Of a stretch of 64,000 nucleotides of DNA, positions 1 through 64,000 are shown piece by piece. How positions within the stretch are numbered: the first letter of the stretch is position 1; every line of letters starts with the position of its first letter. Below the pieces are notes generated by a model that made no database searches, had not been told where the DNA came from, and was given only the letters and a program-made list of their open reading frames with translations. This DNA is from an uncultured Propionivibrio sp. (GTDB taxonomy: Bacteria > Pseudomonadota > Gammaproteobacteria > Burkholderiales > Rhodocyclaceae), in NCBI RefSeq assembly GCF_963666255.1, contig NZ_OY762657.1:372001-436000 (forward strand). The letters run 5' to 3'. The translations under genes and the position numbers were made by a program.

Positions 1-1
1 A

Positions 2-37
2 GACGAAGTGCAGTCGCTGCGCCAGGCGCTGGCCTGA
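2..37 (+). CDS. 3' end of an upstream gene (partial)
   Basis: The frame beginning at base 2 reads DEVQSLRQALA and then TGA at 35–37. It is probably the C-terminus of a gene that begins before the window. Eleven residues are too few to assign a family, and the call rests only on the open frame and the plausible helical composition. Confidence 0.35.
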   Translation, partial: DEVQSLRQALA

Positions 38-66
38 CGCGGAAGACCTGCTGTACTACGTAGTTC

Positions 67-86
67 CCGCAAATTCCTGCGGTTTT
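67..86 (+). terminator. weak hairpin plus T-run after the upstream gene
   Basis: CCGCA (67–71) pairs with TGCGG (78–82) and is followed by TTTT. The stem is only 5 bp, so this is a weak candidate. It lies between the end of the partial upstream gene and the chemosensory operon. Confidence 0.3.
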
Positions 87-205
87 CACGGATGCACAAA
101 TCGATCGGCATTTGAGAGCATTCACCAGTCATGGCAAACCCCGCAGACCGCGTGGTCTGAAACGACGAGACCGTACCACCGTCGACCACATTTAAAAGGA
201 ACAAC

Positions 206-571
206 ATGCGCACAATCATGCTGGTGGATGACTCCGCCACCATTCTGTTGAGCATTTCGAGCATTCTGAGCAAAGCTGGCTACGGTGTCGAAAAAGCGGC
301 CAATGCCGAACTCGCGCTGCAGAAGTTCACCGCCGGCGTCAAGGTCGATCTGCTCATCACCGACCTCAACATGCCGGGAATGAACGGCATCGAACTGATC
401 CGCGAAGTCCGCAAATTGCCGGCCTACAAATTCATGCCGATCCTCTTCCTGACGACCGAGTCGCAGCAAAGCCGCAAACTCGAAGCCAAGGAAGCCGGTG
501 CTTCCGGCTGGATCGTCAAACCGGCCACTGCCGACGAGCTGCTCAACACCATCAAACTGGTCCTCAAATAA
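206..571 (+). CDS. CheY-like single-domain response regulator
   Basis: A 121-residue stand-alone receiver domain. The acidic pair VDDS is at residues 7–10, the phospho-acceptor is Asp53 in LITDLNMPGMNG, the switch threonine lies in FLTTES and the conserved lysine is Lys105 in WIVKPA. There is no output domain, so it should act by protein–protein contact, like CheY. The start is supported by AAAGGA a few bases upstream. It is the first gene of a run of same-strand chemosensory genes and is the natural phospho-acceptor of the CheA kinase at 2225. Whether it binds a flagellar switch or another target cannot be told from this window. Confidence 0.93.
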   Translation: MRTIMLVDDSATILLSISSILSKAGYGVEKAANAELALQKFTAGVKVDLLITDLNMPGMNGIELIREVRKLPAYKFMPILFLTTESQQSRKLEAKEAGASGWIVKPATADELLNTIKLVLK

Positions 572-580
572 GGATCTGAC

Positions 581-1882
581 ATGACGCCGTTGGCGAATTC
601 GCCACGCCGGCAAATCGGCCGCCGCGCGCTGGCGGTACAGGTCTCGGCCGCGATCCTGGTCGCGGTGCTGGTCTATGTGCAGCATCCCTGGTACCACACG
701 ACGCTGGCGCCGACGCTCGGCCTCGATGCGCGCATCATCGACACGCTCGGCACCTTCGGTATCCTGCTTTTCTTCATCGCGTTCCAGCGCGTCATCTCGA
801 CGCTGTATTTCCGCGACGCCTACTTCGGCCTGCGCGAAGTCATCGAAGACCCGCGGCCGCGCTGCAACACCGACCGCCTGTGCGACCGCATGATCATCCC
901 TGAGCTGCGCCAGATCGCCCCGGTCAATCAGCTGCTGGTCGAGCAATTGCACGACGTCGTTGCCCAGACCGAGAAGGCGGCTTTCGACATCGCCGAACGC
1001 CTGCATGCCGTTGACAATGTCATCAACGACCTGCAGCAGGTCGTCACCGCCGCCAGCGTCGAAACGATCGGCATCGCCCAGAGTTCTGAAAGCCGGTCGA
1101 CGCAGAACCAGCTCCTGATCGAACGCCTGAAGACCTTCATTCATCAGCGTCTTGACGATACGCAGCGCGAGGCGGCTGAGAGCAAGGAGGTCATCGACCG
1201 GACCGAATCGCTGATGAAACTCGCCGAGCTTGTCGGCGCCATCTCGGCACAGACCAAGCTGCTCGCGCTCAACGCCGCCATCGAGGCCGCACGCGCCGGC
1301 GAAACCGGACGCGGCTTCGCCGTCGTCGCCGACGAGGTCCGCAAGCTGTCGGAAAGCACCGATGCCGCCGTCGACAAGATCAGCGCCGGCATCGGCGCCG
1401 TCTCGGCGATCATCGAAAGCCAGCACCGGAAAAAACTCGACCACCAGCGCATCGACGAGGAGCAGAAGGCGCTCGAGGCCTTCGCGTCGCAACTCGAATC
1501 GCTCGACCAGAGCTATCGGCAGATGGTCGACAAGGAACACGACGTCATCGCCCGCATCGGCGAAAGCAGCGAGGAACTCGCTCAGATGTTCGTCGGCGCG
1601 CTGGCCAGCGTGCAATTCCAGGACGTCACCCGGCAACAGATCGAGCACGTGATCGACGGGCTCAAGGCCGTCGGCACCCATACCGTTGCCGTCGCCGACG
1701 CCTGCGCCCCCGGCGCCTGCGACAACCCGCCGGAAGGGCTGCCGACACTGAAGGAACGGATGGACACGCTGTATGCGAGCTACGTCATGGAGAACCAGCG
1801 CGACATCCATGACCGGGCGCTCGGCCGCACCACGCCGGAACGTCCGGCCGCCGGGACGAAAAACCGGATCGAGTTGTTCTAG
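581..1882 (+). CDS. methyl-accepting chemotaxis protein, short membrane form
   Basis: A 433-residue chemoreceptor. Two hydrophobic segments (about residues 17–35 and 52–75) are joined by a very short loop, so there is almost no periplasmic ligand domain. The cytoplasmic signalling hairpin tip contains [20 protein letters not shown] (about 226–246), the hallmark contact region for CheA/CheW. A long C-terminal tail follows and no HAMP domain is obvious. The compact membrane part suggests it senses an intracellular or membrane-linked cue, or works as a fixed adaptor to the larger receptor at 4463. It follows the receiver gene by 9 bases and is probably co-transcribed with it. Confidence 0.9.
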
Positions 1883-1894
1883 GAGAAAAGCGCC

Positions 1895-2200
1895 ATGCCA
1901 ACGACACAACGACTGAGCGTGACCGAAGATTTGACGATCTACCATGCGCTCGATCAGAAAAACCTGCTGCTCGATGCGCTTCTGACCTGCGACGTGCTCG
2001 AACTCGACCTCGTGCAGGTCGGCGACATCGACACCGCCGGACTGCAGTTGCTCATCATGCTCAAGAAAGAAGCGCAGCGCACCGGCAAGCGCGTGGCGAT
2101 CGTCGCGCACAGCCAGGCGGTGCAGTCGGTCATCGACTTCTGCAACCTGGCCGCCGAACTCGGCGACCCGCTGCTCATTCCGGCAGCGCAGACGGCATAG
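1895..2200 (+). CDS. STAS-domain protein (anti-sigma-factor-antagonist type)
   Basis: A 101-residue protein with the STAS core: a central strand followed by GDIDTAGLQLLIMLKKEA, where a phosphorylatable Ser/Thr normally lies. Here that residue would be the Thr of DIDTAG. Related STAS proteins sit in chemosensory operons next to cheA, where they may be regulated by phosphorylation. Its position between a receptor and cheA, with short gaps and GGAG-type ribosome sites, supports co-transcription. No partner anti-sigma kinase is visible nearby, so its role in this signalling cluster is inferred from context. Confidence 0.8.
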   Translation: MPTTQRLSVTEDLTIYHALDQKNLLLDALLTCDVLELDLVQVGDIDTAGLQLLIMLKKEAQRTGKRVAIVAHSQAVQSVIDFCNLAAELGDPLLIPAAQTA

Positions 2201-2224
2201 CGGAATACGATTTCGGAGAACACC

Positions 2225-4459
2225 ATGGACGAACTGACCAGCGTGTATGTGCAGGAAAGCCGGGAGCAGTTGGCCGAGATGGAAGCCGGTTTGCTGCGGC
2301 TCGAACAGACGCCCGACGACCGCGACACGATCAACGCGGTATTCCGGGCGGCGCATACCATCAAGGGCGGCTCCGGCGTCATCGAATGCCATTTCATCGA
2401 GCACTTCACCCACCTCGTCGAGAACCTCCTCGACGCGCTGCGCAACGAGGAAATCGGGCTGACCAGCGCCATGACGACCTTGCTGCTCGAATGCTGCGAT
2501 CATATGGGCCGCCTCGTCGACACCCTGGCGGCCGGCGCCCCCGAGCCGGAACCGGCGCTCAGCGCGGAAGGCGAGGCGCTGACCGAACGCCTGAAAGACG
2601 TGATCGCCGCCGAACAGGGCCAGGGCGGCTCGTCGAGCCTGACGGTGGCCGACGACACGGTCGAGGTCGAGAATCTCGGCAACGGCGTCGTCAACACCGA
2701 CAGCTGGCACATCTCGGTACGCTTCGGCCGCAACGTCATGCGCGGCGGCATGGACCCGCTCTCCTTCCTGCGCTACCTCGGCAACCTCGGCGAGATCATC
2801 GGCACCGAAACCATCACCGACGCGATGCCCGCCGCCGCAGACATGGACCCGGAATCCTGCTACATGGGCTTCGAGATCCGCCTGCAGACACGCGCCTCGA
2901 AATCCGAGATCGAACGCGTCTTCGACTTTGTCCGCGACGATTGCGACCTGCGCATCCTGCCGCCGCAAAGCACCGTCACCGACTACATCCGCCTGATCAA
3001 CGAACTGCCCGAAGACAACCTGCGCCTCGGCGAGATGCTGGTGCGTTGCGGCGCGCTGACCCAGGCCGAAGTCGACGCCGGCCTCAAGGCCCAGCACGCC
3101 TCCGAAGATACGCCGACCGCCGACGCCATGGCCGTGCCGCTCGGCGAGATCCTCGTCGAAAACCGCATGGTGCACAAGGAAATCGTCGATGCCGCGGTCA
3201 ACCGCCAGACGCAGATCGTCGACAAGAAAGCGCGCGAAGCCCAGCTCGTCCGCGTCCACGCCGACAAGCTCGACCAGCTCATCGACCTCGTCGGCGAGCT
3301 CGTCATCGCCGGCGCCTCGGCCAACCTGCTGGCGCTCAAGAGCAACCAGTCCGATCTTGTCGAGGCCACCTCGATCCTCTCGCGTCTCGTTGAAAGCATC
3401 CGCGATTCGGCGCTGCAGCTCCGCATGGTGCAGATCGGCGACACCTTCAACCGCTTCAACCGCGTCGTCCGCGACGTCTCGAAGGAACTCGGCAAGGAAA
3501 TCGAACTGTCGATCAGCGGCGCCGACACCGAACTCGACAAGACCGTCGTCGAAAAGATCGGCGACCCGCTCATGCACCTCGTGCGCAACTCGCTCGACCA
3601 CGGCATCGAACCGGTCGCCGTCCGCCTCGAACGCGGCAAACCGGCCTGCGGACGCGTCTCGCTCAACGCCTATCATGACTCCGGCATCATCGTCATCCAG
3701 GTCTCGGACGACGGCGGCGGACTCAACCGCGAGAAGATCCGGGCCAAGGCGATCGAGCGCGAGCTGATCCAGCCGGGCGACAACCTCGGCGACAAGGAAA
3801 TCATCAACCTCATCTTCGAACCCGGCTTCTCAACCGTCGACAAGGTCTCCAACCTGTCCGGACGCGGTGTCGGCATGGACGTCGTGCGCCGCAACATCCT
3901 GGCGCTGCGCGGGACGGTCGATGTCGAATCGGTCGAAGGCCAGGGCTCGACCTTCACCATCCGGCTGCCGCTGACGCTGGCTATCATCGACGGCTTCCTC
4001 GTCGGCATCGACAAGGCCGCGTACGTCATCCCGCTTGACTCGGTCGTCGAATGCATCGAGCAGAAAAATCTCACCGGCGACCGCAACTTCCTCAACCTGC
4101 GCGGCGAGGCCCTGCCTTTCATCCGCCTGCGCGACATCTTCGAAATTCCGGGCGAGGCGCCGGCGCGCGAAAGCATCGTCGTCGTCCAGTCCGGCGGACG
4201 CCGTGCCGGCATCGTCGTCGATCACCTGATGGGCGAATTCCAGACGGTGATCAAGCCGCTCGGGCGCATGTTCGCGCACCTGCGCGGCATCGGCGGCTCG
4301 ACCATTCTGGGCAGCGGCGAAGTCGCCCTCATCCTCGACGTCGGCGCCCTCGTCAATCTCGTTACCCGCGCTGAAGAAGAGCGTCTGCTGCCGCACCGGC
4401 ATACGCTTGCGCTCGCGTCCTCTTCCACCAATTCCACTGCGATTCCCTCGGGGAGATAA
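2225..4459 (+). CDS. cheA: chemotaxis histidine kinase CheA
   Basis: A 744-residue CheA-type kinase. The N-terminal HPt domain has the phospho-histidine His44 in AAHTIKGGSG. Residues about 160–255 form an alpha/beta module (beginning WHISVRFG) that may replace the usual CheY-binding P2 domain. Residues about 266–340 hold two degenerate repeats of the type LGEMLV–G–LTQAEVDAGL, resembling the N-terminal domain of type II secretion ATPases. Then follow the dimerisation helix (about 341), the ATPase with VRNSLDHGIEP and GRGVGMDVV, and a C-terminal CheW-like domain. It should phosphorylate the receiver at 206 and possibly the regulator at 7740. No cheR or cheB accompanies it. Confidence 0.96.
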   Translation: MDELTSVYVQESREQLAEMEAGLLRLEQTPDDRDTINAVFRAAHTIKGGSGVIECHFIEHFTHLVENLLDALRNEEIGLTSAMTTLLLECCDHMGRLVDTLAAGAPEPEPALSAEGEALTERLKDVIAAEQGQGGSSSLTVADDTVEVENLGNGVVNTDSWHISVRFGRNVMRGGMDPLSFLRYLGNLGEIIGTETITDAMPAAADMDPESCYMGFEIRLQTRASKSEIERVFDFVRDDCDLRILPPQSTVTDYIRLINELPEDNLRLGEMLVRCGALTQAEVDAGLKAQHASEDTPTADAMAVPLGEILVENRMVHKEIVDAAVNRQTQIVDKKAREAQLVRVHADKLDQLIDLVGELVIAGASANLLALKSNQSDLVEATSILSRLVESIRDSALQLRMVQIGDTFNRFNRVVRDVSKELGKEIELSISGADTELDKTVVEKIGDPLMHLVRNSLDHGIEPVAVRLERGKPACGRVSLNAYHDSGIIVIQVSDDGGGLNREKIRAKAIERELIQPGDNLGDKEIINLIFEPGFSTVDKVSNLSGRGVGMDVVRRNILALRGTVDVESVEGQGSTFTIRLPLTLAIIDGFLVGIDKAAYVIPLDSVVECIEQKNLTGDRNFLNLRGEALPFIRLRDIFEIPGEAPARESIVVVQSGGRRAGIVVDHLMGEFQTVIKPLGRMFAHLRGIGGSTILGSGEVALILDVGALVNLVTRAEEERLLPHRHTLALASSSTNSTAIPSGR

Positions 4460-4462
4460 ACC

Positions 4463-6910
4463 ATGTTCAAGAATCTGAAAATCGGCCTCCGGCTCGGCCT
4501 TGGCTTCGGCGTCGTCCTGCTCCTGCTGGTCCTGCTGTCGACTCTCTCGATCGAACGCATCAGCACCATCAACAACGACACCGTCGACATCGTCGAAAAC
4601 CGCATGCCGAAGATCGAAATGGCCACCGAGATTCGCGAGAACCTGCTGATCATGGCCCGTTCGATCCGCAGCCTGATTATGTCGAACGACAAAGCCTTCG
4701 AAAAACTGCAGGTCGACACCATCATGAAGGCGCGTCAGCGCAATACCGAACTGGTCGAAACGCTCAAGCCCCTGCTCAACACGGAAAAGGGCAAGGCGCT
4801 ACACGCCAAGATGGTCGACGCGCGCGCCAAATATGTTGCCGTCCTGAACGTGCTGATCCCGATCGCCAACAGCAACTCGCCGACGTACAACGCCGAAAAG
4901 GCCACGGCACTGCTGTTCGGCGAATACACAACGGTAGCCGGGGTGTATCTCGACATCACCAAGGAATTCTCCGATTTCCAGAAGAACGGCGCCGAGGCAG
5001 CCGGGAAGAATGCGATCGCCGACGCCAAGGCCGCCCGGACGACCATCATCAGCATTGCCGCGATCGCGTTGCTGCTCGGTTTCATGCTCGCCTGGTGGAT
5101 CACGCGCAGCATCACCGCGCCGGTCAATGCCGTCAGCGACGCCGCCAAGAAGATGGCGGTCGGCGACTTCAAATTCACGCTGAACAACGACGCCAAGGAT
5201 GAAGTCGGCGACGTCTCCCGCGCCGTTGCTTCGGTGCAGCAGGCGGTCCAGGCGATGAGTGCCGACGCGACGATGCTGTCGACGGCAGCAGTGGAAGGGA
5301 AGCTCGCGACACGTGCCGACGCCTCGAAGCACCAGGGCGATTTCCGCGTCATCGTCCAGGGCGTCAATGACACCCTCGACGCCGTCATCGGCCCCTTGAA
5401 CGTGGCCGCCAAGTATGTCGACGACATCTCCAGGGGCGCCATCCCGGCCAGGATCACCGACAGCTACAACGGCGATTTCAACACCATCAAGAACAACCTC
5501 AACACCTGTATCGACGCTGTCAATGCCCTCGTCGCCGACGCCGCCATGCTGGCCAAGGCAGCGGTGGAAGGGAAGCTCGCGACGCGTGCCGACGCCTCGA
5601 AGCATCAAGGCGACTTCCGCGCCATCGTCAAGGGCGTCAACGACACGCTCGACGCCGTCATCTGCCCCTTGAACGTCGCCGCCAAGTATGTCGACGACAT
5701 CTCCAGAGGCGCCATCCCGGCCAAGATCACCGACAGCTACAACGGCGACTTCAACACGATCAAGAACAACCTCAACACCTGCATCGACGCCGTCAATCAA
5801 CTCGTCGCCGACGCCAACATGCTCTCCGCCGCCGCCGTCGCCGGACGCCTCGACACCCGTGCCGACGCCAGCAAGCATCAGGGCGATTTCCTCAAGGTCG
5901 TTCAGGGCGTCAACGACACGCTCGACGCCGTCGTCGGCCCGATCCAGGACGTTCAGCGCGTCATGGGCGCGATGGAACAGGGCGACATGACCCAAACCAT
6001 CACCCGTAACTATCAGGGCGATTTCGACACGCTCAAGCGCGCGATCAACAACACCATCGCCAAACTCTGCGAGACGATCACCCAGATCAACACCGCTGCC
6101 GACGCGCTCACCAACGCTGCCAGCCAGGTCTCCGCCACCGCCCAGTCGCTCTCGCAGTCCTCCAGCGAACAGGCTGCTTCGGTCGAGGAAACCACCTCGT
6201 CGATGGAACAGATGACCGCCTCGATCTCCCAGAACACCGAGAACGCCAAGGTCACCGACAACATGGCTTCGAAGTCGGCCAAGGAAGCCGCCGAGGGTGG
6301 CGAAGCCGTCACCCGCACCGTCGAGGACATGAAGAGCATCGCCAACAAGATCAGCATCATCGACGACATCGCCTACCAGACCAACCTGCTGGCGCTCAAC
6401 GCCGCCATTGAAGCCGCCCGTGCCGGCGATCACGGCAAGGGCTTCGCCGTCGTCGCCGCCGAAGTGCGCAAGCTGGCCGAACGCTCGCAGATCGCCGCCC
6501 AGGAAATCGGTGGCCTCGCCTCCTCCTCGGTCAAGCAGGCCGAGCGTGCCGGCGCGCTGCTGACCGAAATGGTCCCGTCGATCCGCAAGACCTCGGACCT
6601 CGTCCAGGAAATCGCCTCGGCCAGCCAGGAGCAGTCTTCCGGCGTCGCTCAGATCAACGGCGCCATGGGACAGCTCAACCAGACGACGCAGCAGAACGCC
6701 TCGGCTTCGGAAGAGCTCGCCGCCACCGCCGAGGAACTCGGTGCCCAGGCCAACGAGCTGCAGCAGACGATGACCTTCTTCAAGCTCGACGACAACGACG
6801 CCAGCGCCCGCTTCGCCCGCCAGGCCCCGCCGGCGCGCAGCCCGGCCAAGGCCGCACCGTCGCGCGTCGCCGCCGTCTCATTCAATGACGGCGACTTCGA
6901 GCGCTTCTGA
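4463..6910 (+). CDS. methyl-accepting chemotaxis protein with tandem HAMP-like repeats
   Basis: An 815-residue chemoreceptor. TM1 is at about residues 11–30, followed by a four-helix-bundle type periplasmic sensor domain and TM2 at about 193–213 (ending [10 protein letters not shown]). A HAMP domain follows, then three tandem 91-residue repeats in about 271–543, then a signalling hairpin with [20 protein letters not shown] at about 640–660. The C-terminus ends GDFERF and lacks an NWETF-like methyltransferase docking tail. It starts 3 bases after cheA. The repeat array is a poly-HAMP linker between membrane and kinase-control tip; its function beyond signal relay is not evident. Confidence 0.93.
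5273..6091 (+). repeat. three tandem 273-bp coding repeats (poly-HAMP array)
   Basis: Units begin at ATG codons at 5273, 5546 and 5819, an exact period of 273 bp (91 codons). Units 1 and 2 are nearly identical at DNA level; unit 3 matches in its first half and then diverges. Each unit carries the landmarks [12 protein letters not shown] and GVNDTLDAV, and the first two also [14 protein letters not shown]. High DNA identity between units 1 and 2 implies recent duplication or gene conversion. Confidence 0.9.
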
Positions 6911-6921
6911 GGAATCGCACC

Positions 6922-7491
6922 ATGGCACAGATCGCCTCTTCCGCTGCCGCCCCCGTCCCCGCCGGGGGCGCCGTCGCCGTCCATGACGCGCCGTCGCAGC
7001 AGTACCTCACCTTCTCGCTCGGCGGCGAGATGTTTGCCGTCGGCATCCTCAACGTCAAGGAAATCATCGAGTACGGCCATCTCACCGAGATCCCGATGAT
7101 GCCCGGCTTCATCCGCGGCGTCATCAACCTGCGCGGCAGCGTCGTCCCCGTCATCGATCTCTCCGCCCGCTTCGGCGGAAAAACCACCGAGGTCTCGCGA
7201 CGCACCTGCATCGTCATCGTCGAGGTCGCCGACGACGATACCCGCCACGACATCGGCATCATGGTCGACGCCGTCTCCGAAGTCCTCGACATCCCCGCCA
7301 GCGAAATCGAACCGCCGCCTTCCTTCGGCGCAAAAATCCGCGCCGACTTCATCTTCGGCATGGGCAAGATCGCCGGCAAGTTCGTCATCATCCTCAACAT
7401 CGGCAAGGTCCTCTCCGTCGATGAAATCGCAATGCTCACCAGTACCGAGGGGCTCTCGGCGGACATCGCCGCGAGCACGCCCCCAAGCTAG
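6922..7491 (+). CDS. cheW: chemotaxis coupling protein CheW
   Basis: A 189-residue protein. After a roughly 25-residue Ala/Pro-rich leader comes a complete CheW domain with YLTFSLGGEMFAVGI, GFIRGVINLRGSVVPVIDL and the C-terminal GMGKIAGKFVIILNIGKVL. CheW links chemoreceptors to CheA at the membrane array. It lies 11 bases after the large receptor gene. The receptor, kinase and coupler together form a minimal signalling core. The terminal ~20 residues (rich in Ser, Ala and Pro) are variable and of unknown role. Confidence 0.94.
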   Translation: MAQIASSAAAPVPAGGAVAVHDAPSQQYLTFSLGGEMFAVGILNVKEIIEYGHLTEIPMMPGFIRGVINLRGSVVPVIDLSARFGGKTTEVSRRTCIVIVEVADDDTRHDIGIMVDAVSEVLDIPASEIEPPPSFGAKIRADFIFGMGKIAGKFVIILNIGKVLSVDEIAMLTSTEGLSADIAASTPPS

Positions 7492-7535
7492 CCGACAAGA
7501 CAATCCCACTTCCCACGGACACAAGGGATACGATC

Positions 7536-7724
7536 ATGAAACGCGATTTTCTCAAGCACCCCCGCCCGGCCCCCCCGATCGCCACAGTGGCGAAGCTCCC
7601 CGATAACGACGACTTCGCCCAGCCCGACGCAGCCATTCCCCCTCGCCAGGTGGCAGCGACACAGCGCTGCAATCACTGGTCGCCGGTGATCCCGCCGCTC
7701 ACGCAGACATCGAAGCATCACTGA
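7536..7724 (+). CDS. small hypothetical protein
   Basis: A possible 62-residue protein beginning MKRDFLKHPRPAPP, preceded by AAGGGA at a suitable distance. It fills the gap between cheW and the HD-GYP gene on the same strand. It is Pro/His/Gln rich, has no hydrophobic segment and has no recognisable domain. Its codon use is less convincing than that of its neighbours. It may be a real small operon member or merely an open stretch. Confidence 0.35.
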   Translation: MKRDFLKHPRPAPPIATVAKLPDNDDFAQPDAAIPPRQVAATQRCNHWSPVIPPLTQTSKHH

Positions 7725-7739
7725 GCCCTCTTTCGCATC

Positions 7740-8912
7740 ATGAACGCTCATAATGCCGTGTCATCGACGCCGGCGCCGGCCGCCGGACCGGTCGCGCCTT
7801 CCAGAGCTTTCAGGCGCAGGGTCACCGACAATGAGGTCGTACTGATCGTCGACGACTCGCCAGAGAACCTCAGCGTTCTCGGCGACCTGCTGCAGAACGC
7901 CGGCTATCGCGTCAAGGTCGCCAACTCCGGGCGCGCCGCGCTGCACTTCGCCGACAAGGCGCCGGTCCCGTCACTGATCCTGCTCGACATCATGATGCCG
8001 GACATCGACGGCCACGAAGTGTTGCGCCAACTGCGCAGCCAGCAGAGTACCCGCGACATCCCGGTGATTTTCCTGACCGCCAAGAATACCGGCGAAGACG
8101 AGGAGTGGGCCTTCTCGGCCGGCGTCGCCGATTACATCGTCAAACCCTTCCGCCCGGCCATCATCCTCGCCCGCGTCCGCAGCCAGCTCCTCGTCCGCCA
8201 GGCCCGTCACTGGCTGGTCGGCCAGAACCAGGCGCTCGAAGCCGAAGTCGAGCGCCGCATGCGCGAGAACCAGGAAATCCAGAACGTCAGCATCCGCGCA
8301 CTCGCCCACCTCGCCGAAACCCGCGACTATGAAACCGGCAAGCACATTCAACGCACGCAGGAATACGTCCGGGTGCTGGCCGCGCACCTCACCACGAATC
8401 CGCGCTTCGCCAGCACGCTGACACCGGGCTACATCGACACGCTCGTGCGTTCCGCCCCGCTTCATGACATCGGCAAAGTCGGCATTCCTGATCACATCCT
8501 GCTCAAACCTGGCCGGCTGACCGATGCCGAGCGGGAGATCATGAAGACGCACACGACGCTCGGCAGCAACGCCATCGCCACCGCCGAGGAGGAAGCCTCG
8601 ACCGACGTCGCCTTCCTCGCCCAGGCAAAGGAAATCGCACGCTGGCACCATGAGCGCTGGGACGGCAAAGGCTATCCCGACGGACTCTCCGGCGAGGGCA
8701 TTCCGATCTCGGCGCGACTGATGGCGCTGGCCGACGTCTTCGACGCCCTGATCTCGCGCCGCATCTACAAGGACGCGATCGACTTCTCGAGCGTCCGCGA
8801 TATCATCATCGCCGAGCAGGGCAAACAGTTCGATCCCGACGTCGCGCAAGTATTCCTCGACCACTGGGAGGAGTTCGAGGCCATCGCACTGCATTACGGT
8901 CTCGATCGATGA
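7740..8912 (+). CDS. response regulator with HD-GYP cyclic-di-GMP phosphodiesterase domain
   Basis: A 390-residue two-domain regulator. The receiver (about residues 33–150) has the acidic pair in IVDDS and the phospho-acceptor Asp83 in [13 protein letters not shown] short coiled linker leads to an HD-GYP domain with the metal-binding [10 protein letters not shown] and the diagnostic [12 protein letters not shown]. The family hydrolyses cyclic-di-GMP, so phosphorylation should change motility or biofilm behaviour. It lies downstream of cheW and its stop overlaps the start of the hybrid kinase gene (ATGA), implying translational coupling. CheA or the hybrid kinase could be its phosphate donor. 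Confidence 0.94.
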
Positions 8913-11900
8913 GTGGAAAGCCGGACATGATCAACGCCGCCGTCAATCGCATTCTTCTCGCGCTCAAGCAGCGGCGGTCGGTCGTCATCGTCGCGATTTA
9001 CCTGCTGGTCGCCGCGGGGATCCTGCTGGCGAGGGAACTCTGGATTGACAGCCTGCCCCGCGAAATGCACCGGTTCTTTGCGACCGGGATCAATTTCGTC
9101 CTGATTCTCGCTTCGATTGCATTCATCCTCCTGGCACTGTCGATCCGTCGCACGCCGGCGTCCCAAACATCGCCAGCACTGATCGCGCCGTACAAGACAC
9201 GCTACCTGACCCTCCTGTTCCTCGTCCTGCTGCTGATCGTCCCGGGGATTGCCGGCGTCTTCGTGGACATGGAGACGCGCAAGGCCGAGCACAACGCCTT
9301 CGATGCCCTGTCGACGATTGCCCGGCTCAAGAGTGACCAGATCGAGAACTGGTTGAACGAGCGGCAAAGCGACGCCGAGATTTTTGCCCGAAGCAGCGCA
9401 CTCTCGCGCCTCGTCGAGCGCTTCAAGGTTGATGCGCACAATGAAGCGGGCGAATTCATCGCCAACCGCATCGGCGCCATTCGCGCGACCAAAAGCCATT
9501 ACCGCTCGATCGCCCTGACCAGCGAAAAAGGCGGACTCATCCTCGTCGACGGCACCGCCATGCCGCCGACCGAACCGATCCAGGTGCTGCTGAAAAAGGC
9601 GCGCACCCAAGGCACGGTCGTGCACAGCGAACTGATAACGACACCGGATGGCGGCGCCACCATGTATTTCGTCGCGCCGCTCCGGCACAGCGACGCACCG
9701 GGAAAAACAACGCTGTCGGGCTTCGCCGTTTTCTGCGTCGACGTCGAGGCCGATCTCTTCCAGGACCTGGCGCAATGGCCGATGTCGAACCACAGCGGCG
9801 AGATCCTGCTGCTGCAGAAACGCGCTGACCAGGCCGTCATGCTGAACCCGCCGCGCGATGGCAAGATGCAGGTGTACGGCCCCGGGATCCCGTTGACCAC
9901 CCCGAAGGCAGTTGCCGCAATGGCCTTTGCGGAAGGTGCCAACGGCAAGCTCGTCGGAGAAAACTACGCGGGGAAGGCGGTCCTGGCGACATTCCGGCCG
10001 GTACGCGACACCCCCTGGATCGTTCTCGCCAGCGTCGAACATGGCGAAGTCATGACGCCGGTGTGGGACGCGGCCGCCTGGGTTCTCTCGATCGCCATCG
10101 TCGCGACCCTGATCACCATGAGCGTGCTGGCGCTGCTCTGGCGACAGCGTGAAAACGCCCACCAACTCTACCTCGCCAGCGAAAGAAACAAGGCCGACCA
10201 GCTGCTCCAGCGCTTCTTCGACCTGCCCTTTGTCGGCATGGCGATCTTCTCGCCGACGATGCATCGCTTCGTCCGGGTCAACGAGCGCGCCTGCCAGATC
10301 GCCGGCTATGACAATGATGAACTCGTCGAACATACCTGGTTCGACGTCGTTCATCCCGAAGACATAGCGACCGTGCGCGAAAAGGTGCGGGCCATTTTCA
10401 CCGAGAACGCCGATAGCGCCACACTCGAGCACCGGGCCGTGCGCAAGGATGGCACGATCATCTTCGTCAACCTCGACATCCGGGCGGTGAGAACCCCCGA
10501 AGGCGTGATCGAATACATCATCGGCACCGCCGAAGACATTACCCAGCGCAAGCATGACGAACTGGCGCTGCGCATCGCCAATGCCAAGCTCAAGAAGAAC
10601 CAGGAAGAACTCGAAGCGCAGAACGCCTCGCTTCGCCAGGCAAAGGCGGCGCTCGAAGAATCGCGCAGCCGCTACGTGAGCCTGTACGAATTCGCGCCAG
10701 CCGCCTATCTGACCCTGTCGCTCGACGGCGACATCCAGCGCATCAATCACACCGGCATCGGCCTGCTGGCCGTCGCGCGCGACCGCATCTCCGGGACGAA
10801 CTTCGCTGAATTCATCGATCACGACGACTTGCCGCTGTGGAATGAATTCATCGACGCCGTGACCCAGCGCAAGGAAGCGCATGGTTTCGAATTCAGGCTC
10901 GCCGCCCGCAAAGGTGGCCGGGCCCACGCCCTGCGCGCCGAAGGCGCCATGCAGATGCTGCCCGACGAGCCGAAGGCGATACGCATGACGCTGACCGACA
11001 TCAGCGAGCAGAAGCAGGCCGAACTGGCGCTCAAGGCAAGCGAAGCGCGCTATGCCAGCCTATTCACCCGCAATAACATGGCAATGCTGCTGATCGATCC
11101 GGATTCGGGCGCCATCGTCGACGCCAACGAGCAGGCTTGCCGCTATTACGGCTGGAACCTCGACACGCTCTGTTCGATGTACATCCAGGACATCAACGTG
11201 CTGCCCGGCGACAGCATCCGTGCACGCATGCAGATCGTCGCCAGCCAGGATCACCACCACTTCCAGTTCCGGCACCGCCGGGCCGGCGGCGACGTGCGCG
11301 ATGTCGAGGTCTTTTCGGGACCGATCGAGATCGGCGACCGAACGCTGCTGCTTTCCTCGATCCAGGACATCACCAAACGCAAGAAGGACGAACAGACGCT
11401 GCGCATGCTCTCCGAAGCGGTGCGCCAGAGTCCCGACGCCGTCGTCATTACCGACACACAAGCCCGCATTGTCTACGTCAACGAGGCCTTCACCGACCAC
11501 ACCGGTTTCACCCGCCATGAAGCGCTGGGCCAGAACCCGCGCATGCTCCATTCCGGCGAGACGCCGCCCGAAGTCTTCACTTCGCTCTGGGACACGCTGC
11601 GACGCGGTGAATCCTGGCGCGGCGAATTCCATAACCAGCGCAAGGACGGCACCCGCTTCGTAGAATTCGCCGTTGTTGCGCCGATCCGCCAGGACGACGG
11701 CACGGTCACCCACTATGTCGCCGTCAAGGAAGACGTCACCGAAAAACAGCGGCTGAACGACGAACTCGTGCGCTACCGCGATCATCTCGAGGAACTCGTC
11801 GACGACCGCACGGCGCAACTGGCCGAAGCCCGCCTCCAGGCGGAACTGGCGAACAAGGCCAAGAGCGTCTTCCTCGCCAACATGAGTCACGAGATTCGCA

Positions 11901-13669
11901 CGCCGATGAACGCCATCGTCGGCCTGGCTCACCTCCTGCGCAGCAGCGACCCGACGCCCCGCCAGGTGGACCGGCTCGAAAAAATCGAGAACGCCGCATC
12001 TCACCTCCTGTCGCTGATCAACAACATCCTCGACCTCTCCAAGATCGAGGCCGACAAGATGGAGATCGAGGAAACCGATTTCACGCTGCCGTCCATCCTC
12101 GACGACGTCCGCGGCCTGATCACCGACGAAGCGCGCCATAAACGCCTGCCGGTCATGGTTGACCCCGGCAACGTGCCGCTCTGGCTGCGCGGCGACCCGA
12201 CGCGACTGCGCCAGGCGCTGCTCAACTACGCCGCCAATGCCGTCAAATTCACAGAACAAGGTCATATCGCGCTGCGTGCCGTCCTGCTCGATGACGACGG
12301 CGACACGCTGCATGTACGTTTCGAGGTCGAAGACACCGGCATTGGCATCCCCGAAGAAAAAATTCCGGAGCTGTTCCAGACTTTCGAACAGGCCGATTCC
12401 TCGACCACGCGCAAATACGGCGGCAGCGGCCTGGGCCTTGCCATCACCCGGCGCCTGGCCGAACTGATGGGCGGCGAAACCGGTGTGCATAGCGAACGCC
12501 ACCGCGGCAGCACCTTCTGGTTCACCGCTCGCCTGAAGCATGGCAAGGGCATCCGCCCGAATATCGTCGAACCGGCCACCGCGATCAATCTGGAGCATGA
12601 AATCCTGACGCACCATGCCGGCGCACGGGTCCTCATCGCCGATGATGTCGAGGTCAATCTCGAAGTCGCCCAACTGCTGCTGCACAGCGTCGGCTTGCAG
12701 GTCGATTCGGCACGCAACGGTCGCGAAGCGATCGACAAGGCGCGTACGACGCCCTATGACCTCATCCTGATGGACATCCAGATGCCGGAAATGAACGGAC
12801 TGGATGCTTCGCGTGCCATCCGCGCGCTCCCCGGACATGCCGGCATCCCGATCCTGGCGATGACCGCAAACGCCTTCGACGAAGACCGTCGCGCCTGCAT
12901 GCAGGCCGGGATGAACGACTTCATCACCAAGCCGGTCAATCCGGACAAACTCTACGGCGTGCTGATGCGCTGGCTGCCGCGCAATGATGCGCGGGTTACA
13001 CCCGCCAACAAAGACAAGGCAGTACCACCCCGGGACGACACGCCACGCTCACTCGGTGAACAACTCGCCGGCATCGAGGAACTCGACCTCGAGCAGGGCC
13101 TCGCCCGCGTTCGCGGCGATGAAGCCAAATACCGGCACGTCATTGAACTGTTCCTGCAGCGACATGAATTCGATGCGAATATCCTCAGCGAAGCCCTCGC
13201 CGCAAATGACCTCGACCGCTTTGAGCAGGTTGCCCACGCGCTCAAGGGAACGGCGGCGCTGATCGGCGCGACACCCGTCGCCGAGGCCGCCGGACGCCTG
13301 ATGACGGCACTGCGCCGCTCGGCGCCGATCGAGGAGCTCGACACCGTTTACCAACCGCTACGGCAACATCTGGTCGGATTGATCGAAGTTCTGCAGCGCT
13401 TACGCGAACAGAATACCGGCAACACGGAAGCGGCCGCCCCCAATTACGCGCGCTGCCACGAAATCCTGATGCTCCTCGAAAAATTGCTTGAAGCGGGTGA
13501 CATCGCGGCCGGTTCGCTCGTCCGGAAGGAGCGGAAGTTTCTCCTGCTCACGCTCGGAAACAGTGTCGAGGCAATGCTCTCGGCCATCGACATATTCGAT
13601 TTCGCGCTTGCGCTCGCCGAAGTCCAGCGCATCCAGCGCAAGCTTGATGAAGAAACGGTATCGGCGTGA
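8909..13669 (+). CDS. multi-PAS hybrid sensor histidine kinase with receiver and HPt
   Basis: A 1586-residue membrane kinase. Hydrophobic segments occur near residues 21–42, 53–75 and 98–117. An extracytoplasmic sensory region follows to about 390, then a further membrane segment (about 392–412). Four PAS domains occupy about 425–950; two end in the typical [10 protein letters not shown] and [10 protein letters not shown]. The DHp histidine is His994 in [10 protein letters not shown], followed by an ATPase with GSGLGLAI. A receiver has Asp1289 in [11 protein letters not shown], and the HPt domain has His1443 in [11 protein letters not shown]. The start overlaps the HD-GYP stop by 4 bases. This is a complete His-Asp-His relay needing an outside receiver, possibly the regulators at 7740 or 13674. 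Confidence 0.94.
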
Positions 13670-13673
13670 CGCG

Positions 13674-14327
13674 TCACTGCGATGACAGCGTCGTTTTCCC
13701 CGGAGGCATCGCCTCGATGACGATGCGCACAAGCTCGGCGATCGAGCCGGCCTGCAACTTCTGCATGATGAGTTGGCGGTAGGTTTCGGCCGTACGCGTA
13801 CTGATGCCGAGTTCCTCGGCGATCACCTTGGTCAGCTTGCCCTCGAAGATCCCTTGCAGAACCTCCTTCTCGCGCGGCGTGAGCAAGGCAATGCGTTCGC
13901 CCATGCGGCGGTTGCGGGCCTGCAACTCGGCGCGTTCGCGGTCGATACGCAAACCATCCTGGATACGTTCGATCAACTGCTGCGAGGAAAACGGTTTCTG
14001 GAAGAAATCGAGCGCCCCGCCGCGCATGGCGCGGACAACCGACTGAACCTCGGCATACGCGGATACGAAAATCATCGGCAGGTTGATATTCCGCCGGTGT
14101 AATTCTTCCTGGAGTTCCAAGCCGCTCATGCCGGGCATGCGCAGATCGCTGACGATGCACCCCTCGAGATCCTCGAGCGGTTCCTCGAGAAACAGCACGG
14201 CGGTTTCAAACACCTTGCAGGGAAGGTTGACCGATTCGACAAGATCAACCAGCAGAAAACTGGCTACCGGATCGTCATCGATCAGGTAAACCGTCGGGTC
14301 GCTTCGCGCTGATTTATCGTTAGTCAT
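13674..14327 (-). CDS. FixJ/NarL-type response regulator with LuxR helix-turn-helix
   Basis: A 217-residue transcription factor. The receiver has YLIDDDP and phospho-acceptor Asp61 in IVSDLRMPGMSG, with the conserved Lys in FFQKPF. The C-terminal LuxR/GerE DNA-binding domain begins LTPREKEVLQGI and includes ISTRTAETYRQLI. The FixJ-like arrangement usually activates promoters when phosphorylated. It converges on the hybrid kinase gene with only 4 bases between stop codons. That proximity makes the HPt of the hybrid kinase a reasonable donor, but the pairing is inferred. Confidence 0.92.
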   Translation of the reverse strand: MTNDKSARSDPTVYLIDDDPVASFLLVDLVESVNLPCKVFETAVLFLEEPLEDLEGCIVSDLRMPGMSGLELQEELHRRNINLPMIFVSAYAEVQSVVRAMRGGALDFFQKPFSSQQLIERIQDGLRIDRERAELQARNRRMGERIALLTPREKEVLQGIFEGKLTKVIAEELGISTRTAETYRQLIMQKLQAGSIAELVRIVIEAMPPGKTTLSSQ

Positions 14328-14433
14328 TCGTCTCGGGTGTGAGCGGCCTATGCGTTTTTTAAATGGATACCGACACGGCGAGGATAATACCCATTCGAGA
14401 TTATCGCTGCAACAACATGATTAATATGGGCAC

Positions 14434-14483
14434 CAAAAAATGAAATCCCGGCCAAAACGCCACAGCGAGGCGTCCCGACCGGG
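14434..14483 (-). terminator. candidate terminator of the Met/Gly-rich protein gene
   Basis: Read on the minus strand, CCCGG (79–83 of the 14401 block) pairs with CCGGG (47–51) and encloses a smaller ACGCC/GGCGT hairpin. Downstream is ATTTCATTTTTT. It lies just after the stop of the gene at 14501. The long interrupted stem makes it a moderate candidate. Confidence 0.45.
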
Positions 14484-14500
14484 AGCAGGATGACGATGCC

Positions 14501-14971
14501 TTACTTCAAAATGCCGCGGTCCTTCATCCTGTCGCAGACGTTGTAGCGCGGTTCCGGCAAGGTCACACCCTTTTCCTTGGCGCGCGTTTCCATGAGCGCA
14601 TGCTGCGCGCTCTGCACCGTCTTGCACTCATCATAAGTCTTGAGAGAACGCATCTTGTCGCGATGGGCCGTCCGCTCCTCCGGTGTCATCAGTGACCATC
14701 CGGCGGTGTTGCGCTGGTTGTAACGCATCATGCCCGGACCCATGCCGTGCCGCGGTCCACCTCCCATTCCCGGACCCATTCCCGGACCGCCACGTCCGCC
14801 GGGGCCCATGCCGGGACCGCCGCCCCAACCCGGACCACAATTGCTCGTGCACGGTCCCGCACCCGGACCACCCTGAGCCCCCGGCCCACTCTGGGCCATC
14901 GTCGGCAAGGCGAGGGCGCTTCCCACCAGCAAGGCCACCAGCAAACTGATGCCACGTTTCGTCATCGTCAT
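14501..14971 (-). CDS. secreted Met/Gly/Pro-rich small protein
   Basis: A 156-residue exported protein. The signal peptide ends near ALPTMAQ (residue 27). Residues 29–82 are a low-complexity tract of Gly, Pro and Met with repeats such as GGPGMGPG, plus Cys41 and Cys45. Residues 88–156 are a folded-looking charged domain with LMTPEERTAH, a Cys in DEC and a Cys in NVCDRM. It is divergent from the OmpR-type regulator at 15185, so it is a likely target of that system. The sensor kinase at 15916 carries the same kind of Met/Gly tract. Metal binding through Met, Cys and His is possible but unproven; I do not recognise a characterised family. Confidence 0.8.
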   Translation of the reverse strand: MTMTKRGISLLVALLVGSALALPTMAQSGPGAQGGPGAGPCTSNCGPGWGGGPGMGPGGRGGPGMGPGMGGGPRHGMGPGMMRYNQRNTAGWSLMTPEERTAHRDKMRSLKTYDECKTVQSAQHALMETRAKEKGVTLPEPRYNVCDRMKDRGILK

Positions 14972-15184
14972 GATCGTCTCCTTTTCGAGTCAAACCGGGC
15001 GACGGCATCTCCGTCGTCCACGGCTGTCATTTGGCGCCCGCAATGTAAGCGCCATATTGCCGGCCACCCCCGAATTGCATCCCGCTGTTGCATGCCCCCG
15101 ATCTGCAACACTGTGTTACAAAAGCGCTTCCGCTCCCGGAAGAGTTGACGTCTAATCGCATCAGCATCCTCCCGACAACGATTC

Positions 15185-15925
15185 ATGGAAAAAGCCGATA
15201 CCATCCTTATCGTCGACGACGATCCAGAAATCCGCCGCCTGCTCGTCGACTACCTCGTCCGCAACGGTCTTGCCGCGCAGCCGGCACGAGACGGTCGCGA
15301 GATGTGGCAGCAACTCGAACGCCATGTCATTGACCTCGTCATCCTCGACCTGATGCTGCCCGACAGCGACGGACTGACGCTCTGCCGCGATCTGCGCGCC
15401 CGGCCGGCGACGGCTGCACTGCCGATCCTGATGCTGACGGCACGGGCCGAAGATACCGATCGCATCATCGGCATCGAAATGGGCGCCGACGACTATCTGG
15501 TCAAGCCCTTCAACCCGCGCGAATTGCTGGCCCGGATCAAGACCATCCTGCGCCGTACCCGCGCGCTGCCGCCCAACCTGCGGCCCGAACCGACACGCTG
15601 CCTGCATTTTTCCGGCTGGTGCCTCGACACCGCCGCCCGCCTGCTGACCGCGCCCGATGGCGTCGTCAGCCCGCTCTCGGGCGGCGAATTCCGCTTGCTG
15701 CGCATCCTGCTCGAACACCCGAACCGCGTCCTCAACCGCGACCAGCTTATGGAGATGATCCACGGACGCGAGGCCGATGCCTATGACCGCGCCATCGACG
15801 TCCAGATCAGCCGACTGCGCCAGCGCCTGCGCGACGACAGCCGCGAGCCGATGTTGATCAAGACGGTGCGCGGCGAAGGCTATGTGCTGGCGAGCACCGT
15901 CGAAGGGCGTAGCACATGCGACTGA
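15185..15925 (+). CDS. OmpR-family response regulator
   Basis: A 246-residue regulator with a receiver (acidic DDD at 11–13, phospho-acceptor Asp55 in VILDLMLPDSDG, Lys in YLVKPFNPREL) and a C-terminal winged helix ending VRGEGYVLAST. Phosphorylation should drive dimerisation and promoter binding. It overlaps the sensor kinase gene by 10 bases, so the two are translationally coupled. The 213-bp gap to the divergent secreted-protein gene is the obvious place for its operator; I could not pick out a convincing direct repeat there. Confidence 0.94.
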   Translation: MEKADTILIVDDDPEIRRLLVDYLVRNGLAAQPARDGREMWQQLERHVIDLVILDLMLPDSDGLTLCRDLRARPATAALPILMLTARAEDTDRIIGIEMGADDYLVKPFNPRELLARIKTILRRTRALPPNLRPEPTRCLHFSGWCLDTAARLLTAPDGVVSPLSGGEFRLLRILLEHPNRVLNRDQLMEMIHGREADAYDRAIDVQISRLRQRLRDDSREPMLIKTVRGEGYVLASTVEGRSTCD

Positions 15926-17292
15926 GCCTGTTCGCCCGCATGGCGCTGATCCTGGCGCTCGGTCTGCTCGGCACGCAGCTCGTCAGCCTCTGGCTGCACT
16001 GGGGCGAACGCGCCACCGTCGTCACGCAAACGCGCGGACAACACTGGATCGACCGCGTTGCCGAGGTCGTGCGCGTACTCGAAGCCGAAGGCCCGGAACA
16101 GCGGCCAGCAGCCCTGGCGGCACTGCGTTCCAGCGACCTGCGCATCCATCCGATTGAGGCCAGCCAGGTCGCGCCGTATCCGCCGCGCGGACAGTTCCAG
16201 GCAACCATCGCCGCCCGCCTCGGCAATGACATCGAGGTACGCTCGGCCGGCGGCGGCATGGGTCCGGGTGGCGGCATGGGCGGGGGAATGGGGCCGGGCA
16301 TGGGACGACGCCACGGCGAAGGCCCCGGCGGCCGCGGCGGTCTGCCGCCGCGCACCCTCGACCTGCGCCTCTCCGACGGGCAATGGATCCGCGTCGCCAT
16401 GAGCGACGACACCGGCACCCCGCCGTTGCCAACCGATTATGTCATCGAGCTGATTCTCTCGCTGCTCGTCGTCAGTGCGCTTGTCATGTTCGCCGTACGT
16501 CAGGCAACCCGCCCGCTGCAGCAACTTGCCCGCGCAGCCGACGACTTCGGCAGCAACCTCGACGCGCCGCCGTTGCCAGAAAACGGGCCGAGCGAGACAC
16601 GCCAGGCGGCACAGGCCTTCAACCGCATGCAGGGGCGCATCCGGCGTCTCGTCGAGGAACGCTCGCGCGCGCTGGCCGCAGTCTCGCACGACCTGCGCAC
16701 ACCATTGACGCGCCTGCGACTGCGTACCGGACTGATCGATGACGAACGCCTGCGCGAACAGATGGACGACGATATCGACGCCATGGCAGCGATGATCGAC
16801 GCCACCCTCGCCTACCTGCGCAGCCTGCGCGAAAACGAGACGCCGCAAGCCATCGACATCGACGCGCTGCTCGGCACGGTCGCCGACGATGCCCGCGTTC
16901 CCGGCCATGACGTCGTCGTCACCGGAGACGGTGTCGGCAAGCCCTTTACCGGGCGCCTTACGGCGCTGCGGCGCGCCCTACAGAACCTCGTCGACAATGC
17001 CGTCAAGTACGGACATCGCGCCCGTCTGCGCGGCGAAGACGACGGCATCACGCTGCGCCTCTTCGTCGAGGACGACGGTCCCGGCATTCCGGCAGAGCAC
17101 ATCGACCGCGTCACCGACCCCTACTATCGCATCGACGCCTCGCGCAACCCGGCGACCGGCGGCCTTGGACTCGGCCTTTCGATCGTCAGCGACGTTGCCC
17201 GGTTGCACCGCGGCCGTCTCGAACTGCGCAACCGCCCCGAAGGCGGGCTGTCGGCCTGTCTGGCACTGCCACGAAACATGCCATCCAATTGA
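15916..17292 (+). CDS. EnvZ-like sensor histidine kinase with Met/Gly-rich periplasmic insert
   Basis: A 458-residue kinase. TM1 is at about residues 8–27, the periplasmic domain at about 28–172, TM2 at about 175–194, then HAMP, the DHp domain with His258 in AVSHDLRTPLTR, and an ATPase with NLVDNAVKYG and GLGLGLSIV. The periplasmic domain contains an odd tract at 112–142 with GGGMGPGGGMGGGMGPGMG followed by RRHGEGPGG. The tract matches the composition of the secreted protein encoded divergently at 14501. This may mean both parts bind the same ligand, for instance a soft metal ion, but the ligand is unknown. Confidence 0.94.
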   Translation: MRLSLFARMALILALGLLGTQLVSLWLHWGERATVVTQTRGQHWIDRVAEVVRVLEAEGPEQRPAALAALRSSDLRIHPIEASQVAPYPPRGQFQATIAARLGNDIEVRSAGGGMGPGGGMGGGMGPGMGRRHGEGPGGRGGLPPRTLDLRLSDGQWIRVAMSDDTGTPPLPTDYVIELILSLLVVSALVMFAVRQATRPLQQLARAADDFGSNLDAPPLPENGPSETRQAAQAFNRMQGRIRRLVEERSRALAAVSHDLRTPLTRLRLRTGLIDDERLREQMDDDIDAMAAMIDATLAYLRSLRENETPQAIDIDALLGTVADDARVPGHDVVVTGDGVGKPFTGRLTALRRALQNLVDNAVKYGHRARLRGEDDGITLRLFVEDDGPGIPAEHIDRVTDPYYRIDASRNPATGGLGLGLSIVSDVARLHRGRLELRNRPEGGLSACLALPRNMPSN

Positions 17293-17384
17293 TCCGAAGA
17301 GCATTTACTGACGCAGAAGGCATACGACACCAGCAATGCGGGAGGCGGGCAGACACGCGCTGACGACTGGCGCCATCCCGGGAC

Positions 17385-17413
17385 TCGAAATTCGATCCGC
17401 ATTGCGGTATATT
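17385..17413 (+). promoter_or_regulatory. candidate sigma-70 promoter for icd
   Basis: TCGAAA (17385–17390) and TATATT (17408–17413) are separated by 17 bp. They lie in the 322-bp gap (17293–17614) between the sensor kinase and icd and would give a leader of about 190 bases. The rest of the gap shows no convincing gene; a small CAGCA/TGCTG hairpin lies near 17563–17574. Confidence 0.4.
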
Positions 17414-17590
17414 CCGTCCTGGAACAAGTTTGTGAACATTCCTCACTTCCGGAACACCATAACACGCTGGCGCGTCGTCTGAACGCGCCACCGGAAGCCG
17501 AAGCCTGCGCGCAAACCCCGCCCCGAAAACACCCGGGGAACCCCAAGCCCGACCGATGACTCTCAGCAAATGCTGGCTGTGTTCGCGTGA

Positions 17591-19840
<2,250 letters not shown>

Positions 19841-19861
19841 TCCGGACGGCGGCGCCGAACG

Positions 19862-19891
19862 ACGGGACGCGACATCGCGTCCCGTTTTTTT
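19862..19891 (+). terminator. rho-independent terminator of icd
   Basis: ACGGGACGCG (19862–19871) pairs perfectly with CGCGTCCCGT (19876–19885) around a 4-base loop and is followed by a run of T. It lies 22 bases after the icd stop. Confidence 0.9.
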
Positions 19892-19926
19892 ACGTCAGAA
19901 AGCCGGTGAAACGGAAAAAACAGGCG

Positions 19927-19957
19927 AAAAAAAACCTCGTCCAAAGACTGGACGAGG
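19927..19957 (-). terminator. rho-independent terminator of rpmB-rpmG
   Basis: On the minus strand CCTCGTCCA pairs with TGGACGAGG (19935–19943 with 19949–19957) around a 5-base loop. Eight T residues follow (A-run at 19927–19934 on the plus strand). It lies about 30 bases beyond the rpmG stop. Confidence 0.9.
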
Positions 19958-19986
19958 CCTTCCCTGAGCCATCGGCTTCTTGTGAA

Positions 19987-20142
19987 TTACTTGAGTTTCG
20001 TTTCCTTGTAGGTCACGTGCTTGCGAGCCTTGGGATCATATTTCTTGATCTCCAGCTTTTCGGGCTTGGTCTTCTTGTTCTTGGTCGTCGTGTAGAAATG
20101 ACCGGTACCGGCGGTCGATTCGAGCTTGATCTTGTCACGCAT
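19987..20142 (-). CDS. rpmG: 50S ribosomal protein L33
   Basis: A 51-residue basic protein, too short for many gene finders: it begins [20 protein letters not shown], then [20 protein letters not shown] and a C-terminal ETKLK. This is a complete L33. It has no cysteines, so it is the zinc-independent form rather than the CxxC-containing paralogue. It lies 14 bases downstream of rpmB on the same strand, the usual rpmB-rpmG operon, and is followed by a strong terminator. Confidence 0.96.
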
Positions 20143-20156
20143 GGCGATGCTCCTGA

Positions 20157-20390
20157 TCAGATTTCGCCGCGGGCGCGCAGATCGGCGAGCACCACGTCGA
20201 TACCATTCTTGTCAATGATGCGCAGACCAGCATTGGAGACGCGCAGACGCACCCAATGGTTCTCGCTTTCCACCCAGAAACGGCGATACTGCAGGTTCGG
20301 AAGGAAGCGGCGCTTCGTTTTGTTGTTGGCGTGGGAGACATTGTTCCCGACCATCGGGGCTTTACCCGTTACTTGGCAGACACGCGCCAT
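20157..20390 (-). CDS. rpmB: 50S ribosomal protein L28
   Basis: A 77-residue protein beginning [20 protein letters not shown] with the L28 landmarks [14 protein letters not shown] and [17 protein letters not shown]. The length and sequence are those of typical proteobacterial L28. It is the first gene of an rpmB-rpmG operon, with a good sigma-70 promoter at 20429–20458 and the ribosome site GGAG just upstream. Confidence 0.97.
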
Positions 20391-20428
20391 GATTGTTGCT
20401 CCAGTTGATCTTGGGGAGAAAGCCGGGC

Positions 20429-20458
20429 ATTTTACCGCAAACAGTTCCTGAATTTCAA
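20429..20458 (-). promoter_or_regulatory. sigma-70 promoter for rpmB-rpmG
   Basis: On the minus strand TTGAAA (complement of 20453–20458) and TAAAAT (complement of 20429–20434) are separated by 18 bp. The start codon of rpmB lies about 40 bases downstream. Confidence 0.6.
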
Positions 20459-20475
20459 GCGGTTTTTGTTCAAGA

Positions 20476-21156
20476 TCACATTAAGAGCCCGCGCTCGGCA
20501 AACGACAAGGGACTCGCCGACCCGGCAACGATGAAATGATCGAGCACCCGAACCTCGACGAGTTCCAGTGCCTGCTTGAGCGCACGCGTGAGTTGCAGGT
20601 CGGCGGCCGATGGCTCACACGCGCCCGAGGGGTGGTTGTGGGCCAGCACCACGGCAGCCGCATTATGCGCCAGCGCCCGCTTGACCACCTCGCGCGGATA
20701 GACGCTGGTGCGCGTCAGCGTGCCGCGACACAGCTCCTCGGCGACGATCAGGCGATTCTGCGCGTCGAGCCACAAGGCAAAGAACACCTCGCAGGGCAGT
20801 CCGGCGAGATGCAGACGCAGATAATCGCGCACGGCTTCGGGGGCCGACAGCGGCACACTCTGATGCAAGGCCTCACCGAGCGCGCGCCGCGCCATCTCGA
20901 GCACCGCCTGCAACTGCGCCACCTTGGCCCGGCCGATACCGACCACGCTCGACAATTCGGCCGGCGCCGCAGCGAACAAGCGGGCCAGGCTGCCAAAGCG
21001 AGCGATCAGCTCGCGCGCCAGATCGACGGCGCTCTTGCCGCGCACACCAACGCGAAGGAACAGCGCCAGAAGCTCCGCATCGGACAATGCCGCCGCCCCC
21101 TGCACGAGCAGGCGTTCGCGCGGACGCTCTCCCTTCGGCCAGTCGGTAATTGCCAT
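20476..21156 (-). CDS. radC: RadC/YicR family JAB1-MPN domain protein
   Basis: A 226-residue protein starting [17 protein letters not shown]; the frame stays open further upstream, but this start has family-typical length. It contains an N-terminal helix-hairpin-helix region ([17 protein letters not shown]) and a JAMM metal-site motif: a Glu in EELCRG, HNHPSG and the downstream SAADLQLT. The family was once linked to DNA repair, but its molecular role is uncertain. It is divergent from coaBC, a conserved betaproteobacterial arrangement. Confidence 0.93.
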
Positions 21157-21180
21157 GGTGCAATCTCGCTCGGTTAAAAT
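21150..21180 (+). promoter_or_regulatory. candidate promoter for coaBC
   Basis: TTGCCA (21150–21155) and TAAAAT (21175–21180) are separated by 19 bp and lie in the short gap between the divergent radC and coaBC genes. The spacer is longer than optimal. Confidence 0.35.
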
Positions 21181-21222
21181 GCCGGTTTGGCGTTCAGTGT
21201 AACGGGTCCCAAGGAAGCTCGC

Positions 21223-22413
21223 ATGGAATTGAAAGGAAAACGCATCGCCCTCGGCATCACCGGCGGTATCGCCGCCTATAAAGCCGCGGAACTCGTCCGC
21301 CTGCTCATCAAACAGGGCGCGACGGTACAGGTGGCCATGACCGATGCCGCCATGCGCTTCATCACGCCGCTGACCTTCCAGGCGCTGACCGGCCGGCATG
21401 TTTTCACCGATCCCTGGGATGTCCAGTCCGGCAACGGCATGGCGCATATCAACTTGTCGCGCGAATCCGACCTGCTGCTGATCGCGCCGGCCTCGGCCGA
21501 CACTTTGGCCAAGATCGCCCACGGCATCGCCGACACGCTGCTGACGACGCTGACGCTGGCGCGCAACTGTCCGCTGCTCGTCGCCCCGGCAATGAACCGC
21601 GAGATGTGGGCCAACCCGGCGACGCAACGCAACATCGCGACGCTGCGTGCCGACGGCGTTGGCATCCTCGGCCCGGCCAGCGGCGAACAGGCCTGTGGCG
21701 AAATCGGCGAAGGCCGCATGCTCGAACCCGAAGACATCCTCGAGGCGGTGATCGCCCACTTCCAGCCCAAGCACCTTGCCGGCAGGAAAGTGCTGCTCAC
21801 CGCCGGCCCGACCTTCGAGGCGCTCGACCCCGTGCGCGGCATCACCAACCTTTCCAGCGGCAAGATGGGCTTCGCCATCGCCCGCGCCGCCCGCGACGCC
21901 GGCGCCGAGGTAACGCTTGTCTGCGGCCCTGTCAGTCAGCCGACGCCGACCGGCATCGCCCGTGTCGACGTCACCAGCGCACAGGACATGTACCAGGCGG
22001 TGATGCAGCGCATCGGCGCCCAGGACGTCTTCATCGGCGTCGCCGCCGTCGCCGACTACCAACCGGCCGCAGCGGCCGAGCACAAGATCAAGAAGGAAGA
22101 CGGCGCCCCGCCGACGATCACGCTGGTGCGTACGCCCGACATCCTCGCCGAAGTCGCCGCCTTGCCCGCGGCCCCGCTTTGCGTCGGCTTTGCCGCCGAA
22201 AGCCGCAACCTCGCCGAATATGCCGAGCGCAAACGGCGCAGCAAGAAAATCCCGCTGATCGTCGGCAACCTGATCCAGGACGGTTTCGGCGGCGACAGCA
22301 ATGCCGTCACGCTGTTCGACGACTGCGGCGAAACGCCGCTGCCGCCGGGCAGCAAGCTCGAACTGGCGCGCGCGCTCGTCGAGCGCATCGCCCTCTTGCT
22401 CGGACCGGCCTGA
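21223..22413 (+). CDS. coaBC: bifunctional phosphopantothenoylcysteine decarboxylase / phosphopantothenate–cysteine ligase
   Basis: A 396-residue CoaBC (Dfp). The chosen start [15 protein letters not shown] follows AAGGAAG; a longer upstream reading lacks a ribosome site. The N-terminal flavoprotein CoaC domain has the active-site loop APAMNREMW and the Cys-containing flap [14 protein letters not shown]. The CoaB domain has [19 protein letters not shown] and the cluster [10 protein letters not shown]. It makes 4'-phosphopantetheine from phosphopantothenate and cysteine for coenzyme A. It precedes dut, the order common in proteobacteria. Confidence 0.96.
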
Positions 22414-22457
22414 CGCCAGCCCCCGTCTTCGTTCGCTCATTCACCACAGGAAACCCC

Positions 22458-22907
22458 ATGCATCGTATCGACGTCCGCCTCCTCGACCATCGTCTCAAGG
22501 AAACGCCGCCGCACTACGCCACGGCGGGCTCCGCCGGCCTTGACCTGCGCGCCTGCATCGAAGGCCCACTCAAGCTCAATCCGGGCGAAACGCAGTTGAT
22601 CCCGACCGGGCTCGCCATCCACCTCGAAGACCCCGGTCTCGCCGCCATCATCCTGCCGCGCTCGGGCCTCGGCCACAAACACGGCATCGTGCTCGGCAAT
22701 CTCGTCGGCCTGATCGACTCCGACTACCAGGGCGAGATCATGGTTTCGGCCTGGAATCGCGGCAAGGACGCCTTCACCATCAACCCGCTCGATCGCATCG
22801 CCCAGCTCGTCGTCATTCCGGTACTCCAGGTCGCCTTCGACGTCGTCGACGAATTCGACGCCAGCACGCGCGGCGTCGGCGGTTTCGGCAGCACCGGCAA
22901 GGGCTGA
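22458..22907 (+). CDS. dut: dUTP diphosphatase
   Basis: A 149-residue trimeric dUTPase. It has all five motifs: [42 protein letters not shown] and the C-terminal [10 protein letters not shown]. It hydrolyses dUTP to dUMP and pyrophosphate, preventing uracil incorporation and supplying dUMP for dTMP synthesis. The start [13 protein letters not shown] follows AGGAAACC. It lies 44 bases after coaBC and one base before the next gene, so the three are likely one operon. Confidence 0.97.
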
Positions 22908-22908
22908 G

Positions 22909-23322
22909 ATGGCCTGGCAGGAGACGCTGGAGATCGCCACGCGCGGACGCGGCACGCTGGAGATCACCGGCGATGTTGCCGGCATCGTCAGCAACACAGG
23001 AATCGACTGCGGCATCGCCCACGTCTTCGTGCAACACACCAGCTGCTCGGTCATGCTGACCGAAAACGCCGACCCATCGGTGCGCCACGACCTCGAAACG
23101 CTGGCGCGGCGCTGGGCGCCCGACGGCGACCCGGCCTACCGGCATGCCGACGAAGGTGATGACGACATGGCCGCGCATGGCCGAACGCTGATCGCCGGCA
23201 GTTCCGTCACCGTGCCGGTCAGCCGCGGCCAGCTCGCGCTCGGCACCTGGCAGGGCATCTACCTGTGGGAACACCGCAGCCGCCCGCACCGCCGCCGCGT
23301 CGTTGTCACCATCACCGGATAA
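22909..23322 (+). CDS. yjbQ: YjbQ/UPF0047 family protein
   Basis: A 137-residue YjbQ-type protein. Family landmarks are VFVQHTSCSVMLTEN followed by a DPSVRHD motif, then GDDDMAAHGRTLI and GQLALGTWQGIYLWEHR. The conserved His and Asp residues form the active site. Members have been reported to show weak thiamine-phosphate synthase activity, and the physiological role is unsettled. The start lies one base after the dut stop, so it is translationally linked to dut. Confidence 0.92.
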   Translation: MAWQETLEIATRGRGTLEITGDVAGIVSNTGIDCGIAHVFVQHTSCSVMLTENADPSVRHDLETLARRWAPDGDPAYRHADEGDDDMAAHGRTLIAGSSVTVPVSRGQLALGTWQGIYLWEHRSRPHRRRVVVTITG

Positions 23323-23347
23323 CCCTACTCACCTCCGCCTTCCGACC

Positions 23348-23947
23348 ATGAAACAAGTCTGCGTCTTCTGCGGCTCCAATGCCGGCAACAAACCCGAATA
23401 CCTGCGCGCCGCTGACACCGTCGGCGCCACCCTCGCCCGGCGCGGCATCGGCCTCGTCTATGGCGCCGGCAATATCGGCCTCATGGGCGCGGTCGCCGAT
23501 GCCTGTCTCGCCGCCGGCGGCGAAGTCACCGGCATCATCCCGCAAGCGTTGATGGGCAAGGAAGTCGCCGGCCGACCGGTCGACCACAAGACGCTGACGC
23601 GCTGCGAAGTCGTCGATTCGATGCACACCCGCAAAGCGCGCATGGCCGAACTCTCCGACGGTTTCATCGCCCTGCCCGGCGGCTTCGGCACCTTCGAGGA
23701 ACTCTGCGAGATCCTCACCTGGAGCCAGCTCGGCTTTCACGGAAAGCCGGTCGGCCTGCTCAACATCGCCGGCTTCTACGATCCGCTGCTGGCACTCTTC
23801 GACCGCGCCGTCGAGGACGGCTTCCTGCATCCGAAGAACCGCGCCATGGCGCTCGTCGACACCGACATCGACGCCCTGATCGAGCGCATGGCCAGCTACC
23901 GTGCCGACCCCGTCACCAAGTGGCTGAAGGACGCCAGGAGCGTCTGA
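23348..23947 (+). CDS. LOG family nucleoside 5'-monophosphate phosphoribohydrolase (TIGR00730)
   Basis: A 199-residue Lonely-Guy family protein. Motifs are VFCGSN near the N-terminus, SMHTRKARM and the diagnostic PGGFGTFEELCEIL. Enzymes of this family release free base from nucleoside monophosphates, including cytokinin nucleotides, but bacterial members often act in general nucleotide turnover. It starts 25 bases after yjbQ and ends before a strong terminator, so it closes the coaBC-dut-yjbQ unit. Confidence 0.94.
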   Translation: MKQVCVFCGSNAGNKPEYLRAADTVGATLARRGIGLVYGAGNIGLMGAVADACLAAGGEVTGIIPQALMGKEVAGRPVDHKTLTRCEVVDSMHTRKARMAELSDGFIALPGGFGTFEELCEILTWSQLGFHGKPVGLLNIAGFYDPLLALFDRAVEDGFLHPKNRAMALVDTDIDALIERMASYRADPVTKWLKDARSV

Positions 23948-24007
23948 AGCACACCGCCACGGGAGTCTGTCGGCAAACCGCCCGAACCGCGCCCCCGCCC
24001 CGATCAC

Positions 24008-24038
24008 AAAGGCCATCGCCGCAGCGATGGCCTTTTTT
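24008..24038 (+). terminator. rho-independent terminator
   Basis: GGCCATCGC (24011–24019) pairs with GCGATGGCC (24024–24032) around CGCA and is followed by six T. It terminates the coaBC–LOG transcription unit. Confidence 0.9.
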
Positions 24039-24068
24039 CATGGGCACCGACAAGCTCTCAAACAATGC

Positions 24069-24118
24069 TTGACAGCCATCTCGCTCACGACTACCTTCTC
24101 ACATCAAACGTTAAACGT
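24069..24118 (+). promoter_or_regulatory. promoter and candidate FCD-GntR operator ahead of the apionate-type operon
   Basis: A perfect −35 TTGACA (24069–24074) is followed after 17 bp by a weak −10 TACCTT (24092–24097). Just downstream, ACGTTAAACGT (24108–24118) has the GT-N3-AC core typical of FadR/FCD-GntR operators. Repressor binding here would block an early transcript. The regulator gene at 28830 is the likely partner; that link is inferred. Confidence 0.45.
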
Positions 24119-24195
24119 CTGACCTTTAAGCAACATCAACCGAAGGCGGCCGACAGCACCACCCCCGAGCGTTTCACACCTGAAAGGAGAGCAGC

Positions 24196-25059
24196 ATGAG
24201 TGGCAAGATCGTCGTCAGCGTCATCGGCGCCGGCGGGAAAATGGGCACACGCGTCACCAACAACCTGGCCAAGCATCCGGAAGCAGTCGAACTCCTCTTC
24301 TGCGAAAACTCGGAAGCCGGCATCGCCGCGATCAAGGCACGCGGCTTTTCGACGGTACCGGCCGAAACGGCGGTACCGCGCGCCGACATCGTCGTCCTCG
24401 CCATCCCCGACGTGCTCATCAAGAAGGTCTCGGTCGGCATCGTGAACGTGATGCGGCCCGGCGCCACACTGATCATCCTCGATCCGGCCGCTGCCGTCGC
24501 CAAGGAACTCGCCCTGCGCGACGACTGTACCTTCGTCGTCGCCCACCCCTGCCACCCTTCCTGGTTCAACGACCAGGACACGCCGGAAGCCCGCCAGGAC
24601 TTCTTCGGCGGCATCGCCGGCAAGCAGGATATCGTCATGGCGCGGATCCAGGGCGACGAAAGCCGCTTCGACGACGCCCGCAAAATCAGCGAATGGATGT
24701 TCGCGCCAGTCGGCAAGAGCTTCGTCATGGGCCTCCGCGACATCGCCTTCCTCGAACCGACCCTGGTCGAGATTCTCGGCGCCTCGACGCTCTACGCCAT
24801 GGCGGAAACGGTCAACGAAGCCGAACGTCGCGGCATCTCTCGCGACGCCGCGGTGTCCTTCCTGACCGGCCACATCAGCATCCTGTCGGCGGTCTTCCTC
24901 GGCAAGATGGGCAACGTCCAGGTCTCCGACGCCTGCAAGGTCGCGGTCGGACTCGGCAACCGCCTCGTCCTGCGCGACGACTGGAGACGTATCTGGGATG
25001 ACGATGTCCTTGACAAGGCGATCGCCACGATGCTCAATCCGGAAGATCCTAAGATTTAG
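24196..25059 (+). CDS. apnO: NAD(P)-dependent dehydrogenase resembling D-apionate oxidoisomerase
   Basis: A 287-residue dehydrogenase. An N-terminal Rossmann fold carries VIGAGGKMGTRV; the following part has FVVAHPCHPSWFN, then an all-helical C-terminal domain with ASTLYAMAETVNEAERRG. The sequence resembles the phosphogluconate-dehydrogenase-like group that includes ApnO, which oxidises and isomerises D-apionate to 3-oxo-isoapionate. It heads an operon with a TRAP transporter and an OiaC-like decarboxylase, which supports a branched C5 sugar-acid route. The substrate assignment rests on remembered family resemblance plus context, so a related sugar acid is possible. Confidence 0.62.
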   Translation: MSGKIVVSVIGAGGKMGTRVTNNLAKHPEAVELLFCENSEAGIAAIKARGFSTVPAETAVPRADIVVLAIPDVLIKKVSVGIVNVMRPGATLIILDPAAAVAKELALRDDCTFVVAHPCHPSWFNDQDTPEARQDFFGGIAGKQDIVMARIQGDESRFDDARKISEWMFAPVGKSFVMGLRDIAFLEPTLVEILGASTLYAMAETVNEAERRGISRDAAVSFLTGHISILSAVFLGKMGNVQVSDACKVAVGLGNRLVLRDDWRRIWDDDVLDKAIATMLNPEDPKI

Positions 25060-25182
25060 CCTTTTCGTTTCAGCGTTGCCGAACGCCGCGCCGTTCAGCC
25101 ACACCCGAGCGACCGGCGTCGCGGCAGCACTTTTCGCAGTCGTCAATCAGGGAAGTACTTGCATCCACAGGAGAGGGTCAAT

Positions 25183-26157
25183 ATGAAACGAACACTCGCA
25201 ATGGCTTTGATGGTGATGTCGACAGTCGCGTTTGCCGCCGATGACTTCAAGGCAACCTACAAACTGACGATGACGCAGACGGCGCAGCACCCGTACGGCG
25301 TCGGCGCGCAAAAACTTGCCGATATCGTCAAGGAACGGACCAACGGTCGCATCCAGATCAAGCCGTTCAACGATAGCGTGCTTGCCAAGGGCGAACGCGA
25401 AATGCTCGAAGGCCTGCAACAGGGCACGATCGACATTTACGTCGGCTCGACCGGCCCGGTCGGCAACTTCAGCCCCTCGATGCTGATCGTCGACATCCCC
25501 TTCCTGTTCCGCGACAACGCGCACGTCGACAAGGTGCTCGACGGCCCGATCGGCAAGCAACTCCTGGCCGACGTGGACAAATCCGGCTTCAAGGGCCTGG
25601 CCTTCTGGGAAAACGGCTGGCGCCACCTGACCAACAACAAGGTCGCCGCCAAGACGCCGGATGAAGCCAAGGGACTCAAGATCCGCACAATGGAAAACAA
25701 GGCGCACATCCTCGCCTTCAAGACGGCCGGCCTGAACCCGACGCCGATGGCCTACAGCGAAGTGTACTCGGCACTGCAAGTCGGCGTCATCGACGGCCAG
25801 GAAAACCCGGTCGCCGTGTTCTACGCCTCGAAACTCTATGAGACGCAGAAATACTTCGCGCTGACCGGCCACGTCTATTCGCCGGCGCTGGTGCTGTTCA
25901 GCCAGAAGAAGTGGGATCGCATCCCCAAGGATGACCAGGAAATCATCGCCAAGGCCGCGCAGGAAGTGGCGCTGTTCGAGCGCAAGCTCAACCGCGACGA
26001 CGAAGAGAAGAAACTCAAGGAAATGGAAGGCAAGGGCCTCGTCGTGGTGCGCGACGTCAACAAGCCCGCATGGCAGAAATCGATGCAACCGGCATTCGAC
26101 GAATTCGCCAAGCAGTTCGGCAAAGACAAGATCGACGCCATCATCAACACCAAGTAA
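25183..26157 (+). CDS. dctP: TRAP transporter solute-binding protein (DctP family)
   Basis: A 324-residue periplasmic binding protein. The start MKRTLAMALM follows AGGAGAGG, and the signal peptide is cleaved near STVAFA. DctP-family motifs include LKIRTMENKAH with the ligand-binding arginine, and PTPMAYSEVYSALQVGVIDGQENP. It captures an organic acid for the membrane partners encoded next. The operon context suggests a sugar acid such as D-apionate. A stable hairpin separates it from dctQ. Confidence 0.94.
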   Translation: MKRTLAMALMVMSTVAFAADDFKATYKLTMTQTAQHPYGVGAQKLADIVKERTNGRIQIKPFNDSVLAKGEREMLEGLQQGTIDIYVGSTGPVGNFSPSMLIVDIPFLFRDNAHVDKVLDGPIGKQLLADVDKSGFKGLAFWENGWRHLTNNKVAAKTPDEAKGLKIRTMENKAHILAFKTAGLNPTPMAYSEVYSALQVGVIDGQENPVAVFYASKLYETQKYFALTGHVYSPALVLFSQKKWDRIPKDDQEIIAKAAQEVALFERKLNRDDEEKKLKEMEGKGLVVVRDVNKPAWQKSMQPAFDEFAKQFGKDKIDAIINTK

Positions 26158-26173
26158 TCCGCGTTGCGCATAC

Positions 26174-26210
26174 GCCGGAAACCCGCCCTCGCACGGCGGG
26201 TTCTCCCGGC
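26174..26210 (+). promoter_or_regulatory. intercistronic hairpin between dctP and dctQ
   Basis: AACCCGCC (26180–26187) pairs with GGCGGGTT (26195–26202), and an outer stem GCCGG (26174–26178) pairs with CCGGC (26206–26210). There is no long T-run, so it is more likely an mRNA-stabilising or attenuating hairpin that raises binding-protein output over the membrane subunits. Confidence 0.6.
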
Positions 26211-26244
26211 TGGGTATCTGAGCTCAGGTCAGAGGGGAAATGCC

Positions 26245-26733
26245 ATGCAGTTTCTGCGGCAATTCAATGCCATCGCGCTGAAAATCGCGGGATGGAGCGT
26301 CATCGTGGCGATGGCCGTCATCGCCATCATCGTTCCGTATGAAGTCTTCGGCCGATACGTGCTCGGCAACATGTCGATGTGGTCCAACGAGCTGACCCAA
26401 TACTCGCTCGTCTGGGCCTCGATGCTGGGCGGTGCCGTCGGCCTGAAACGCGGTTACCAGGTTGGCATCACCTCGTTACCTGACAGTCTGTCTCCGGCCG
26501 GCGCCCGCGTCGTCAAGGCCATCTCATTCGTCATCGTCCTGATCTTCGTGGCCCTGCTGAGCTATTACGGCTTCGACCAGATGTGGATGAACCGCAACCA
26601 GACCTCATCGACGATGGGCATTCCGATGAGCATTCCCTACTCGGCCCTGCCGATCGGCTTCGTGCTGATGTTCTTTGTCACCATGGAGCAACTCGTCGAT
26701 CTGCTGACAGACGCGCCGAAAGAGGAGAAATAG
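26245..26733 (+). CDS. dctQ: TRAP transporter small membrane subunit (DctQ family)
   Basis: A 162-residue four-helix membrane protein. The start MQFLRQFNAIALKI follows AGAGGGG. Hydrophobic stretches lie near residues 13–38, 50–68, 90–112 and 128–150, and the segment MSMWSNELTQYSLVWASMLG is typical of DctQ. It pairs with DctM in sodium-dependent uptake of the acid delivered by DctP. One base separates its stop from dctM. Confidence 0.92.
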   Translation: MQFLRQFNAIALKIAGWSVIVAMAVIAIIVPYEVFGRYVLGNMSMWSNELTQYSLVWASMLGGAVGLKRGYQVGITSLPDSLSPAGARVVKAISFVIVLIFVALLSYYGFDQMWMNRNQTSSTMGIPMSIPYSALPIGFVLMFFVTMEQLVDLLTDAPKEEK

Positions 26734-26734
26734 C

Positions 26735-28012
26735 ATGCTGACCGTATTCGCCATCAGTTTCGTCGTCATCCTCGGGCTCGGCGTTCCCATCTCGATCGGC
26801 CTTGGTGCCTCGGCAATGGTTTATGTGCTGATGCAGGAAGACCTGTCGCTGACCATGCTGATCCAGACCACCTTCGGCGGCATGTCCTCGTTTCCCTTGC
26901 TCGCCATCCCGCTCTTCATGCTCTCCGGCAACCTGATGAACGAGGGCGGACTGACCAAGGATCTCGTCCGCTTCGCCAAGCTCGTCATGGGCCATATCAG
27001 CGGCGGCCTCGGGCTCGCGACGATTCTCGCCAGCGCCATCTTCGCAGCGATCTCCGGCTCGGCCGTCGCCACCGCCGTCGCCATCGGCATGGTCATGATC
27101 CCGGCCATGAAGGAAGCCGGCTACGACGAGGAAGTCGGCGCCGCCGTCACCGCCACCGCCTCGTGCATGGGTCCGATCATCCCGCCGAGTATCCCGTTCA
27201 TCATGTACGGCGTCATCGCCAACGTCTCGATCGGCGCGCTCTTTCTCGGCGGCGTCATTCCCGGCTTGATGCTCGGGGCATTCCTGGCGATCTACATGTA
27301 TCTCGTCGCCAAGAAACGCAACTACCCGCGCGAGCCGCAGGCCTCGCTCAAGGAAGTGGCGCTGGGCGCCTGGCAGGCGCTGCCGGCGCTGCTGATGCCG
27401 GTGATCATCATGGGCGGGATCCTCGGCGGCGCCTTCACCCCGACCGAAGCCGCCGGCGTCGTCGCCGTCTATGCCTTGCTCGTCGGCGTCTTTTTCTACC
27501 GCAAGATCCACTGGCGCCGGCTACCGGACATCCTGCTCAACTCGGGTCTGGAATCGGCGATGGTGATGCTGCTGCTTGGCCTCTCCGAACCCTTCTCGTG
27601 GATCATCGCCTCGGAAGAGATCCCGCAACTCATCATCAATGCCATCGGCACCATCAGCACCTCGCCGATCATCGTGCTCTTCCTCATCAACATCCTGCTG
27701 ATCCTCGTCGGCATCCCGCTTGAGACCGCGCCGGCGATCACCATCGTCACGCCGGTCATCGCGCCGATCGCCGCTCAACTCGGCATCGACCCGATCCACC
27801 TCGGCATCGTCGTCTGCTTCAACCTCGTGCTCGGACTGATCACACCGCCAGTCGGCGCCGTGCTCTTCTCGATATGCAGCATCGCCGACATGCGCCTGGA
27901 AAAACTTGCCAAGGGCATCTGGCCGCCCTTCTTCATATCGCTGCTGGTACTGGGCCTGATCACGTACATCCCGTCGCTGACGACCTATCTGCCGCACCTG
28001 ATCATGAAATAG
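26735..28012 (+). CDS. dctM: TRAP transporter large permease (DctM family)
   Basis: A 425-residue permease with about twelve hydrophobic helices. DctM landmarks include PLFMLSGNLMNEGGL, AAISGSAVATAVAIG and the conserved MGPIIPPSIPFIMYG. With DctQ it forms the secondary transporter that takes acid from DctP using the sodium gradient. It is immediately downstream of dctQ and followed after 27 bases by the OiaC-like gene, so transport and catabolism are in one unit. Confidence 0.95.
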   Translation: MLTVFAISFVVILGLGVPISIGLGASAMVYVLMQEDLSLTMLIQTTFGGMSSFPLLAIPLFMLSGNLMNEGGLTKDLVRFAKLVMGHISGGLGLATILASAIFAAISGSAVATAVAIGMVMIPAMKEAGYDEEVGAAVTATASCMGPIIPPSIPFIMYGVIANVSIGALFLGGVIPGLMLGAFLAIYMYLVAKKRNYPREPQASLKEVALGAWQALPALLMPVIIMGGILGGAFTPTEAAGVVAVYALLVGVFFYRKIHWRRLPDILLNSGLESAMVMLLLGLSEPFSWIIASEEIPQLIINAIGTISTSPIIVLFLINILLILVGIPLETAPAITIVTPVIAPIAAQLGIDPIHLGIVVCFNLVLGLITPPVGAVLFSICSIADMRLEKLAKGIWPPFFISLLVLGLITYIPSLTTYLPHLIMK

Positions 28013-28039
28013 CCACCCATACGCCTCAAGGAACAACGA

Positions 28040-28852
28040 ATGATCGGACTCGGAACCTACGCCTTTTTCTGGCAGCACTCTGACCGCGCCGCGCCGCCGC
28101 TCAGCCTGGACGACATGCTGCGACGGACGCACGATCTCGGCGGCGGCGTCTTCCAGATCTGCGACTACCGTGCCGTGCTCGACTACGATGCGGCCCGGTT
28201 GCAGCAACTCAAGGCTGTCGCACAGGAACTCGGCATCGTCCTCGAACTCGGCACCAAGGGGATCCGGCCCGATCATCTCGCCGGCTACCTGCGCGTCGCC
28301 AAGGCGCTCGGCGCCAAGGTCATCCGCAGCATGGTCACCGCGCCCGACCACCGGCCAACGCTATCGGAAGCGGAACAACTGCTGCGTGCGCAACTGCCGG
28401 CGTTTGCCGATGCCGATGTCACAATTGCGCTGGAAACCTACGAGCAACTCAGTTCACGCGACCTCGTCGCACTGGTCGAAGCGGTCGGCAGCGAGCGGCT
28501 CGGCATCTGCCTCGACCCGGCCAATTGCATCGCCGCGCTTGAGCATCCGATCGAGGTCATCCACCGCTGCGCGCCGTATGTCAAGAACCTGCACGTCAAG
28601 GACTTCGCCTTCACGCGCCGGGGCGGCTGGGTCGGTTTCACGCTCGAAGGCACCGAGCTTGGTACCGGTCTGCTGCCCTATGACGAAATGATCAGGGCGG
28701 TGCGCCCGGAAGAACGCGGCATTCACCGGATCGTCGAGCACTGGCTGACCTGGCAGGACGATTTCGAGAAAACCGTCACGGCGGAAAATCGCTGGAACGC
28801 CTACAATCTCGCCTTCATGCGACAAAGGGATGAGGCACTTGGCAAGCAATGA
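28040..28852 (+). CDS. oiaC: TIM-barrel protein resembling 3-oxo-isoapionate decarboxylase
   Basis: A 270-residue member of the xylose-isomerase-like / AP-endonuclease-2 TIM-barrel superfamily. Predicted metal ligands are the Glu in IALETYEQ, the Asp in CLDPANC and the His in NLHVKDF. Alone the fold would be called a sugar isomerase/epimerase. Next to an ApnO-like dehydrogenase and TRAP transporter it resembles OiaC, which converts 3-oxo-isoapionate to L-erythrulose and CO2. No erythrulose kinase is present in the window. The specific call is moderate; the fold is secure. Confidence 0.58.
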   Translation: MIGLGTYAFFWQHSDRAAPPLSLDDMLRRTHDLGGGVFQICDYRAVLDYDAARLQQLKAVAQELGIVLELGTKGIRPDHLAGYLRVAKALGAKVIRSMVTAPDHRPTLSEAEQLLRAQLPAFADADVTIALETYEQLSSRDLVALVEAVGSERLGICLDPANCIAALEHPIEVIHRCAPYVKNLHVKDFAFTRRGGWVGFTLEGTELGTGLLPYDEMIRAVRPEERGIHRIVEHWLTWQDDFEKTVTAENRWNAYNLAFMRQRDEALGKQ

Positions 28853-29588
28853 CACCGACGGCGGGAAGCCCCATGAACTGGCGGCATTTCTCGCGTCCAA
28901 ACCGAACGACTCTTCGGTCGACTTCGTCGTCAACAGCATCAAGGAACTGCTGCTGACGCAAAAGGTCATGCCGGGCGACCGGCTGCCGTCCGAAACAGAA
29001 CTCTGCAAGCTGTTGTCCGTCAGCCGCGGGTCGGTGCGCGAAGCGATGAAAATCCTTTCGGCACTGGGCATCGTCGACATCCGGCGCGGCGACGGCACCT
29101 ACATCTCGACCGGCGGCGGCAAGGTCGTCTTCGACCCGCTGCTCTTCAGCCTGATCGTCTCGCGCCCCCGCTTTGCCGAACTCAAGGAGCTGCGCGTCAT
29201 CCTCGAAAAGAACGTGGCGCGCCTGGCGGCCCGCAACGCCGATGACGAAGACATCGCCCGGCTAAGAAGCTGCGTCGAACGAACGGAAGCGCTGCGTTCA
29301 AGCGAACAACGCGATTACGACGCGCTGCTGGCGCTCGACCTCGAATTCCACGAAACGCTCGGACGCGCCGCAAAAAACGGCCCGCTCGAAACCATCTACG
29401 GATTCGTCATGCAGTATTTCCGGCCCTACATCGCCCAGAGCCTGAAAAAGCAGAAGACGTTCAGCCGCGAATCGGCCGAGGCACACCGCGAGATTCTCGA
29501 CGCCATCGCGCGGCGGGATCACACCAGCGCCGAAACGGCCGTCGAAGACTCCAACGAAATCTGGGAATCGCTGGTCCTCAAGAACTGA
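28830..29588 (+). CDS. FCD-domain GntR-family transcriptional regulator
   Basis: A 252-residue regulator overlapping the previous gene by 23 bases; a TTG at 28839 is an alternative start. The winged helix (about residues 28–92) has MPGDRLPSETELCKLLSVSR and an IRRGDGTYI wing. The FCD ligand domain has LDLEFHETLG and AEAHREILDAIARRD, with metal-binding His and Asp positions. FCD regulators commonly repress sugar-acid operons until the substrate binds. It is probably the local regulator of 24196–28852; the candidate operator is at 24108. Confidence 0.93.
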   Translation: MRHLASNDTDGGKPHELAAFLASKPNDSSVDFVVNSIKELLLTQKVMPGDRLPSETELCKLLSVSRGSVREAMKILSALGIVDIRRGDGTYISTGGGKVVFDPLLFSLIVSRPRFAELKELRVILEKNVARLAARNADDEDIARLRSCVERTEALRSSEQRDYDALLALDLEFHETLGRAAKNGPLETIYGFVMQYFRPYIAQSLKKQKTFSRESAEAHREILDAIARRDHTSAETAVEDSNEIWESLVLKN

Positions 29589-29649
29589 GCACTCATCGCG
29601 GCGCGACGCCTGGCGACAAGGAATAAAGCAGGTCGAGAAAACCGAAAAT

Positions 29650-29669
29650 GGTCGGGCGGTTAGCCGACC
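29650..29669. terminator. possible bidirectional terminator between gntR and merR
   Basis: GGTCGG (29650–29655) pairs with CCGACC (29664–29669). On the plus strand CTTATT follows and on the minus strand ATTTTCGGTTTTC follows. The genes at 28830 and 29773 converge here. The 6-bp stem is short. Confidence 0.4.
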
Positions 29670-29772
29670 CTTATTCTGCTATTCGGCCAAAGCAGTCATA
29701 GAAGAATCTTGGAAATTCGGTCTCCAATGCGCGCATCTCCGGTCACTGGCAGACGCGCTAGTTACCTCGCCT

Positions 29773-30210
29773 TCATTTGCTCTTACTCTCTCCGTGGCAA
29801 GCACACCCCTCTCCATCAGCAGCCTGTTCCAACGTGCGCAGGATGCCGCATTCGCTCACGGTCTGCCGCCTGTGACAAGTATCGCGTAGCGCATGAAGCT
29901 GCTGTTCAAGCTGTCGCAATGACTCAAGCTGTTCGTGAATGCGAACAATCTGAGCATCGATGAGTTGGTTGATGTCATCGCAGGCGAGATTTGGATCGGC
30001 CTGAAAGTGACGGAGTGTGCGCACTTCTGCCAAGCCCATCCCCAATGAACGGCAGTGACGGATGAAGTTGAGTTGGGCCAGATGTGTGTTGGCATAGTTT
30101 CGATAGCCGTTGCTTTCGCGCAGAGGCGAATCGATCAGTCCTTCACGCTCATAGAAACGAACAGTTTCAACATCGCAACCACCGCGTTGCGCTAGTTCAC
30201 CAATTCTCAT
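29773..30210 (-). CDS. MerR-family Pb/Cd-type metal-responsive regulator
   Basis: A 145-residue MerR protein starting MRIGELAQRGGCDVETVRFY, with a DNA-binding region and long dimerisation helix. Metal-site cysteines are Cys77 (ACDDIN), Cys112 and Cys121 (C-x8-C), the layout of the PbrR/CadR group, plus Cys12 and a C-terminal Cys136-x-Cys138 pair as in PbrR. It should activate transcription on binding Pb(II), Cd(II) or a similar divalent ion. A matching 19-bp-spacer promoter lies just upstream at 30231 and reads toward the efflux genes. Confidence 0.9.
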   Translation of the reverse strand: MRIGELAQRGGCDVETVRFYEREGLIDSPLRESNGYRNYANTHLAQLNFIRHCRSLGMGLAEVRTLRHFQADPNLACDDINQLIDAQIVRIHEQLESLRQLEQQLHALRDTCHRRQTVSECGILRTLEQAADGEGCACHGESKSK

Positions 30211-30230
30211 GCAAATTCCTCAACAAGGGG

Positions 30231-30261
30231 TTGACCCTGTAGCGACTACAGACAGTTTAAT
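30231..30261 (+). promoter_or_regulatory. MerR-type promoter/operator with 19-bp spacer
   Basis: TTGACC (30231–30236) and TTTAAT (30256–30261) are separated by 19 bp. The spacer begins with the dyad CTGTAG-CGA-CTACAG (30237–30251). The long spacer with a central dyad is the signature of MerR-activated promoters. It reads rightward, away from the merR gene. No gene begins in the next 230 bp, so the transcript would run into the gene at 30496 and the CBA efflux operon. The rest of 30262–30495 holds no gene I can support. Confidence 0.8.
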
Positions 30262-30495
30262 GGCTTTGTCGTTCCAAATAGTCCTCCGAGATGAAAACTG
30301 CTGAGTCTGCTGAATTGACTGTCGATTGCTGTGCTGGCCCTCTTTACCGACATGGGATCGAGCCGGTTCGTCGTCCTCAACGGTTTGCGTTTGTTACGCA
30401 AATGATCGATCGGGACGCTCGATGCTGCCATTCAATATGGTCCCCGTGACGAGCAAGGACGAACACGCTTTCTTTTCAGGACTATAATCGCGCCC

Positions 30496-30855
30496 ATGTT
30501 TTTCAGCCGCCGCCTTCGCTATCTCATTTCGATGATGCTAACCCTCTGTCTGGTCGGCATGTCGGCGTTGAGCTATGGCGGGGAGAGTGAAAACACAATC
30601 GAGCACGGCGACAAGGATTCGCTTCAAATTATCCAATCGTTCTGCGACCTTCCGGATGCTTGCGACCTCGACAAAACTTGCAGTCACGGTTGTCACGCCC
30701 AGTCGCACTTTGCCGGGGCCGGTCTGGATGTCGGCCCCTTGTTTCGCGCGACACCGCTGGATGTTAAGTTCATCGGTAACGCGCTGCTCGCGCGAATGCC
30801 ATCCCCGCCTCGCGAGGGGCCGTATCGTCCTCCGCAGCAAGCCTTTCAAGCCTGA
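30496..30855 (+). CDS. small exported Cys/His-containing protein of the efflux locus
   Basis: A 119-residue hypothetical protein. Residues about 6–28 form a signal-like segment (ending SALSYGG). The mature part holds CDLPDACDLDKTCSHGCHAQSH, a cluster of Cys and His suited to metal binding, and a Pro-rich C-terminus. It precedes the czcC-like gene on the same strand. A TATAAT at 30483–30488 lies only 7 bases before the ATG and no ribosome site is evident, so the mRNA may be leaderless or the start may be misplaced. Function is unknown; a periplasmic metal-handling role is suggested by context. Confidence 0.6.
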   Translation: MFFSRRLRYLISMMLTLCLVGMSALSYGGESENTIEHGDKDSLQIIQSFCDLPDACDLDKTCSHGCHAQSHFAGAGLDVGPLFRATPLDVKFIGNALLARMPSPPREGPYRPPQQAFQA

Positions 30856-30902
30856 GTTCATTTTCTGAAATCTGCGCTGACGGCTAGATCGTCGGCCTAT
30901 GC

Positions 30903-32225
30903 TTGAAAGGTTTTTCCATGTTGTTACACGGCAATTTGGCCGTGGTCCGCCCGATGTGGCGTACCACGCGCTTGTGGCTGGGCGCGGCGGTTGCGATCGC
31001 CCTTCCGCATACCCCTGTCTTTGCGGCCAGTCCGCTGACGCTTGAGTCGGCGTGGCAACTCGCCGAAACGGCGAATCCGGGCCTGCGTTCCGCCCAGGCA
31101 AATCTTGCAGCAGCCGAAGGGCAGCGCGCCGACACGCGCGGACTGTTTTGGAACAATCCACAACTTTCGACCGATCGCACACGTCGAGACGTGCCGCAAG
31201 CCGGTCTAGCCAGCGAGCGGCAGCGAGACTGGAGCGCTGGAATCTCCCAGACGTTCGAAATCGCTGGACAGCACGGTTACCGGCGAGATGCTGCCGATAG
31301 CGATCTGGTTGCGTTGCAAACGACCTTGCAGGAAACGCGCCGCCAGGTACGCGCTGACATCGAACAACGCTTCGTCCAGGTGCTTGCGCTACAGCAGCGG
31401 ATCGAGGCCGAGACGGATGCCCTCCGCTTGCTTGACGATGCGTCGACGGCGGTCCAAAAACGCGTAAAAGCAGGCGAAGACAGCCGTCTGGATGGCAACC
31501 TCACTCTGGTTGAGGCAGAGCGTGGCAGAAACCAACTTGAAGCCCTGCGCGAAAGCCTGACTGATGCCCGAGCCGAATTGGCCAGCGCCCTGCAATTGTC
31601 GTCGGATCAATTGCCTGAGGTCGTCGGCGAACTGATGCCCAAACCCGGCAGCTACACGCTGGATCAGTTGCTCGAAGCGGTGCACAGTCGCCCCCAACTT
31701 CGGGCGCTGGCGCTGCGTGAGGAGGCTGCCGCACAACGCCTCAAGTTGGAACGCGCATCGGTCTATCCCGACGTCACAGTCGGCATGAGCACGGGGCGTG
31801 AAGGCCCTCTGGATGCACGCGAGAAAGTGGTGACCGTATCCGTTTCCTTGCCTTTGCCACTCTTTCGACGCAATGCAGGCGGAATCGGCAGGGCCACGAC
31901 CGACTGGACACAGGCCCAGATCGAGCGCCAGACAGCCAGCCGCGATATTCCCGCGCAGGTTCGGGCGCTCTGGATTAAAACGGCAAGCCTGCAACAACGC
32001 GTCAAACGGTTGCAGGAGACGGTCCAGGCGCGCCTCGACCAAAACCAGCTGTTGTCCACCAAGTCCTATCGGGCCGGCGAGATTGGCTTGCTGCAATTGC
32101 TGCTCGTCAATCGCCAAGTCCTCGAAGGGCGCCGCGACCTGATCGATGCCCGCAGCGAACTACGTCAAGCGACGATCAAGCTTGAAGCGACTGCCGGCTG
32201 GCCAAACCAGGAGGTCTCGCGATGA
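30903..32225 (+). CDS. czcC: outer-membrane efflux protein, CzcC/CusC type
   Basis: A 440-residue TolC-superfamily protein; an internal ATG at 30918 is an alternative start. A signal region (LWLGAAVAIALPHTPVFA) is followed by two outer-membrane-efflux repeats: LTLESAWQLAETANPGLRSA in the first and LLEAVHSRPQLRALALREEA in the second. Such proteins form the outer-membrane channel of heavy-metal RND pumps. Its stop precedes the membrane-fusion gene closely. Codon choice is noticeably less GC-extreme than in flanking chromosomal genes. Confidence 0.88.
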   Translation: MKGFSMLLHGNLAVVRPMWRTTRLWLGAAVAIALPHTPVFAASPLTLESAWQLAETANPGLRSAQANLAAAEGQRADTRGLFWNNPQLSTDRTRRDVPQAGLASERQRDWSAGISQTFEIAGQHGYRRDAADSDLVALQTTLQETRRQVRADIEQRFVQVLALQQRIEAETDALRLLDDASTAVQKRVKAGEDSRLDGNLTLVEAERGRNQLEALRESLTDARAELASALQLSSDQLPEVVGELMPKPGSYTLDQLLEAVHSRPQLRALALREEAAAQRLKLERASVYPDVTVGMSTGREGPLDAREKVVTVSVSLPLPLFRRNAGGIGRATTDWTQAQIERQTASRDIPAQVRALWIKTASLQQRVKRLQETVQARLDQNQLLSTKSYRAGEIGLLQLLLVNRQVLEGRRDLIDARSELRQATIKLEATAGWPNQEVSR

Positions 32226-32275
32226 AGCATGGCGATCGCACCCACGACAACACATCAAGAACAGGAGTTAACTCA

Positions 32276-33475
32276 ATGTCTTCAGCGACAAAAATGGCAT
32301 TGCTGGCACTGGTTTCAGGAAGCATGCTCTTGACGGCGTGCACTCAGAAAAGCGAGCAAGCCGCTGCAAGCAATCAAACACAAAGCGCGGAGAAGCCCGG
32401 AGAAGAAAAGACACTCTCCAGTGAGCACTCTGAGGCAGGAAAGATCAAGTTGTCGGCCAAGGAGATCGAAGAAGCTGGCTTGCGCTTTCAGACCGTTGAA
32501 TCCCAGGCGATTGCCGAGCAGATTGCCCTGACGGCAACTATCCGCGCCAATCAGGATCGCGTGGCGCACGTGGCACCACGCGTGCCCGCTCGCCTGGTCA
32601 AGGTCAGCGCCAATCTCGGTGACAAAGTGAAAGCCGGACAGTCACTGGCTTCGCTCGACAGCCTTGAGTTGGGGGAGGCGCACTCGGTCTACCGGCAAGC
32701 CAGGAGCCAGGCGGCATTGGCCAAAGCGGACTTTGAACGCGCCGAGAAATTGCGCGCGGACGAAATCATTCCCGAGAAGGATTTCCTGCGCGCCCGTAGC
32801 GAATTCGAGAAAGCGCGTGCGGCGCATCGCGCCGCCGAGGAGCGTTTGCGCCTGCTTGACGCCGCTCACAGCGATGCGGAAGAAGGACCCGCTTCGATCT
32901 TTTCGGTGTTTGCCCCGTTCTCGGGCACGGTCATTGAAAAGCACGCGATATTGGGAGAACTCGCGCAACCCGACAAGAACCTCTATACCGTCGCGGATCT
33001 GTCGACGGTCTGGATCGAAGCCAATCTGTTCGAAAAGGATCTCGGCCTCGTACGTGTTGGCGCTCCCGCCAGCGTCACGGTCAATGCCTATCCCGGCGAG
33101 GTCTTTCAGGGAAAACTCACCTACATCAGCAGCACCGTCGATCGGGAGACGCGGGCCGTTCAGGCACGCGTCGAGGTCGCCAATACGGACGGGCGCCTGA
33201 AGCCCGAGATGTTCGCCACCGCCTCCGTGGCAACACCGAATACCGTCAAGGGCATGACGATCCCGCAGGAAGCCCTGCTTCTCGTCAATCGACAACCGGT
33301 GGTCTTCGTCCAGGAAGGCGAAGGCTTCGAAATGCGCCCGGTCGATCCTGGGGAAAAGATCGGCAACCGGATTATCGTCAAGAGCGGCCTCACGCCCGGA
33401 GAATCGGTGGTGGTGGTCGGCGCCTTCGCGCTCAAGGCGCGTTTGCTCAAGTCGCAAATCAGCGACGAGCACTAG
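32276..33475 (+). CDS. czcB: RND efflux periplasmic adaptor, CzcB type
   Basis: A 399-residue membrane-fusion protein. I chose the start at 32276 because AGGAG lies 8 bases upstream and the product then begins with a lipoprotein signal ending in the lipobox LTAC; an in-frame ATG at 32222 would overlap the czcC stop but bury this signal. A charged low-complexity stretch follows the lipid-linked Cys. The lipoyl-like halves contain RVPARLVKVSANLGDKVKAG and FSVFAPFSGTVIEKH around a coiled-coil hairpin, then a beta-barrel. It bridges CzcC and CzcA. Confidence 0.9.
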   Translation: MSSATKMALLALVSGSMLLTACTQKSEQAAASNQTQSAEKPGEEKTLSSEHSEAGKIKLSAKEIEEAGLRFQTVESQAIAEQIALTATIRANQDRVAHVAPRVPARLVKVSANLGDKVKAGQSLASLDSLELGEAHSVYRQARSQAALAKADFERAEKLRADEIIPEKDFLRARSEFEKARAAHRAAEERLRLLDAAHSDAEEGPASIFSVFAPFSGTVIEKHAILGELAQPDKNLYTVADLSTVWIEANLFEKDLGLVRVGAPASVTVNAYPGEVFQGKLTYISSTVDRETRAVQARVEVANTDGRLKPEMFATASVATPNTVKGMTIPQEALLLVNRQPVVFVQEGEGFEMRPVDPGEKIGNRIIVKSGLTPGESVVVVGAFALKARLLKSQISDEH

Positions 33476-33487
33476 GAGGAGATCGGC

Positions 33488-36400
33488 ATGCTCAATTCAA
33501 TTGTTGATCTTTCGTTGCGTTACAAGGTCTTGGTGCTTGTGGGATTCCTGCTGGTCGTCGTCCTGGGGGTTCAGGCATTTCGCACGGTGCCGGTCGATGC
33601 CTTTCCCGATGTCACGCCGGTTCAAGTCAATATCTACACCGAATCGCCGGGACTCGCCGCCGAAGATGTGGAAAAGCTCCTGACCTTCCCGGTCGAGACT
33701 GCGATGGCAGGGCTTCCCGGTGTCGAGGAAATTCGTTCGGTATCGCTGTTTGGCCTGTCTTATGTCGGTGTCTATTTCAAGGATTCGACCGACATCTACT
33801 TCGCCCGCCGCCTGGTTGGCGAAAAATTGGTGGAAGCGCGCGAGCGGATTCCGCCCGGCTACGGCGAGCCGGAGCTCGGACCGAATACGTCCGGTCTCGG
33901 CCAGGTGTTCTGGTACACGGTCGAATCGGCGGACAAGAACTTGTCGTCCATGGACCTGCGGACGTTGCAGGACTGGAACGTCCGCCTGATGTTGCGTACG
34001 GCGCCCGGTGTCGATGATGTCATTTCGTGGGGCGGCGAGGAAAAGCAGTATCAGGTTCTGATCCATCCGCAGAAACTGATCAAGTACGGCCTCACCTTCA
34101 AAGCGGTCATGGAGGCGCTGACCGCGAACAACCGGCAGGTTGGCGGTCAATACGTGAATCTGGGGCAGGAACAGTATCTGGTGCGTGGCCTCGGATTGGT
34201 CGGCAACAGCCGCGATATCGGCAACGTCGTCGTGACCCAGCGCGAAGGTGTTCCAATTTTCGTGCGCGATGTGGCAGAAGTGAAGGAGGCGCCAGGATTA
34301 CGATTCGGCGCGGTCACCAAGGATGGCCAGGAAGTGGTGCTCGGCCAGGCGCTGGCCCGGATCAACGAAAACGCCAAGAGCGTCGTCGATGCGGTGAAGA
34401 GCAAGCTGGATACCGCTCGCCGTGCGCTGCCCGACAACATTTCGGTCAAGCCGGTCTATGACCGTACCGAACTCGTCGAAAAGGCGCTCAAGACAGCCGA
34501 GAGTGCATTGGTGGAAGGCTCCATCCTCGTCGCGCTCATCCTGTTTCTTTTCCTTGGCGAAATCCGTTCGGCCGTCGTCGTCGTCGTCACCTTGCCGCTG
34601 GCCATGCTGATCGCCTTCATCATGATGCAATACTTCGGGATGTCGGCCAATCTGATGTCCCTCGCCGGGCTGGCCATCGGTATCGGCATGATGGTCGATG
34701 GCGCCGTCGTGATGGTCGAGAACAGCTTCCGACTTCTCTCCCATCGTGGAGAAAATCCGGGCAGCAAGACGCACCTGATCCTTGAGGCCGCGCGCGAAGT
34801 GGTGAATCCGATCGCCTTTGCCATCCTGATCATCATCGTCGTCTTCTTGCCGCTGTTTTCATTAACCGGTCTGGAGGGCAAGCTCTTCAAGCCAATGGCA
34901 TTGACCATTGCTTTCGCCATGGTCGGCTCGCTGGTGCTGACGCTGACGCTGGTTCCTGTGCTGTCGGCACTGATTCTCAAAGCCAAGGAGGAAAAGGATA
35001 CGTTCATCCTTCGCCATGCCAAGCGACTGTATCTGCCGCTCCTCGACTGGGCGCTCGACCGGAAGAAGAAAGTCATCGGCACCGCGATCGGCTTGCTGGT
35101 TGTGGCGCTGGCTGTGTTCCCGTTCCTCGGCAAGGAATTCATGCCGACCATGCAGGAGGGAACCATCATGTTCCGGGTCACCGGGATTCCCTCAACGTCG
35201 CTCGACGAAAGTATCGCCGTCGCGCGCCGGTTCGACACCGCACTCAAGGCCGATTTCCCGCAAGTGACGTCAACGCTGGCGACGATTGGACGCGCGGAAA
35301 AAGGCGAGACCGCCGATGTCAATTACATGGAGGTGCTGGTCGATGTTAAACCGGTCAGCGACTGGCCAAAGCGGATGAGCATGTCGGAACTCAGCCAGGC
35401 AATGCAGGCGTCGGTCGAGAAGGCGATTCCCACGGTCGTGTTGGCCGCCACCCAACCGATCCAGATGCGCGTCGAGGAAATCATCTCGGGCGTTCGGGCA
35501 ACGCTCGCGCTGAAGATCTATGGCGAGGATCTGGGAACGCTCGATACCTTGGCGGAACAGATGCAAGCAGTCCTGGACAAGGTCCCGGGAGCTGCCGATC
35601 TGGCGCTGGAAGCCAACAAAGGCAAACCCCAGATGGTGATCAAGGTGAATCGTGATGAGGCGGCGCGCTATGGCATTAACGCTGATGAAATTCTCGAGGT
35701 AGTTCAGGCCGGGATTGGCGGAAAGGCGGTGTCGACCGTTATCGATGGCGTCAAGCGATTCGACCTTCAGGTTCGTCTCGACGCGGCTTTCCGCAATAGC
35801 CCGCAGGCGATCGCCGATATTCCGATCCGCACGCAATCGGGGGCGCTTGTGCCTTTGTCTCGTGTCGCAACCGTCGATCTGGATGAGGGCTATTCCTTCG
35901 TTCGTCGCGAGCAGTTGCAGCGTTATGCCGTCATCCAGATGGATGTCAAAGGCCGCGACGTGGATAGCTTCGTCAAGGAAGCCGATGCACGACTTCGAGA
36001 GCACGTAAAGTTGCCTGCCGGCTATTGGACCGAGTGGGGCGGCGCCTTTGAGAACCAGCAGCGCGCCATGACTCGGTTGGCCGTCATCGTGCCGCTGACC
36101 ATTGGGCTGATCTTCCTGCTGCTCTACACCGCTTTTAACTCGCTGGTGCATGCCACGCTGATTATCGCCAATGTGCCATTCGCCATCATCGGCGGGGTAT
36201 TCGGATTAGCGATTACCGGGCAGTACGTGTCGGTGCCCTCGGCGATCGGATTTATCGCGGTGTTCGGTGTTGCCATGCTCAATGGCATCGTCCTCGTGTC
36301 GTTCCTCAACGATCTGAGACAGCAGGGCATGTCAATCCGCGAAGCCGTACAGAAAGGCGCCGCGTTGCGCTTGCGCCCAGTCCTGATGACCGCGTCAGTC

Positions 36401-36580
36401 GCCATTCTCGGACTCGTGCCGATGCTTTTATCGCAGGGAGTCGGTGCGGAAACGCAACGGCCGCTGGCGACGGTCGTGGTTGGTGGCTTGTTCAGTTCCA
36501 CAGCATTGACCTTGTTGCTGTTGCCGCTGATGTACGAGTGGATCGAAACACGCAACAGCCGACACAAGAACTCTGTTTAA
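33488..36580 (+). CDS. czcA: heavy-metal efflux RND transporter, CzcA/CusA family
   Basis: A 1030-residue inner-membrane proton antiporter. Features are the N-terminal LSLRYKVLVLVGFLLVVVLG helix, two large periplasmic loops, and twelve membrane segments. The TM4 signature GMMVDGAVVMVENSFRLL carries the Asp and Glu used for proton/cation coupling in the heavy-metal RND group. The length is normal for the family. It completes a CBA tripartite pump that exports divalent or monovalent metal ions from periplasm or cytoplasm. Which metal cannot be read with confidence; the Pb/Cd-type MerR suggests divalent ions. Confidence 0.95.
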   Translation: MLNSIVDLSLRYKVLVLVGFLLVVVLGVQAFRTVPVDAFPDVTPVQVNIYTESPGLAAEDVEKLLTFPVETAMAGLPGVEEIRSVSLFGLSYVGVYFKDSTDIYFARRLVGEKLVEARERIPPGYGEPELGPNTSGLGQVFWYTVESADKNLSSMDLRTLQDWNVRLMLRTAPGVDDVISWGGEEKQYQVLIHPQKLIKYGLTFKAVMEALTANNRQVGGQYVNLGQEQYLVRGLGLVGNSRDIGNVVVTQREGVPIFVRDVAEVKEAPGLRFGAVTKDGQEVVLGQALARINENAKSVVDAVKSKLDTARRALPDNISVKPVYDRTELVEKALKTAESALVEGSILVALILFLFLGEIRSAVVVVVTLPLAMLIAFIMMQYFGMSANLMSLAGLAIGIGMMVDGAVVMVENSFRLLSHRGENPGSKTHLILEAAREVVNPIAFAILIIIVVFLPLFSLTGLEGKLFKPMALTIAFAMVGSLVLTLTLVPVLSALILKAKEEKDTFILRHAKRLYLPLLDWALDRKKKVIGTAIGLLVVALAVFPFLGKEFMPTMQEGTIMFRVTGIPSTSLDESIAVARRFDTALKADFPQVTSTLATIGRAEKGETADVNYMEVLVDVKPVSDWPKRMSMSELSQAMQASVEKAIPTVVLAATQPIQMRVEEIISGVRATLALKIYGEDLGTLDTLAEQMQAVLDKVPGAADLALEANKGKPQMVIKVNRDEAARYGINADEILEVVQAGIGGKAVSTVIDGVKRFDLQVRLDAAFRNSPQAIADIPIRTQSGALVPLSRVATVDLDEGYSFVRREQLQRYAVIQMDVKGRDVDSFVKEADARLREHVKLPAGYWTEWGGAFENQQRAMTRLAVIVPLTIGLIFLLLYTAFNSLVHATLIIANVPFAIIGGVFGLAITGQYVSVPSAIGFIAVFGVAMLNGIVLVSFLNDLRQQGMSIREAVQKGAALRLRPVLMTASVAILGLVPMLLSQGVGAETQRPLATVVVGGLFSSTALTLLLLPLMYEWIETRNSRHKNSV

Positions 36581-36638
36581 CCCATTCAGGCCGTCGGCGG
36601 CGAATGCCGGCGGCCAACAGGACACAAGGAGATACGCC

Positions 36639-36974
36639 ATGAAAGAAATCAAGGCTGTCGTTAAGCCGACCAGGATTGCAGCGGTGCTGCAAGTATTGAA
36701 AAGCGTTGCAGAACGCTCTTCGTCAAAAGGGGCATGCCAACACATTGCGGTCAGCCAGGTGGTACATCCGCTGACGCCCCGTGATCACGGCCAGCCGCAA
36801 TATTCCATGGAACTGGCGGAGCCAGTCCTCGCGTACTACCGCGTCGAATTTGTTTGCACTGACGACACGGTGATGCCGGTCGTCGCTTCCATAAAGAAGG
36901 CGGCGTACACCGGTCAACCCGATGCCGGTTGGATTGTCGTCACCGAAACGCATGCGATCGAACACATTTCCTAA
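36639..36974 (+). CDS. PII-like protein of the metal-efflux-associated group
   Basis: A 111-residue protein with a PII-like ferredoxin fold: MKEIKAVVKPTRIAAVLQVL at the N-terminus and GWIVVTETHAIEHI near the C-terminus, matching the final strands of GlnB-type proteins. The central T-loop region differs from nitrogen-regulatory GlnB, so an ammonium role is unlikely. A distinct PII group (PII-NG) is known to co-occur with CzcA/CusA-type pumps, and the position 59 bases after czcA fits. AAGGAG precedes the start. It may control the pump or sense a nucleotide; this is untested. Confidence 0.75.
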   Translation: MKEIKAVVKPTRIAAVLQVLKSVAERSSSKGACQHIAVSQVVHPLTPRDHGQPQYSMELAEPVLAYYRVEFVCTDDTVMPVVASIKKAAYTGQPDAGWIVVTETHAIEHIS

Positions 36975-37054
36975 CCACCAGTGCTTTTGTGCCAAGTGCT
37001 TGCTGTCAGTGGATGGTCCGCAATATCAAGCCTGGCAATTAACGGAGAACAATC

Positions 37055-37441
37055 ATGAAAAAGCTCGTCATTCTCGTCGCCGCCCTCTTTGTAAGTGCGT
37101 GTGCTGCCAACGAACCTCGACCCTCAGGTTTTTCGGGGTCGATGGATCGTTCCAATCCACTTCAATTGACGCTAGGAGCGTCGAATATTGCCCGGATTAC
37201 TTTTGAAGGCAAGACTTACGAGGGAGAGCGGGAAAGCATCCAGTGCACGATTGATTCGTGCCCTGACAAATACCGCATTCTTACGAAAAAGCATCGGGCA
37301 CATTCGCGAGGTCGATCGGCGACGTTAAAAGCGCCTGATGGATCGCAACTACGGTGCGAATGGATCAGCCATCAAACTGAAAATGAGGGTGTGTGCATTG
37401 CACCGGATGGCCGAAAGATGGCGTTAAGCAGTTCTAACTAG
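37055..37441 (+). CDS. small putative lipoprotein
   Basis: A 128-residue protein with a lipoprotein signal (MKKLVILVAALFVSAC, lipobox VSAC). The mature part has a small beta-rich domain with GKTYEGERESIQCTID and a repeated Cys-containing segment (LRCEWIS, GVCIAP). GGAG precedes the start. It is the last gene of the efflux island and is followed by a terminator. I do not recognise the family; localisation at a membrane face is the only safe inference. Confidence 0.7.
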   Translation: MKKLVILVAALFVSACAANEPRPSGFSGSMDRSNPLQLTLGASNIARITFEGKTYEGERESIQCTIDSCPDKYRILTKKHRAHSRGRSATLKAPDGSQLRCEWISHQTENEGVCIAPDGRKMALSSSN

Positions 37442-37459
37442 TCTGCTCGATTCGTTGTT

Positions 37460-37498
37460 TGGCGGAAGCTGCGCGAAAGTATGCTTCCGCCATTTTAT
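37460..37498 (+). terminator. rho-independent terminator at the end of the efflux island
   Basis: TGGCGGAAGC (37460–37469) pairs perfectly with GCTTCCGCCA (37483–37492) and is followed by TTTTATTA. It lies 18 bases after the lipoprotein stop. Confidence 0.85.
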
Positions 37499-37652
37499 TA
37501 CTTCGTGGCTGTCTGCTTTCGAGCGTACTTGCGTCGTTAGGCGCTGTTGGTTAGCGGTCCGCTTCGGCCGAGAACCGGCTTTTTCCCCCATTAACCATCG
37601 CGTTTATGCCAGCCTTTCAGAGCCCCTGAGCGCGCGCGGCGAGGCGGAACAC

Positions 37653-37690
37653 GCAGGACGCGCCACCGGCTGGCGGCAGGTGCGTCCTGC
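37653..37690 (-). other. inverted repeat after denD
   Basis: GCAGGACGC (37653–37661) pairs with GCGTCCTGC (37682–37690), with a smaller internal GCCA/TGGC hairpin. It lies just beyond the denD stop. No T-run follows on the minus strand, so it may be an RNA 3'-end stabiliser or a rho-assisted stop rather than a classical terminator. The rest of 37499–37652 shows nothing I can support. Confidence 0.5.
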
Positions 37691-37697
37691 ATAAGGA

Positions 37698-38669
37698 TCA
37701 GGGCTTGTCGTCGGCGAGATACGCCCGAACCGCCGCCTCGAACGACGCATCCCCCTTGAAGCCCATCGCCAGCGCGCGCTTGGGGTTCCAGCAGGCCGGC
37801 CAGCTGCCGACGATGCGCTGGATCGTCGCATCGTGCTCCCAGCGGATATGCGCCACCGCCGCCTCGCCGGCGACCGTCCGCAGCGCATCGATCATCTCGC
37901 TGACGGAGACATTAACGCCTGGCAGATTGACCATGCGATTCAGCTCGAAGCCGTCGGACGGCAGATTGTGCGCCCAGATCATGTTTTCAATCACCTGGCG
38001 CGGGGACAGCAGCCACAGGCGGGTATCCGGCGTCACCGGGCAGACCGTGTCCTCACCGTTGAGCGGCTCACGGATAATGCCGCTGGCAAACGACGAAGCG
38101 GCCTTGTTCGGCTTGCCGGGCCGCACCGAAATGGTCGGCAGGCGCAGCCCGCGGCCGTCGATGAAGCCTTTGCGGCTGAAATCGGACAGCATCAACTCGC
38201 CGATCGCCTTCTGGATGCCGTAGGACGACTTCGGATTGAGCGCCGTATCGTCCTGGACGACCGCCGGCAGCGGACCACCATAGACAGCGACCGAACTCGC
38301 GAACAGGACCTTGGGGCGCTGGCCGAGACGCCGGCAACGCTCCAGCAATACGCGGAAGGCATCGACGTTGATGCGCATGCCAAGATCGAAATCGGCTTCG
38401 GCCTGGCTGCTGACGATCGCCGCCAGATGGAACACCGACGTCGTCTGCGCATCGAGTGCGCGGGCAAGGTCGCTCTCGTTGCCGATATCGCCGGTCACGA
38501 CAGTCACGCGCGGATCGGAAAAATCCGGCGCCGGCACGATATCGAAAAGGAACAGCCGGTCGATCTTCGTTTCGACGCCATCGGCATTTTTGAGCGAGCC
38601 CTTCTCGAGCAGTCGCCGTGCCAGTTTCTGCCCAAGAAAACCGGCACCGCCGGTGATCAGGACATTCAT
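37698..38669 (-). CDS. denD: D-erythronate dehydrogenase (NAD-dependent epimerase family)
   Basis: A 323-residue extended short-chain dehydrogenase. The nucleotide-binding [15 protein letters not shown] lies at the N-terminus, followed by [11 protein letters not shown], the serine in [11 protein letters not shown] and the catalytic Tyr-x3-Lys in [11 protein letters not shown]. The sequence matches DenD, which oxidises D-erythronate at C2 to 2-oxo-D-tetronate. It is the last gene of the acid sugar operon, overlapping otnI by 4 bases. Together with LtnD it would let both C4 stereoisomers enter one pathway. Confidence 0.88.
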
Positions 38670-39451
38670 GGTTTCCCCTTGTACGGTGCGAACCAGCCGA
38701 GCCCGTCCTCGGTCTTGCCGCGCGGGCGATACTCGCAGCCGACGTAACCGGTGTATCCGGAATCGTCGAGCAACTGGTAGAGGTGCGGGAAGTTCAGCTC
38801 GCCTTCGTCCGGCTCATGCCGGTCGGGTACGCTGGCAATCTGGATGTGGCCGATATGCGGGGAGTATTTCTGGAAGGTCTTGGTCAGATCGCCTTCCATG
38901 ATCTGTGCATGGTAGAAATCCATCTGCACCTTCAGGTTCGGCGCGCCGACTTCCTCGCGAATCGCATGGCCGTCAGCTTGCATGCTGAGGAAGTACCCCG
39001 GCATGTCACGGCTGTTGATCGGTTCGATCACCAGCGTCAGCCCGTGCCTGGCCAGTTCCCCGGCGGCATGGCGCAGGTTCTCGACATACACCGCCCGATG
39101 TTGCGCCCGGTCGGCGCCGGCCGGGAAGAGCCCCGCCATCGCATGGATCGTCGGCGTGCCCAGCGACAGCGCATAGTCGATCGCCTTCGCGACACCGGCA
39201 CGGAATTCGGCTTCGCGTCCGGGAATCGACGCCATGCCCCGTTCACCCGCTGCCCAATTCCCCGGCGGCATGTTGAAGAGCGCGTTCTTCAGCCCGTTGT
39301 CCTTGAGCCAGGCCGTCACTTCCGCGACCGTGTAGTCGTACGGAAAGAGAAATTCAACCGCCTTGAATCCCGCCTTCGCCGCCGCCGCAAAGCGCTCCGG
39401 AAACGGCACTTCGGTAAACATCATCGACAAGTTCGCTGCAAATTTCGGCAT
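38666..39451 (-). CDS. otnI: 2-oxo-tetronate isomerase (hydroxypyruvate isomerase family)
   Basis: A 261-residue TIM-barrel isomerase beginning [17 protein letters not shown], the family opening. Metal and catalytic residues sit in [32 protein letters not shown] and [11 protein letters not shown]. The fold is that of hydroxypyruvate isomerase. In this gene order it corresponds to OtnI, which interconverts 2-oxo-tetronate and 3-oxo-tetronate. The stop overlaps the denD start (ATGA). Confidence 0.9.
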
Positions 39452-39470
39452 TTTCTTTCCTTTCCCAGTC

Positions 39471-40127
39471 TCAAATATCCAGTTTGAATGCGGTTTTCAG
39501 TTCGTCGATCTGCGCCGCGTTCAGGCAGTTCGTCGCCCGCCCCTGCAGCAGCAGGAAGATCTTCGCCGTCTCTTCGAGCTCCTCGCTCGCGTAGATCGCC
39601 CCTTCCAGGTCCGGACCCGACACCACCGGACCGTGGTTCGACAGCAGCACCGCGCTGTGCTTCGCCGCCAGCCCCCGGATCACGTCGCCCAGCGCCTTGT
39701 CGCCCGGCCGGTGGTACGCCACCAGCGGCAGCCGCCCGATCTTCATGACGAAGTACGGCGTCAGCGGCGGCATGCAACTGTCCGCATCCAGACCCGCCAG
39801 GCACGACACCGCCGCCGAGTGCGTCGAGTGCAGGTGCACGATCGCCCCCGCCTGCGGCCGCACTTCGTACATCGACCGGTGCAGGAAGGCTTCCTTCGAC
39901 GGCGCATCGCCCGCCAGCACCTGTCCGTTCCAGTCCAGCTTCGAGATCCGCGCCGGGTCGAGTTCGCCCAAGCACGAGTTCGTCGGCGTCAGCAGCCAGC
40001 CGTCTTCCAGCCGCACGCTGATGTTGCCGCTGCTCCCCGCCGTCAGCCCGCGCTCGTATAACGACCGCGAGAGTCGCGCGATCTTGTCGCGTTCGCGCGT
40101 TTCCGCGCTTTGAATGTGTGCACTCAT
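39471..40127 (-). CDS. otnC: 3-oxo-tetronate 4-phosphate decarboxylase (class II aldolase family)
   Basis: A 218-residue class II aldolase/adducin-type enzyme. I chose the start [15 protein letters not shown] because it overlaps the otnK stop as ATGA; an upstream ATG at 40145 is possible. It has the phosphate loop [11 protein letters not shown], the zinc-binding VHLHSTHS and the downstream NHGPVVSG. In the OtnK/OtnC pathway it decarboxylates 3-oxo-tetronate 4-phosphate to dihydroxyacetone phosphate. Coupled translation with the kinase fits sequential reactions. Confidence 0.9.
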
Positions 40128-41404
40128 GCTGACAGCTTGCTCCACGCTTTAAGGAAGAAGTCCGGCGTGCCGAAGTTCCCCGATTTCAATGCCAGCGCCA
40201 GCGGCTTCTCCCGCGCTTCGCCGCCGATGCCCGTCGTCCATGGCACGCCCGGATCGATCTCCGGCCCGATGCGCAGACCGCTCACGCCCAGCGCTTTCAC
40301 CACCGCGCCCGAGGTCTCGCCGCCGGCGACGATCAGTTGCCCGACGCCCTTGGCCACCAGCCCTTGCGCGATCTTCGCCAGACAGTCTTCGACGAGGCTC
40401 CCCGCCGCTTCGCTGCCGAGTTGCGCCTGTACTGCTTTCACCGCTTCCGGCGCCGCCGTCGCGTAAATCAGGATCGGCTCACAGCCGAGCTTGTCCGCCG
40501 CCCAGGCCAGCGCGGCCGCGGCAACGTCCTTGCCTTGCGCCAGCTCGAACGGATCGACGTTGAAGGCCGGGCATTTTTCGCGCATCGCCGCGACCTGTCC
40601 CTGCGTCGCCACCGAGCAGCTGCCAGAGATCACCGCCCGCGCCCCGCCCGTCGCCGGCAGGGCATCGGCCACCTGACCTTCGGCCAGCAGCCCCGCCTTG
40701 CGGAAATTCTGCGGCAGGCCCAAGGCGACGCCCGAGCCCGCCGTCACCAGCGGCATCCCGGCACAGGCCGCGCCGATCGCCAGCAGGTCCGCGTTCGAGA
40801 TCGCATCGGTCACCGCGAAGCGACAGCCGTCCGCTTTCAGTTGCGCAAAGCGCGCCACAATCGCTTCGGCGCCCCGGCTCACCACCGCCGTGTCGACCAG
40901 CCCGACCTTGCCCTGCACTTGCGCCTGCAGCACTTTCACCAGGTTCGATTCGGTCATCGGTGTCAGCGGGTGATGCCGCATCCCCGATTCCGACAACAAA
41001 CCATCGCCGACGAACAGGTGCCCCTTGTAGATCGTCCGGCCATTCACCGGAAACGCCGGACAGGCGATCGTGAAGTCCGAGCCCAGCGCCGCCAGCAGCG
41101 CTTCCGCCACCGGCCCGATATTCCCCTTCGCCGTCGAGTCGAAGGTCGAGCAGTACTTGAAGTAAATCTGCCGGCAGCCCGCCCCCTGCAACCACTTCAG
41201 CGCCGCCAGCGATTCTTCCACCGCTTCCGCCGCCGGCGTCGTCCGGCTCTTCAGCGCCACCACCACCGCATCAACATCGTCTCCGATCGGCCACGTCGGC
41301 ACCCCGATCGTCTGAATCGTCCGCATTCCCGCCTTCACCAGCATCCCGGCCAGATCCGTCCCGCCGGTGAAATCGTCCGCGATGCAACCTAACAATAGCG
41401 CCAT
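40124..41404 (-). CDS. otnK: 3-oxo-tetronate kinase (four-carbon acid sugar kinase family)
   Basis: A 426-residue DUF1537-type kinase. The N-terminal domain begins LLLGCIADDFTGGTDLAGML with the catalytic Asp pair, and the C-terminal nucleotide-binding domain has VAGGETSGAVVKALG. It phosphorylates 3-oxo-tetronate at the 4-position using ATP. The adjacent decarboxylase, isomerase and dehydrogenase genes make this assignment much firmer than the family alone. It follows the DctM gene by 26 bases. Confidence 0.92.
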   Translation of the reverse strand: MALLLGCIADDFTGGTDLAGMLVKAGMRTIQTIGVPTWPIGDDVDAVVVALKSRTTPAAEAVEESLAALKWLQGAGCRQIYFKYCSTFDSTAKGNIGPVAEALLAALGSDFTIACPAFPVNGRTIYKGHLFVGDGLLSESGMRHHPLTPMTESNLVKVLQAQVQGKVGLVDTAVVSRGAEAIVARFAQLKADGCRFAVTDAISNADLLAIGAACAGMPLVTAGSGVALGLPQNFRKAGLLAEGQVADALPATGGARAVISGSCSVATQGQVAAMREKCPAFNVDPFELAQGKDVAAAALAWAADKLGCEPILIYATAAPEAVKAVQAQLGSEAAGSLVEDCLAKIAQGLVAKGVGQLIVAGGETSGAVVKALGVSGLRIGPEIDPGVPWTTGIGGEAREKPLALALKSGNFGTPDFFLKAWSKLSA

Positions 41405-41430
41405 GTTCTAGTCCTGAAGGATCGTGGTCA

Positions 41431-42714
41431 TTATGACAGCCACTTGGCCGGCACGGTGACGAGTTTGGGGAAGAAGACGAGCAGGAACATCAGCACGGTC
41501 TCGGCGAGCAGGAAGGGCCAGACGCCCTTGATGACGTTGTCGAGTTTCTCCTTGCCGACCGCCGCCACGACGTTGAGCACCGTCCCGACCGGCGGCGTCA
41601 GCAGGCCGATGGCATTGTTCATGATGAACAGCACGCCGAAGTAGTACGGATCGATCCCCGCCATCTTCACCACCGGCACCAGGATCGGACCGAGGATCAG
41701 CACCGTCGGGATCAGGTCCAGCGCCGTCCCGACGATGATCACCAGGATCGTGATCACCAGCATCAGCACCATCTGGTTGCCCATGAACGGCTTGAGCAGC
41801 TCGATCGTCTGCGCCGGAATGTCCGCGATCGTGATCAGCCATGCCGAGACCATCGCGCAGGCGACCAGGAACATGATCGTGCAGGACGTCTTCAACGCCG
41901 ACAGCATCAGGTGCGGCACCCTCCGGTAATCGAGTTCGCGATAGACGAAAAGACCGGTGAAGAGAGAATAGAAGACGGCAACGACCGCCGCTTCGGTCGG
42001 CGTGAACACGCCCGCCTTCATCCCGCCGATGATGACAAACGGCAGAACCAGCGCCCAGATGCCGTTGCGCAAGGCCGTCAGGAAACGCCCCAGCTCGAAG
42101 CCGCGCTGAGCCGGTCCGCCCGGCTGCTCCTTCTTCGCCACCAGCCACCAGGTCACCGCCAGCGTCACCGCCATCATCAGCCCCGGGAAAATACCGGCCA
42201 TGAACAGCTTGGTGATCGACAGCTGCGTCGTCACGCCAAAGACAACCAGCGGAATCGACGGCGGCACCACCGGCGCGATACACCCCGCCGAAGCAATCAG
42301 ACCGGCCGAACGCGGCACACTGTAGCCGGCATTGCGCATCATCGGAATCAGCAGGGCCGCCACCGCCGCGGTATCGGCCACCGCCGACCCCGAGATACTG
42401 GCCACCACCGCCGCCGTGATGATCGCGACATAACCGAGACCGCCGCGCACGTGACCAATCAGCGCGTCGGCCACTTCGACAATGCGCTTGGAAAGACCGC
42501 CGGCATTCATCAGCTCGCCGGTCAGCATGAAGAAAGGCACCGCCATCAGCGGATAGTTGTTGGCGCCTTCGAGCAGATTCTGCGCAATGATCTGCGTGTC
42601 GAAGTTGTCCATCTGCAGCATCAGCGCAACGCCGCAGATCAGCAGCGAGAAGGCGATCGGCGCACCGAGCGCCATCGCGCCCAGCAGGGAGAAGAGAAAA
42701 GTCGCAATGGTCAT
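41431..42714 (-). CDS. dctM: TRAP transporter large permease (DctM family)
   Basis: A 427-residue multi-helix permease beginning MTIATFLFSLLGAMALGAPI. It has PFFMLTGELMNAGGLSKRI, ASISGSAVADTAAVAAL and the conserved CIAPVVPPSIPLVVFG. With the DctQ and DctP products upstream it should import L-threonate or D-erythronate. It lies between dctQ and otnK in the same transcription unit. It is clearly diverged from the permease at 26735, so the two systems are separate transporters. Confidence 0.95.
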   Translation of the reverse strand: MTIATFLFSLLGAMALGAPIAFSLLICGVALMLQMDNFDTQIIAQNLLEGANNYPLMAVPFFMLTGELMNAGGLSKRIVEVADALIGHVRGGLGYVAIITAAVVASISGSAVADTAAVAALLIPMMRNAGYSVPRSAGLIASAGCIAPVVPPSIPLVVFGVTTQLSITKLFMAGIFPGLMMAVTLAVTWWLVAKKEQPGGPAQRGFELGRFLTALRNGIWALVLPFVIIGGMKAGVFTPTEAAVVAVFYSLFTGLFVYRELDYRRVPHLMLSALKTSCTIMFLVACAMVSAWLITIADIPAQTIELLKPFMGNQMVLMLVITILVIIVGTALDLIPTVLILGPILVPVVKMAGIDPYYFGVLFIMNNAIGLLTPPVGTVLNVVAAVGKEKLDNVIKGVWPFLLAETVLMFLLVFFPKLVTVPAKWLS

Positions 42715-42729
42715 GGTCGTCTTCTCCGC

Positions 42730-43230
42730 TTATTCGCCAACGCTGCCGCTGTACGGAATCAGCTCTTCCTTCGGCATCCGGCCCGTCAGTTGCCGCCAGA
42801 TCCCGTAACCGAGCACCAGCGCCATGCCGACGCTCGAAATGAACAATGCCGACTGGACGATCCCCATCGGAATGCCGGTCACCGGCGCATGGTCGTCCAT
42901 GCCGATGATCATCTGCTTCCAGGTCCCGTGCGCCAGCAGCAGGCAACAGATCAGCGTCAGCGAATCGGCAAGGAACCGGCAGATACGCTGCCCACGCTCA
43001 CCAAACTTCTCGACCACGCTGCTCATCCCCAGATGCCCGTGATCCTTCATCACGATCAAGGCCCCGATCAGCGTCAGCCACATGAAAAAGAAACGCGACA
43101 CTTCCTCCGAAAACACGATCCCCGAATTGAATCCATACCGCAGCACCACGTTCCCGAACACCAGCACCGCCATGATGCCGAACATCCCCACCAGAATCCA
43201 TTCGACCAGCTTTATCAGTTTCCCAAGCAT
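42730..43230 (-). CDS. dctQ: TRAP transporter small membrane subunit (DctQ family)
   Basis: A 166-residue membrane subunit. The start MLGKLIKLVEWILVGMFG is chosen because it begins directly at the first membrane helix; the frame stays open to an ATG at 43338, but that extension is Arg/Ala rich and untypical. The segment GIVFSEEVSRFFFMWLTLIG is characteristic. It pairs with DctM and sits 15 bases ahead of it. Confidence 0.9.
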   Translation of the reverse strand: MLGKLIKLVEWILVGMFGIMAVLVFGNVVLRYGFNSGIVFSEEVSRFFFMWLTLIGALIVMKDHGHLGMSSVVEKFGERGQRICRFLADSLTLICCLLLAHGTWKQMIIGMDDHAPVTGIPMGIVQSALFISSVGMALVLGYGIWRQLTGRMPKEELIPYSGSVGE

Positions 43231-43370
43231 TTCATATTCCCTCGTGTTCTGAACAGCGTCACGCCGACTGCGAACGGCAACAATGATTGATTTGGCGCCC
43301 CGTGCGACGGCGATCCGGGCTTCCCGCCTTGCCGGCACGTGCGCATTGCAACGATTGAGATGATGCCGAT

Positions 43371-43398
43371 CCGGCCCGCACAGTGGCTGGCGGGCCGG
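43371..43398 (-). promoter_or_regulatory. intercistronic hairpin between dctP and dctQ
   Basis: CCGGCCCGC (43371–43379) pairs perfectly with GCGGGCCGG (43390–43398) around a 10-base loop. It lies in the 196-bp gap downstream of dctP on the minus strand. No T-run follows, so attenuation or stabilisation of the dctP message is more likely than complete termination. Confidence 0.65.
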
Positions 43399-43426
43399 TC
43401 GTTCTATGCCAAAGGGCTAACCGGGA

Positions 43427-44446
43427 TCACTTCCGGATCTTGGCGATTTCCGCATTGGCTTCGGCCACGGTTTCGGCGCCGATTTCGGGGATGAAGCGAT
43501 CGATCACCGGCTTGATGCGCTCACGCATCTTGGCCATTTCGGCCGGCGTCACGGTCGTGAGCGTCATGCCCTTGGTCTTCTGCATGTCGGCAAGCTGGCC
43601 CGCCGCCAGGTCGCGATTCATCTTGCGCTCGTAGTCGCGTCCTTCGTAGCAGGCCGTGCGCATCATCTGCTGTTCTTTCGGTTCCAGCTTGTCCCAGAAC
43701 GCCTTGCTGACCAGGATGATATGCGGCGAGTAGGCATGGTTGGTCAGGCTGATGTACTTCTGGACCTCGAACATCTTGTTGGAATAGATGTTGGTGATCG
43801 GGTTTTCCTGCGCATCGACGGCCTTGGCTTCCAGCGCCGTATAGAGTTCCGGCATCGGCATCGGGATGGCATTGGCACCCATCGTCTTGAACGCGTCGAT
43901 ATAGACCGGGTTCTGCATGACGCGGATCTTCAGCCCGGACATGTCGTCCATGTTCGCCACGGGGCGCTTGCTGTTGGTCAACTGACGGAAACCGTTTTCC
44001 CAGTAGCACAGGCCGATCATGTTCTTCGAGGTCGTCAGGTCAAGCAGCTTCTGACCGAATTTGCCGTCGAGAATCGTGTCCGCTTCCTTCTCGTTCTGGA
44101 ACAGGAAGGGCAGGTCATACACCAGGAATTCCTTGATGATGGTCGCCACCGGTGCCGTCGCGACGATGGTCACTTCGAGCGTGCCGCCACGAACCGACGC
44201 GATCGTCGCCGTTTCGGAACCGAGCTGGCTGTTCGGGTACAGCTTGGCCTTGAACTTGCCGCCGCTTTGACGCGCCAGCGATTCGATCATCTTTGCCGCG
44301 CCCTGCGCGCTCGGGTGATCCTCGGGAATACCGATCGATACCCGCATATTGCGCTCAGGGGTGGTTTGTGCGCCAGCGAACGAGCAGAAGCCCGCCGCGA
44401 GGAGTGCTACGACAACCGTGCTCAACTTACGAAAACCTTGTGCCAT
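43427..44446 (-). CDS. dctP: TRAP transporter solute-binding protein (DctP family)
   Basis: A 339-residue periplasmic binding protein. The signal peptide (about residues 1–26) ends AGFCSFAGA. DctP motifs include IPEDHPSAQGAAKMIES, LKIRVMQNPVYIDAF with the ligand-binding Arg, and PMPMPELYTALEAKAVDAQENP. It should bind threonate/erythronate for the DctQM permease encoded next. A strong hairpin separates it from dctQ, probably giving excess binding protein. Confidence 0.94.
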   Translation of the reverse strand: MAQGFRKLSTVVVALLAAGFCSFAGAQTTPERNMRVSIGIPEDHPSAQGAAKMIESLARQSGGKFKAKLYPNSQLGSETATIASVRGGTLEVTIVATAPVATIIKEFLVYDLPFLFQNEKEADTILDGKFGQKLLDLTTSKNMIGLCYWENGFRQLTNSKRPVANMDDMSGLKIRVMQNPVYIDAFKTMGANAIPMPMPELYTALEAKAVDAQENPITNIYSNKMFEVQKYISLTNHAYSPHIILVSKAFWDKLEPKEQQMMRTACYEGRDYERKMNRDLAAGQLADMQKTKGMTLTTVTPAEMAKMRERIKPVIDRFIPEIGAETVAEANAEIAKIRK

Positions 44447-44585
44447 GATGAGTTTCCTTCTTGAATAGGTTTATGTATGGTGCGGATGACAGCAAATGGC
44501 ATTGACCCTTGATGACAAAGTGATGCATTGAAACGGATGCAGCGACAACTCGTGTTCTGGGTGAAACAAAAGGAAGGGGTGGTGC

Positions 44586-45491
44586 TTACTTCTTGGCGTC
44601 GGGCAACTTGATCGCCGGGAAGACTTTGATGACGGCCGAATCGTCCTCGCCACCGTGTCCGGCCGCCGAGGCCGACATGTACATCTGGTGCGCGGTCGCC
44701 GACAGCGGCAACGGGAAGACGTTTTTCTTGGCATAGTCGAGGACGATACCGAGATCCTTGACGAAGATATTGACGGCCGAAAGCGGCGTGTAGTCGCCGG
44801 CCAGAATGTGCGGCACGCGATTCTGGAACATCCAGGAATTGCCGGCACTGTTGGTGATCACCTCGTAAACCTGGTCGGGATCGGCCCCGGCGCGGATCGC
44901 CAGCGCCATCGCCTCTCCGGCCGCGGCGATATGCACACCGGCCAGCAACTGATTGATCATCTTGACTACCGAGCCCGGTCCGACCTCGTTGCCGAGACGA
45001 TAGACCTTGCCGGCGATGGCATCGAGCACATCCTCGCATTTGGCATAGGCCTCGGGCGAGCCGGAGGACATCACCGTCATTTCCCCGGCCATCGCCTTGG
45101 CGGCGCCGCCGGAAATCGGCCCGTCGATCATCAGGAGCCCGGCATCGGCGATGCGCTTGCCAAGGGCGCGGGCGAAGTCGGGCGACACCGTCGCGCTCGA
45201 AATGACGACCGTCCCCGGACGCATCTTCGGCACGGCGCCTTGCGCGCCGAACAACACCGCCTCGGTCTGATCGGCATTGACGACGACGCTGATCAGCACA
45301 TCAACGCGCGGCGCCATCTCTGCCGGCGACCCCGCAGCAACGCCACCGGCGTCGACCACTTTCTGCACCGCCTCGGCGCGTATATCACAGGCATGAACCT
45401 CGAAGCCTTCGCGCAGCAGCGACATCGCCACGCCCATCCCCATCGCCCCGAGGCCAATGACACCCACCGGTTTCTTGACGCTTGCGTTCAT
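44586..45491 (-). CDS. ltnD: L-threonate dehydrogenase (beta-hydroxyacid dehydrogenase family)
   Basis: A 301-residue NAD-dependent dehydrogenase. It has the Rossmann motif GVIGLGAMGMGVAMSLL, the substrate-binding DGPISGGAAKAMAGEM, the catalytic lysine in SVVKMINQLLAG and a helical C-terminal domain. By sequence and neighbours it corresponds to LtnD, which oxidises L-threonate to 2-oxo-tetronate for OtnI. Tartronate semialdehyde reductase is the nearest alternative. It is the first gene of the minus-strand operon 45491–37698, with a GntR operator about 150 bases upstream. Confidence 0.87.
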   Translation of the reverse strand: MNASVKKPVGVIGLGAMGMGVAMSLLREGFEVHACDIRAEAVQKVVDAGGVAAGSPAEMAPRVDVLISVVVNADQTEAVLFGAQGAVPKMRPGTVVISSATVSPDFARALGKRIADAGLLMIDGPISGGAAKAMAGEMTVMSSGSPEAYAKCEDVLDAIAGKVYRLGNEVGPGSVVKMINQLLAGVHIAAAGEAMALAIRAGADPDQVYEVITNSAGNSWMFQNRVPHILAGDYTPLSAVNIFVKDLGIVLDYAKKNVFPLPLSATAHQMYMSASAAGHGGEDDSAVIKVFPAIKLPDAKK

Positions 45492-45640
45492 TTGCTGACA
45501 CTCCCGTACTTGGAAAACCCGTTTTTAATCGGACCCACCGCCCAGGAACGACACGACCCGCAGCTGATCGACCCGTTTCTATTCACCGCTTCGCAACACT
45601 TTCGACCGATCCGCCACCTTGATTCCTGGCTGGCTGAAAG

Positions 45641-45651
45641 TTGTCATACAA
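45641..45651. promoter_or_regulatory. FCD-GntR operator between ltnD and gntR
   Basis: TTGTCATACAA exactly fits the FadR-type consensus TNGTNNNACNA and is a near-perfect palindrome. It lies in the 238-bp divergent region between ltnD (minus) and the gntR gene at 45730 (plus), close to AT-rich sequence (45660–45677) suited to a promoter. One site could serve both directions. Confidence 0.7.
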
Positions 45652-45729
45652 TACGACATATGATAAAATTAAAGCATAAGCATCGGACAATGACAAGACC
45701 CTCGACGGAAAAACCAGAACAGCGAGATC

Positions 45730-46479
45730 ATGAACAGCGCCCCCCTCTTCAACGTCGAACCCATCGCAGTCACCGGAACACTGACTGACCGCGTCTGCGA
45801 AGCCCTGACCCAACTCATCGCCAGCGAAGACTTCGGTGCCGGCGCCCGGCTGCCGTCGGAGCAACAGATGGCGGGGCGTTTTGGCGTCAGCCGTACGGTC
45901 ATCCGCGAAGCCGTCTCGCGACTGAAATCGGAAGGGCTCGTCGAATCGCGCCAGGGCAGCGGCGTCTTCGTGCGCGAGCGCAACATCGACACCCCCTTCC
46001 GCCTCGACCCGGCGCTCATGGACTGCCGCCAGTCGGTCCTGCAGGTGATTGAACTGCGCCAGGCGCTCGAAGGCGAGATCGCGGCACTGGCGGCAACGCG
46101 GCGGACGCCGGCGCAGATGACGGCAATTCGCAACGCGCTTTCCGGCATCGCCGCGGCTGAAGCCGCGGGCGACGACGGCGTCGACGCCGATATCGCCTTC
46201 CACCGCAGCATTGCAGCGGCAACGGGCAATCCCCACTTTCTCGCGCTGACCGAATTCCTGTTCACTTTCCTCACCCATGCCACCCGCATCACACGCGGCC
46301 ACGAAGCGACCAAGCGCACGCTGTCGGCGCAGGTCAAGGATGAACACCAGCACATCGTCGACGCGATCGCCGCCAAGGACATCGAGGCCGCCCGCGCCGC
46401 CGCCCGGCAGCACATGGAATGCGCCATGCAGCGGCTCGGCTCGGCCAATCTCAGGAAGTTCCGGCAGCCGCCTGCCTGA
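45730..46479 (+). CDS. FCD-domain GntR-family regulator of the acid sugar operon
   Basis: A 249-residue regulator. The winged helix has ARLPSEQQMAGRFGVSRTV and GLVESRQGSGVFVRE. The FCD domain has ADIAFHRSIAAATGNPHFLA and VKDEHQHIVDAIAAKD, including metal-ligand His positions. It is divergent from ltnD, with a consensus operator between them. It is closely paralogous to the regulator at 52440 (nearly the same DNA-binding helix). Its inducer is probably a C4 sugar acid or pathway intermediate. Confidence 0.94.
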   Translation: MNSAPLFNVEPIAVTGTLTDRVCEALTQLIASEDFGAGARLPSEQQMAGRFGVSRTVIREAVSRLKSEGLVESRQGSGVFVRERNIDTPFRLDPALMDCRQSVLQVIELRQALEGEIAALAATRRTPAQMTAIRNALSGIAAAEAAGDDGVDADIAFHRSIAAATGNPHFLALTEFLFTFLTHATRITRGHEATKRTLSAQVKDEHQHIVDAIAAKDIEAARAAARQHMECAMQRLGSANLRKFRQPPA

Positions 46480-46527
46480 GGCCGCCACGCCGGCTCGAAC
46501 CGCCGGCGAGGCGATACGGAAACGTGC

Positions 46528-47562
46528 TCACGCATTTTCCAGGAACACCTTCAGCATTTTGCCGTCGCGGTTGTTTTCGAGATCACGGAACGCCTGCACG
46601 CCGTCCGCCAGCGGATAGGCATTCGTCATTAGCGGCGACACGTCGATCCGCCCTTGCTCCAGCAACTTCAGGCTGGCCTCGAAACCGGCAAAGTCATAGA
46701 CGTAGTTGCCCTTGATCGTCAGCTCCGTGGTGACGATCTTCTGCATATTCACTTCAACGAGCTTCTGCGCATTGCCGATCCACACGGCGGTACCGCCGAT
46801 ACGCAGGCAATCGAGCGAATTGGCCGCCGTCGCGCCGATGCCGACGGCTTCGATGGAAAAGTCGCAGAGCCGCCCGTCGGTCAAGGTCTTGACCGCCTCG
46901 ATGAAGTCGCCGGCGCGTGAATTGATCGTCGCATCCGCCCCCATTGTGCGCGCCACGTCGAGGCGGAAATCGGTCGCATCGGCGACGATGACGTGCTTCG
47001 CGCCGCGCAGCTTGAGCAAGGCCACGACCAGCAAGCCGATGGTCCCGGCGCCGATCACCAGGCAGTGCGCCGCCTCGGCGATCTCCTGGTCGTTCAGCTT
47101 CTGTACCGAACGATACGCCACGGCCAGTGGCTCGGTCATCGCCGCCTCGCTGAACGACAAGGTGTCGGCGAAAGGAATCAGGTATTTTTCTTCGACGGCG
47201 ACATACTCCGTCATGCTGCCGTCCTGATCGAGCACGCCCATGCAAATGCCGGAAGGACAGACGTTGACCATGCCCTTCTTGCAGAATTCGCACTCGCCGC
47301 AGAACGGTTTGGGAAAGATCACGACACGCGTCCCCACCGCGTGTTTCGCCTTCGCTGGCGCCTCGGCAATGACGCCGGCAACTTCGTGACCCATGATCAT
47401 CGGCGCCAGGCGCCGCCCGGTCTTGCCGAGGTAGCCCTCGACATCGGACCCGCAAATGCCATTGGCACGCACTTTGACGAGATAGCGCCCCGGCCCGGCC
47501 GTCGGCACTGGAATATCGCGAATTTCCATGGCTTTCTCGCCAACGTAATACAGAGCTTTCAC
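46528..47562 (-). CDS. zinc-dependent medium-chain alcohol/polyol dehydrogenase
   Basis: A 344-residue MDR dehydrogenase. Catalytic zinc ligands are Cys37 (NGICGSD) and His59-Glu60 (GHE); structural zinc ligands are Cys88, 91, 94 and 102; the cofactor motif is VIGAGTIGLL. It resembles the sorbitol/L-threonine/galactitol-phosphate dehydrogenase group. It is the last gene of the operon with dehydratase, aldolase and acetaldehyde dehydrogenase. It may oxidise the parent sugar or sugar alcohol that yields the dehydratase substrate; the substrate is not determined by the sequence. Confidence 0.85.
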   Translation of the reverse strand: MKALYYVGEKAMEIRDIPVPTAGPGRYLVKVRANGICGSDVEGYLGKTGRRLAPMIMGHEVAGVIAEAPAKAKHAVGTRVVIFPKPFCGECEFCKKGMVNVCPSGICMGVLDQDGSMTEYVAVEEKYLIPFADTLSFSEAAMTEPLAVAYRSVQKLNDQEIAEAAHCLVIGAGTIGLLVVALLKLRGAKHVIVADATDFRLDVARTMGADATINSRAGDFIEAVKTLTDGRLCDFSIEAVGIGATAANSLDCLRIGGTAVWIGNAQKLVEVNMQKIVTTELTIKGNYVYDFAGFEASLKLLEQGRIDVSPLMTNAYPLADGVQAFRDLENNRDGKMLKVFLENA

Positions 47563-47628
47563 CGCTGTCTCCTTGAAGAAAATACGAAAATCAAAGACAA
47601 GTGCGCGATCGCGTCCAAGTCTCCGGGG

Positions 47629-49314
47629 TTACGCCGGTGCGCGCAGGACGGCGCCGTCGGCGGCCGAGCTGGCGAGGCGCGAATAGATGCCGAGATAGCC
47701 ACGCGTAAACCGGGGCGGCGGCCGCCGCCACTCAGCCAGCCGCGCCGCGATTTCCTCATCCGGCACGTGCAGTTGCAGCAAGCCTTTGGGAATGTCGATG
47801 CTGATCCGGTCACCGTCGCACACTGCCGCCAGCGGACCGCCGTCGGCCGCTTCCGGCGAGATGTGCCCGACGAAACAGCCGTTGTTGGTGCCGGAGAAGC
47901 GCCCGTCGGTAATCAAGGCGGTCTTCTTGGCCAGCCCCATGCCATAGATGTATTTCATCGCCTTGAACATTTCGCGCATGCCCGGCCCGCCCTTGGGGCC
48001 CTCGTAGCGAATGACAACAACATCGCCAGCCTGGATGCGGCCGTCGAGGATGGCCGCTTCGGCCGCCTCTTCCGAATCGAACACCCGTGCCGTGCCTCTG
48101 AACACGTGCATGGCCGGATCGATCGCCGCCGGCTTGGTCACGGCCGTTTGCGGCGCCAGGTTGCCGCGCAGGATCGCGAGCCCCTTCTGGTTGCCGAACG
48201 GACGCTCCATGGTGTTGATGACGTCAGGATTGGCCGGGTACTTGTAACGATAGCCGGCAAGATTCTCTTCGACGCTGGCGCCGCTGACCGTCAGGCAATC
48301 GCGGTGCAGCAGCGGCAGGATCGCCTGCATGACGCGCGGCACGCCGCCCGCCTTGTAGAAATCCTCCATGTCGTACTTCGACGCCGGGTTGACCTTGGCC
48401 ACCTGCGGCGTCGATGCGCTCAGGCGGTCATACGCCTCCATCATCTGCGCGCCGCTGATATCGAGTTCAGCGGCAATGGCGGAAAGATGCAGCACCGCGT
48501 TGGTGGACCCGCCGGTCGCCATCAGCACGCGAATGGCATTTTCGAGGGCGGAGAAAGTGATGATCTTGTCCGCTGTCACCTGCTGCCGGACAAGCGCAAC
48601 GATGGCCTGACCGGTCGCCTCGCCGAGGCGGAAGCGGTCGTTATAGACGCCGGGGACCAGGGCCGCACCGGGCAGCGACATGCCCATGGCCTCGGCCATG
48701 CAACACATCGTGTTGGCGGTGCCGTAGAACGCGCAGGAACCGCAGGTCGGCCCGCAGGACTCCTCAAGGTCGCCGTAGGTCGCCGCGTCGATACGTCCGC
48801 TCTTGAGCATGCCAAGACCCTCGGAGAGCGTCGTCAGGTCGGACTTGCGGCCGTCGAATTCGACGCCGCCGAGCATCGGCCCACCCGGCAGCAGGATCGC
48901 CGGAATGCGCAGGCGCGCGGCGGCAATCAGCATACCGGGGACGATCTTGTCGCAGGACCCGAGCAGGACAATGCCATCGAGCCGGTGCGCCTCGACCATT
49001 ACCTCGATGTCATTGGCGATCAGGTCGCGCGAAGGCAGGATGAAATGCATGCCGGCATGCCCCTGCGCGGTGCCGTCGCAGGCAGCGATGACGCCGAACT
49101 CGGCGACCGTGCCGCCGGCCATGTGAATCCCCTTGCGCACGTGCTCGGCAACCTGGCGCAGGTTCGTATGACCGGGGACGAGATCGTTCCAGGAATTGGC
49201 GATACCGATGATCGGCCGCTCGAGATCGTCCTCCGAATAGCCGGCCGATTTATAGACGCTGCGATTGAAACACCATTCGGGCTTGCCCAGGATATCGCCA
49301 CTGCGAGTCGTCAT
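47629..49314 (-). CDS. IlvD/Edd-family dehydratase, probable sugar-acid dehydratase
   Basis: A 561-residue iron–sulfur dehydratase. Motifs are NSWNDLVPGHTNL, AACDGTAQGHAGM, LGSCDKIVPGM with Cys121-Asp-Lys, and ESCGPTCGSCAFYGTANTM with Cys187, 191 and 194. The VPGH version lacks the extra Cys of [2Fe-2S] pentonate dehydratases (TPCN), so an IlvD-like cluster is likely. It removes water from a 2,3-dihydroxy acid to give a 2-oxo-3-deoxy acid. Branched-chain amino acid synthesis is possible, but the aldolase/dehydrogenase neighbours favour sugar-acid catabolism. Confidence 0.85.
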   Translation of the reverse strand: MTTRSGDILGKPEWCFNRSVYKSAGYSEDDLERPIIGIANSWNDLVPGHTNLRQVAEHVRKGIHMAGGTVAEFGVIAACDGTAQGHAGMHFILPSRDLIANDIEVMVEAHRLDGIVLLGSCDKIVPGMLIAAARLRIPAILLPGGPMLGGVEFDGRKSDLTTLSEGLGMLKSGRIDAATYGDLEESCGPTCGSCAFYGTANTMCCMAEAMGMSLPGAALVPGVYNDRFRLGEATGQAIVALVRQQVTADKIITFSALENAIRVLMATGGSTNAVLHLSAIAAELDISGAQMMEAYDRLSASTPQVAKVNPASKYDMEDFYKAGGVPRVMQAILPLLHRDCLTVSGASVEENLAGYRYKYPANPDVINTMERPFGNQKGLAILRGNLAPQTAVTKPAAIDPAMHVFRGTARVFDSEEAAEAAILDGRIQAGDVVVIRYEGPKGGPGMREMFKAMKYIYGMGLAKKTALITDGRFSGTNNGCFVGHISPEAADGGPLAAVCDGDRISIDIPKGLLQLHVPDEEIAARLAEWRRPPPRFTRGYLGIYSRLASSAADGAVLRAPA

Positions 49315-49332
49315 CTGCCATTCTCCAAAATA

Positions 49333-50367
49333 TCAAACCGGCATCAGGCCGCGCGCTTTGGCCAGCGTAATGGCGGCATCCTCGATCATGTCCTCCTGCC
49401 CGCCGACCATGCGGCGCCGGCCAAGCTCCATGACGATCTCGCGCGCCGGAACGCCGTATTTCTGCTCGGCCCGCTTGGCAAACAGCAGGAACGAGGAATA
49501 GACACCGGCATAGCCGAGCGTCAGCGCATCGCGATCGACGCGCAGCGGCCGATCCATCATCGGCACGACGATGTCCTCGGCAACGTCCTGCGCCTTGAAG
49601 AGGTCGATACCGGTCTCGATGCCCATGCGGTTGCAGACGGCGACGAACACTTCCAGCGGCGTGTTGCCGGCGCCGGCACCGAGCCCGGCGGCGGCGGCAT
49701 CGATGCGGTTGGCGCCGCACTCGACCGCGGCGACCGAATTGATCACGCTAAACGACAGATTGTGATGCCCATGGAATCCGATCTCGGTATCGAAGCGGAG
49801 CGCTTCGCGCACCGCCGTGATCCGCGCGCGCACATCCTCAGGCAGCATGAAGCCGGCCGAATCGGTGACGTAGACGCAATTGGCGCCGTAGGACTCCATC
49901 AGCCGCGCCTGTTCGGCCAACTGCTCGGGCGAGGCCATGTGCGCCATCATCAGGAAGCCGACGGTATCCATCCCCAGGCGACGCCCCAGGCCGATATGCT
50001 GTTCCGATACATCGGCCTCGGTGCAATGCGTCGCGACACGGATCGTGCCGACGCCAAGCCCATGGGCCATGCGCAGGTGATCGACGGTGCCGATCCCGGG
50101 GATGAGCAGCGCCGACACCTTGGCTTGCCGCATCAGCGGGATGACCGCCGACAAATATTCCTCGTCGCTGAAGGCCGGAAAACCGTAATTGACCGAGGCG
50201 CCGCCGAGACCGTCGCCGTGCGTCACCTCGATCAGCCGGACACCGGCGGCATCAAGTCCGCAGGCGATCGCCCGCATCTCGTCGAGCGTGATCCGATGCC
50301 GTTTGGCATGCATGCCATCGCGCAGCGACATGTCATGAACCGTCACCTTTCTTGTCATCACGTTCAT
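49333..50367 (-). CDS. 4-hydroxy-2-oxovalerate aldolase (DmpG/MhpE family)
   Basis: A 344-residue class II pyruvate aldolase. [14 protein letters not shown] carries Arg16, Asp17 and His20, equivalent to the catalytic residues of DmpG/BphI. The metal-binding FHGHHNLS and the loop [12 protein letters not shown] are also present, followed by the C-terminal communication domain. It splits 4-hydroxy-2-oxo acids into pyruvate and an aldehyde that is normally channelled to the partner dehydrogenase. It overlaps that partner by 4 bases. No hydratase of the aromatic meta-cleavage pathway is nearby. Confidence 0.92.
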
Positions 50368-51287
50368 GGCGCCACTCCTTGCAGCGAGCGCGGATCAAAG
50401 CGCCCGGCGATGATTTCTCCGGCGAACATCTCGGCGGTACGCGCCGCTGCCGCCGTCATGATGTCGAGATTGCCGGAGTAACGCGGCAAATAGTCGCCCA
50501 GGCCCTCGACCTCAAGGAAGACGGAAACGCGCCGGTCGTCGAAGACCGGTCCATTGACGAGCTTGTAGCCGGGCACATATTGCTGCACCTCGGCCACCAT
50601 GGCCTGCACGGCGGCGGTAATGGCCGCAGCGTCGGGCGTCGAATCGGTCAGGCAATGCACGGTATCGCGCATGATCAGCGGCGGTTCGGCCGGATTGATG
50701 ATGATGATCGCCTTGCCTTTACGCGCGCCACCAATCTGTTCGATCGCCGCAGAAGTCGTCCGCGTGAATTCGTCGATATTCTTGCGTGTTCCCGGCCCGG
50801 CCGACTTCGACGAGATCGTCGCGACAATCTCGCCGTAGGCCACCGGTTGGACGCTCGCGATGGCGGCGATCACCGGGATCGTCGCCTGGCCGCCGCAGGT
50901 CACCATATTGACGTTCATCACCCGCTGCCCGAGCTGCGCGCGCAGATTGACCGGCGGCACGCAGAACGGCCCGATCGCCGCCGGCGTCAGATCGATCATC
51001 AGCACGCCGCGCGCCGTCAGCGTGTCGGAATTCTCGCGGTGCACATAGGCCGAGGTCGCATCGAAAGCGATCCGGATGTCATCGTCGCGCAGATGCGGCA
51101 ACAACCCGGCGATGCCCTGGTCGGTGGTCTTCAGCCCCATCTCCCGCGCCCGCAGCAATCCGTCGGACTGCGGATCGACGCCGACCATCCACACGGGCTC
51201 GAGCACCGTGCTGCGACGCAGCTTCATCATCAGGTCGGTGCCGATATTGCCGGAACCGATCAACGCACAGCGAATCTTCCTGCCCAT
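50364..51287 (-). CDS. acetaldehyde dehydrogenase (acetylating), DmpF/MhpF family
   Basis: A 307-residue enzyme. The NAD motif [10 protein letters not shown] is at the N-terminus and the catalytic Cys131 lies in [12 protein letters not shown]. The C-terminal half contains the dimer/aldolase contact region with [16 protein letters not shown]. It converts acetaldehyde to acetyl-CoA in complex with the aldolase encoded next. It is the first gene of the minus-strand operon and its stop overlaps the aldolase start. Propionaldehyde or glycolaldehyde are conceivable substrates, but acetaldehyde fits the family best. Confidence 0.93.
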
Positions 51288-51330
51288 GACCCCTCTCGTT
51301 CAGCGATGGTTGACTTGGCGACAGGGGGAT

Positions 51331-51354
51331 ATGCTAGGCAGGCATGACATACAA
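51331..51354. promoter_or_regulatory. adjacent LysR box and GntR-like site ahead of the aldolase operon
   Basis: ATGC-N7-GCAT (51331–51345) is a T-N11-A LysR-type box. Overlapping its right arm, ATGACATACAA (51344–51354) matches the operator at 45641 in 9 of 11 positions when read on the minus strand. Both lie in the divergent gap between the acetaldehyde dehydrogenase and lysR genes. Confidence 0.5.
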
Positions 51355-51446
51355 TTCAAATGAAATATTTCTAACAAAGGATGCCGTTTTTTATATCATT
51401 CCGGTCGCAGCTCCCTCGCCCATGATTTTCTTTGACATCTTCTGAC

Positions 51447-52388
51447 ATGACGGAAAAACTCCTCGCCGCCCGCGCGCGTTCGCGCCTCAAGACGCGGCAA
51501 ATGAACCTCCTGATCGCCCTCGACGAGGTACGCAATATCCATCAGGCGGCGATCGAGACGGACATGAGCCAACCGGCGGCCTCGAAGATGCTGAAGGACA
51601 TCGAGGCCATCTTCGGCGTGCCGTTGTTCGAACGACTGCCGCGCGGCGTCGCACCGACAATCTACGGCGACGCCGTCATCCGCCATGTGCGCATGTCGCT
51701 GTCCTGCCTCACGCAGGCGCAGGAAGCCGTCGCGACCTTGCAGGCGGGCCTCTCCGGGCAGGTCAATGTCGGCGCGATCATCACCCCCTGTCCGGCGCTG
51801 ATCCCGCAGGCGATCATCCGCACCAAACGCGAAGCGCCGAGACTGTGCATCAGCTTTGAAGTCAGCACCAGCAACGACCTGGTCGCCCGGCTCAAGCAGG
51901 GGCAACTCGATTTCGTGCTCGGCCGGCTGATGGAACAGGAAGACGAACCCAACCTCATCTACGAGGACCTGTCGGTCGAAACCGAGTGCGTCGTGGCGCG
52001 CCGCGATCATCCGCTGATGACGCGCCCCGACCTTCGCCTCGAAGACGTCGTCGATGCCGGCTGGATTCTTTCGGGCCGGGGCAGCATCCTGCGCAACCGC
52101 TTCGACATGATGTTCCGCCGCGCCGGCCTCGAAATCCCGTCGAACACCGTCGACACCACCTCGGTGCTGGTCGTCATGAACATGCTGATCCACACCGATT
52201 TCCTCCATATCGTTCCGGTCGACGTCGCTGCGTTCTACATGCGCAGCGGCGAGATCGCGCGACTGCCGATCGACGTTCCCTGCACCATGGAAAACTACGG
52301 CATCATCCAGCGCCGCGACCAACTGCCGGCGCCCGGTACGCACCTGTTGCTCAAGCATATCCGCGACGTCGCCGCCGAGATTTTTTGA
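51447..52388 (+). CDS. LysR-family transcriptional regulator (GbpR-like)
   Basis: A 313-residue LysR protein. The start MTEKLLAARARSRLK is the first ATG; an in-frame TTG at 51432 would add five residues. The helix-turn-helix is RNIHQAAIETDMSQPAASKM, followed by a coinducer domain with VNVGAIITPCPALIP and a type-2 periplasmic-protein fold. The closest group appears to be GbpR-like regulators of sugar uptake/catabolism. It is divergent from the acetaldehyde dehydrogenase operon and likely activates it through the LysR box at 51331. Confidence 0.92.
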   Translation: MTEKLLAARARSRLKTRQMNLLIALDEVRNIHQAAIETDMSQPAASKMLKDIEAIFGVPLFERLPRGVAPTIYGDAVIRHVRMSLSCLTQAQEAVATLQAGLSGQVNVGAIITPCPALIPQAIIRTKREAPRLCISFEVSTSNDLVARLKQGQLDFVLGRLMEQEDEPNLIYEDLSVETECVVARRDHPLMTRPDLRLEDVVDAGWILSGRGSILRNRFDMMFRRAGLEIPSNTVDTTSVLVVMNMLIHTDFLHIVPVDVAAFYMRSGEIARLPIDVPCTMENYGIIQRRDQLPAPGTHLLLKHIRDVAAEIF

Positions 52389-52439
52389 TCCGTCTTGGCA
52401 TAAACTTCAGCCCAGCCCCTCTTCCACCAGGATCCGACG

Positions 52440-53210
52440 ATGGCCGCCACGCCTGAATTCAAGGTCGAAAAAATCGCCGTTGCCGGCTCGCTGACCGATC
52501 GTGTCTGCCGCACCCTGACTCAGCTGATCCGTGGCAAGGAGCTCCCTCCCGGCACGCGTCTGCCATCGGAAGCGACGATGGCCGAGCGTTTCGGCGTCAG
52601 CCGTACCGTCATCCGCGAAGCCGTTTCGCGACTCAAATCGGAAGGACTCGTCGAATCGCGTCAAGGCAGCGGCGTCTTCGTCCGCGAAGAAAACATCCAG
52701 TCGCCCTTCCGCATCGATCCGGCGACCATCGACTCGATCCCGAGCATTCTCAAGGTCGTTGAACTGAGGATGGTGCTCGAAAGCGAAATCGCCGCGCTTG
52801 CCGCAACCCGCAGAACCGCCGCGCAACTCGACGCCATCCGTTCCGCGCTCGGCCAGATCGGGATCGAGGAGAAGGAAGGCAAGGACGGCGTCGAGGCCGA
52901 CATCGCCTTCCACCGCAGCATCGCCGAAGCGACCGACAACCCGCATTTCCTGGCGCTGATCGAGTTCCTCTTCAATTTCCTGAAAAGTGCGACACAGGTG
53001 ACGCGCAGCTACGAAGCGACGAAAACGACGCTGATCAACGAAGTCAAGCAGGAGCACGCAGCCATCGTCGATGCCATCGCCCGGGGCGATGCCGAGGCAG
53101 CGCGTCGATGCGCCCGGCTGCACATGGAAGGCGCCTCGCGACGCCTCGCCACACTCGAATCAATGGACGACTGGCAGTCCCGGTCGCCCGACCCACGGGT
53201 CAGGACCTGA
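52440..53210 (+). CDS. FCD-domain GntR-family regulator
   Basis: A 256-residue regulator, clearly paralogous to the one at 45730. The DNA-binding part has TRLPSEATMAERFGVSRTV and the shared GLVESRQGSGVFVRE; the FCD domain has ADIAFHRSIAEATDNPHFLA and VKQEHAAIVDAIARGD. It follows the LysR gene by 51 bases and precedes a beta-hydroxyacid dehydrogenase by 37 bases. The near-identical recognition helix means cross-talk with the 45730 regulator at common operators is possible. Confidence 0.94.
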   Translation: MAATPEFKVEKIAVAGSLTDRVCRTLTQLIRGKELPPGTRLPSEATMAERFGVSRTVIREAVSRLKSEGLVESRQGSGVFVREENIQSPFRIDPATIDSIPSILKVVELRMVLESEIAALAATRRTAAQLDAIRSALGQIGIEEKEGKDGVEADIAFHRSIAEATDNPHFLALIEFLFNFLKSATQVTRSYEATKTTLINEVKQEHAAIVDAIARGDAEAARRCARLHMEGASRRLATLESMDDWQSRSPDPRVRT

Positions 53211-53247
53211 CAGCCGGCCTGGCCCATCCAACCACGGAGATCAAACG

Positions 53248-54150
53248 ATGAAACCACGCATTGCCTATCTCGGCCTCGGCGGCATGGGCGCCGCCATGGC
53301 GCGACGCTTTCTTGACGCCGCCTTCCCGCTGACCGTCTGGAACCGCAACGCCGACAAGGCGCGCGCGCTGGTCGACGCGGGCGCCCGGCTGGCCGCGACG
53401 CCGGCCGAGGCAGTGGCCGACGCCGACTTCGTGTTCACCATGGTCTCCGACGACCGCGCCATCGACGGCATCGCGTTTGGCGACACCGGTTTCCTGGCCG
53501 CGATGAAGCCCGGCAGCATCCACGTCTCGATGAGCACGATCTTGCCGACGACGGCGCGCCGTCTCGCCGAAGAACACGCGCGTACCGGCAGCGGCTACGT
53601 CGCTGCGCCGGTCTTCGGCCGGCCGAGTGCCGCTGCCGAGGGCATGCTCTGGATCTGCGTCTCGGGCAATGACGAAAGCAAGGCCCGGACGCTGCCGATC
53701 CTCGAACCGCTCAGCCAGAAGCGCGTCGACTTCGGGCAGGATCCCGGCGGCGCCAACATCGTCAAACTGTCGGGGAATTTCATGATCGCCGCGGCGATCG
53801 AATCGATGGCCGAAGCCTTCGCCTTCGCCGAAAAGAACGGCATCGACCCGGCGCAGATGAGCGACTTTTTCGGCAACAGCATCTTCGCCTGCCCGATCTA
53901 CAGGAATTATGGCCGCATCATCACGGACGCCGCGTTCGATCCGCCCGGCTTCCGTCTCGCGCTCGGCCGCAAGGACGTCGAACTCGTCGCCGAGACGGCA
54001 CGGATCAACGCCGTGCCGATGCCGATCCTGTCGACGCTGGTCAGCCGTTTCGCCGCGCGGGTTGCAAAGGGTGGCGGCGAACTCGACTGGACAAGCATCG
54101 CTCTCGACGTCGCGACCGACGCCGGTCTACCGCCGCGTGAAAAGCGCTAG
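53248..54150 (+). CDS. beta-hydroxyacid dehydrogenase (3-hydroxyisobutyrate dehydrogenase family)
   Basis: A 300-residue NAD(P)-dependent dehydrogenase starting MKPRIAYLGLGGMGAAMARR; a longer upstream frame lacks a ribosome site, while CGGAG lies just before this ATG. It has the cofactor motif GLGGMG, the substrate segment APVFGRPSAAAEGM (less canonical than GPVSGG), and the catalytic Lys in ANIVKLSGNFM. It may oxidise or reduce a C3–C5 hydroxy acid in the neighbouring pathways. It shares its last four bases (CTAG) with the convergent pabBC stop. Confidence 0.88.
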   Translation: MKPRIAYLGLGGMGAAMARRFLDAAFPLTVWNRNADKARALVDAGARLAATPAEAVADADFVFTMVSDDRAIDGIAFGDTGFLAAMKPGSIHVSMSTILPTTARRLAEEHARTGSGYVAAPVFGRPSAAAEGMLWICVSGNDESKARTLPILEPLSQKRVDFGQDPGGANIVKLSGNFMIAAAIESMAEAFAFAEKNGIDPAQMSDFFGNSIFACPIYRNYGRIITDAAFDPPGFRLALGRKDVELVAETARINAVPMPILSTLVSRFAARVAKGGGELDWTSIALDVATDAGLPPREKR

Positions 54151-55934
54151 CCAGGTGCCGGGCGCTGCACGGGAATGACACCGCGCAGCGCATTGACGAG
54201 ATAGACCGCCGACGCGCCAAGCAGATCGTCGCGCGTCAATACCTGTTCGACCGCCCGACCGCTGTCGAGCAGATGCTGGCGCATGACGCCCGGCAGGAGC
54301 CCCGAGGCCAGCGGCGGCGTCAGCCAGATGCCGTCGCGGACGACGAAGACGTTACTGCGCGCACCCTCGCAAACCTCCCCGCGCCGGTTGAAAAAAATGA
54401 GGTCAAACACATCGCCGGGCAGCGCGGCCAGCGCACTGTCATAGCGACCGCGCACCGTGGTTTTGTGCGCGCGCAGGAAATCGCCGTCCGACAGCGGCTC
54501 ATCGGCGAGCACGAAGCGCCAGACCTGCTGCGACATGTCGAGCGGCGCCGCCTGCAAGCGAAAGGCGCCGCCATGCGCCAGCGACAGGCGCACGCGAAAA
54601 ACGCCACTGGCATGGCGTACGGCCAATTCGAATAGCGCCGCCTCGACCGCTTTTGCATCGAAGGCGAACCCGAGGCAGCGCGCCGATCGCCCGAGCCGTT
54701 CGAGGTGGAGCGGCAACAGCGGATAACGCCCGTCCTCCAGACGAAGGGTTTCGATCAGTTCGAAGCCGGGATCGAATTCGCGGATGAAGCGCGCCTTGAG
54801 CAGGCATTCGGCATATTCACGGTGCGGATCGCCATCGATGACGATACCGCTGCCGACGCCGAGACGGGCTTCTCTGTCCGGCCCCAACTCGAAACTCCGG
54901 ATGGCGACGTTGAAGCGGCAGTCGCCACCCGGCGCCACCCAGCCGAGCGCGCCGGTGTACAGGTCGCGAGGCGCATCCTCCAGTTCGGCAATACGCTGCA
55001 TCGCCCGCAGCTTCGGCGCACCGGTAATCGACGCGCAGGGGAAGAGCGCGGCGAAGAGATCGGCCAATGAAGCGCCGGGCAATTCGGCCGACACCGTCGA
55101 CACCTGCTGCCAGACGGTGGGATACGCCTCCGCCTCGCACAGTGCCTCGACGCGAACGCTGCCGGGGCGCGCCAGGCGCCCGAGGTCGTTACGCAGCATA
55201 TCGACGATCATGACGTTCTCGGCGCGCTCCTTGTCCGAGGCCAGCATCCCCGCCCGCAAGGCCGCATCCTCGGCGGCGGTTCCCCCACGCGGCGCAGTGC
55301 CCTTCATCGGCCGCGCCTGCACCCGTGTTCCGCTCCGCTCGAAGAACAGTTCCGGCGAAAATGACAGCAACGTCACACCGGGCACGCTGACGAAGGCGCC
55401 GTAGCGCACCGGCTGGCGCGTACGCAGGGCCGCGTAGAGCGCCAGCGGATGCCCAAAGACGCGGAAGTGCAGCGGGAAAGTGAGGTTGACCTGATAGCAG
55501 TCACCGGACGCGATCCACGCCTGAATGCGGTCCACTTTGGCGCAGTAATCCGTTTCCTGCAGCGACACGCGCCAGTCGGCGACACCGGCGGCGCGTTCGT
55601 TTTCGGACATCGCCGCCAGGCAGGCCTGCAGGCGGGCATCTACCGCCTCGGCTTTGAGTCGCTCGCAGCGGGCAAAAACCCAGCCGCGCAGCCGGCGGTG
55701 CTCGCCGGACGGCACCTGGGCGACGGGTTCGAGAACGCTGCCGAGACCGTAATCCGCCGCGACCAGCACCCAGCGCCCGGCACCTGCCTCGGCCTCGGCA
55801 GCCGCAAAAAAAGTCGCCGGATCAACTCGCGGCGAGGCTTCCCCTGTCAATGCGCCGCAATACTCGCCGAACCAAAGCACCGCGCCGTCATCGCTGTCGA
55901 CCAGCGCGAACGGCACATCGATGCTTGCGATCAC
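54147..55934 (-). CDS. pabBC: aminodeoxychorismate synthase component I fused to aminodeoxychorismate lyase
   Basis: A 595-residue PabB–PabC fusion. The chorismate-binding half (about 1–360) has CYQVNLTFPL, the nucleophile Lys211 in RPMKGTAPRGG and the PITGAPKLR-like GASITGAPKLRAMQRI. The C-terminal PLP fold-type IV half (about 370–595) has DFLRAHKTTVRGRYD with the cofactor-binding Lys, and GARSNVFVVRDG. It makes 4-aminobenzoate for folate from chorismate when supplied with ammonia by a glutaminase (PabA), which is not in the window. Such fusions are common in bacteria. Confidence 0.95.
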   Translation of the reverse strand: MIASIDVPFALVDSDDGAVLWFGEYCGALTGEASPRVDPATFFAAAEAEAGAGRWVLVAADYGLGSVLEPVAQVPSGEHRRLRGWVFARCERLKAEAVDARLQACLAAMSENERAAGVADWRVSLQETDYCAKVDRIQAWIASGDCYQVNLTFPLHFRVFGHPLALYAALRTRQPVRYGAFVSVPGVTLLSFSPELFFERSGTRVQARPMKGTAPRGGTAAEDAALRAGMLASDKERAENVMIVDMLRNDLGRLARPGSVRVEALCEAEAYPTVWQQVSTVSAELPGASLADLFAALFPCASITGAPKLRAMQRIAELEDAPRDLYTGALGWVAPGGDCRFNVAIRSFELGPDREARLGVGSGIVIDGDPHREYAECLLKARFIREFDPGFELIETLRLEDGRYPLLPLHLERLGRSARCLGFAFDAKAVEAALFELAVRHASGVFRVRLSLAHGGAFRLQAAPLDMSQQVWRFVLADEPLSDGDFLRAHKTTVRGRYDSALAALPGDVFDLIFFNRRGEVCEGARSNVFVVRDGIWLTPPLASGLLPGVMRQHLLDSGRAVEQVLTRDDLLGASAVYLVNALRGVIPVQRPAPG

Positions 55935-55949
55935 GCCGCCAACCGGTCC

Positions 55950-56177
55950 TTACTTCCTCCGGAAGTAGAACTCGAAGACCGGACCCGCATCGGAAAACTC
56001 GAGCAAGGCATTCCCCGTTTGCTTGGCGAATGCCTGAAAATCCTTGACCGATCCGGGATCGGTTGCAAGCACGTGAAGAATCCGTCCGCTCTCCATTTCA
56101 GAGAGCGCCTTCTTGGTACGCAGAATCGGCAACGGACAATTCAGTCCTTTGACGTCAAGTTCGCGATCGCTTTGCAT
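55950..56177 (-). CDS. TusA-family sulfurtransferase
   Basis: A 75-residue small sulfur-carrier protein. The active cysteine is Cys14 in LNCPLPILRTKKAL, the signature CPxP motif, followed by the two-layer alpha/beta fold. TusA proteins pass persulfide sulfur for tRNA thiolation, molybdenum cofactor or other sulfur chemistry. It lies between the BepA-like protease and pabBC on the same strand with short gaps and may be co-transcribed with them. Which sulfur pathway it serves is not evident. Confidence 0.92.
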   Translation of the reverse strand: MQSDRELDVKGLNCPLPILRTKKALSEMESGRILHVLATDPGSVKDFQAFAKQTGNALLEFSDAGPVFEFYFRRK

Positions 56178-56207
56178 GATGAATCCTGACTAAAGAGAAA
56201 ACGGCAA

Positions 56208-57695
56208 TTACCAGCCGCCCTTTTTCTGCTTGGCTTCGTCGGCCTGCAGCGCGCGCAGTTCGCGCAAGCGTGCATCGACGGCCGATTGTTCATAGAAGTT
56301 CCCGTCGGCCGCCTGCTGGGCAAACTGAAGTTGCTCGACTGCAGCGCCAAGCTGTCCGCGCAAGACATAGGTCTCGGCCTGAGCCCGGTGCTGTTGCAAA
56401 CGCTTGCCCAGTGCTGCGTAGGTCTTGGCCTGCAGCGCGTGAAGGGTGGCATCGGCAAAGCTGAGCTGCACCTGCGACTCCAGGAAGGACAGCGCCTGGT
56501 CGAACTGGCGTGCGGCATACAAGGCCTCGACATAGCCATAGACAAGCGACTTGGCCCCGGAGAAACGCTGCAATGCTTCGCGATAGATCGCCACCGCACC
56601 GGGCGCATCGTTCTGCGCGAGCCGGATTTCCCCCGCCAGACCGGCGATCAGCGGCGAACCAACCTTGAGCGCGTTAAGCACGTCCATTTCGCGCTGCGCC
56701 GCCGCGAAATTCTTGGCGCGCATCTGCGCTTCCGCCAGCCCGTAGCGGGCAGCGGTGGCCGAGACATATTTCTTCTCGCGAACCAGTGTCTCGAAATCGG
56801 CCACCGCCTCACGCGGCGTACCGTTGAACGCCCGCAACTTGGCGCGAACGAGATAGAAGTCGAGCGAACTGACCACCTGGCGATACGGCGATTCCTGCGC
56901 GCGGTTCTGCATATCCGAGAGACGTTCCAGCGTCAGCGGGTGCGAACGCAAATAGACCGGCGCATTGTTTTCGTAGAGCCGGCTCGCCGTCTGCAGACGC
57001 GTAAAAAAGTCGCCCATCCCGCGCACATCGAAACCGGCCTTGTCGAGCGTCTGATAGCCAACCCGATCGGCTTCGCGCTCGAAATCCCGTGTATAGGCCA
57101 ATTGCGCCTGCACGGCGCCTGCCGATCCCGCCATTATCGTGCCCATGGCCGCCGACGAATTCGAGCGGGCCAGGAGGATGCCGACGGCCATCGCCACCAT
57201 CGACGGGATGGTATTCTGCTTTTCCTTGGCAATCTGTCGCGCCAGGTGATTCTGGGTCACGTGCGCGATTTCGTGGGCCATTACGGCGCCGAGCTCCGAC
57301 TCCGTCTGCGCGGTAAGGATCGTGCCGGTATTGACACCGATAAAACCGCCGAACATGGCGAATGCATTGACCGAACTGTCGCGGATGGCGAAAAAATGAA
57401 AGTCGCCGGTCGGATTCGCGCTCGACTCGACCAGACGGCGCCCAATCCGGCCAAGATAATCGTTAATCTCCGGATCATCGATATAACTCGGCTCGCGCTG
57501 CCGGATTTCATTCATGATGCTCTCGCCGATCTTGCGCTCCATCTGCGGCGACAGTTCTGCGCGCGCTGCTTCGCCAAGCTCCGGCAGTTCGTCGGCAAGG
57601 CAACCGCCAGCAAGGGCTGCGGCGACCAGGACGAACGCGCTTCGGCGGGCAAGCGAGCCCAAACGCGGGAGAAGGGAGAGATTCAAGATAGTCAC
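56208..57695 (-). CDS. BepA-like periplasmic M48 metalloprotease with TPR repeats
   Basis: A 495-residue exported protease. The signal region (about residues 15–33) ends near AGGC, so it may be a lipoprotein or a cleaved periplasmic protein. The M48 catalytic motif is VMAHEIAHVTQNHLA, with the third zinc ligand Glu in FEREADRVGYQ. The C-terminal half carries tetratricopeptide repeats. BepA assists assembly of outer-membrane proteins such as LptD and degrades misfolded ones. It is upstream of tusA on the same strand. Confidence 0.92.
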   Translation of the reverse strand: MTILNLSLLPRLGSLARRSAFVLVAAALAGGCLADELPELGEAARAELSPQMERKIGESIMNEIRQREPSYIDDPEINDYLGRIGRRLVESSANPTGDFHFFAIRDSSVNAFAMFGGFIGVNTGTILTAQTESELGAVMAHEIAHVTQNHLARQIAKEKQNTIPSMVAMAVGILLARSNSSAAMGTIMAGSAGAVQAQLAYTRDFEREADRVGYQTLDKAGFDVRGMGDFFTRLQTASRLYENNAPVYLRSHPLTLERLSDMQNRAQESPYRQVVSSLDFYLVRAKLRAFNGTPREAVADFETLVREKKYVSATAARYGLAEAQMRAKNFAAAQREMDVLNALKVGSPLIAGLAGEIRLAQNDAPGAVAIYREALQRFSGAKSLVYGYVEALYAARQFDQALSFLESQVQLSFADATLHALQAKTYAALGKRLQQHRAQAETYVLRGQLGAAVEQLQFAQQAADGNFYEQSAVDARLRELRALQADEAKQKKGGW

Positions 57696-57795
57696 GCCCC
57701 GTCAAAAAATGAAGACGAAGCCGTCATGATACCGGAGCTAGGCGAAGAGCGCGGCATTCGCGCCGTACCGGGCTGTCCGGACGCGGCGTCCGGGC

Positions 57796-57824
57796 AAAAA
57801 AAAACCCGCCGTAGCGGGTTTTTT
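57796..57824 (-). terminator. rho-independent terminator of the cold-shock gene
   Basis: AACCCGC (57803–57809) pairs with GCGGGTT (57814–57820) around a 4-base loop, and flanking A and T runs extend the pairing on both sides. It lies just after the cold-shock stop on the minus strand and could act in both directions. Confidence 0.88.
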
Positions 57825-57838
57825 CGCAGCGCCTGAGA

Positions 57839-58042
57839 TCAGGCACGTGCGATGTTCGAAGCTTGCTTACCCTTGGGACCCTGAGTCACATCGAAGCTGA
57901 CCTTCTCGCCCTCTTTGAGGGTCTTGAATCCGTTCATGGTGATCGCCGAGAAATGGGCGAAGAGATCTTCGCTACCATCGTCCGGCGTAATGAAACCAAA
58001 GCCCTTGGCGTCATTGAACCACTTCACTGTACCTGTTGCCAT
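57839..58042 (-). CDS. CspA-family cold-shock protein
   Basis: A 67-residue single cold-shock domain protein. The start [18 protein letters not shown] is preceded by AAGGAAG; a longer frame upstream is the 5' leader. RNA-binding motifs RNP1 (KGFGFI) and RNP2 (DLFAHFSAI, in place of VFVHF) are both present. It melts RNA secondary structure and stabilises transcripts at low temperature or stress. A leader of about 90 bases from the predicted promoter at 58134 is typical of thermoregulated csp genes. Confidence 0.95.
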
Positions 58043-58133
58043 ATTGCTACTTCCTTGAAAAAAGACTGGATCCGGGCATCGCCCGACTTTCATGTTTGGA
58101 ATTCAACAACTGCCTGAACCAAAACATTCAGTC

Positions 58134-58163
58134 TTTTTACGCTAGATATAACCGATGCGTCAA
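58134..58163 (-). promoter_or_regulatory. candidate promoter of the cold-shock gene
   Basis: On the minus strand TTGACG (complement of 58158–58163) and TAAAAA (complement of 58134–58139) are separated by 18 bp. Transcription from here would give the long leader expected for a csp gene. The −10 is weak. Confidence 0.4.
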
Positions 58164-58231
58164 GCATTTTAGGCGGCTCCGAAACGGATTTTGTGGCATA
58201 TCACGCAAAAAACGCGTTGGAACGTCGCGTT

Positions 58232-58259
58232 TTGCGCAAGACGTGACTCTGGTTACAAT
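58232..58259 (+). promoter_or_regulatory. candidate promoter of clpS-clpA
   Basis: TTGCGC (58232–58237) and TACAAT (58254–58259) are 16 bp apart. The −10 ends only 6 bases before the clpS ATG, so transcription from it would start at or next to the start codon. Confidence 0.35.
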
Positions 58260-58265
58260 GAGTTC

Positions 58266-58574
58266 ATGGCAAAACAGCATCAATCAGGCACAACTCTGGA
58301 AGCACAGCGGACGCGACTGGCACCGCCGCCGCTCTATACCGTCTTGCTACTCAACGACGATTTCACGCCGATGGACTTCGTCATCCATGTGCTGCAAAAG
58401 TTTTTTTCCATGAACCGCGAACGCGCCGCGCAAATCATGCTCAAAGTTCATGTGGAAGGACAAGGCATCTGCGGGGTTTACCCGCGCGACGTAGCCGCCA
58501 CCAAGGTCGAACAGGTGACGAACTACGCACGGGAAAACCAGCATCCGCTGGCCTGCGTCATGGAGGAGAATTGA
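58266..58574 (+). CDS. clpS: ATP-dependent Clp protease adaptor ClpS
   Basis: A 102-residue adaptor. The N-terminal tail is flexible; the folded domain has [20 protein letters not shown] and the substrate-pocket motif [18 protein letters not shown], ending [14 protein letters not shown]-like residues. It delivers N-degron proteins to ClpAP. Its stop directly abuts the clpA start, the standard clpS-clpA operon. I see no ribosome site before the ATG, and a −10-like TACAAT sits 6 bases upstream, so the message may be leaderless. Confidence 0.95.
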
Positions 58575-60839
58575 ATGATTGCGCAAGAACTTGAAGTCAG
58601 CCTGCACATGGCCTTTGTCGAAGCCCGGCAGAAGCGCCACGAGTTCATCACCGTCGAGCACCTGTTGCTGGCGTTGCTCGACAACCCGTCGGCCGCTGAA
58701 GCATTGCGCGCCTGCGGCGGCAATATCGAACAACTGCGCCGCGACCTGAACAAATTCATCGGCGAACACACGCCCCGCATCGAAGGCGAGGACGAAATCG
58801 ACACGCAGCCGACGCTCGGCTTCCAGCGCGTCATCCAGCGCGCCATCCTGCACGTGCAGTCTTCCGGCAAGAAGGAAGTCAACGGCGCCAACGTACTTGT
58901 TGCGATCTTCGGCGAAAAGGATTCGCACGCCGTCTATTACCTGCAGAAGCAAGGCATCACCCGCCTCGACGTCGTCAATTTCATCTCGCATGGCGTCAGC
59001 AAGGTGCAGCAGAACACCCCGCGCGCGGAACCCGAAGGCGAAGCGGAAGCCGAAAGCCAGCAGAACGCGGCCGGTCCGCTCGAAAGCTACACCATCAACC
59101 TCAACGCGCTGGCGCTGCAAGGCAAGATCGACCCGTTGATCGGGCGCGACCAGGAACTCGAACGCGTCATCCAGACGCTCTGCCGCCGCCGCAAGAACAA
59201 CCCGCTGCTCGTCGGCGAAGCCGGCGTCGGCAAGACGGCGATCGCAGAAGGGCTCGCCCGCAAGATCGTCGAGAACGACGTGCCGGAAATCCTCGCGCAG
59301 GCCAATGTCTATGCGCTCGACATGGGGGCGCTGCTGGCCGGGACAAAATACCGCGGCGACTTCGAACAACGCCTGAAGGCGGTGCTCAAGCAGCTCGGCG
59401 AAAATCCCAATGCCATTCTGTTCATCGACGAAATCCATACGCTGATCGGCGCCGGATCGGCTTCGGGCGGCACGATGGATGCGTCGAACCTGCTCAAGCC
59501 GGCGCTGTCGAGCGGGCAGATCAAGTGCATCGGCGCAACCACCTACAACGAATACCGAGGCATTTTCGAAAAGGATCACGCCCTCTCCCGTCGCTTCCAG
59601 AAGATCGACGTCAACGAACCGTCGAGCGCCGATACCATCGACATTCTCAAGGGACTGAAGTCGCGCTTCGAGTCGCACCATGGCATCAAGTATTCGGCGG
59701 CGGCGCTGACCTCGGCCGTCGATCTGTCGGTTCGTTTCATCACCGACCGCCACTTGCCGGACAAAGCCATCGACGTCATCGACGAGGCCGGCGCGGCCCA
59801 GCGTATCCTGCCCAAGTCGAAGCAGAAGAAGCTGATCGGCAAGCAGGATATCGAGGAAATCGTCGCGAAGATCGCACGCGTACCCTCGACCCAGGTCTCG
59901 TCCGACGACCGCAGCGCCCTCAAGAATCTGGATCGCGACCTGAAGGCCGTCGTTTTCGGCCAGGATGTCGCCATCGACGCGCTGGCCAAGGCCATCAAGA
60001 TGGCGCGCTCGGGCCTCGGCACACCGGGCAAGCCAATCGGCAGTTTCCTGTTCTCCGGCCCGACCGGCGTCGGCAAGACCGAAGTCGCCAAACAGCTCGC
60101 CTACTGCCTCGGCGTCGAACTGCTGCGCTTCGACATGTCCGAATACATGGAGCGGCATGCCGTTTCACGCCTGATCGGCGCGCCGCCGGGCTATGTCGGC
60201 TTTGATCAGGGCGGCCAACTCACCGAAGCCGTCACCAAGAAGCCCTACTGCGTGTTGCTGCTCGACGAAATCGAGAAAGCGCATCCGGACATCTACAGCA
60301 TCCTGCTGCAGGTCATGGATCACGGCACGCTCACCGACAACAACGGACGCAAGGCTGACTTCCGCAATGTCATTATCATCATGACAACCAACGCCGGCCA
60401 GGAATCGCTTCAGAAGGCGACCATGGGCTTCACCAGCGCGCGGGCGGTCGGCGACGAAATGGTCGACATCAAGCGTATCTTCTCGCCCGAATTCCGTAAC
60501 CGGCTCGACGCGATCATCTCGTTCAAGCCGCTCGACCATGACATCATCCTGCGCGTCGTGGACAAGTTCCTGATGCAGCTTGAAGAGCAACTGCACGAGA
60601 AGAAGGTCGAGGTGGCCTTTACCGACGCGCTCAAGGACCACCTGGCGACCAAGGGCTTCGACCCCCTGATGGGCGCGCGACCGATGTCACGCCTGATTCA
60701 GGACGTCATCCGCGCGGCGCTGGCCGACGAGTTGCTGTTCGGACGACTGGTCAACGGTGGCCACGTCACGGTCGACATCGGTCCAGACGACAAGATTCGC
60801 CTGAGCTACGCGAGTGAAAAGGACCCGGTAGTAGCCTGA
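58575..60839 (+). CDS. clpA: ATP-dependent Clp protease ATP-binding subunit ClpA
   Basis: A 754-residue Hsp100 unfoldase. The N-terminal Clp-repeat domain begins [19 protein letters not shown]. The first AAA module has Walker [10 protein letters not shown] and Walker [13 protein letters not shown]; the second has GPTGVGKTE and [13 protein letters not shown], with the pore loop in [11 protein letters not shown]. It threads substrates into ClpP with help from ClpS. clpP is not in this window. Length and order are standard for proteobacteria. Confidence 0.97.
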
Positions 60840-60886
60840 ACGGCACAGGAGTGCGAAAATAGGCGGTTTTCTCGCCAGGAAAACCC

Positions 60887-61915
60887 ATGCAGCATTTTGC
60901 CAGCGACAACTACGCCGGAATCTGTCCGGAAGCGCTTCAGGCCCTGATCGAAGCCAATGTTGGCCACGCGCCGGCATATGGCGACGACGAGTGGACGAAC
61001 CGCGTCTCCGACCGCTTGCGCGAACTTTTCGCCACCGACTGCGACGTCTATTTCGCATTCAACGGTACCGCGGCCAATTCGCTCGCGCTCGCCGCGCTCT
61101 GCCAGAGTTATCACAGCGTCATCTGCCACGAAGTCGCGCACGTCGAAACCGACGAGTGCGGCGGGCCGGAATTCTTCTCGAACGGATCGAAGCTCCTGAC
61201 CGCCGGCGGCGACAACGGCAAGCTCACGCCGGAGAGCGTGCTCGAGGTCATCGTGCGGCGCGACGACATCCATTACCCGAAGCCCAAGGTCGTCACCCTG
61301 ACGCAGTCGACCGAAGTCGGCACCGTCTACCGGCCCGATGAAGTCGCGGCAATCGCCGACATGGCGCACCGCCACGGCCTCAACGTCCACATGGATGGCG
61401 CGCGCTTCTCCAACGCAGTTGCCTCGCTCGGCGTCGCCCCGGCCGATATCACCTGGCGCGCAGGCGTCCAGGTGCTTTGCTTCGGCGGCACGAAAATGGG
61501 CCTGCCGGTCGGCGAAGCCATCGTCTTTTTCGATCGCGCACTGTCGGAAGACTTCGCGCGGCGTTGCAAACAGGCCGGGCAACTCGCCTCGAAAATGCGC
61601 TTTCTCTCGGCGCCCTGGCTCGGCATCCTCGACAACGACAGCTGGGTCAAGCACGCGCGCAATGCCAATGCCATGGCTCGCCGACTGGCCGACGGCCTTG
61701 CGACGATCCCGGGCGCAGCGCTGATGTTCCCGGTCGAATCGAACAGCGTCTTCGTCAATCTGCCACTGGCGATGATCGAGGGCCTGCGTGAACGCGGTTG
61801 GCGCTTTTACACCTTCATCGGTGCCGGCGGCGCGCGTTTCATGTGCGCCTGGGACACCACCGAGGAAAGCGTCGACGCCCTGCTCGCCGACCTGCGCGCG
61901 CTCGACCGCAGCTAG
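60887..61915 (+). CDS. ltaE: low-specificity L-threonine aldolase
   Basis: A 342-residue PLP-dependent enzyme of fold type I. It begins MQHFASDNYAGICPEAL; the catalytic PLP lysine is Lys203 in CFGGTKMGLPVGE, and HMDGARFSNA carries the cofactor-contacting Asp/Arg. It splits threonine or allo-threonine to glycine and acetaldehyde. It is a separate gene after clpA and shares CTAG with the stop of the convergent sensor kinase. The acetaldehyde link to the distant acetylating dehydrogenase is coincidental as far as the sequence shows. Confidence 0.93.
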   Translation: MQHFASDNYAGICPEALQALIEANVGHAPAYGDDEWTNRVSDRLRELFATDCDVYFAFNGTAANSLALAALCQSYHSVICHEVAHVETDECGGPEFFSNGSKLLTAGGDNGKLTPESVLEVIVRRDDIHYPKPKVVTLTQSTEVGTVYRPDEVAAIADMAHRHGLNVHMDGARFSNAVASLGVAPADITWRAGVQVLCFGGTKMGLPVGEAIVFFDRALSEDFARRCKQAGQLASKMRFLSAPWLGILDNDSWVKHARNANAMARRLADGLATIPGAALMFPVESNSVFVNLPLAMIEGLRERGWRFYTFIGAGGARFMCAWDTTEESVDALLADLRALDRS

Positions 61916-63426
61916 CCGACAAGCGCTTCCGGCACCGGGGTCGGAAGCACTTTCGGGAGACGGACGACAAAAGCCGTCTCGCCCGGCGCGCTCGATACCC
62001 GGATCGTCCCGCCCAGCCGGTGCGTAACGATATTGGCCACGATATTGAGACCCAGTCCGGTGCCGCCGCGCCCACGGCGCGTCGTGAAGAACGGATCAAA
62101 GATACGCGGCAGATGCTCAACCGGAATCGGGTGTCCGTCATTGCGGCAGATCATTTCGACCCAGTCGCCCTCGTCGCGGACATCAAGGGCGATCTCGCCG
62201 GCACCGTCCTCGTCATAACCGTGCATCAGCGCGTTCAGCACGAGATTGGTGACGACCTGCGCCAGCAGCCCCGGGCAACTGTTCATCTCCACATCTCGCG
62301 GACAGGCGCAGGTGACGCGGACGCGCCGGTGTCGGAACTTCGGTCGCAGGCTGGTCAGCACCTCGTCAAGATAGTCGCCCAGACGGAACTGCCGCCGCTC
62401 GTCCGAGGAAGCATCGACCGAGACCTGCTTGAAACTCTGGATCAGGTGGGCGGCACGCTCGACGTTGCTCATCACGAGTTGCGCCCCCTCGTCCACTCGC
62501 GCAACAAACTGCGCCAGATCGGACTTGCGGATCACTCCCTGATCCAGCCAGACCTGCATGCGCCGCGTCTCCTCTTGCAAGCAGGAGGCACCGGTCAGGG
62601 CGACCCCGACCGGCGTGTTGATTTCGTGAGCGACGCCGGCGACCAATTCGCCGAGCGAGGCGAATTTTTCCGATTGCACCAGCGTATCCTGGGCCTGCTT
62701 CAGGGTGTCCAGCGTTGCCGACAATTCCCGGTTGGTGCGCAGCAGTTCCTGCTCGACCGCGCTCCTGCGCTCGATATCCGACACCAGGCGTCGCTCGATC
62801 CGGTTGTAGGCATCGACCACTTCGCCGAATTCGTCTTCGCCGCGGAGCTTGAGTTCGCTGACATGGTCCTCGCTCGCCAACTCGCGAAACGCTTTCGACA
62901 GATCGAGCAGCGGACGGATCACGATACGGCTCATTGCCGCATACAACATCACGCCGAGCAAGGCGTTGAGGACGACGATCTCGATGAGGCGCGCCCGGAT
63001 TACCTCGAACATTACCCGTTCCAGATACTCCCGCGAAAAATCGATTTCGACCTGACCGAGCGCCAGCGCCTCGCCCGCCCCGTCACCCGACCATTCGAGC
63101 CGGGCGCTGACCAGATCCTTCTCCGCGATGTCCGCGGCATTTTTCCGGGCATGCTCGAGAAACAGGCGACCGCGCTCGTCAATGACGCGAATTGCCAGCA
63201 CATCCTGCGACGCGAGTTCCGCGTCGATCACGCGCTCTGCCTGCTGCTTGTCGAAATTCCAGAGCGCCTGGGCAAGATTGGCGCGCAGCTTGCTGGCGAT
63301 CTCCTGCTTGCGCTGATCGAACCGCTGCTCAAGCTGGTGACGCAGGGCGAACACGGAAAAGATGCTGGACACCAGCAGCACCGCCGTCACCAGCGCAACC
63401 AGCAGGAAATTCAACTTGAAGCGCAT
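61912..63426 (-). CDS. membrane sensor histidine kinase (orphan)
   Basis: A 504-residue kinase. TM1 is at about residues 6–28, a periplasmic domain at about 30–145, TM2 at about 147–166, then HAMP, a coiled coil and the DHp domain with His267 in LVAGVAHEINTPVG, then an ATPase with TNLVLNALMHG and GGTGLGLNIV. The NTP-type DHp motif is that of the NtrB/HWE-distant HPK4-like kinases that often act in metabolite sensing. No response regulator is adjacent, so its partner is elsewhere. It lies downstream of kup on the same strand. Confidence 0.92.
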   Translation of the reverse strand: MRFKLNFLLVALVTAVLLVSSIFSVFALRHQLEQRFDQRKQEIASKLRANLAQALWNFDKQQAERVIDAELASQDVLAIRVIDERGRLFLEHARKNAADIAEKDLVSARLEWSGDGAGEALALGQVEIDFSREYLERVMFEVIRARLIEIVVLNALLGVMLYAAMSRIVIRPLLDLSKAFRELASEDHVSELKLRGEDEFGEVVDAYNRIERRLVSDIERRSAVEQELLRTNRELSATLDTLKQAQDTLVQSEKFASLGELVAGVAHEINTPVGVALTGASCLQEETRRMQVWLDQGVIRKSDLAQFVARVDEGAQLVMSNVERAAHLIQSFKQVSVDASSDERRQFRLGDYLDEVLTSLRPKFRHRRVRVTCACPRDVEMNSCPGLLAQVVTNLVLNALMHGYDEDGAGEIALDVRDEGDWVEMICRNDGHPIPVEHLPRIFDPFFTTRRGRGGTGLGLNIVANIVTHRLGGTIRVSSAPGETAFVVRLPKVLPTPVPEALVG

Positions 63427-63501
63427 CGTCCCCCCCGCAGTACGCCCCGGCCACTGCAGCGCTGCCCGGAAGCGCCGGGGAGACGCCGCGCCCCGCGCGC
63501 G

Positions 63502-64000
63502 TCAGAGCACGACCTGCGTCCCCAGTTCAACGACACGGTTGCTCGGAATTTTGTAGAAACTCGTCGCACTGCTCGAATTGCGGAACAGGATGATGAACAG
63601 CTTCTCGCGCCAGTAAGCCATCTCCGAACCGATCCTCGGCACCAGTGTCGCCCGCCCAAGGAAGAATGACGTCGACATCATGTCGATGACGAGTCCCTGT
63701 TCCGCGCACAGCGCCAGTGCTTGCGGAATGTTCGGATCGTCCTTGAAACCGTACTGCACGTTCAGCCGGAAGAAGTTACCCTTGAGTTTCTGGATATCGA
63801 CACGATCAATTTCCGGCACGTAGGGCACATCGAAGACCTCGACCGAGACAACCAGCACGCGCTCATGCAGCACCTTGTTGTGCATCAGATTGTGCAACAT
63901 CGAATTGGGCACGCGATCGTTGCGCGAGGTCAGGAAGACGGCCGTCCCCTCGACGCGCACCGGCTCCGAGATCAGCAGCGCGTCGATGAACATGTCGAGC
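63502..64000 (-). CDS. kup: Kup potassium uptake protein, C-terminal part (partial)
   Basis: The last about 166 residues of a Kup/HAK transporter; the 5' end lies beyond the window. The cytoplasmic C-terminal domain has VEGTAVFLTSRNDRVPNSML, HNLMHNKVLHERVLVVSVEV and SEMAYWREKLFIILFRNSS, all family landmarks. It belongs to a low-affinity proton-coupled potassium importer in the inner membrane. The reading frame remains open to base 64000. A gap of 75 bases with an inverted repeat (63447–63480) separates it from the kinase gene. Confidence 0.93.
   Translation of the reverse strand, partial: LDMFIDALLISEPVRVEGTAVFLTSRNDRVPNSMLHNLMHNKVLHERVLVVSVEVFDVPYVPEIDRVDIQKLKGNFFRLNVQYGFKDDPNIPQALALCAEQGLVIDMMSTSFFLGRATLVPRIGSEMAYWREKLFIILFRNSSSATSFYKIPSNRVVELGTQVVL

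Follow-up and report, generated by a model that had tools for sequence, protein, structure and literature searches.

An IlvD/EDD-family dehydratase joined to the DmpFG aldolase-dehydrogenase pair in a Propionivibrio operon: a possible route for 5-deoxypentonic acids

In this study, we found a tight four-gene operon on the minus strand of an uncultured Propionivibrio genome, in which an IlvD/EDD-family dehydratase is joined to DmpF, DmpG and a zinc dehydrogenase. The operon lies in a stretch of 64,000 nucleotides, which is called the window here. With a probability of about 0.62, it would serve to break down a 5-deoxypentonic acid oxidatively and without phosphorylation, a substrate that we infer from the enzymes. 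The operon is composed of a DmpF/BphJ-type acylating acetaldehyde dehydrogenase (50364..51287, 307 aa), a DmpG/BphI-type 4-hydroxy-2-oxovalerate aldolase (49333..50367, 344 aa), the dehydratase (47629..49314, 561 aa) and a zinc-dependent medium-chain dehydrogenase of the sorbitol/threonine dehydrogenase type (46528..47562, 344 aa, GTG start). The DmpF and DmpG ORFs overlap by 4 bases, and gaps of 18 and 66 bases follow before the dehydratase and the zinc dehydrogenase, respectively. ORF coordinates together with the NCBIfam and Pfam assignments bear out the minus-strand operon that had been described in the first-pass annotation.

An intergenic, divergent promoter region (51288..51431) separates dmpF from a plus-strand gene for a LysR-type regulator (51432..52388), assigned by model matches. 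On the same strand follow a GntR/FCD-type regulator (52440..53210) and a beta-hydroxyacid dehydrogenase family protein (53251..54150; the ORF opens at 53071 and the start at 53251 is assumed), the best model of which, 2-hydroxy-3-oxopropionate reductase, gives 172 bits, below its cut-off of 341. The models that match the GntR/FCD-type regulator also match a GntR-type regulator (45730..46479, plus strand) located between this operon and the other minus-strand operon. A threonate/erythronate operon (LtnD, OtnK, OtnC, OtnI and DenD) adjoins. No gene of the window was assigned to synthesis or import of a 5-deoxypentose, which counts against the proposed route.

DmpF scores 465 bits against TIGR03215 (NCBIfam; cut-off 282) and has the catalytic Cys131 of the CGGQAT motif. 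DmpG scores 549 bits against TIGR03217 (NCBIfam; cut-off 286) and is the only protein over that cut-off in its genome. Pfam agrees with both NCBIfam calls, including the communication domain of DmpG. In BphI numbering, DmpG carries R16, D17, H20, L87, I89 and Y290, that is, the metal and catalytic residues and those of the acetaldehyde pocket; the meaning of the pocket residues is taken from passages of PMC3962088. Both L87 and Y290 are present in all 25 dehydratase-linked and all 19 hydratase-linked DmpG rows, some of which are identical, while in the eight rows with neither neighbor L87 occurs in six and Y290 in seven. Position 89 is I, L or V in every row compared. Judged by these residues, the predicted acetaldehyde pocket of the window DmpG is unchanged relative to hydratase-linked enzymes.

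The dehydratase passes the cut-offs of TIGR00110 (652 bits, cut-off 618) and PRK00911 (665 bits, cut-off 644). It has C79 in Cys-Asp-Gly, C121 in Cys-Asp-Lys, S474 of TDGRFSG as the base serine of the second motif, and both Pfam domains, which places it in the IlvD/EDD superfamily. Pentonate dehydratases (L-arabinonate, D-xylonate) were defined by the Cys60-equivalent cluster ligand, absence of Cys-Asp-Gly and a model score over cut-off; in the window protein VPGH replaces PCN, CDG stands at 79, and the L-arabinonate dehydratase model gives 446 bits, far below its cut-off of 882. A known pentonate dehydratase was set aside on this model score and cysteine motif. By family score, the predicted protein is of the dihydroxy-acid type and not of the known pentonate-dehydratase type. 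It resembles E. coli-type IlvD in superfamily and in its score over the cut-off, and the housekeeping ilvD product of its own genome in having VPGH at the Cys60 place; in contrast to IlvD, it is an accessory copy in a catabolic-looking operon and is distant in the tree from that housekeeping protein. The genome has three further IlvD/EDD places, one of which (C2:777933; PRK12448, 1162 bits, cut-off 710) is the housekeeping dihydroxy-acid dehydratase. This copy dispels the worry raised in the first-pass annotation that the genome might hold no other ilvD.

In lower meta-cleavage pathways (DmpEFG, BphHIJ, MhpDEF), the same aldolase-dehydrogenase pair with the same pocket residues is fed by 2-oxopent-4-enoate hydratase, whereas a dehydratase stands beside the pair in the window and no ring-cleavage gene is found among the four genes. 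Neither of two hydratase queries matched the genome of the window. The second query matched two (G415 and G402) of the four genomes searched and missed the window's own (G000) and G417, so the search itself works. The window DmpFG is 74-75% identical (DmpF 74%) to a hydratase-linked pair in another Propionivibrio genome, and in the tree it is placed within pairs from its own class, most of them beside a hydratase.

In the dehydratase tree, 22 of the 24 DmpFG-linked rows fall in one set of 28 (SH-aLRT 95), as do 19 of 21 in a set of 25 when a 40-row subset is used (support 100/98); L038 and L056 are DmpFG-linked dehydratases outside the clade. In the DmpG tree, dehydratase-linked copies are scattered and supported branches force eight changes. 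Without five long-branch rows, seven changes remain, and both a single clade of linked copies (AU p 4e-7) and a clade of the window with the Sporomusa group (p 8e-9) are rejected. A single origin of the dehydratase-linked DmpF copies is also rejected (AU p 2e-32). Between the window and Sporomusa/Pelosinus, DmpFG are 51-55% and the dehydratases 77-80% identical. Inheritance of the whole operon, vertically or by one transfer shared with the Bacillota loci, was discarded, since the dehydratase fits it and DmpFG do not. Judging from these trees, several bacterial groups seem to have made the pairing independently; repeated replacement of DmpFG in place would yield the same trees as repeated assembly. 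Because one dehydratase clade stands beside DmpFG of several lineages, its product is probably 4-hydroxy-2-oxovalerate, the aldolase's own substrate, and its substrate would thus be a 2,3,4-trihydroxypentanoate, namely a 5-deoxypentonate.

Eighty of 385 matching dehydratase loci were kept, and DmpF and/or DmpG lie near the dehydratase in 23 of them, in Pseudomonadota and Bacillota. Of 274 genomes sampled from the class of the window, 17 have a DmpG at E 1e-100 or better; the adjacency is not due to chance, this comparison being a rough guide as the taxa differ. The sample is uneven: similarity of the dehydratase was the criterion for collecting linked rows, and most hydratase-linked rows came from two surveys of taxa. 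Neighbor tables of L025, L026, L033, L039 and L041 were made with tblastn, because some of the ORFs picked in GC-rich relatives proved to be antisense shadows. In 101 genomes sampled from the window's family, its own included, the dehydratase matches listed outside its own genome (E 1e-100 or better) are 38-42% identical; G417 has the whole operon, though it is not among the family matches listed. All 26 records matched in a plasmid search with the dehydratase are below 60% identity.

The dehydratase also occurs apart from the pair. In Aliiruegeria it is 87% identical and has a divergent LysR homologue (73%), and no DmpG over cut-off was found in that genome or in those of L034, L039 and L041 (the last two metagenome-assembled). 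In Sporomusa acidovorans it adjoins a DapA-type protein, with DmpFG elsewhere beside a hydratase. These cases indicate that the dehydratase does not depend on DmpFG and that its substrate may be broader or different. A DapA-family protein lies beside the module in Serratia and Sporomusa loci, and may be an additional aldolase that acts on a different 2-keto-3-deoxy acid. Acid-type MFS transporters (under cut-offs) or sugar ABC transporters (assigned by eye) stand beside several relatives and point to an external substrate. That the substrate stems from 5-deoxyribose of radical-SAM reactions is not supported by the present data.

We propose the following pathway. The dehydratase would take the place of 2-oxopent-4-enoate hydratase and remove water from 2,3,4-trihydroxypentanoate to give 4-hydroxy-2-oxopentanoate. 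DmpG would cleave this product to pyruvate and acetaldehyde, and DmpF would convert acetaldehyde to acetyl-CoA with formation of NADH; both reactions are established for the families and are expected here, for DmpG from score and pocket. A hydratase-linked operon of the aromatic meta-cleavage type in the same lineage is the probable source of DmpFG, which came to stand beside a dehydratase clade shared with Bacillota; in other lineages this combination is found with DmpFG pairs of different origin. The first-pass annotation had put the dehydratase in the hydratase's place, which is supported by the single dehydratase clade beside unrelated DmpFG pairs, the unchanged pocket and the SalH/FdrB proposal described below. 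These data likewise favor a dehydratase-fed DmpFG within its 5-deoxypentonate reading, of which the substrate itself stays an inference.

The zinc dehydrogenase has Pfam ADH_N, ADH_zinc_N and Glu_dehyd_C over cut-off, and its best NCBIfam scores are far below the cut-offs (IolM 198/450, Tdh 177/458, IdnD 175/469). It had been suggested to oxidize the 5-deoxy sugar. This is not supported: at E 1e-10 nothing matched it in the 22 other loci that carry DmpFG outside P. dicarboxylicus, of which some are truncated by contig ends, and paralogues (70-77%) lie in other clusters beside a related LysR. Our guess is that its substrate is a polyol, a sugar or a keto-acid, from which the acid or its precursor would probably be formed. 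The divergent LysR protein probably regulates the operon. The DmpF-LysR intergenic region shares a block of 18/24 bases with the LysR-IlvD intergenic region of Aliiruegeria. As a conserved LysR operator this block is suggestive only, since the best of 60 block shuffles reached 17/24, and among 300 shuffles the best one equalled the gapped local alignment of both regions; the operator analysis gave no T-N11-A site whose four-base palindrome was complete.

According to passages of PMC6336799, non-phosphorylative pentose routes lead to pyruvate and glycolaldehyde, and known IlvD/EDD sugar-acid dehydratases are broad, accepting pentonates, hexonates and D-fuconate in passages of PMC9795676. Together with the DapA-type neighbors, this speaks for an ordinary pentonate pathway, in which 4,5-dihydroxy-2-oxopentanoate would be formed, DmpG would release pyruvate and glycolaldehyde, and DmpF would yield glycolyl-CoA. 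However, the window DmpFG groups with hydratase-linked pairs and has their hydrophobic pocket residues, and the dehydratase differs from pentonate dehydratases in lacking the Cys60-equivalent cysteine, in having Cys-Asp-Gly and in its low L-arabinonate model score; we consider this pathway unlikely. It is somewhat doubtful that a broad aldonate dehydratase feeds several aldolases and that only certain hosts use DmpG for the 5-deoxy product. The idea agrees with the dehydratase relatives whose genomes have no DmpG, the DapA-type neighbors and RraA-type aldolase-family proteins near the Synergistales relative L047, but 22 of 28 clade rows are tied to DmpFG, and it overlaps and widens the 5-deoxypentonate route rather than opposing it.

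Since the dehydratase passes the cut-off of the ilvD equivalog TIGR00110, it may act on a branched-chain-type substrate, and could be a redundant dihydroxy-acid dehydratase for valine/isoleucine synthesis that merely adjoins DmpFG. Such redundancy is improbable and was set aside, as a separate housekeeping ilvD exists; the DmpFG-linked rows of the clade span two phyla and pairs of different descent, and next to relatives stand an IclR-type regulator similar to KdgR/BhcR and MFS transporters similar to galactonate carriers, with all scores under the cut-offs. The adjoining threonate/erythronate operon would suit a C4 acid route, in which dehydration of threonate or erythronate yields 4-hydroxy-2-oxobutanoate and DmpG cleaves this to pyruvate and formaldehyde. 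This is very improbable: that operon already handles both C4 acids by a kinase route, the DmpG pocket is unchanged, and formaldehyde would not be expected as a DmpF substrate.

The 5-deoxypentonate route can be compared with known systems. In passages of PMC7408626 and PMC5947533, the IlvD-family proteins SalH and FdrB, with the dehydrogenases SalM and FdrC, are proposed to act on 5-chloro- and 5-fluoro-5-deoxyribose, the dehydratases converting 5-halo-5-deoxyribonates to 5-halo-4-hydroxy-2-oxopentanoates. SalM/SalH (salinosporamide A) and FdrC/FdrB (fluorometabolites of Streptomyces sp. MA37) combine a dehydrogenase and an IlvD-family dehydratase as the window does, a likeness of proposed function. 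They differ in being biosynthetic or shunt systems with a halogenated substrate and an SDR instead of a zinc dehydrogenase, and the cited passages mention no DmpFG. In nine loci of Lachnospiraceae, Oscillospiraceae and Erysipelotrichaceae, an SDR-family gene lies 3' of the dehydratase gene (by position; one member scored). In 5-deoxyribose disposal by DrdK/DrdI/DrdA and in the DHAP shunt, acetaldehyde is likewise formed from a 5-deoxypentose (passages of PMC6079011), but these routes phosphorylate, isomerize and give DHAP, whereas the window route would be oxidative and unphosphorylated and lead to pyruvate and acetyl-CoA. Their cluster of kinase or phosphorylase, MtnA-type isomerase and class II aldolase is not found among the four genes. 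The genome has one mtnA (C2:422124), encoding an enzyme of another 5-deoxyribose route, with no aldolase in the 1.5 kb flanks of the gene (read by eye). Dahms-type non-phosphorylative pentonate routes share aldonate dehydration and pyruvate-forming aldol cleavage, but yield glycolaldehyde, and the known bacterial pentonate dehydratases belong to the other cysteine subtype.

In conclusion, the operon is real and is an apparently undescribed variant composed of known enzymes. Among the papers listed in a literature search none showed a dehydratase-fed DmpFG, and no paper joined 5-deoxyribose and 4-hydroxy-2-oxovalerate, or aldolase, dehydratase and pentonate, which is not proof of absence from print. 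More tentatively, an oxidative, phosphate-free 5-deoxypentose/5-deoxypentonate pathway (dehydrogenase, IlvD-type dehydratase, DmpFG) yielding pyruvate and acetyl-CoA might be widespread. It would have originated on repeated occasions, in anaerobes and gut bacteria, through linkage of one dehydratase clade to whichever DmpFG pair was available locally, and might serve, next to the DHAP shunt, as an additional route for 5-deoxyribose from radical-SAM reactions. If so, a set of proteins scoring as ilvD would be 5-deoxypentonate dehydratases, and anaerobes such as Sporomusa, as well as Lachnospiraceae, would be able to degrade 5-deoxypentoses oxidatively; radical-SAM enzymes enable cells to make such compounds. 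The aldolase-dehydrogenase pair known from textbooks for its part in aromatic degradation would then also serve the breakdown of sugar acids, and its recurrent union, from different lines of descent, with a single dehydratase clade would be a clean example of convergent pathway assembly.

The four-gene operon proposed in the first-pass annotation was right. On the minus strand it spans 51287 down to 46528 and encodes DmpF, an acylating acetaldehyde dehydrogenase (50364-51287), DmpG, a 4-hydroxy-2-oxovalerate aldolase (49333-50367), an IlvD/EDD dehydratase (47629-49314) and a zinc dehydrogenase (46528-47562). The genes are tightly spaced: DmpF and DmpG overlap by 4 bases, and gaps of 18 and 66 bases precede and follow the dehydratase gene, respectively. 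The NCBIfam scores of DmpF and DmpG and the ilvD family score of the dehydratase are above the curated cut-offs. A LysR gene starts divergently at 51432; behind it come a GntR gene (from 52440) and a beta-hydroxyacid dehydrogenase gene, whose start was assumed at 53251. Left of the operon, also on the minus strand, stands an L-threonate/D-erythronate gene set (37698-45491) composed of L-threonate dehydrogenase, a TRAP transporter, 3-oxo-tetronate kinase, a class II aldolase-family protein, 2-oxo-tetronate isomerase and D-erythronate dehydrogenase. LtnD, OtnK, OtnI and DenD of this set are above the curated cut-offs, OtnC was recognised by Pfam alone, and the two membrane TRAP genes were named by eye. 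Since this set adjoins the operon, the region looks like an island for acid sugars. The nearest named genome is that of Propionivibrio dicarboxylicus, whose locus matches 11 of the 14 window query proteins with 92-100% identity, the other three being removed by its contig end. Among 40 relatives' whole genomes searched (own included), the full operon was matched only in the own genome and G417.

The 2-oxopent-4-enoate hydratase had been called absent, and this was borne out genome-wide: two hydratase queries gave no match in the own genome, and matches were obtained in G415 and G402 with the second query, which gave none in G417. Nor is the window copy the only ilvD, which had been named as a point against the proposed pathway. 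Three other IlvD/EDD places were found in the genome, and the copy at C2:777933 (contig C2) is a textbook dihydroxy-acid dehydratase. On contig C3 there is another IlvD-type protein (L162:7420-9057), 50% identical to the window dehydratase, with 624 bits against the ilvD cut-off of 618.

In BphI, Leu-87 and Leu-89 determine the aldehyde and Tyr-290 determines 4S stereospecificity, according to PMC3962088. When the BphI numbering is assumed to be shared, the window DmpG has L87, I89 and Y290. L87 and Y290 are kept in 25/25 DmpG rows adjoining a dehydratase gene (dehydratase-linked) and 19/19 adjoining a hydratase gene (hydratase-linked); with neither neighbour, L87 is found in 6/8 and Y290 in 7/8. 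Given its place among hydratase-linked enzymes and its unaltered residues at these pocket positions, the window DmpG most likely still uses 4-hydroxy-2-oxovalerate. The presumed BphJ pocket residues also appear conserved in the window DmpF. The simple dehydratase substrate yielding 4-hydroxy-2-oxovalerate would be 2,3,4-trihydroxypentanoate. The Cys60 place of the window dehydratase is occupied by VPGH, and position 79 has Cys-Asp-Gly, so the known pentonate-dehydratase subtype is ruled out. The pathway logic of the first-pass annotation is thus better supported than it could know, and the 5-deoxypentonate is still a predicted substrate.

In PMC7408626, SalH is proposed to convert 5-chlororibonate to 5-chloro-4-hydroxy-2-oxopentanoate, FdrB is described as a putative dihydroxyacid dehydratase analogous to SalH, and fdrA and fdrB deletions lost a fluorine signal, maybe that of the fluoro analogue. 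FdrC oxidises 5-fluoro-5-deoxyribose to lactone and acid (PMC5947533). From these proposals, the window dehydration step would have a SalH/FdrB counterpart, one proposed and not proven. The FdrC-FdrB pair is resembled by nine Lachnospiraceae, Oscillospiraceae and Erysipelotrichaceae loci in which an SDR-family gene follows the dehydratase (by position; one member was scored). In three Lachnospiraceae (L044:1412-4609, L059 and L065), a glycyl radical enzyme gene and an activase-like gene (by eye) are divergent from the dehydratase-SDR-DmpFG genes; the glycyl radical enzyme scores far below named cut-offs, at best 278 of 678 bits.

The dehydratase-DmpFG pairing recurs. Among the best 80 of 385 dehydratase relatives in named genomes, queries with window proteins found DmpG at 22 loci, DmpF at 22 and either or both at 23. 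The hosts include Sporomusa, Pelosinus, a Telmatospirillum metagenome genome, Serratia, Symbiopectobacterium, Clostridiaceae, Lachnospiraceae and Erysipelotrichaceae. DmpF-DmpG-dehydratase is the gene order in the window and in, among others, Sporomusa, Pelosinus, Serratia and L056; Telmatospirillum and several Lachnospiraceae have different orders or larger spacing. In Candidatus Symbiopectobacterium endolongispinus (L040:6949-8000), the DmpG gene is in two pieces, as in a decaying gene. In the window's class, DmpG was found at E <= 1e-100 in 17/274 genomes surveyed; a hydratase-family gene lies within about 1.5 kb of DmpG in 10 of the 16 non-window genomes and a dehydratase of the window kind in none, which leaves 6 with neither (1 cut by a contig end). 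The taxonomic order of Sporomusa acidovorans has 14 DmpG copies in 13/28 genomes, of which 9 adjoin a hydratase-family gene, 4 the dehydratase and 1 neither; G402 carries both kinds. In G415, of the window's genus, DmpF (74%) and DmpG (75%) are flanked by two hydratase-family genes, preceded by a gene reading like a ring-cleavage-product hydrolase (by eye).

In the dehydratase tree, 22 of the 24 DmpFG-linked rows (the window and 23 loci) fall within one supported set of 28, and a careful 40-row subset gave a set of 25 (19 linked, 6 unlinked) at 100/98. The unlinked rows inside are L026, L030, L034, L039, L041 and L047; L038 and L056 are linked and outside. In the DmpG tree, the dehydratase-linked label needs 8 changes, each required by supported branches; shuffled labels average 17.8. 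The linkage of DmpG is thus, as judged from these trees, partly inherited, yet without a single origin. The changes number 7 with dehydratase-linked and hydratase-linked rows only, 6 when five long-branch rows are also removed, and adding two genus copies gives 7 for DmpG and 7 for DmpF. The copies of the window and P. dicarboxylicus cluster with one from the window's taxonomic order that is hydratase-linked (100/98), and those of Serratia and Symbiopectobacterium with window-class copies, three hydratase-linked and one neither (98/98). The sister group of the Lachnospiraceae copies is hydratase-linked and contains the Sporomusa acidovorans copy. A single clade of all dehydratase-linked copies was rejected for DmpG (p 4e-7) and DmpF (p 2e-32), as was one of the window DmpG and the Sporomusa group (p 8e-9). 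Sampling is uneven because linked rows came mainly via dehydratase similarity and hydratase-linked rows via two taxon surveys. Part of the pattern may be in-place replacement of DmpFG rather than fresh assembly.

The zinc dehydrogenase has no NCBIfam assignment above cut-off, its top scores being for scyllo-inosose, threonine and idonate dehydrogenases, and a neighbour search with window proteins placed it outside the conserved core of these loci. In the own genome, G418 and G425, its paralogues (70-77% identity) adjoin a related LysR (57-61%), near TRAP-type, transketolase-like or sugar-ABC genes (partly named by eye), and the window operon probably acquired it from such a cluster. At L158:8395-11355 on contig C1 of the own genome, the 70% paralogue and its LysR are followed by RpiB-like, GntR, class II aldolase-like and ribose-type ABC transporter genes (by eye).

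The nearest non-Propionivibrio dehydratase (87%), with a divergent LysR (73%), is in Aliiruegeria, whose genome has no DmpG above cut-off; the genomes of L034, L039 and L041 (the latter two metagenome-assembled) likewise have none. In Sporomusa acidovorans, the dehydratase adjoins a DapA-type protein and DmpFG adjoins a hydratase; Serratia and other Sporomusa also have DapA-type proteins adjoining the module. From these relatives and neighbours, the dehydratase may therefore be broader than one substrate. A Sporomusa locus (L027:11897-17137) has in a row an OtnK-type kinase, a second IlvD/EDD protein, a PanB protein (319 bits, cut-off 208) and an MFS gene, similarly in L028 and L029 and without the MFS gene in L030; this row could be a C4-acid route from 4-hydroxy-2-oxobutanoate to pyruvate and methylene-tetrahydrofolate. 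In a Synergistales relative (L047:5075-9482), two RraA/aldolase-family proteins and a TRAP transporter lie near the dehydratase, at a locus without DmpG.

No description of a dehydratase-fed DmpFG was found among the papers listed in the literature searched, and the operon appears to be a new arrangement of known families. MFS transporters stand beside two relatives, with best scores of galactonate or 4-hydroxyphenylacetate type below cut-offs, and sugar ABC systems (by eye) are present at L044; these transporters suggest an acid or sugar taken up from outside, not one from internal salvage. Under replacement and fresh assembly alike, the recurrence suggests that the functions of the dehydratase and DmpFG belong together.
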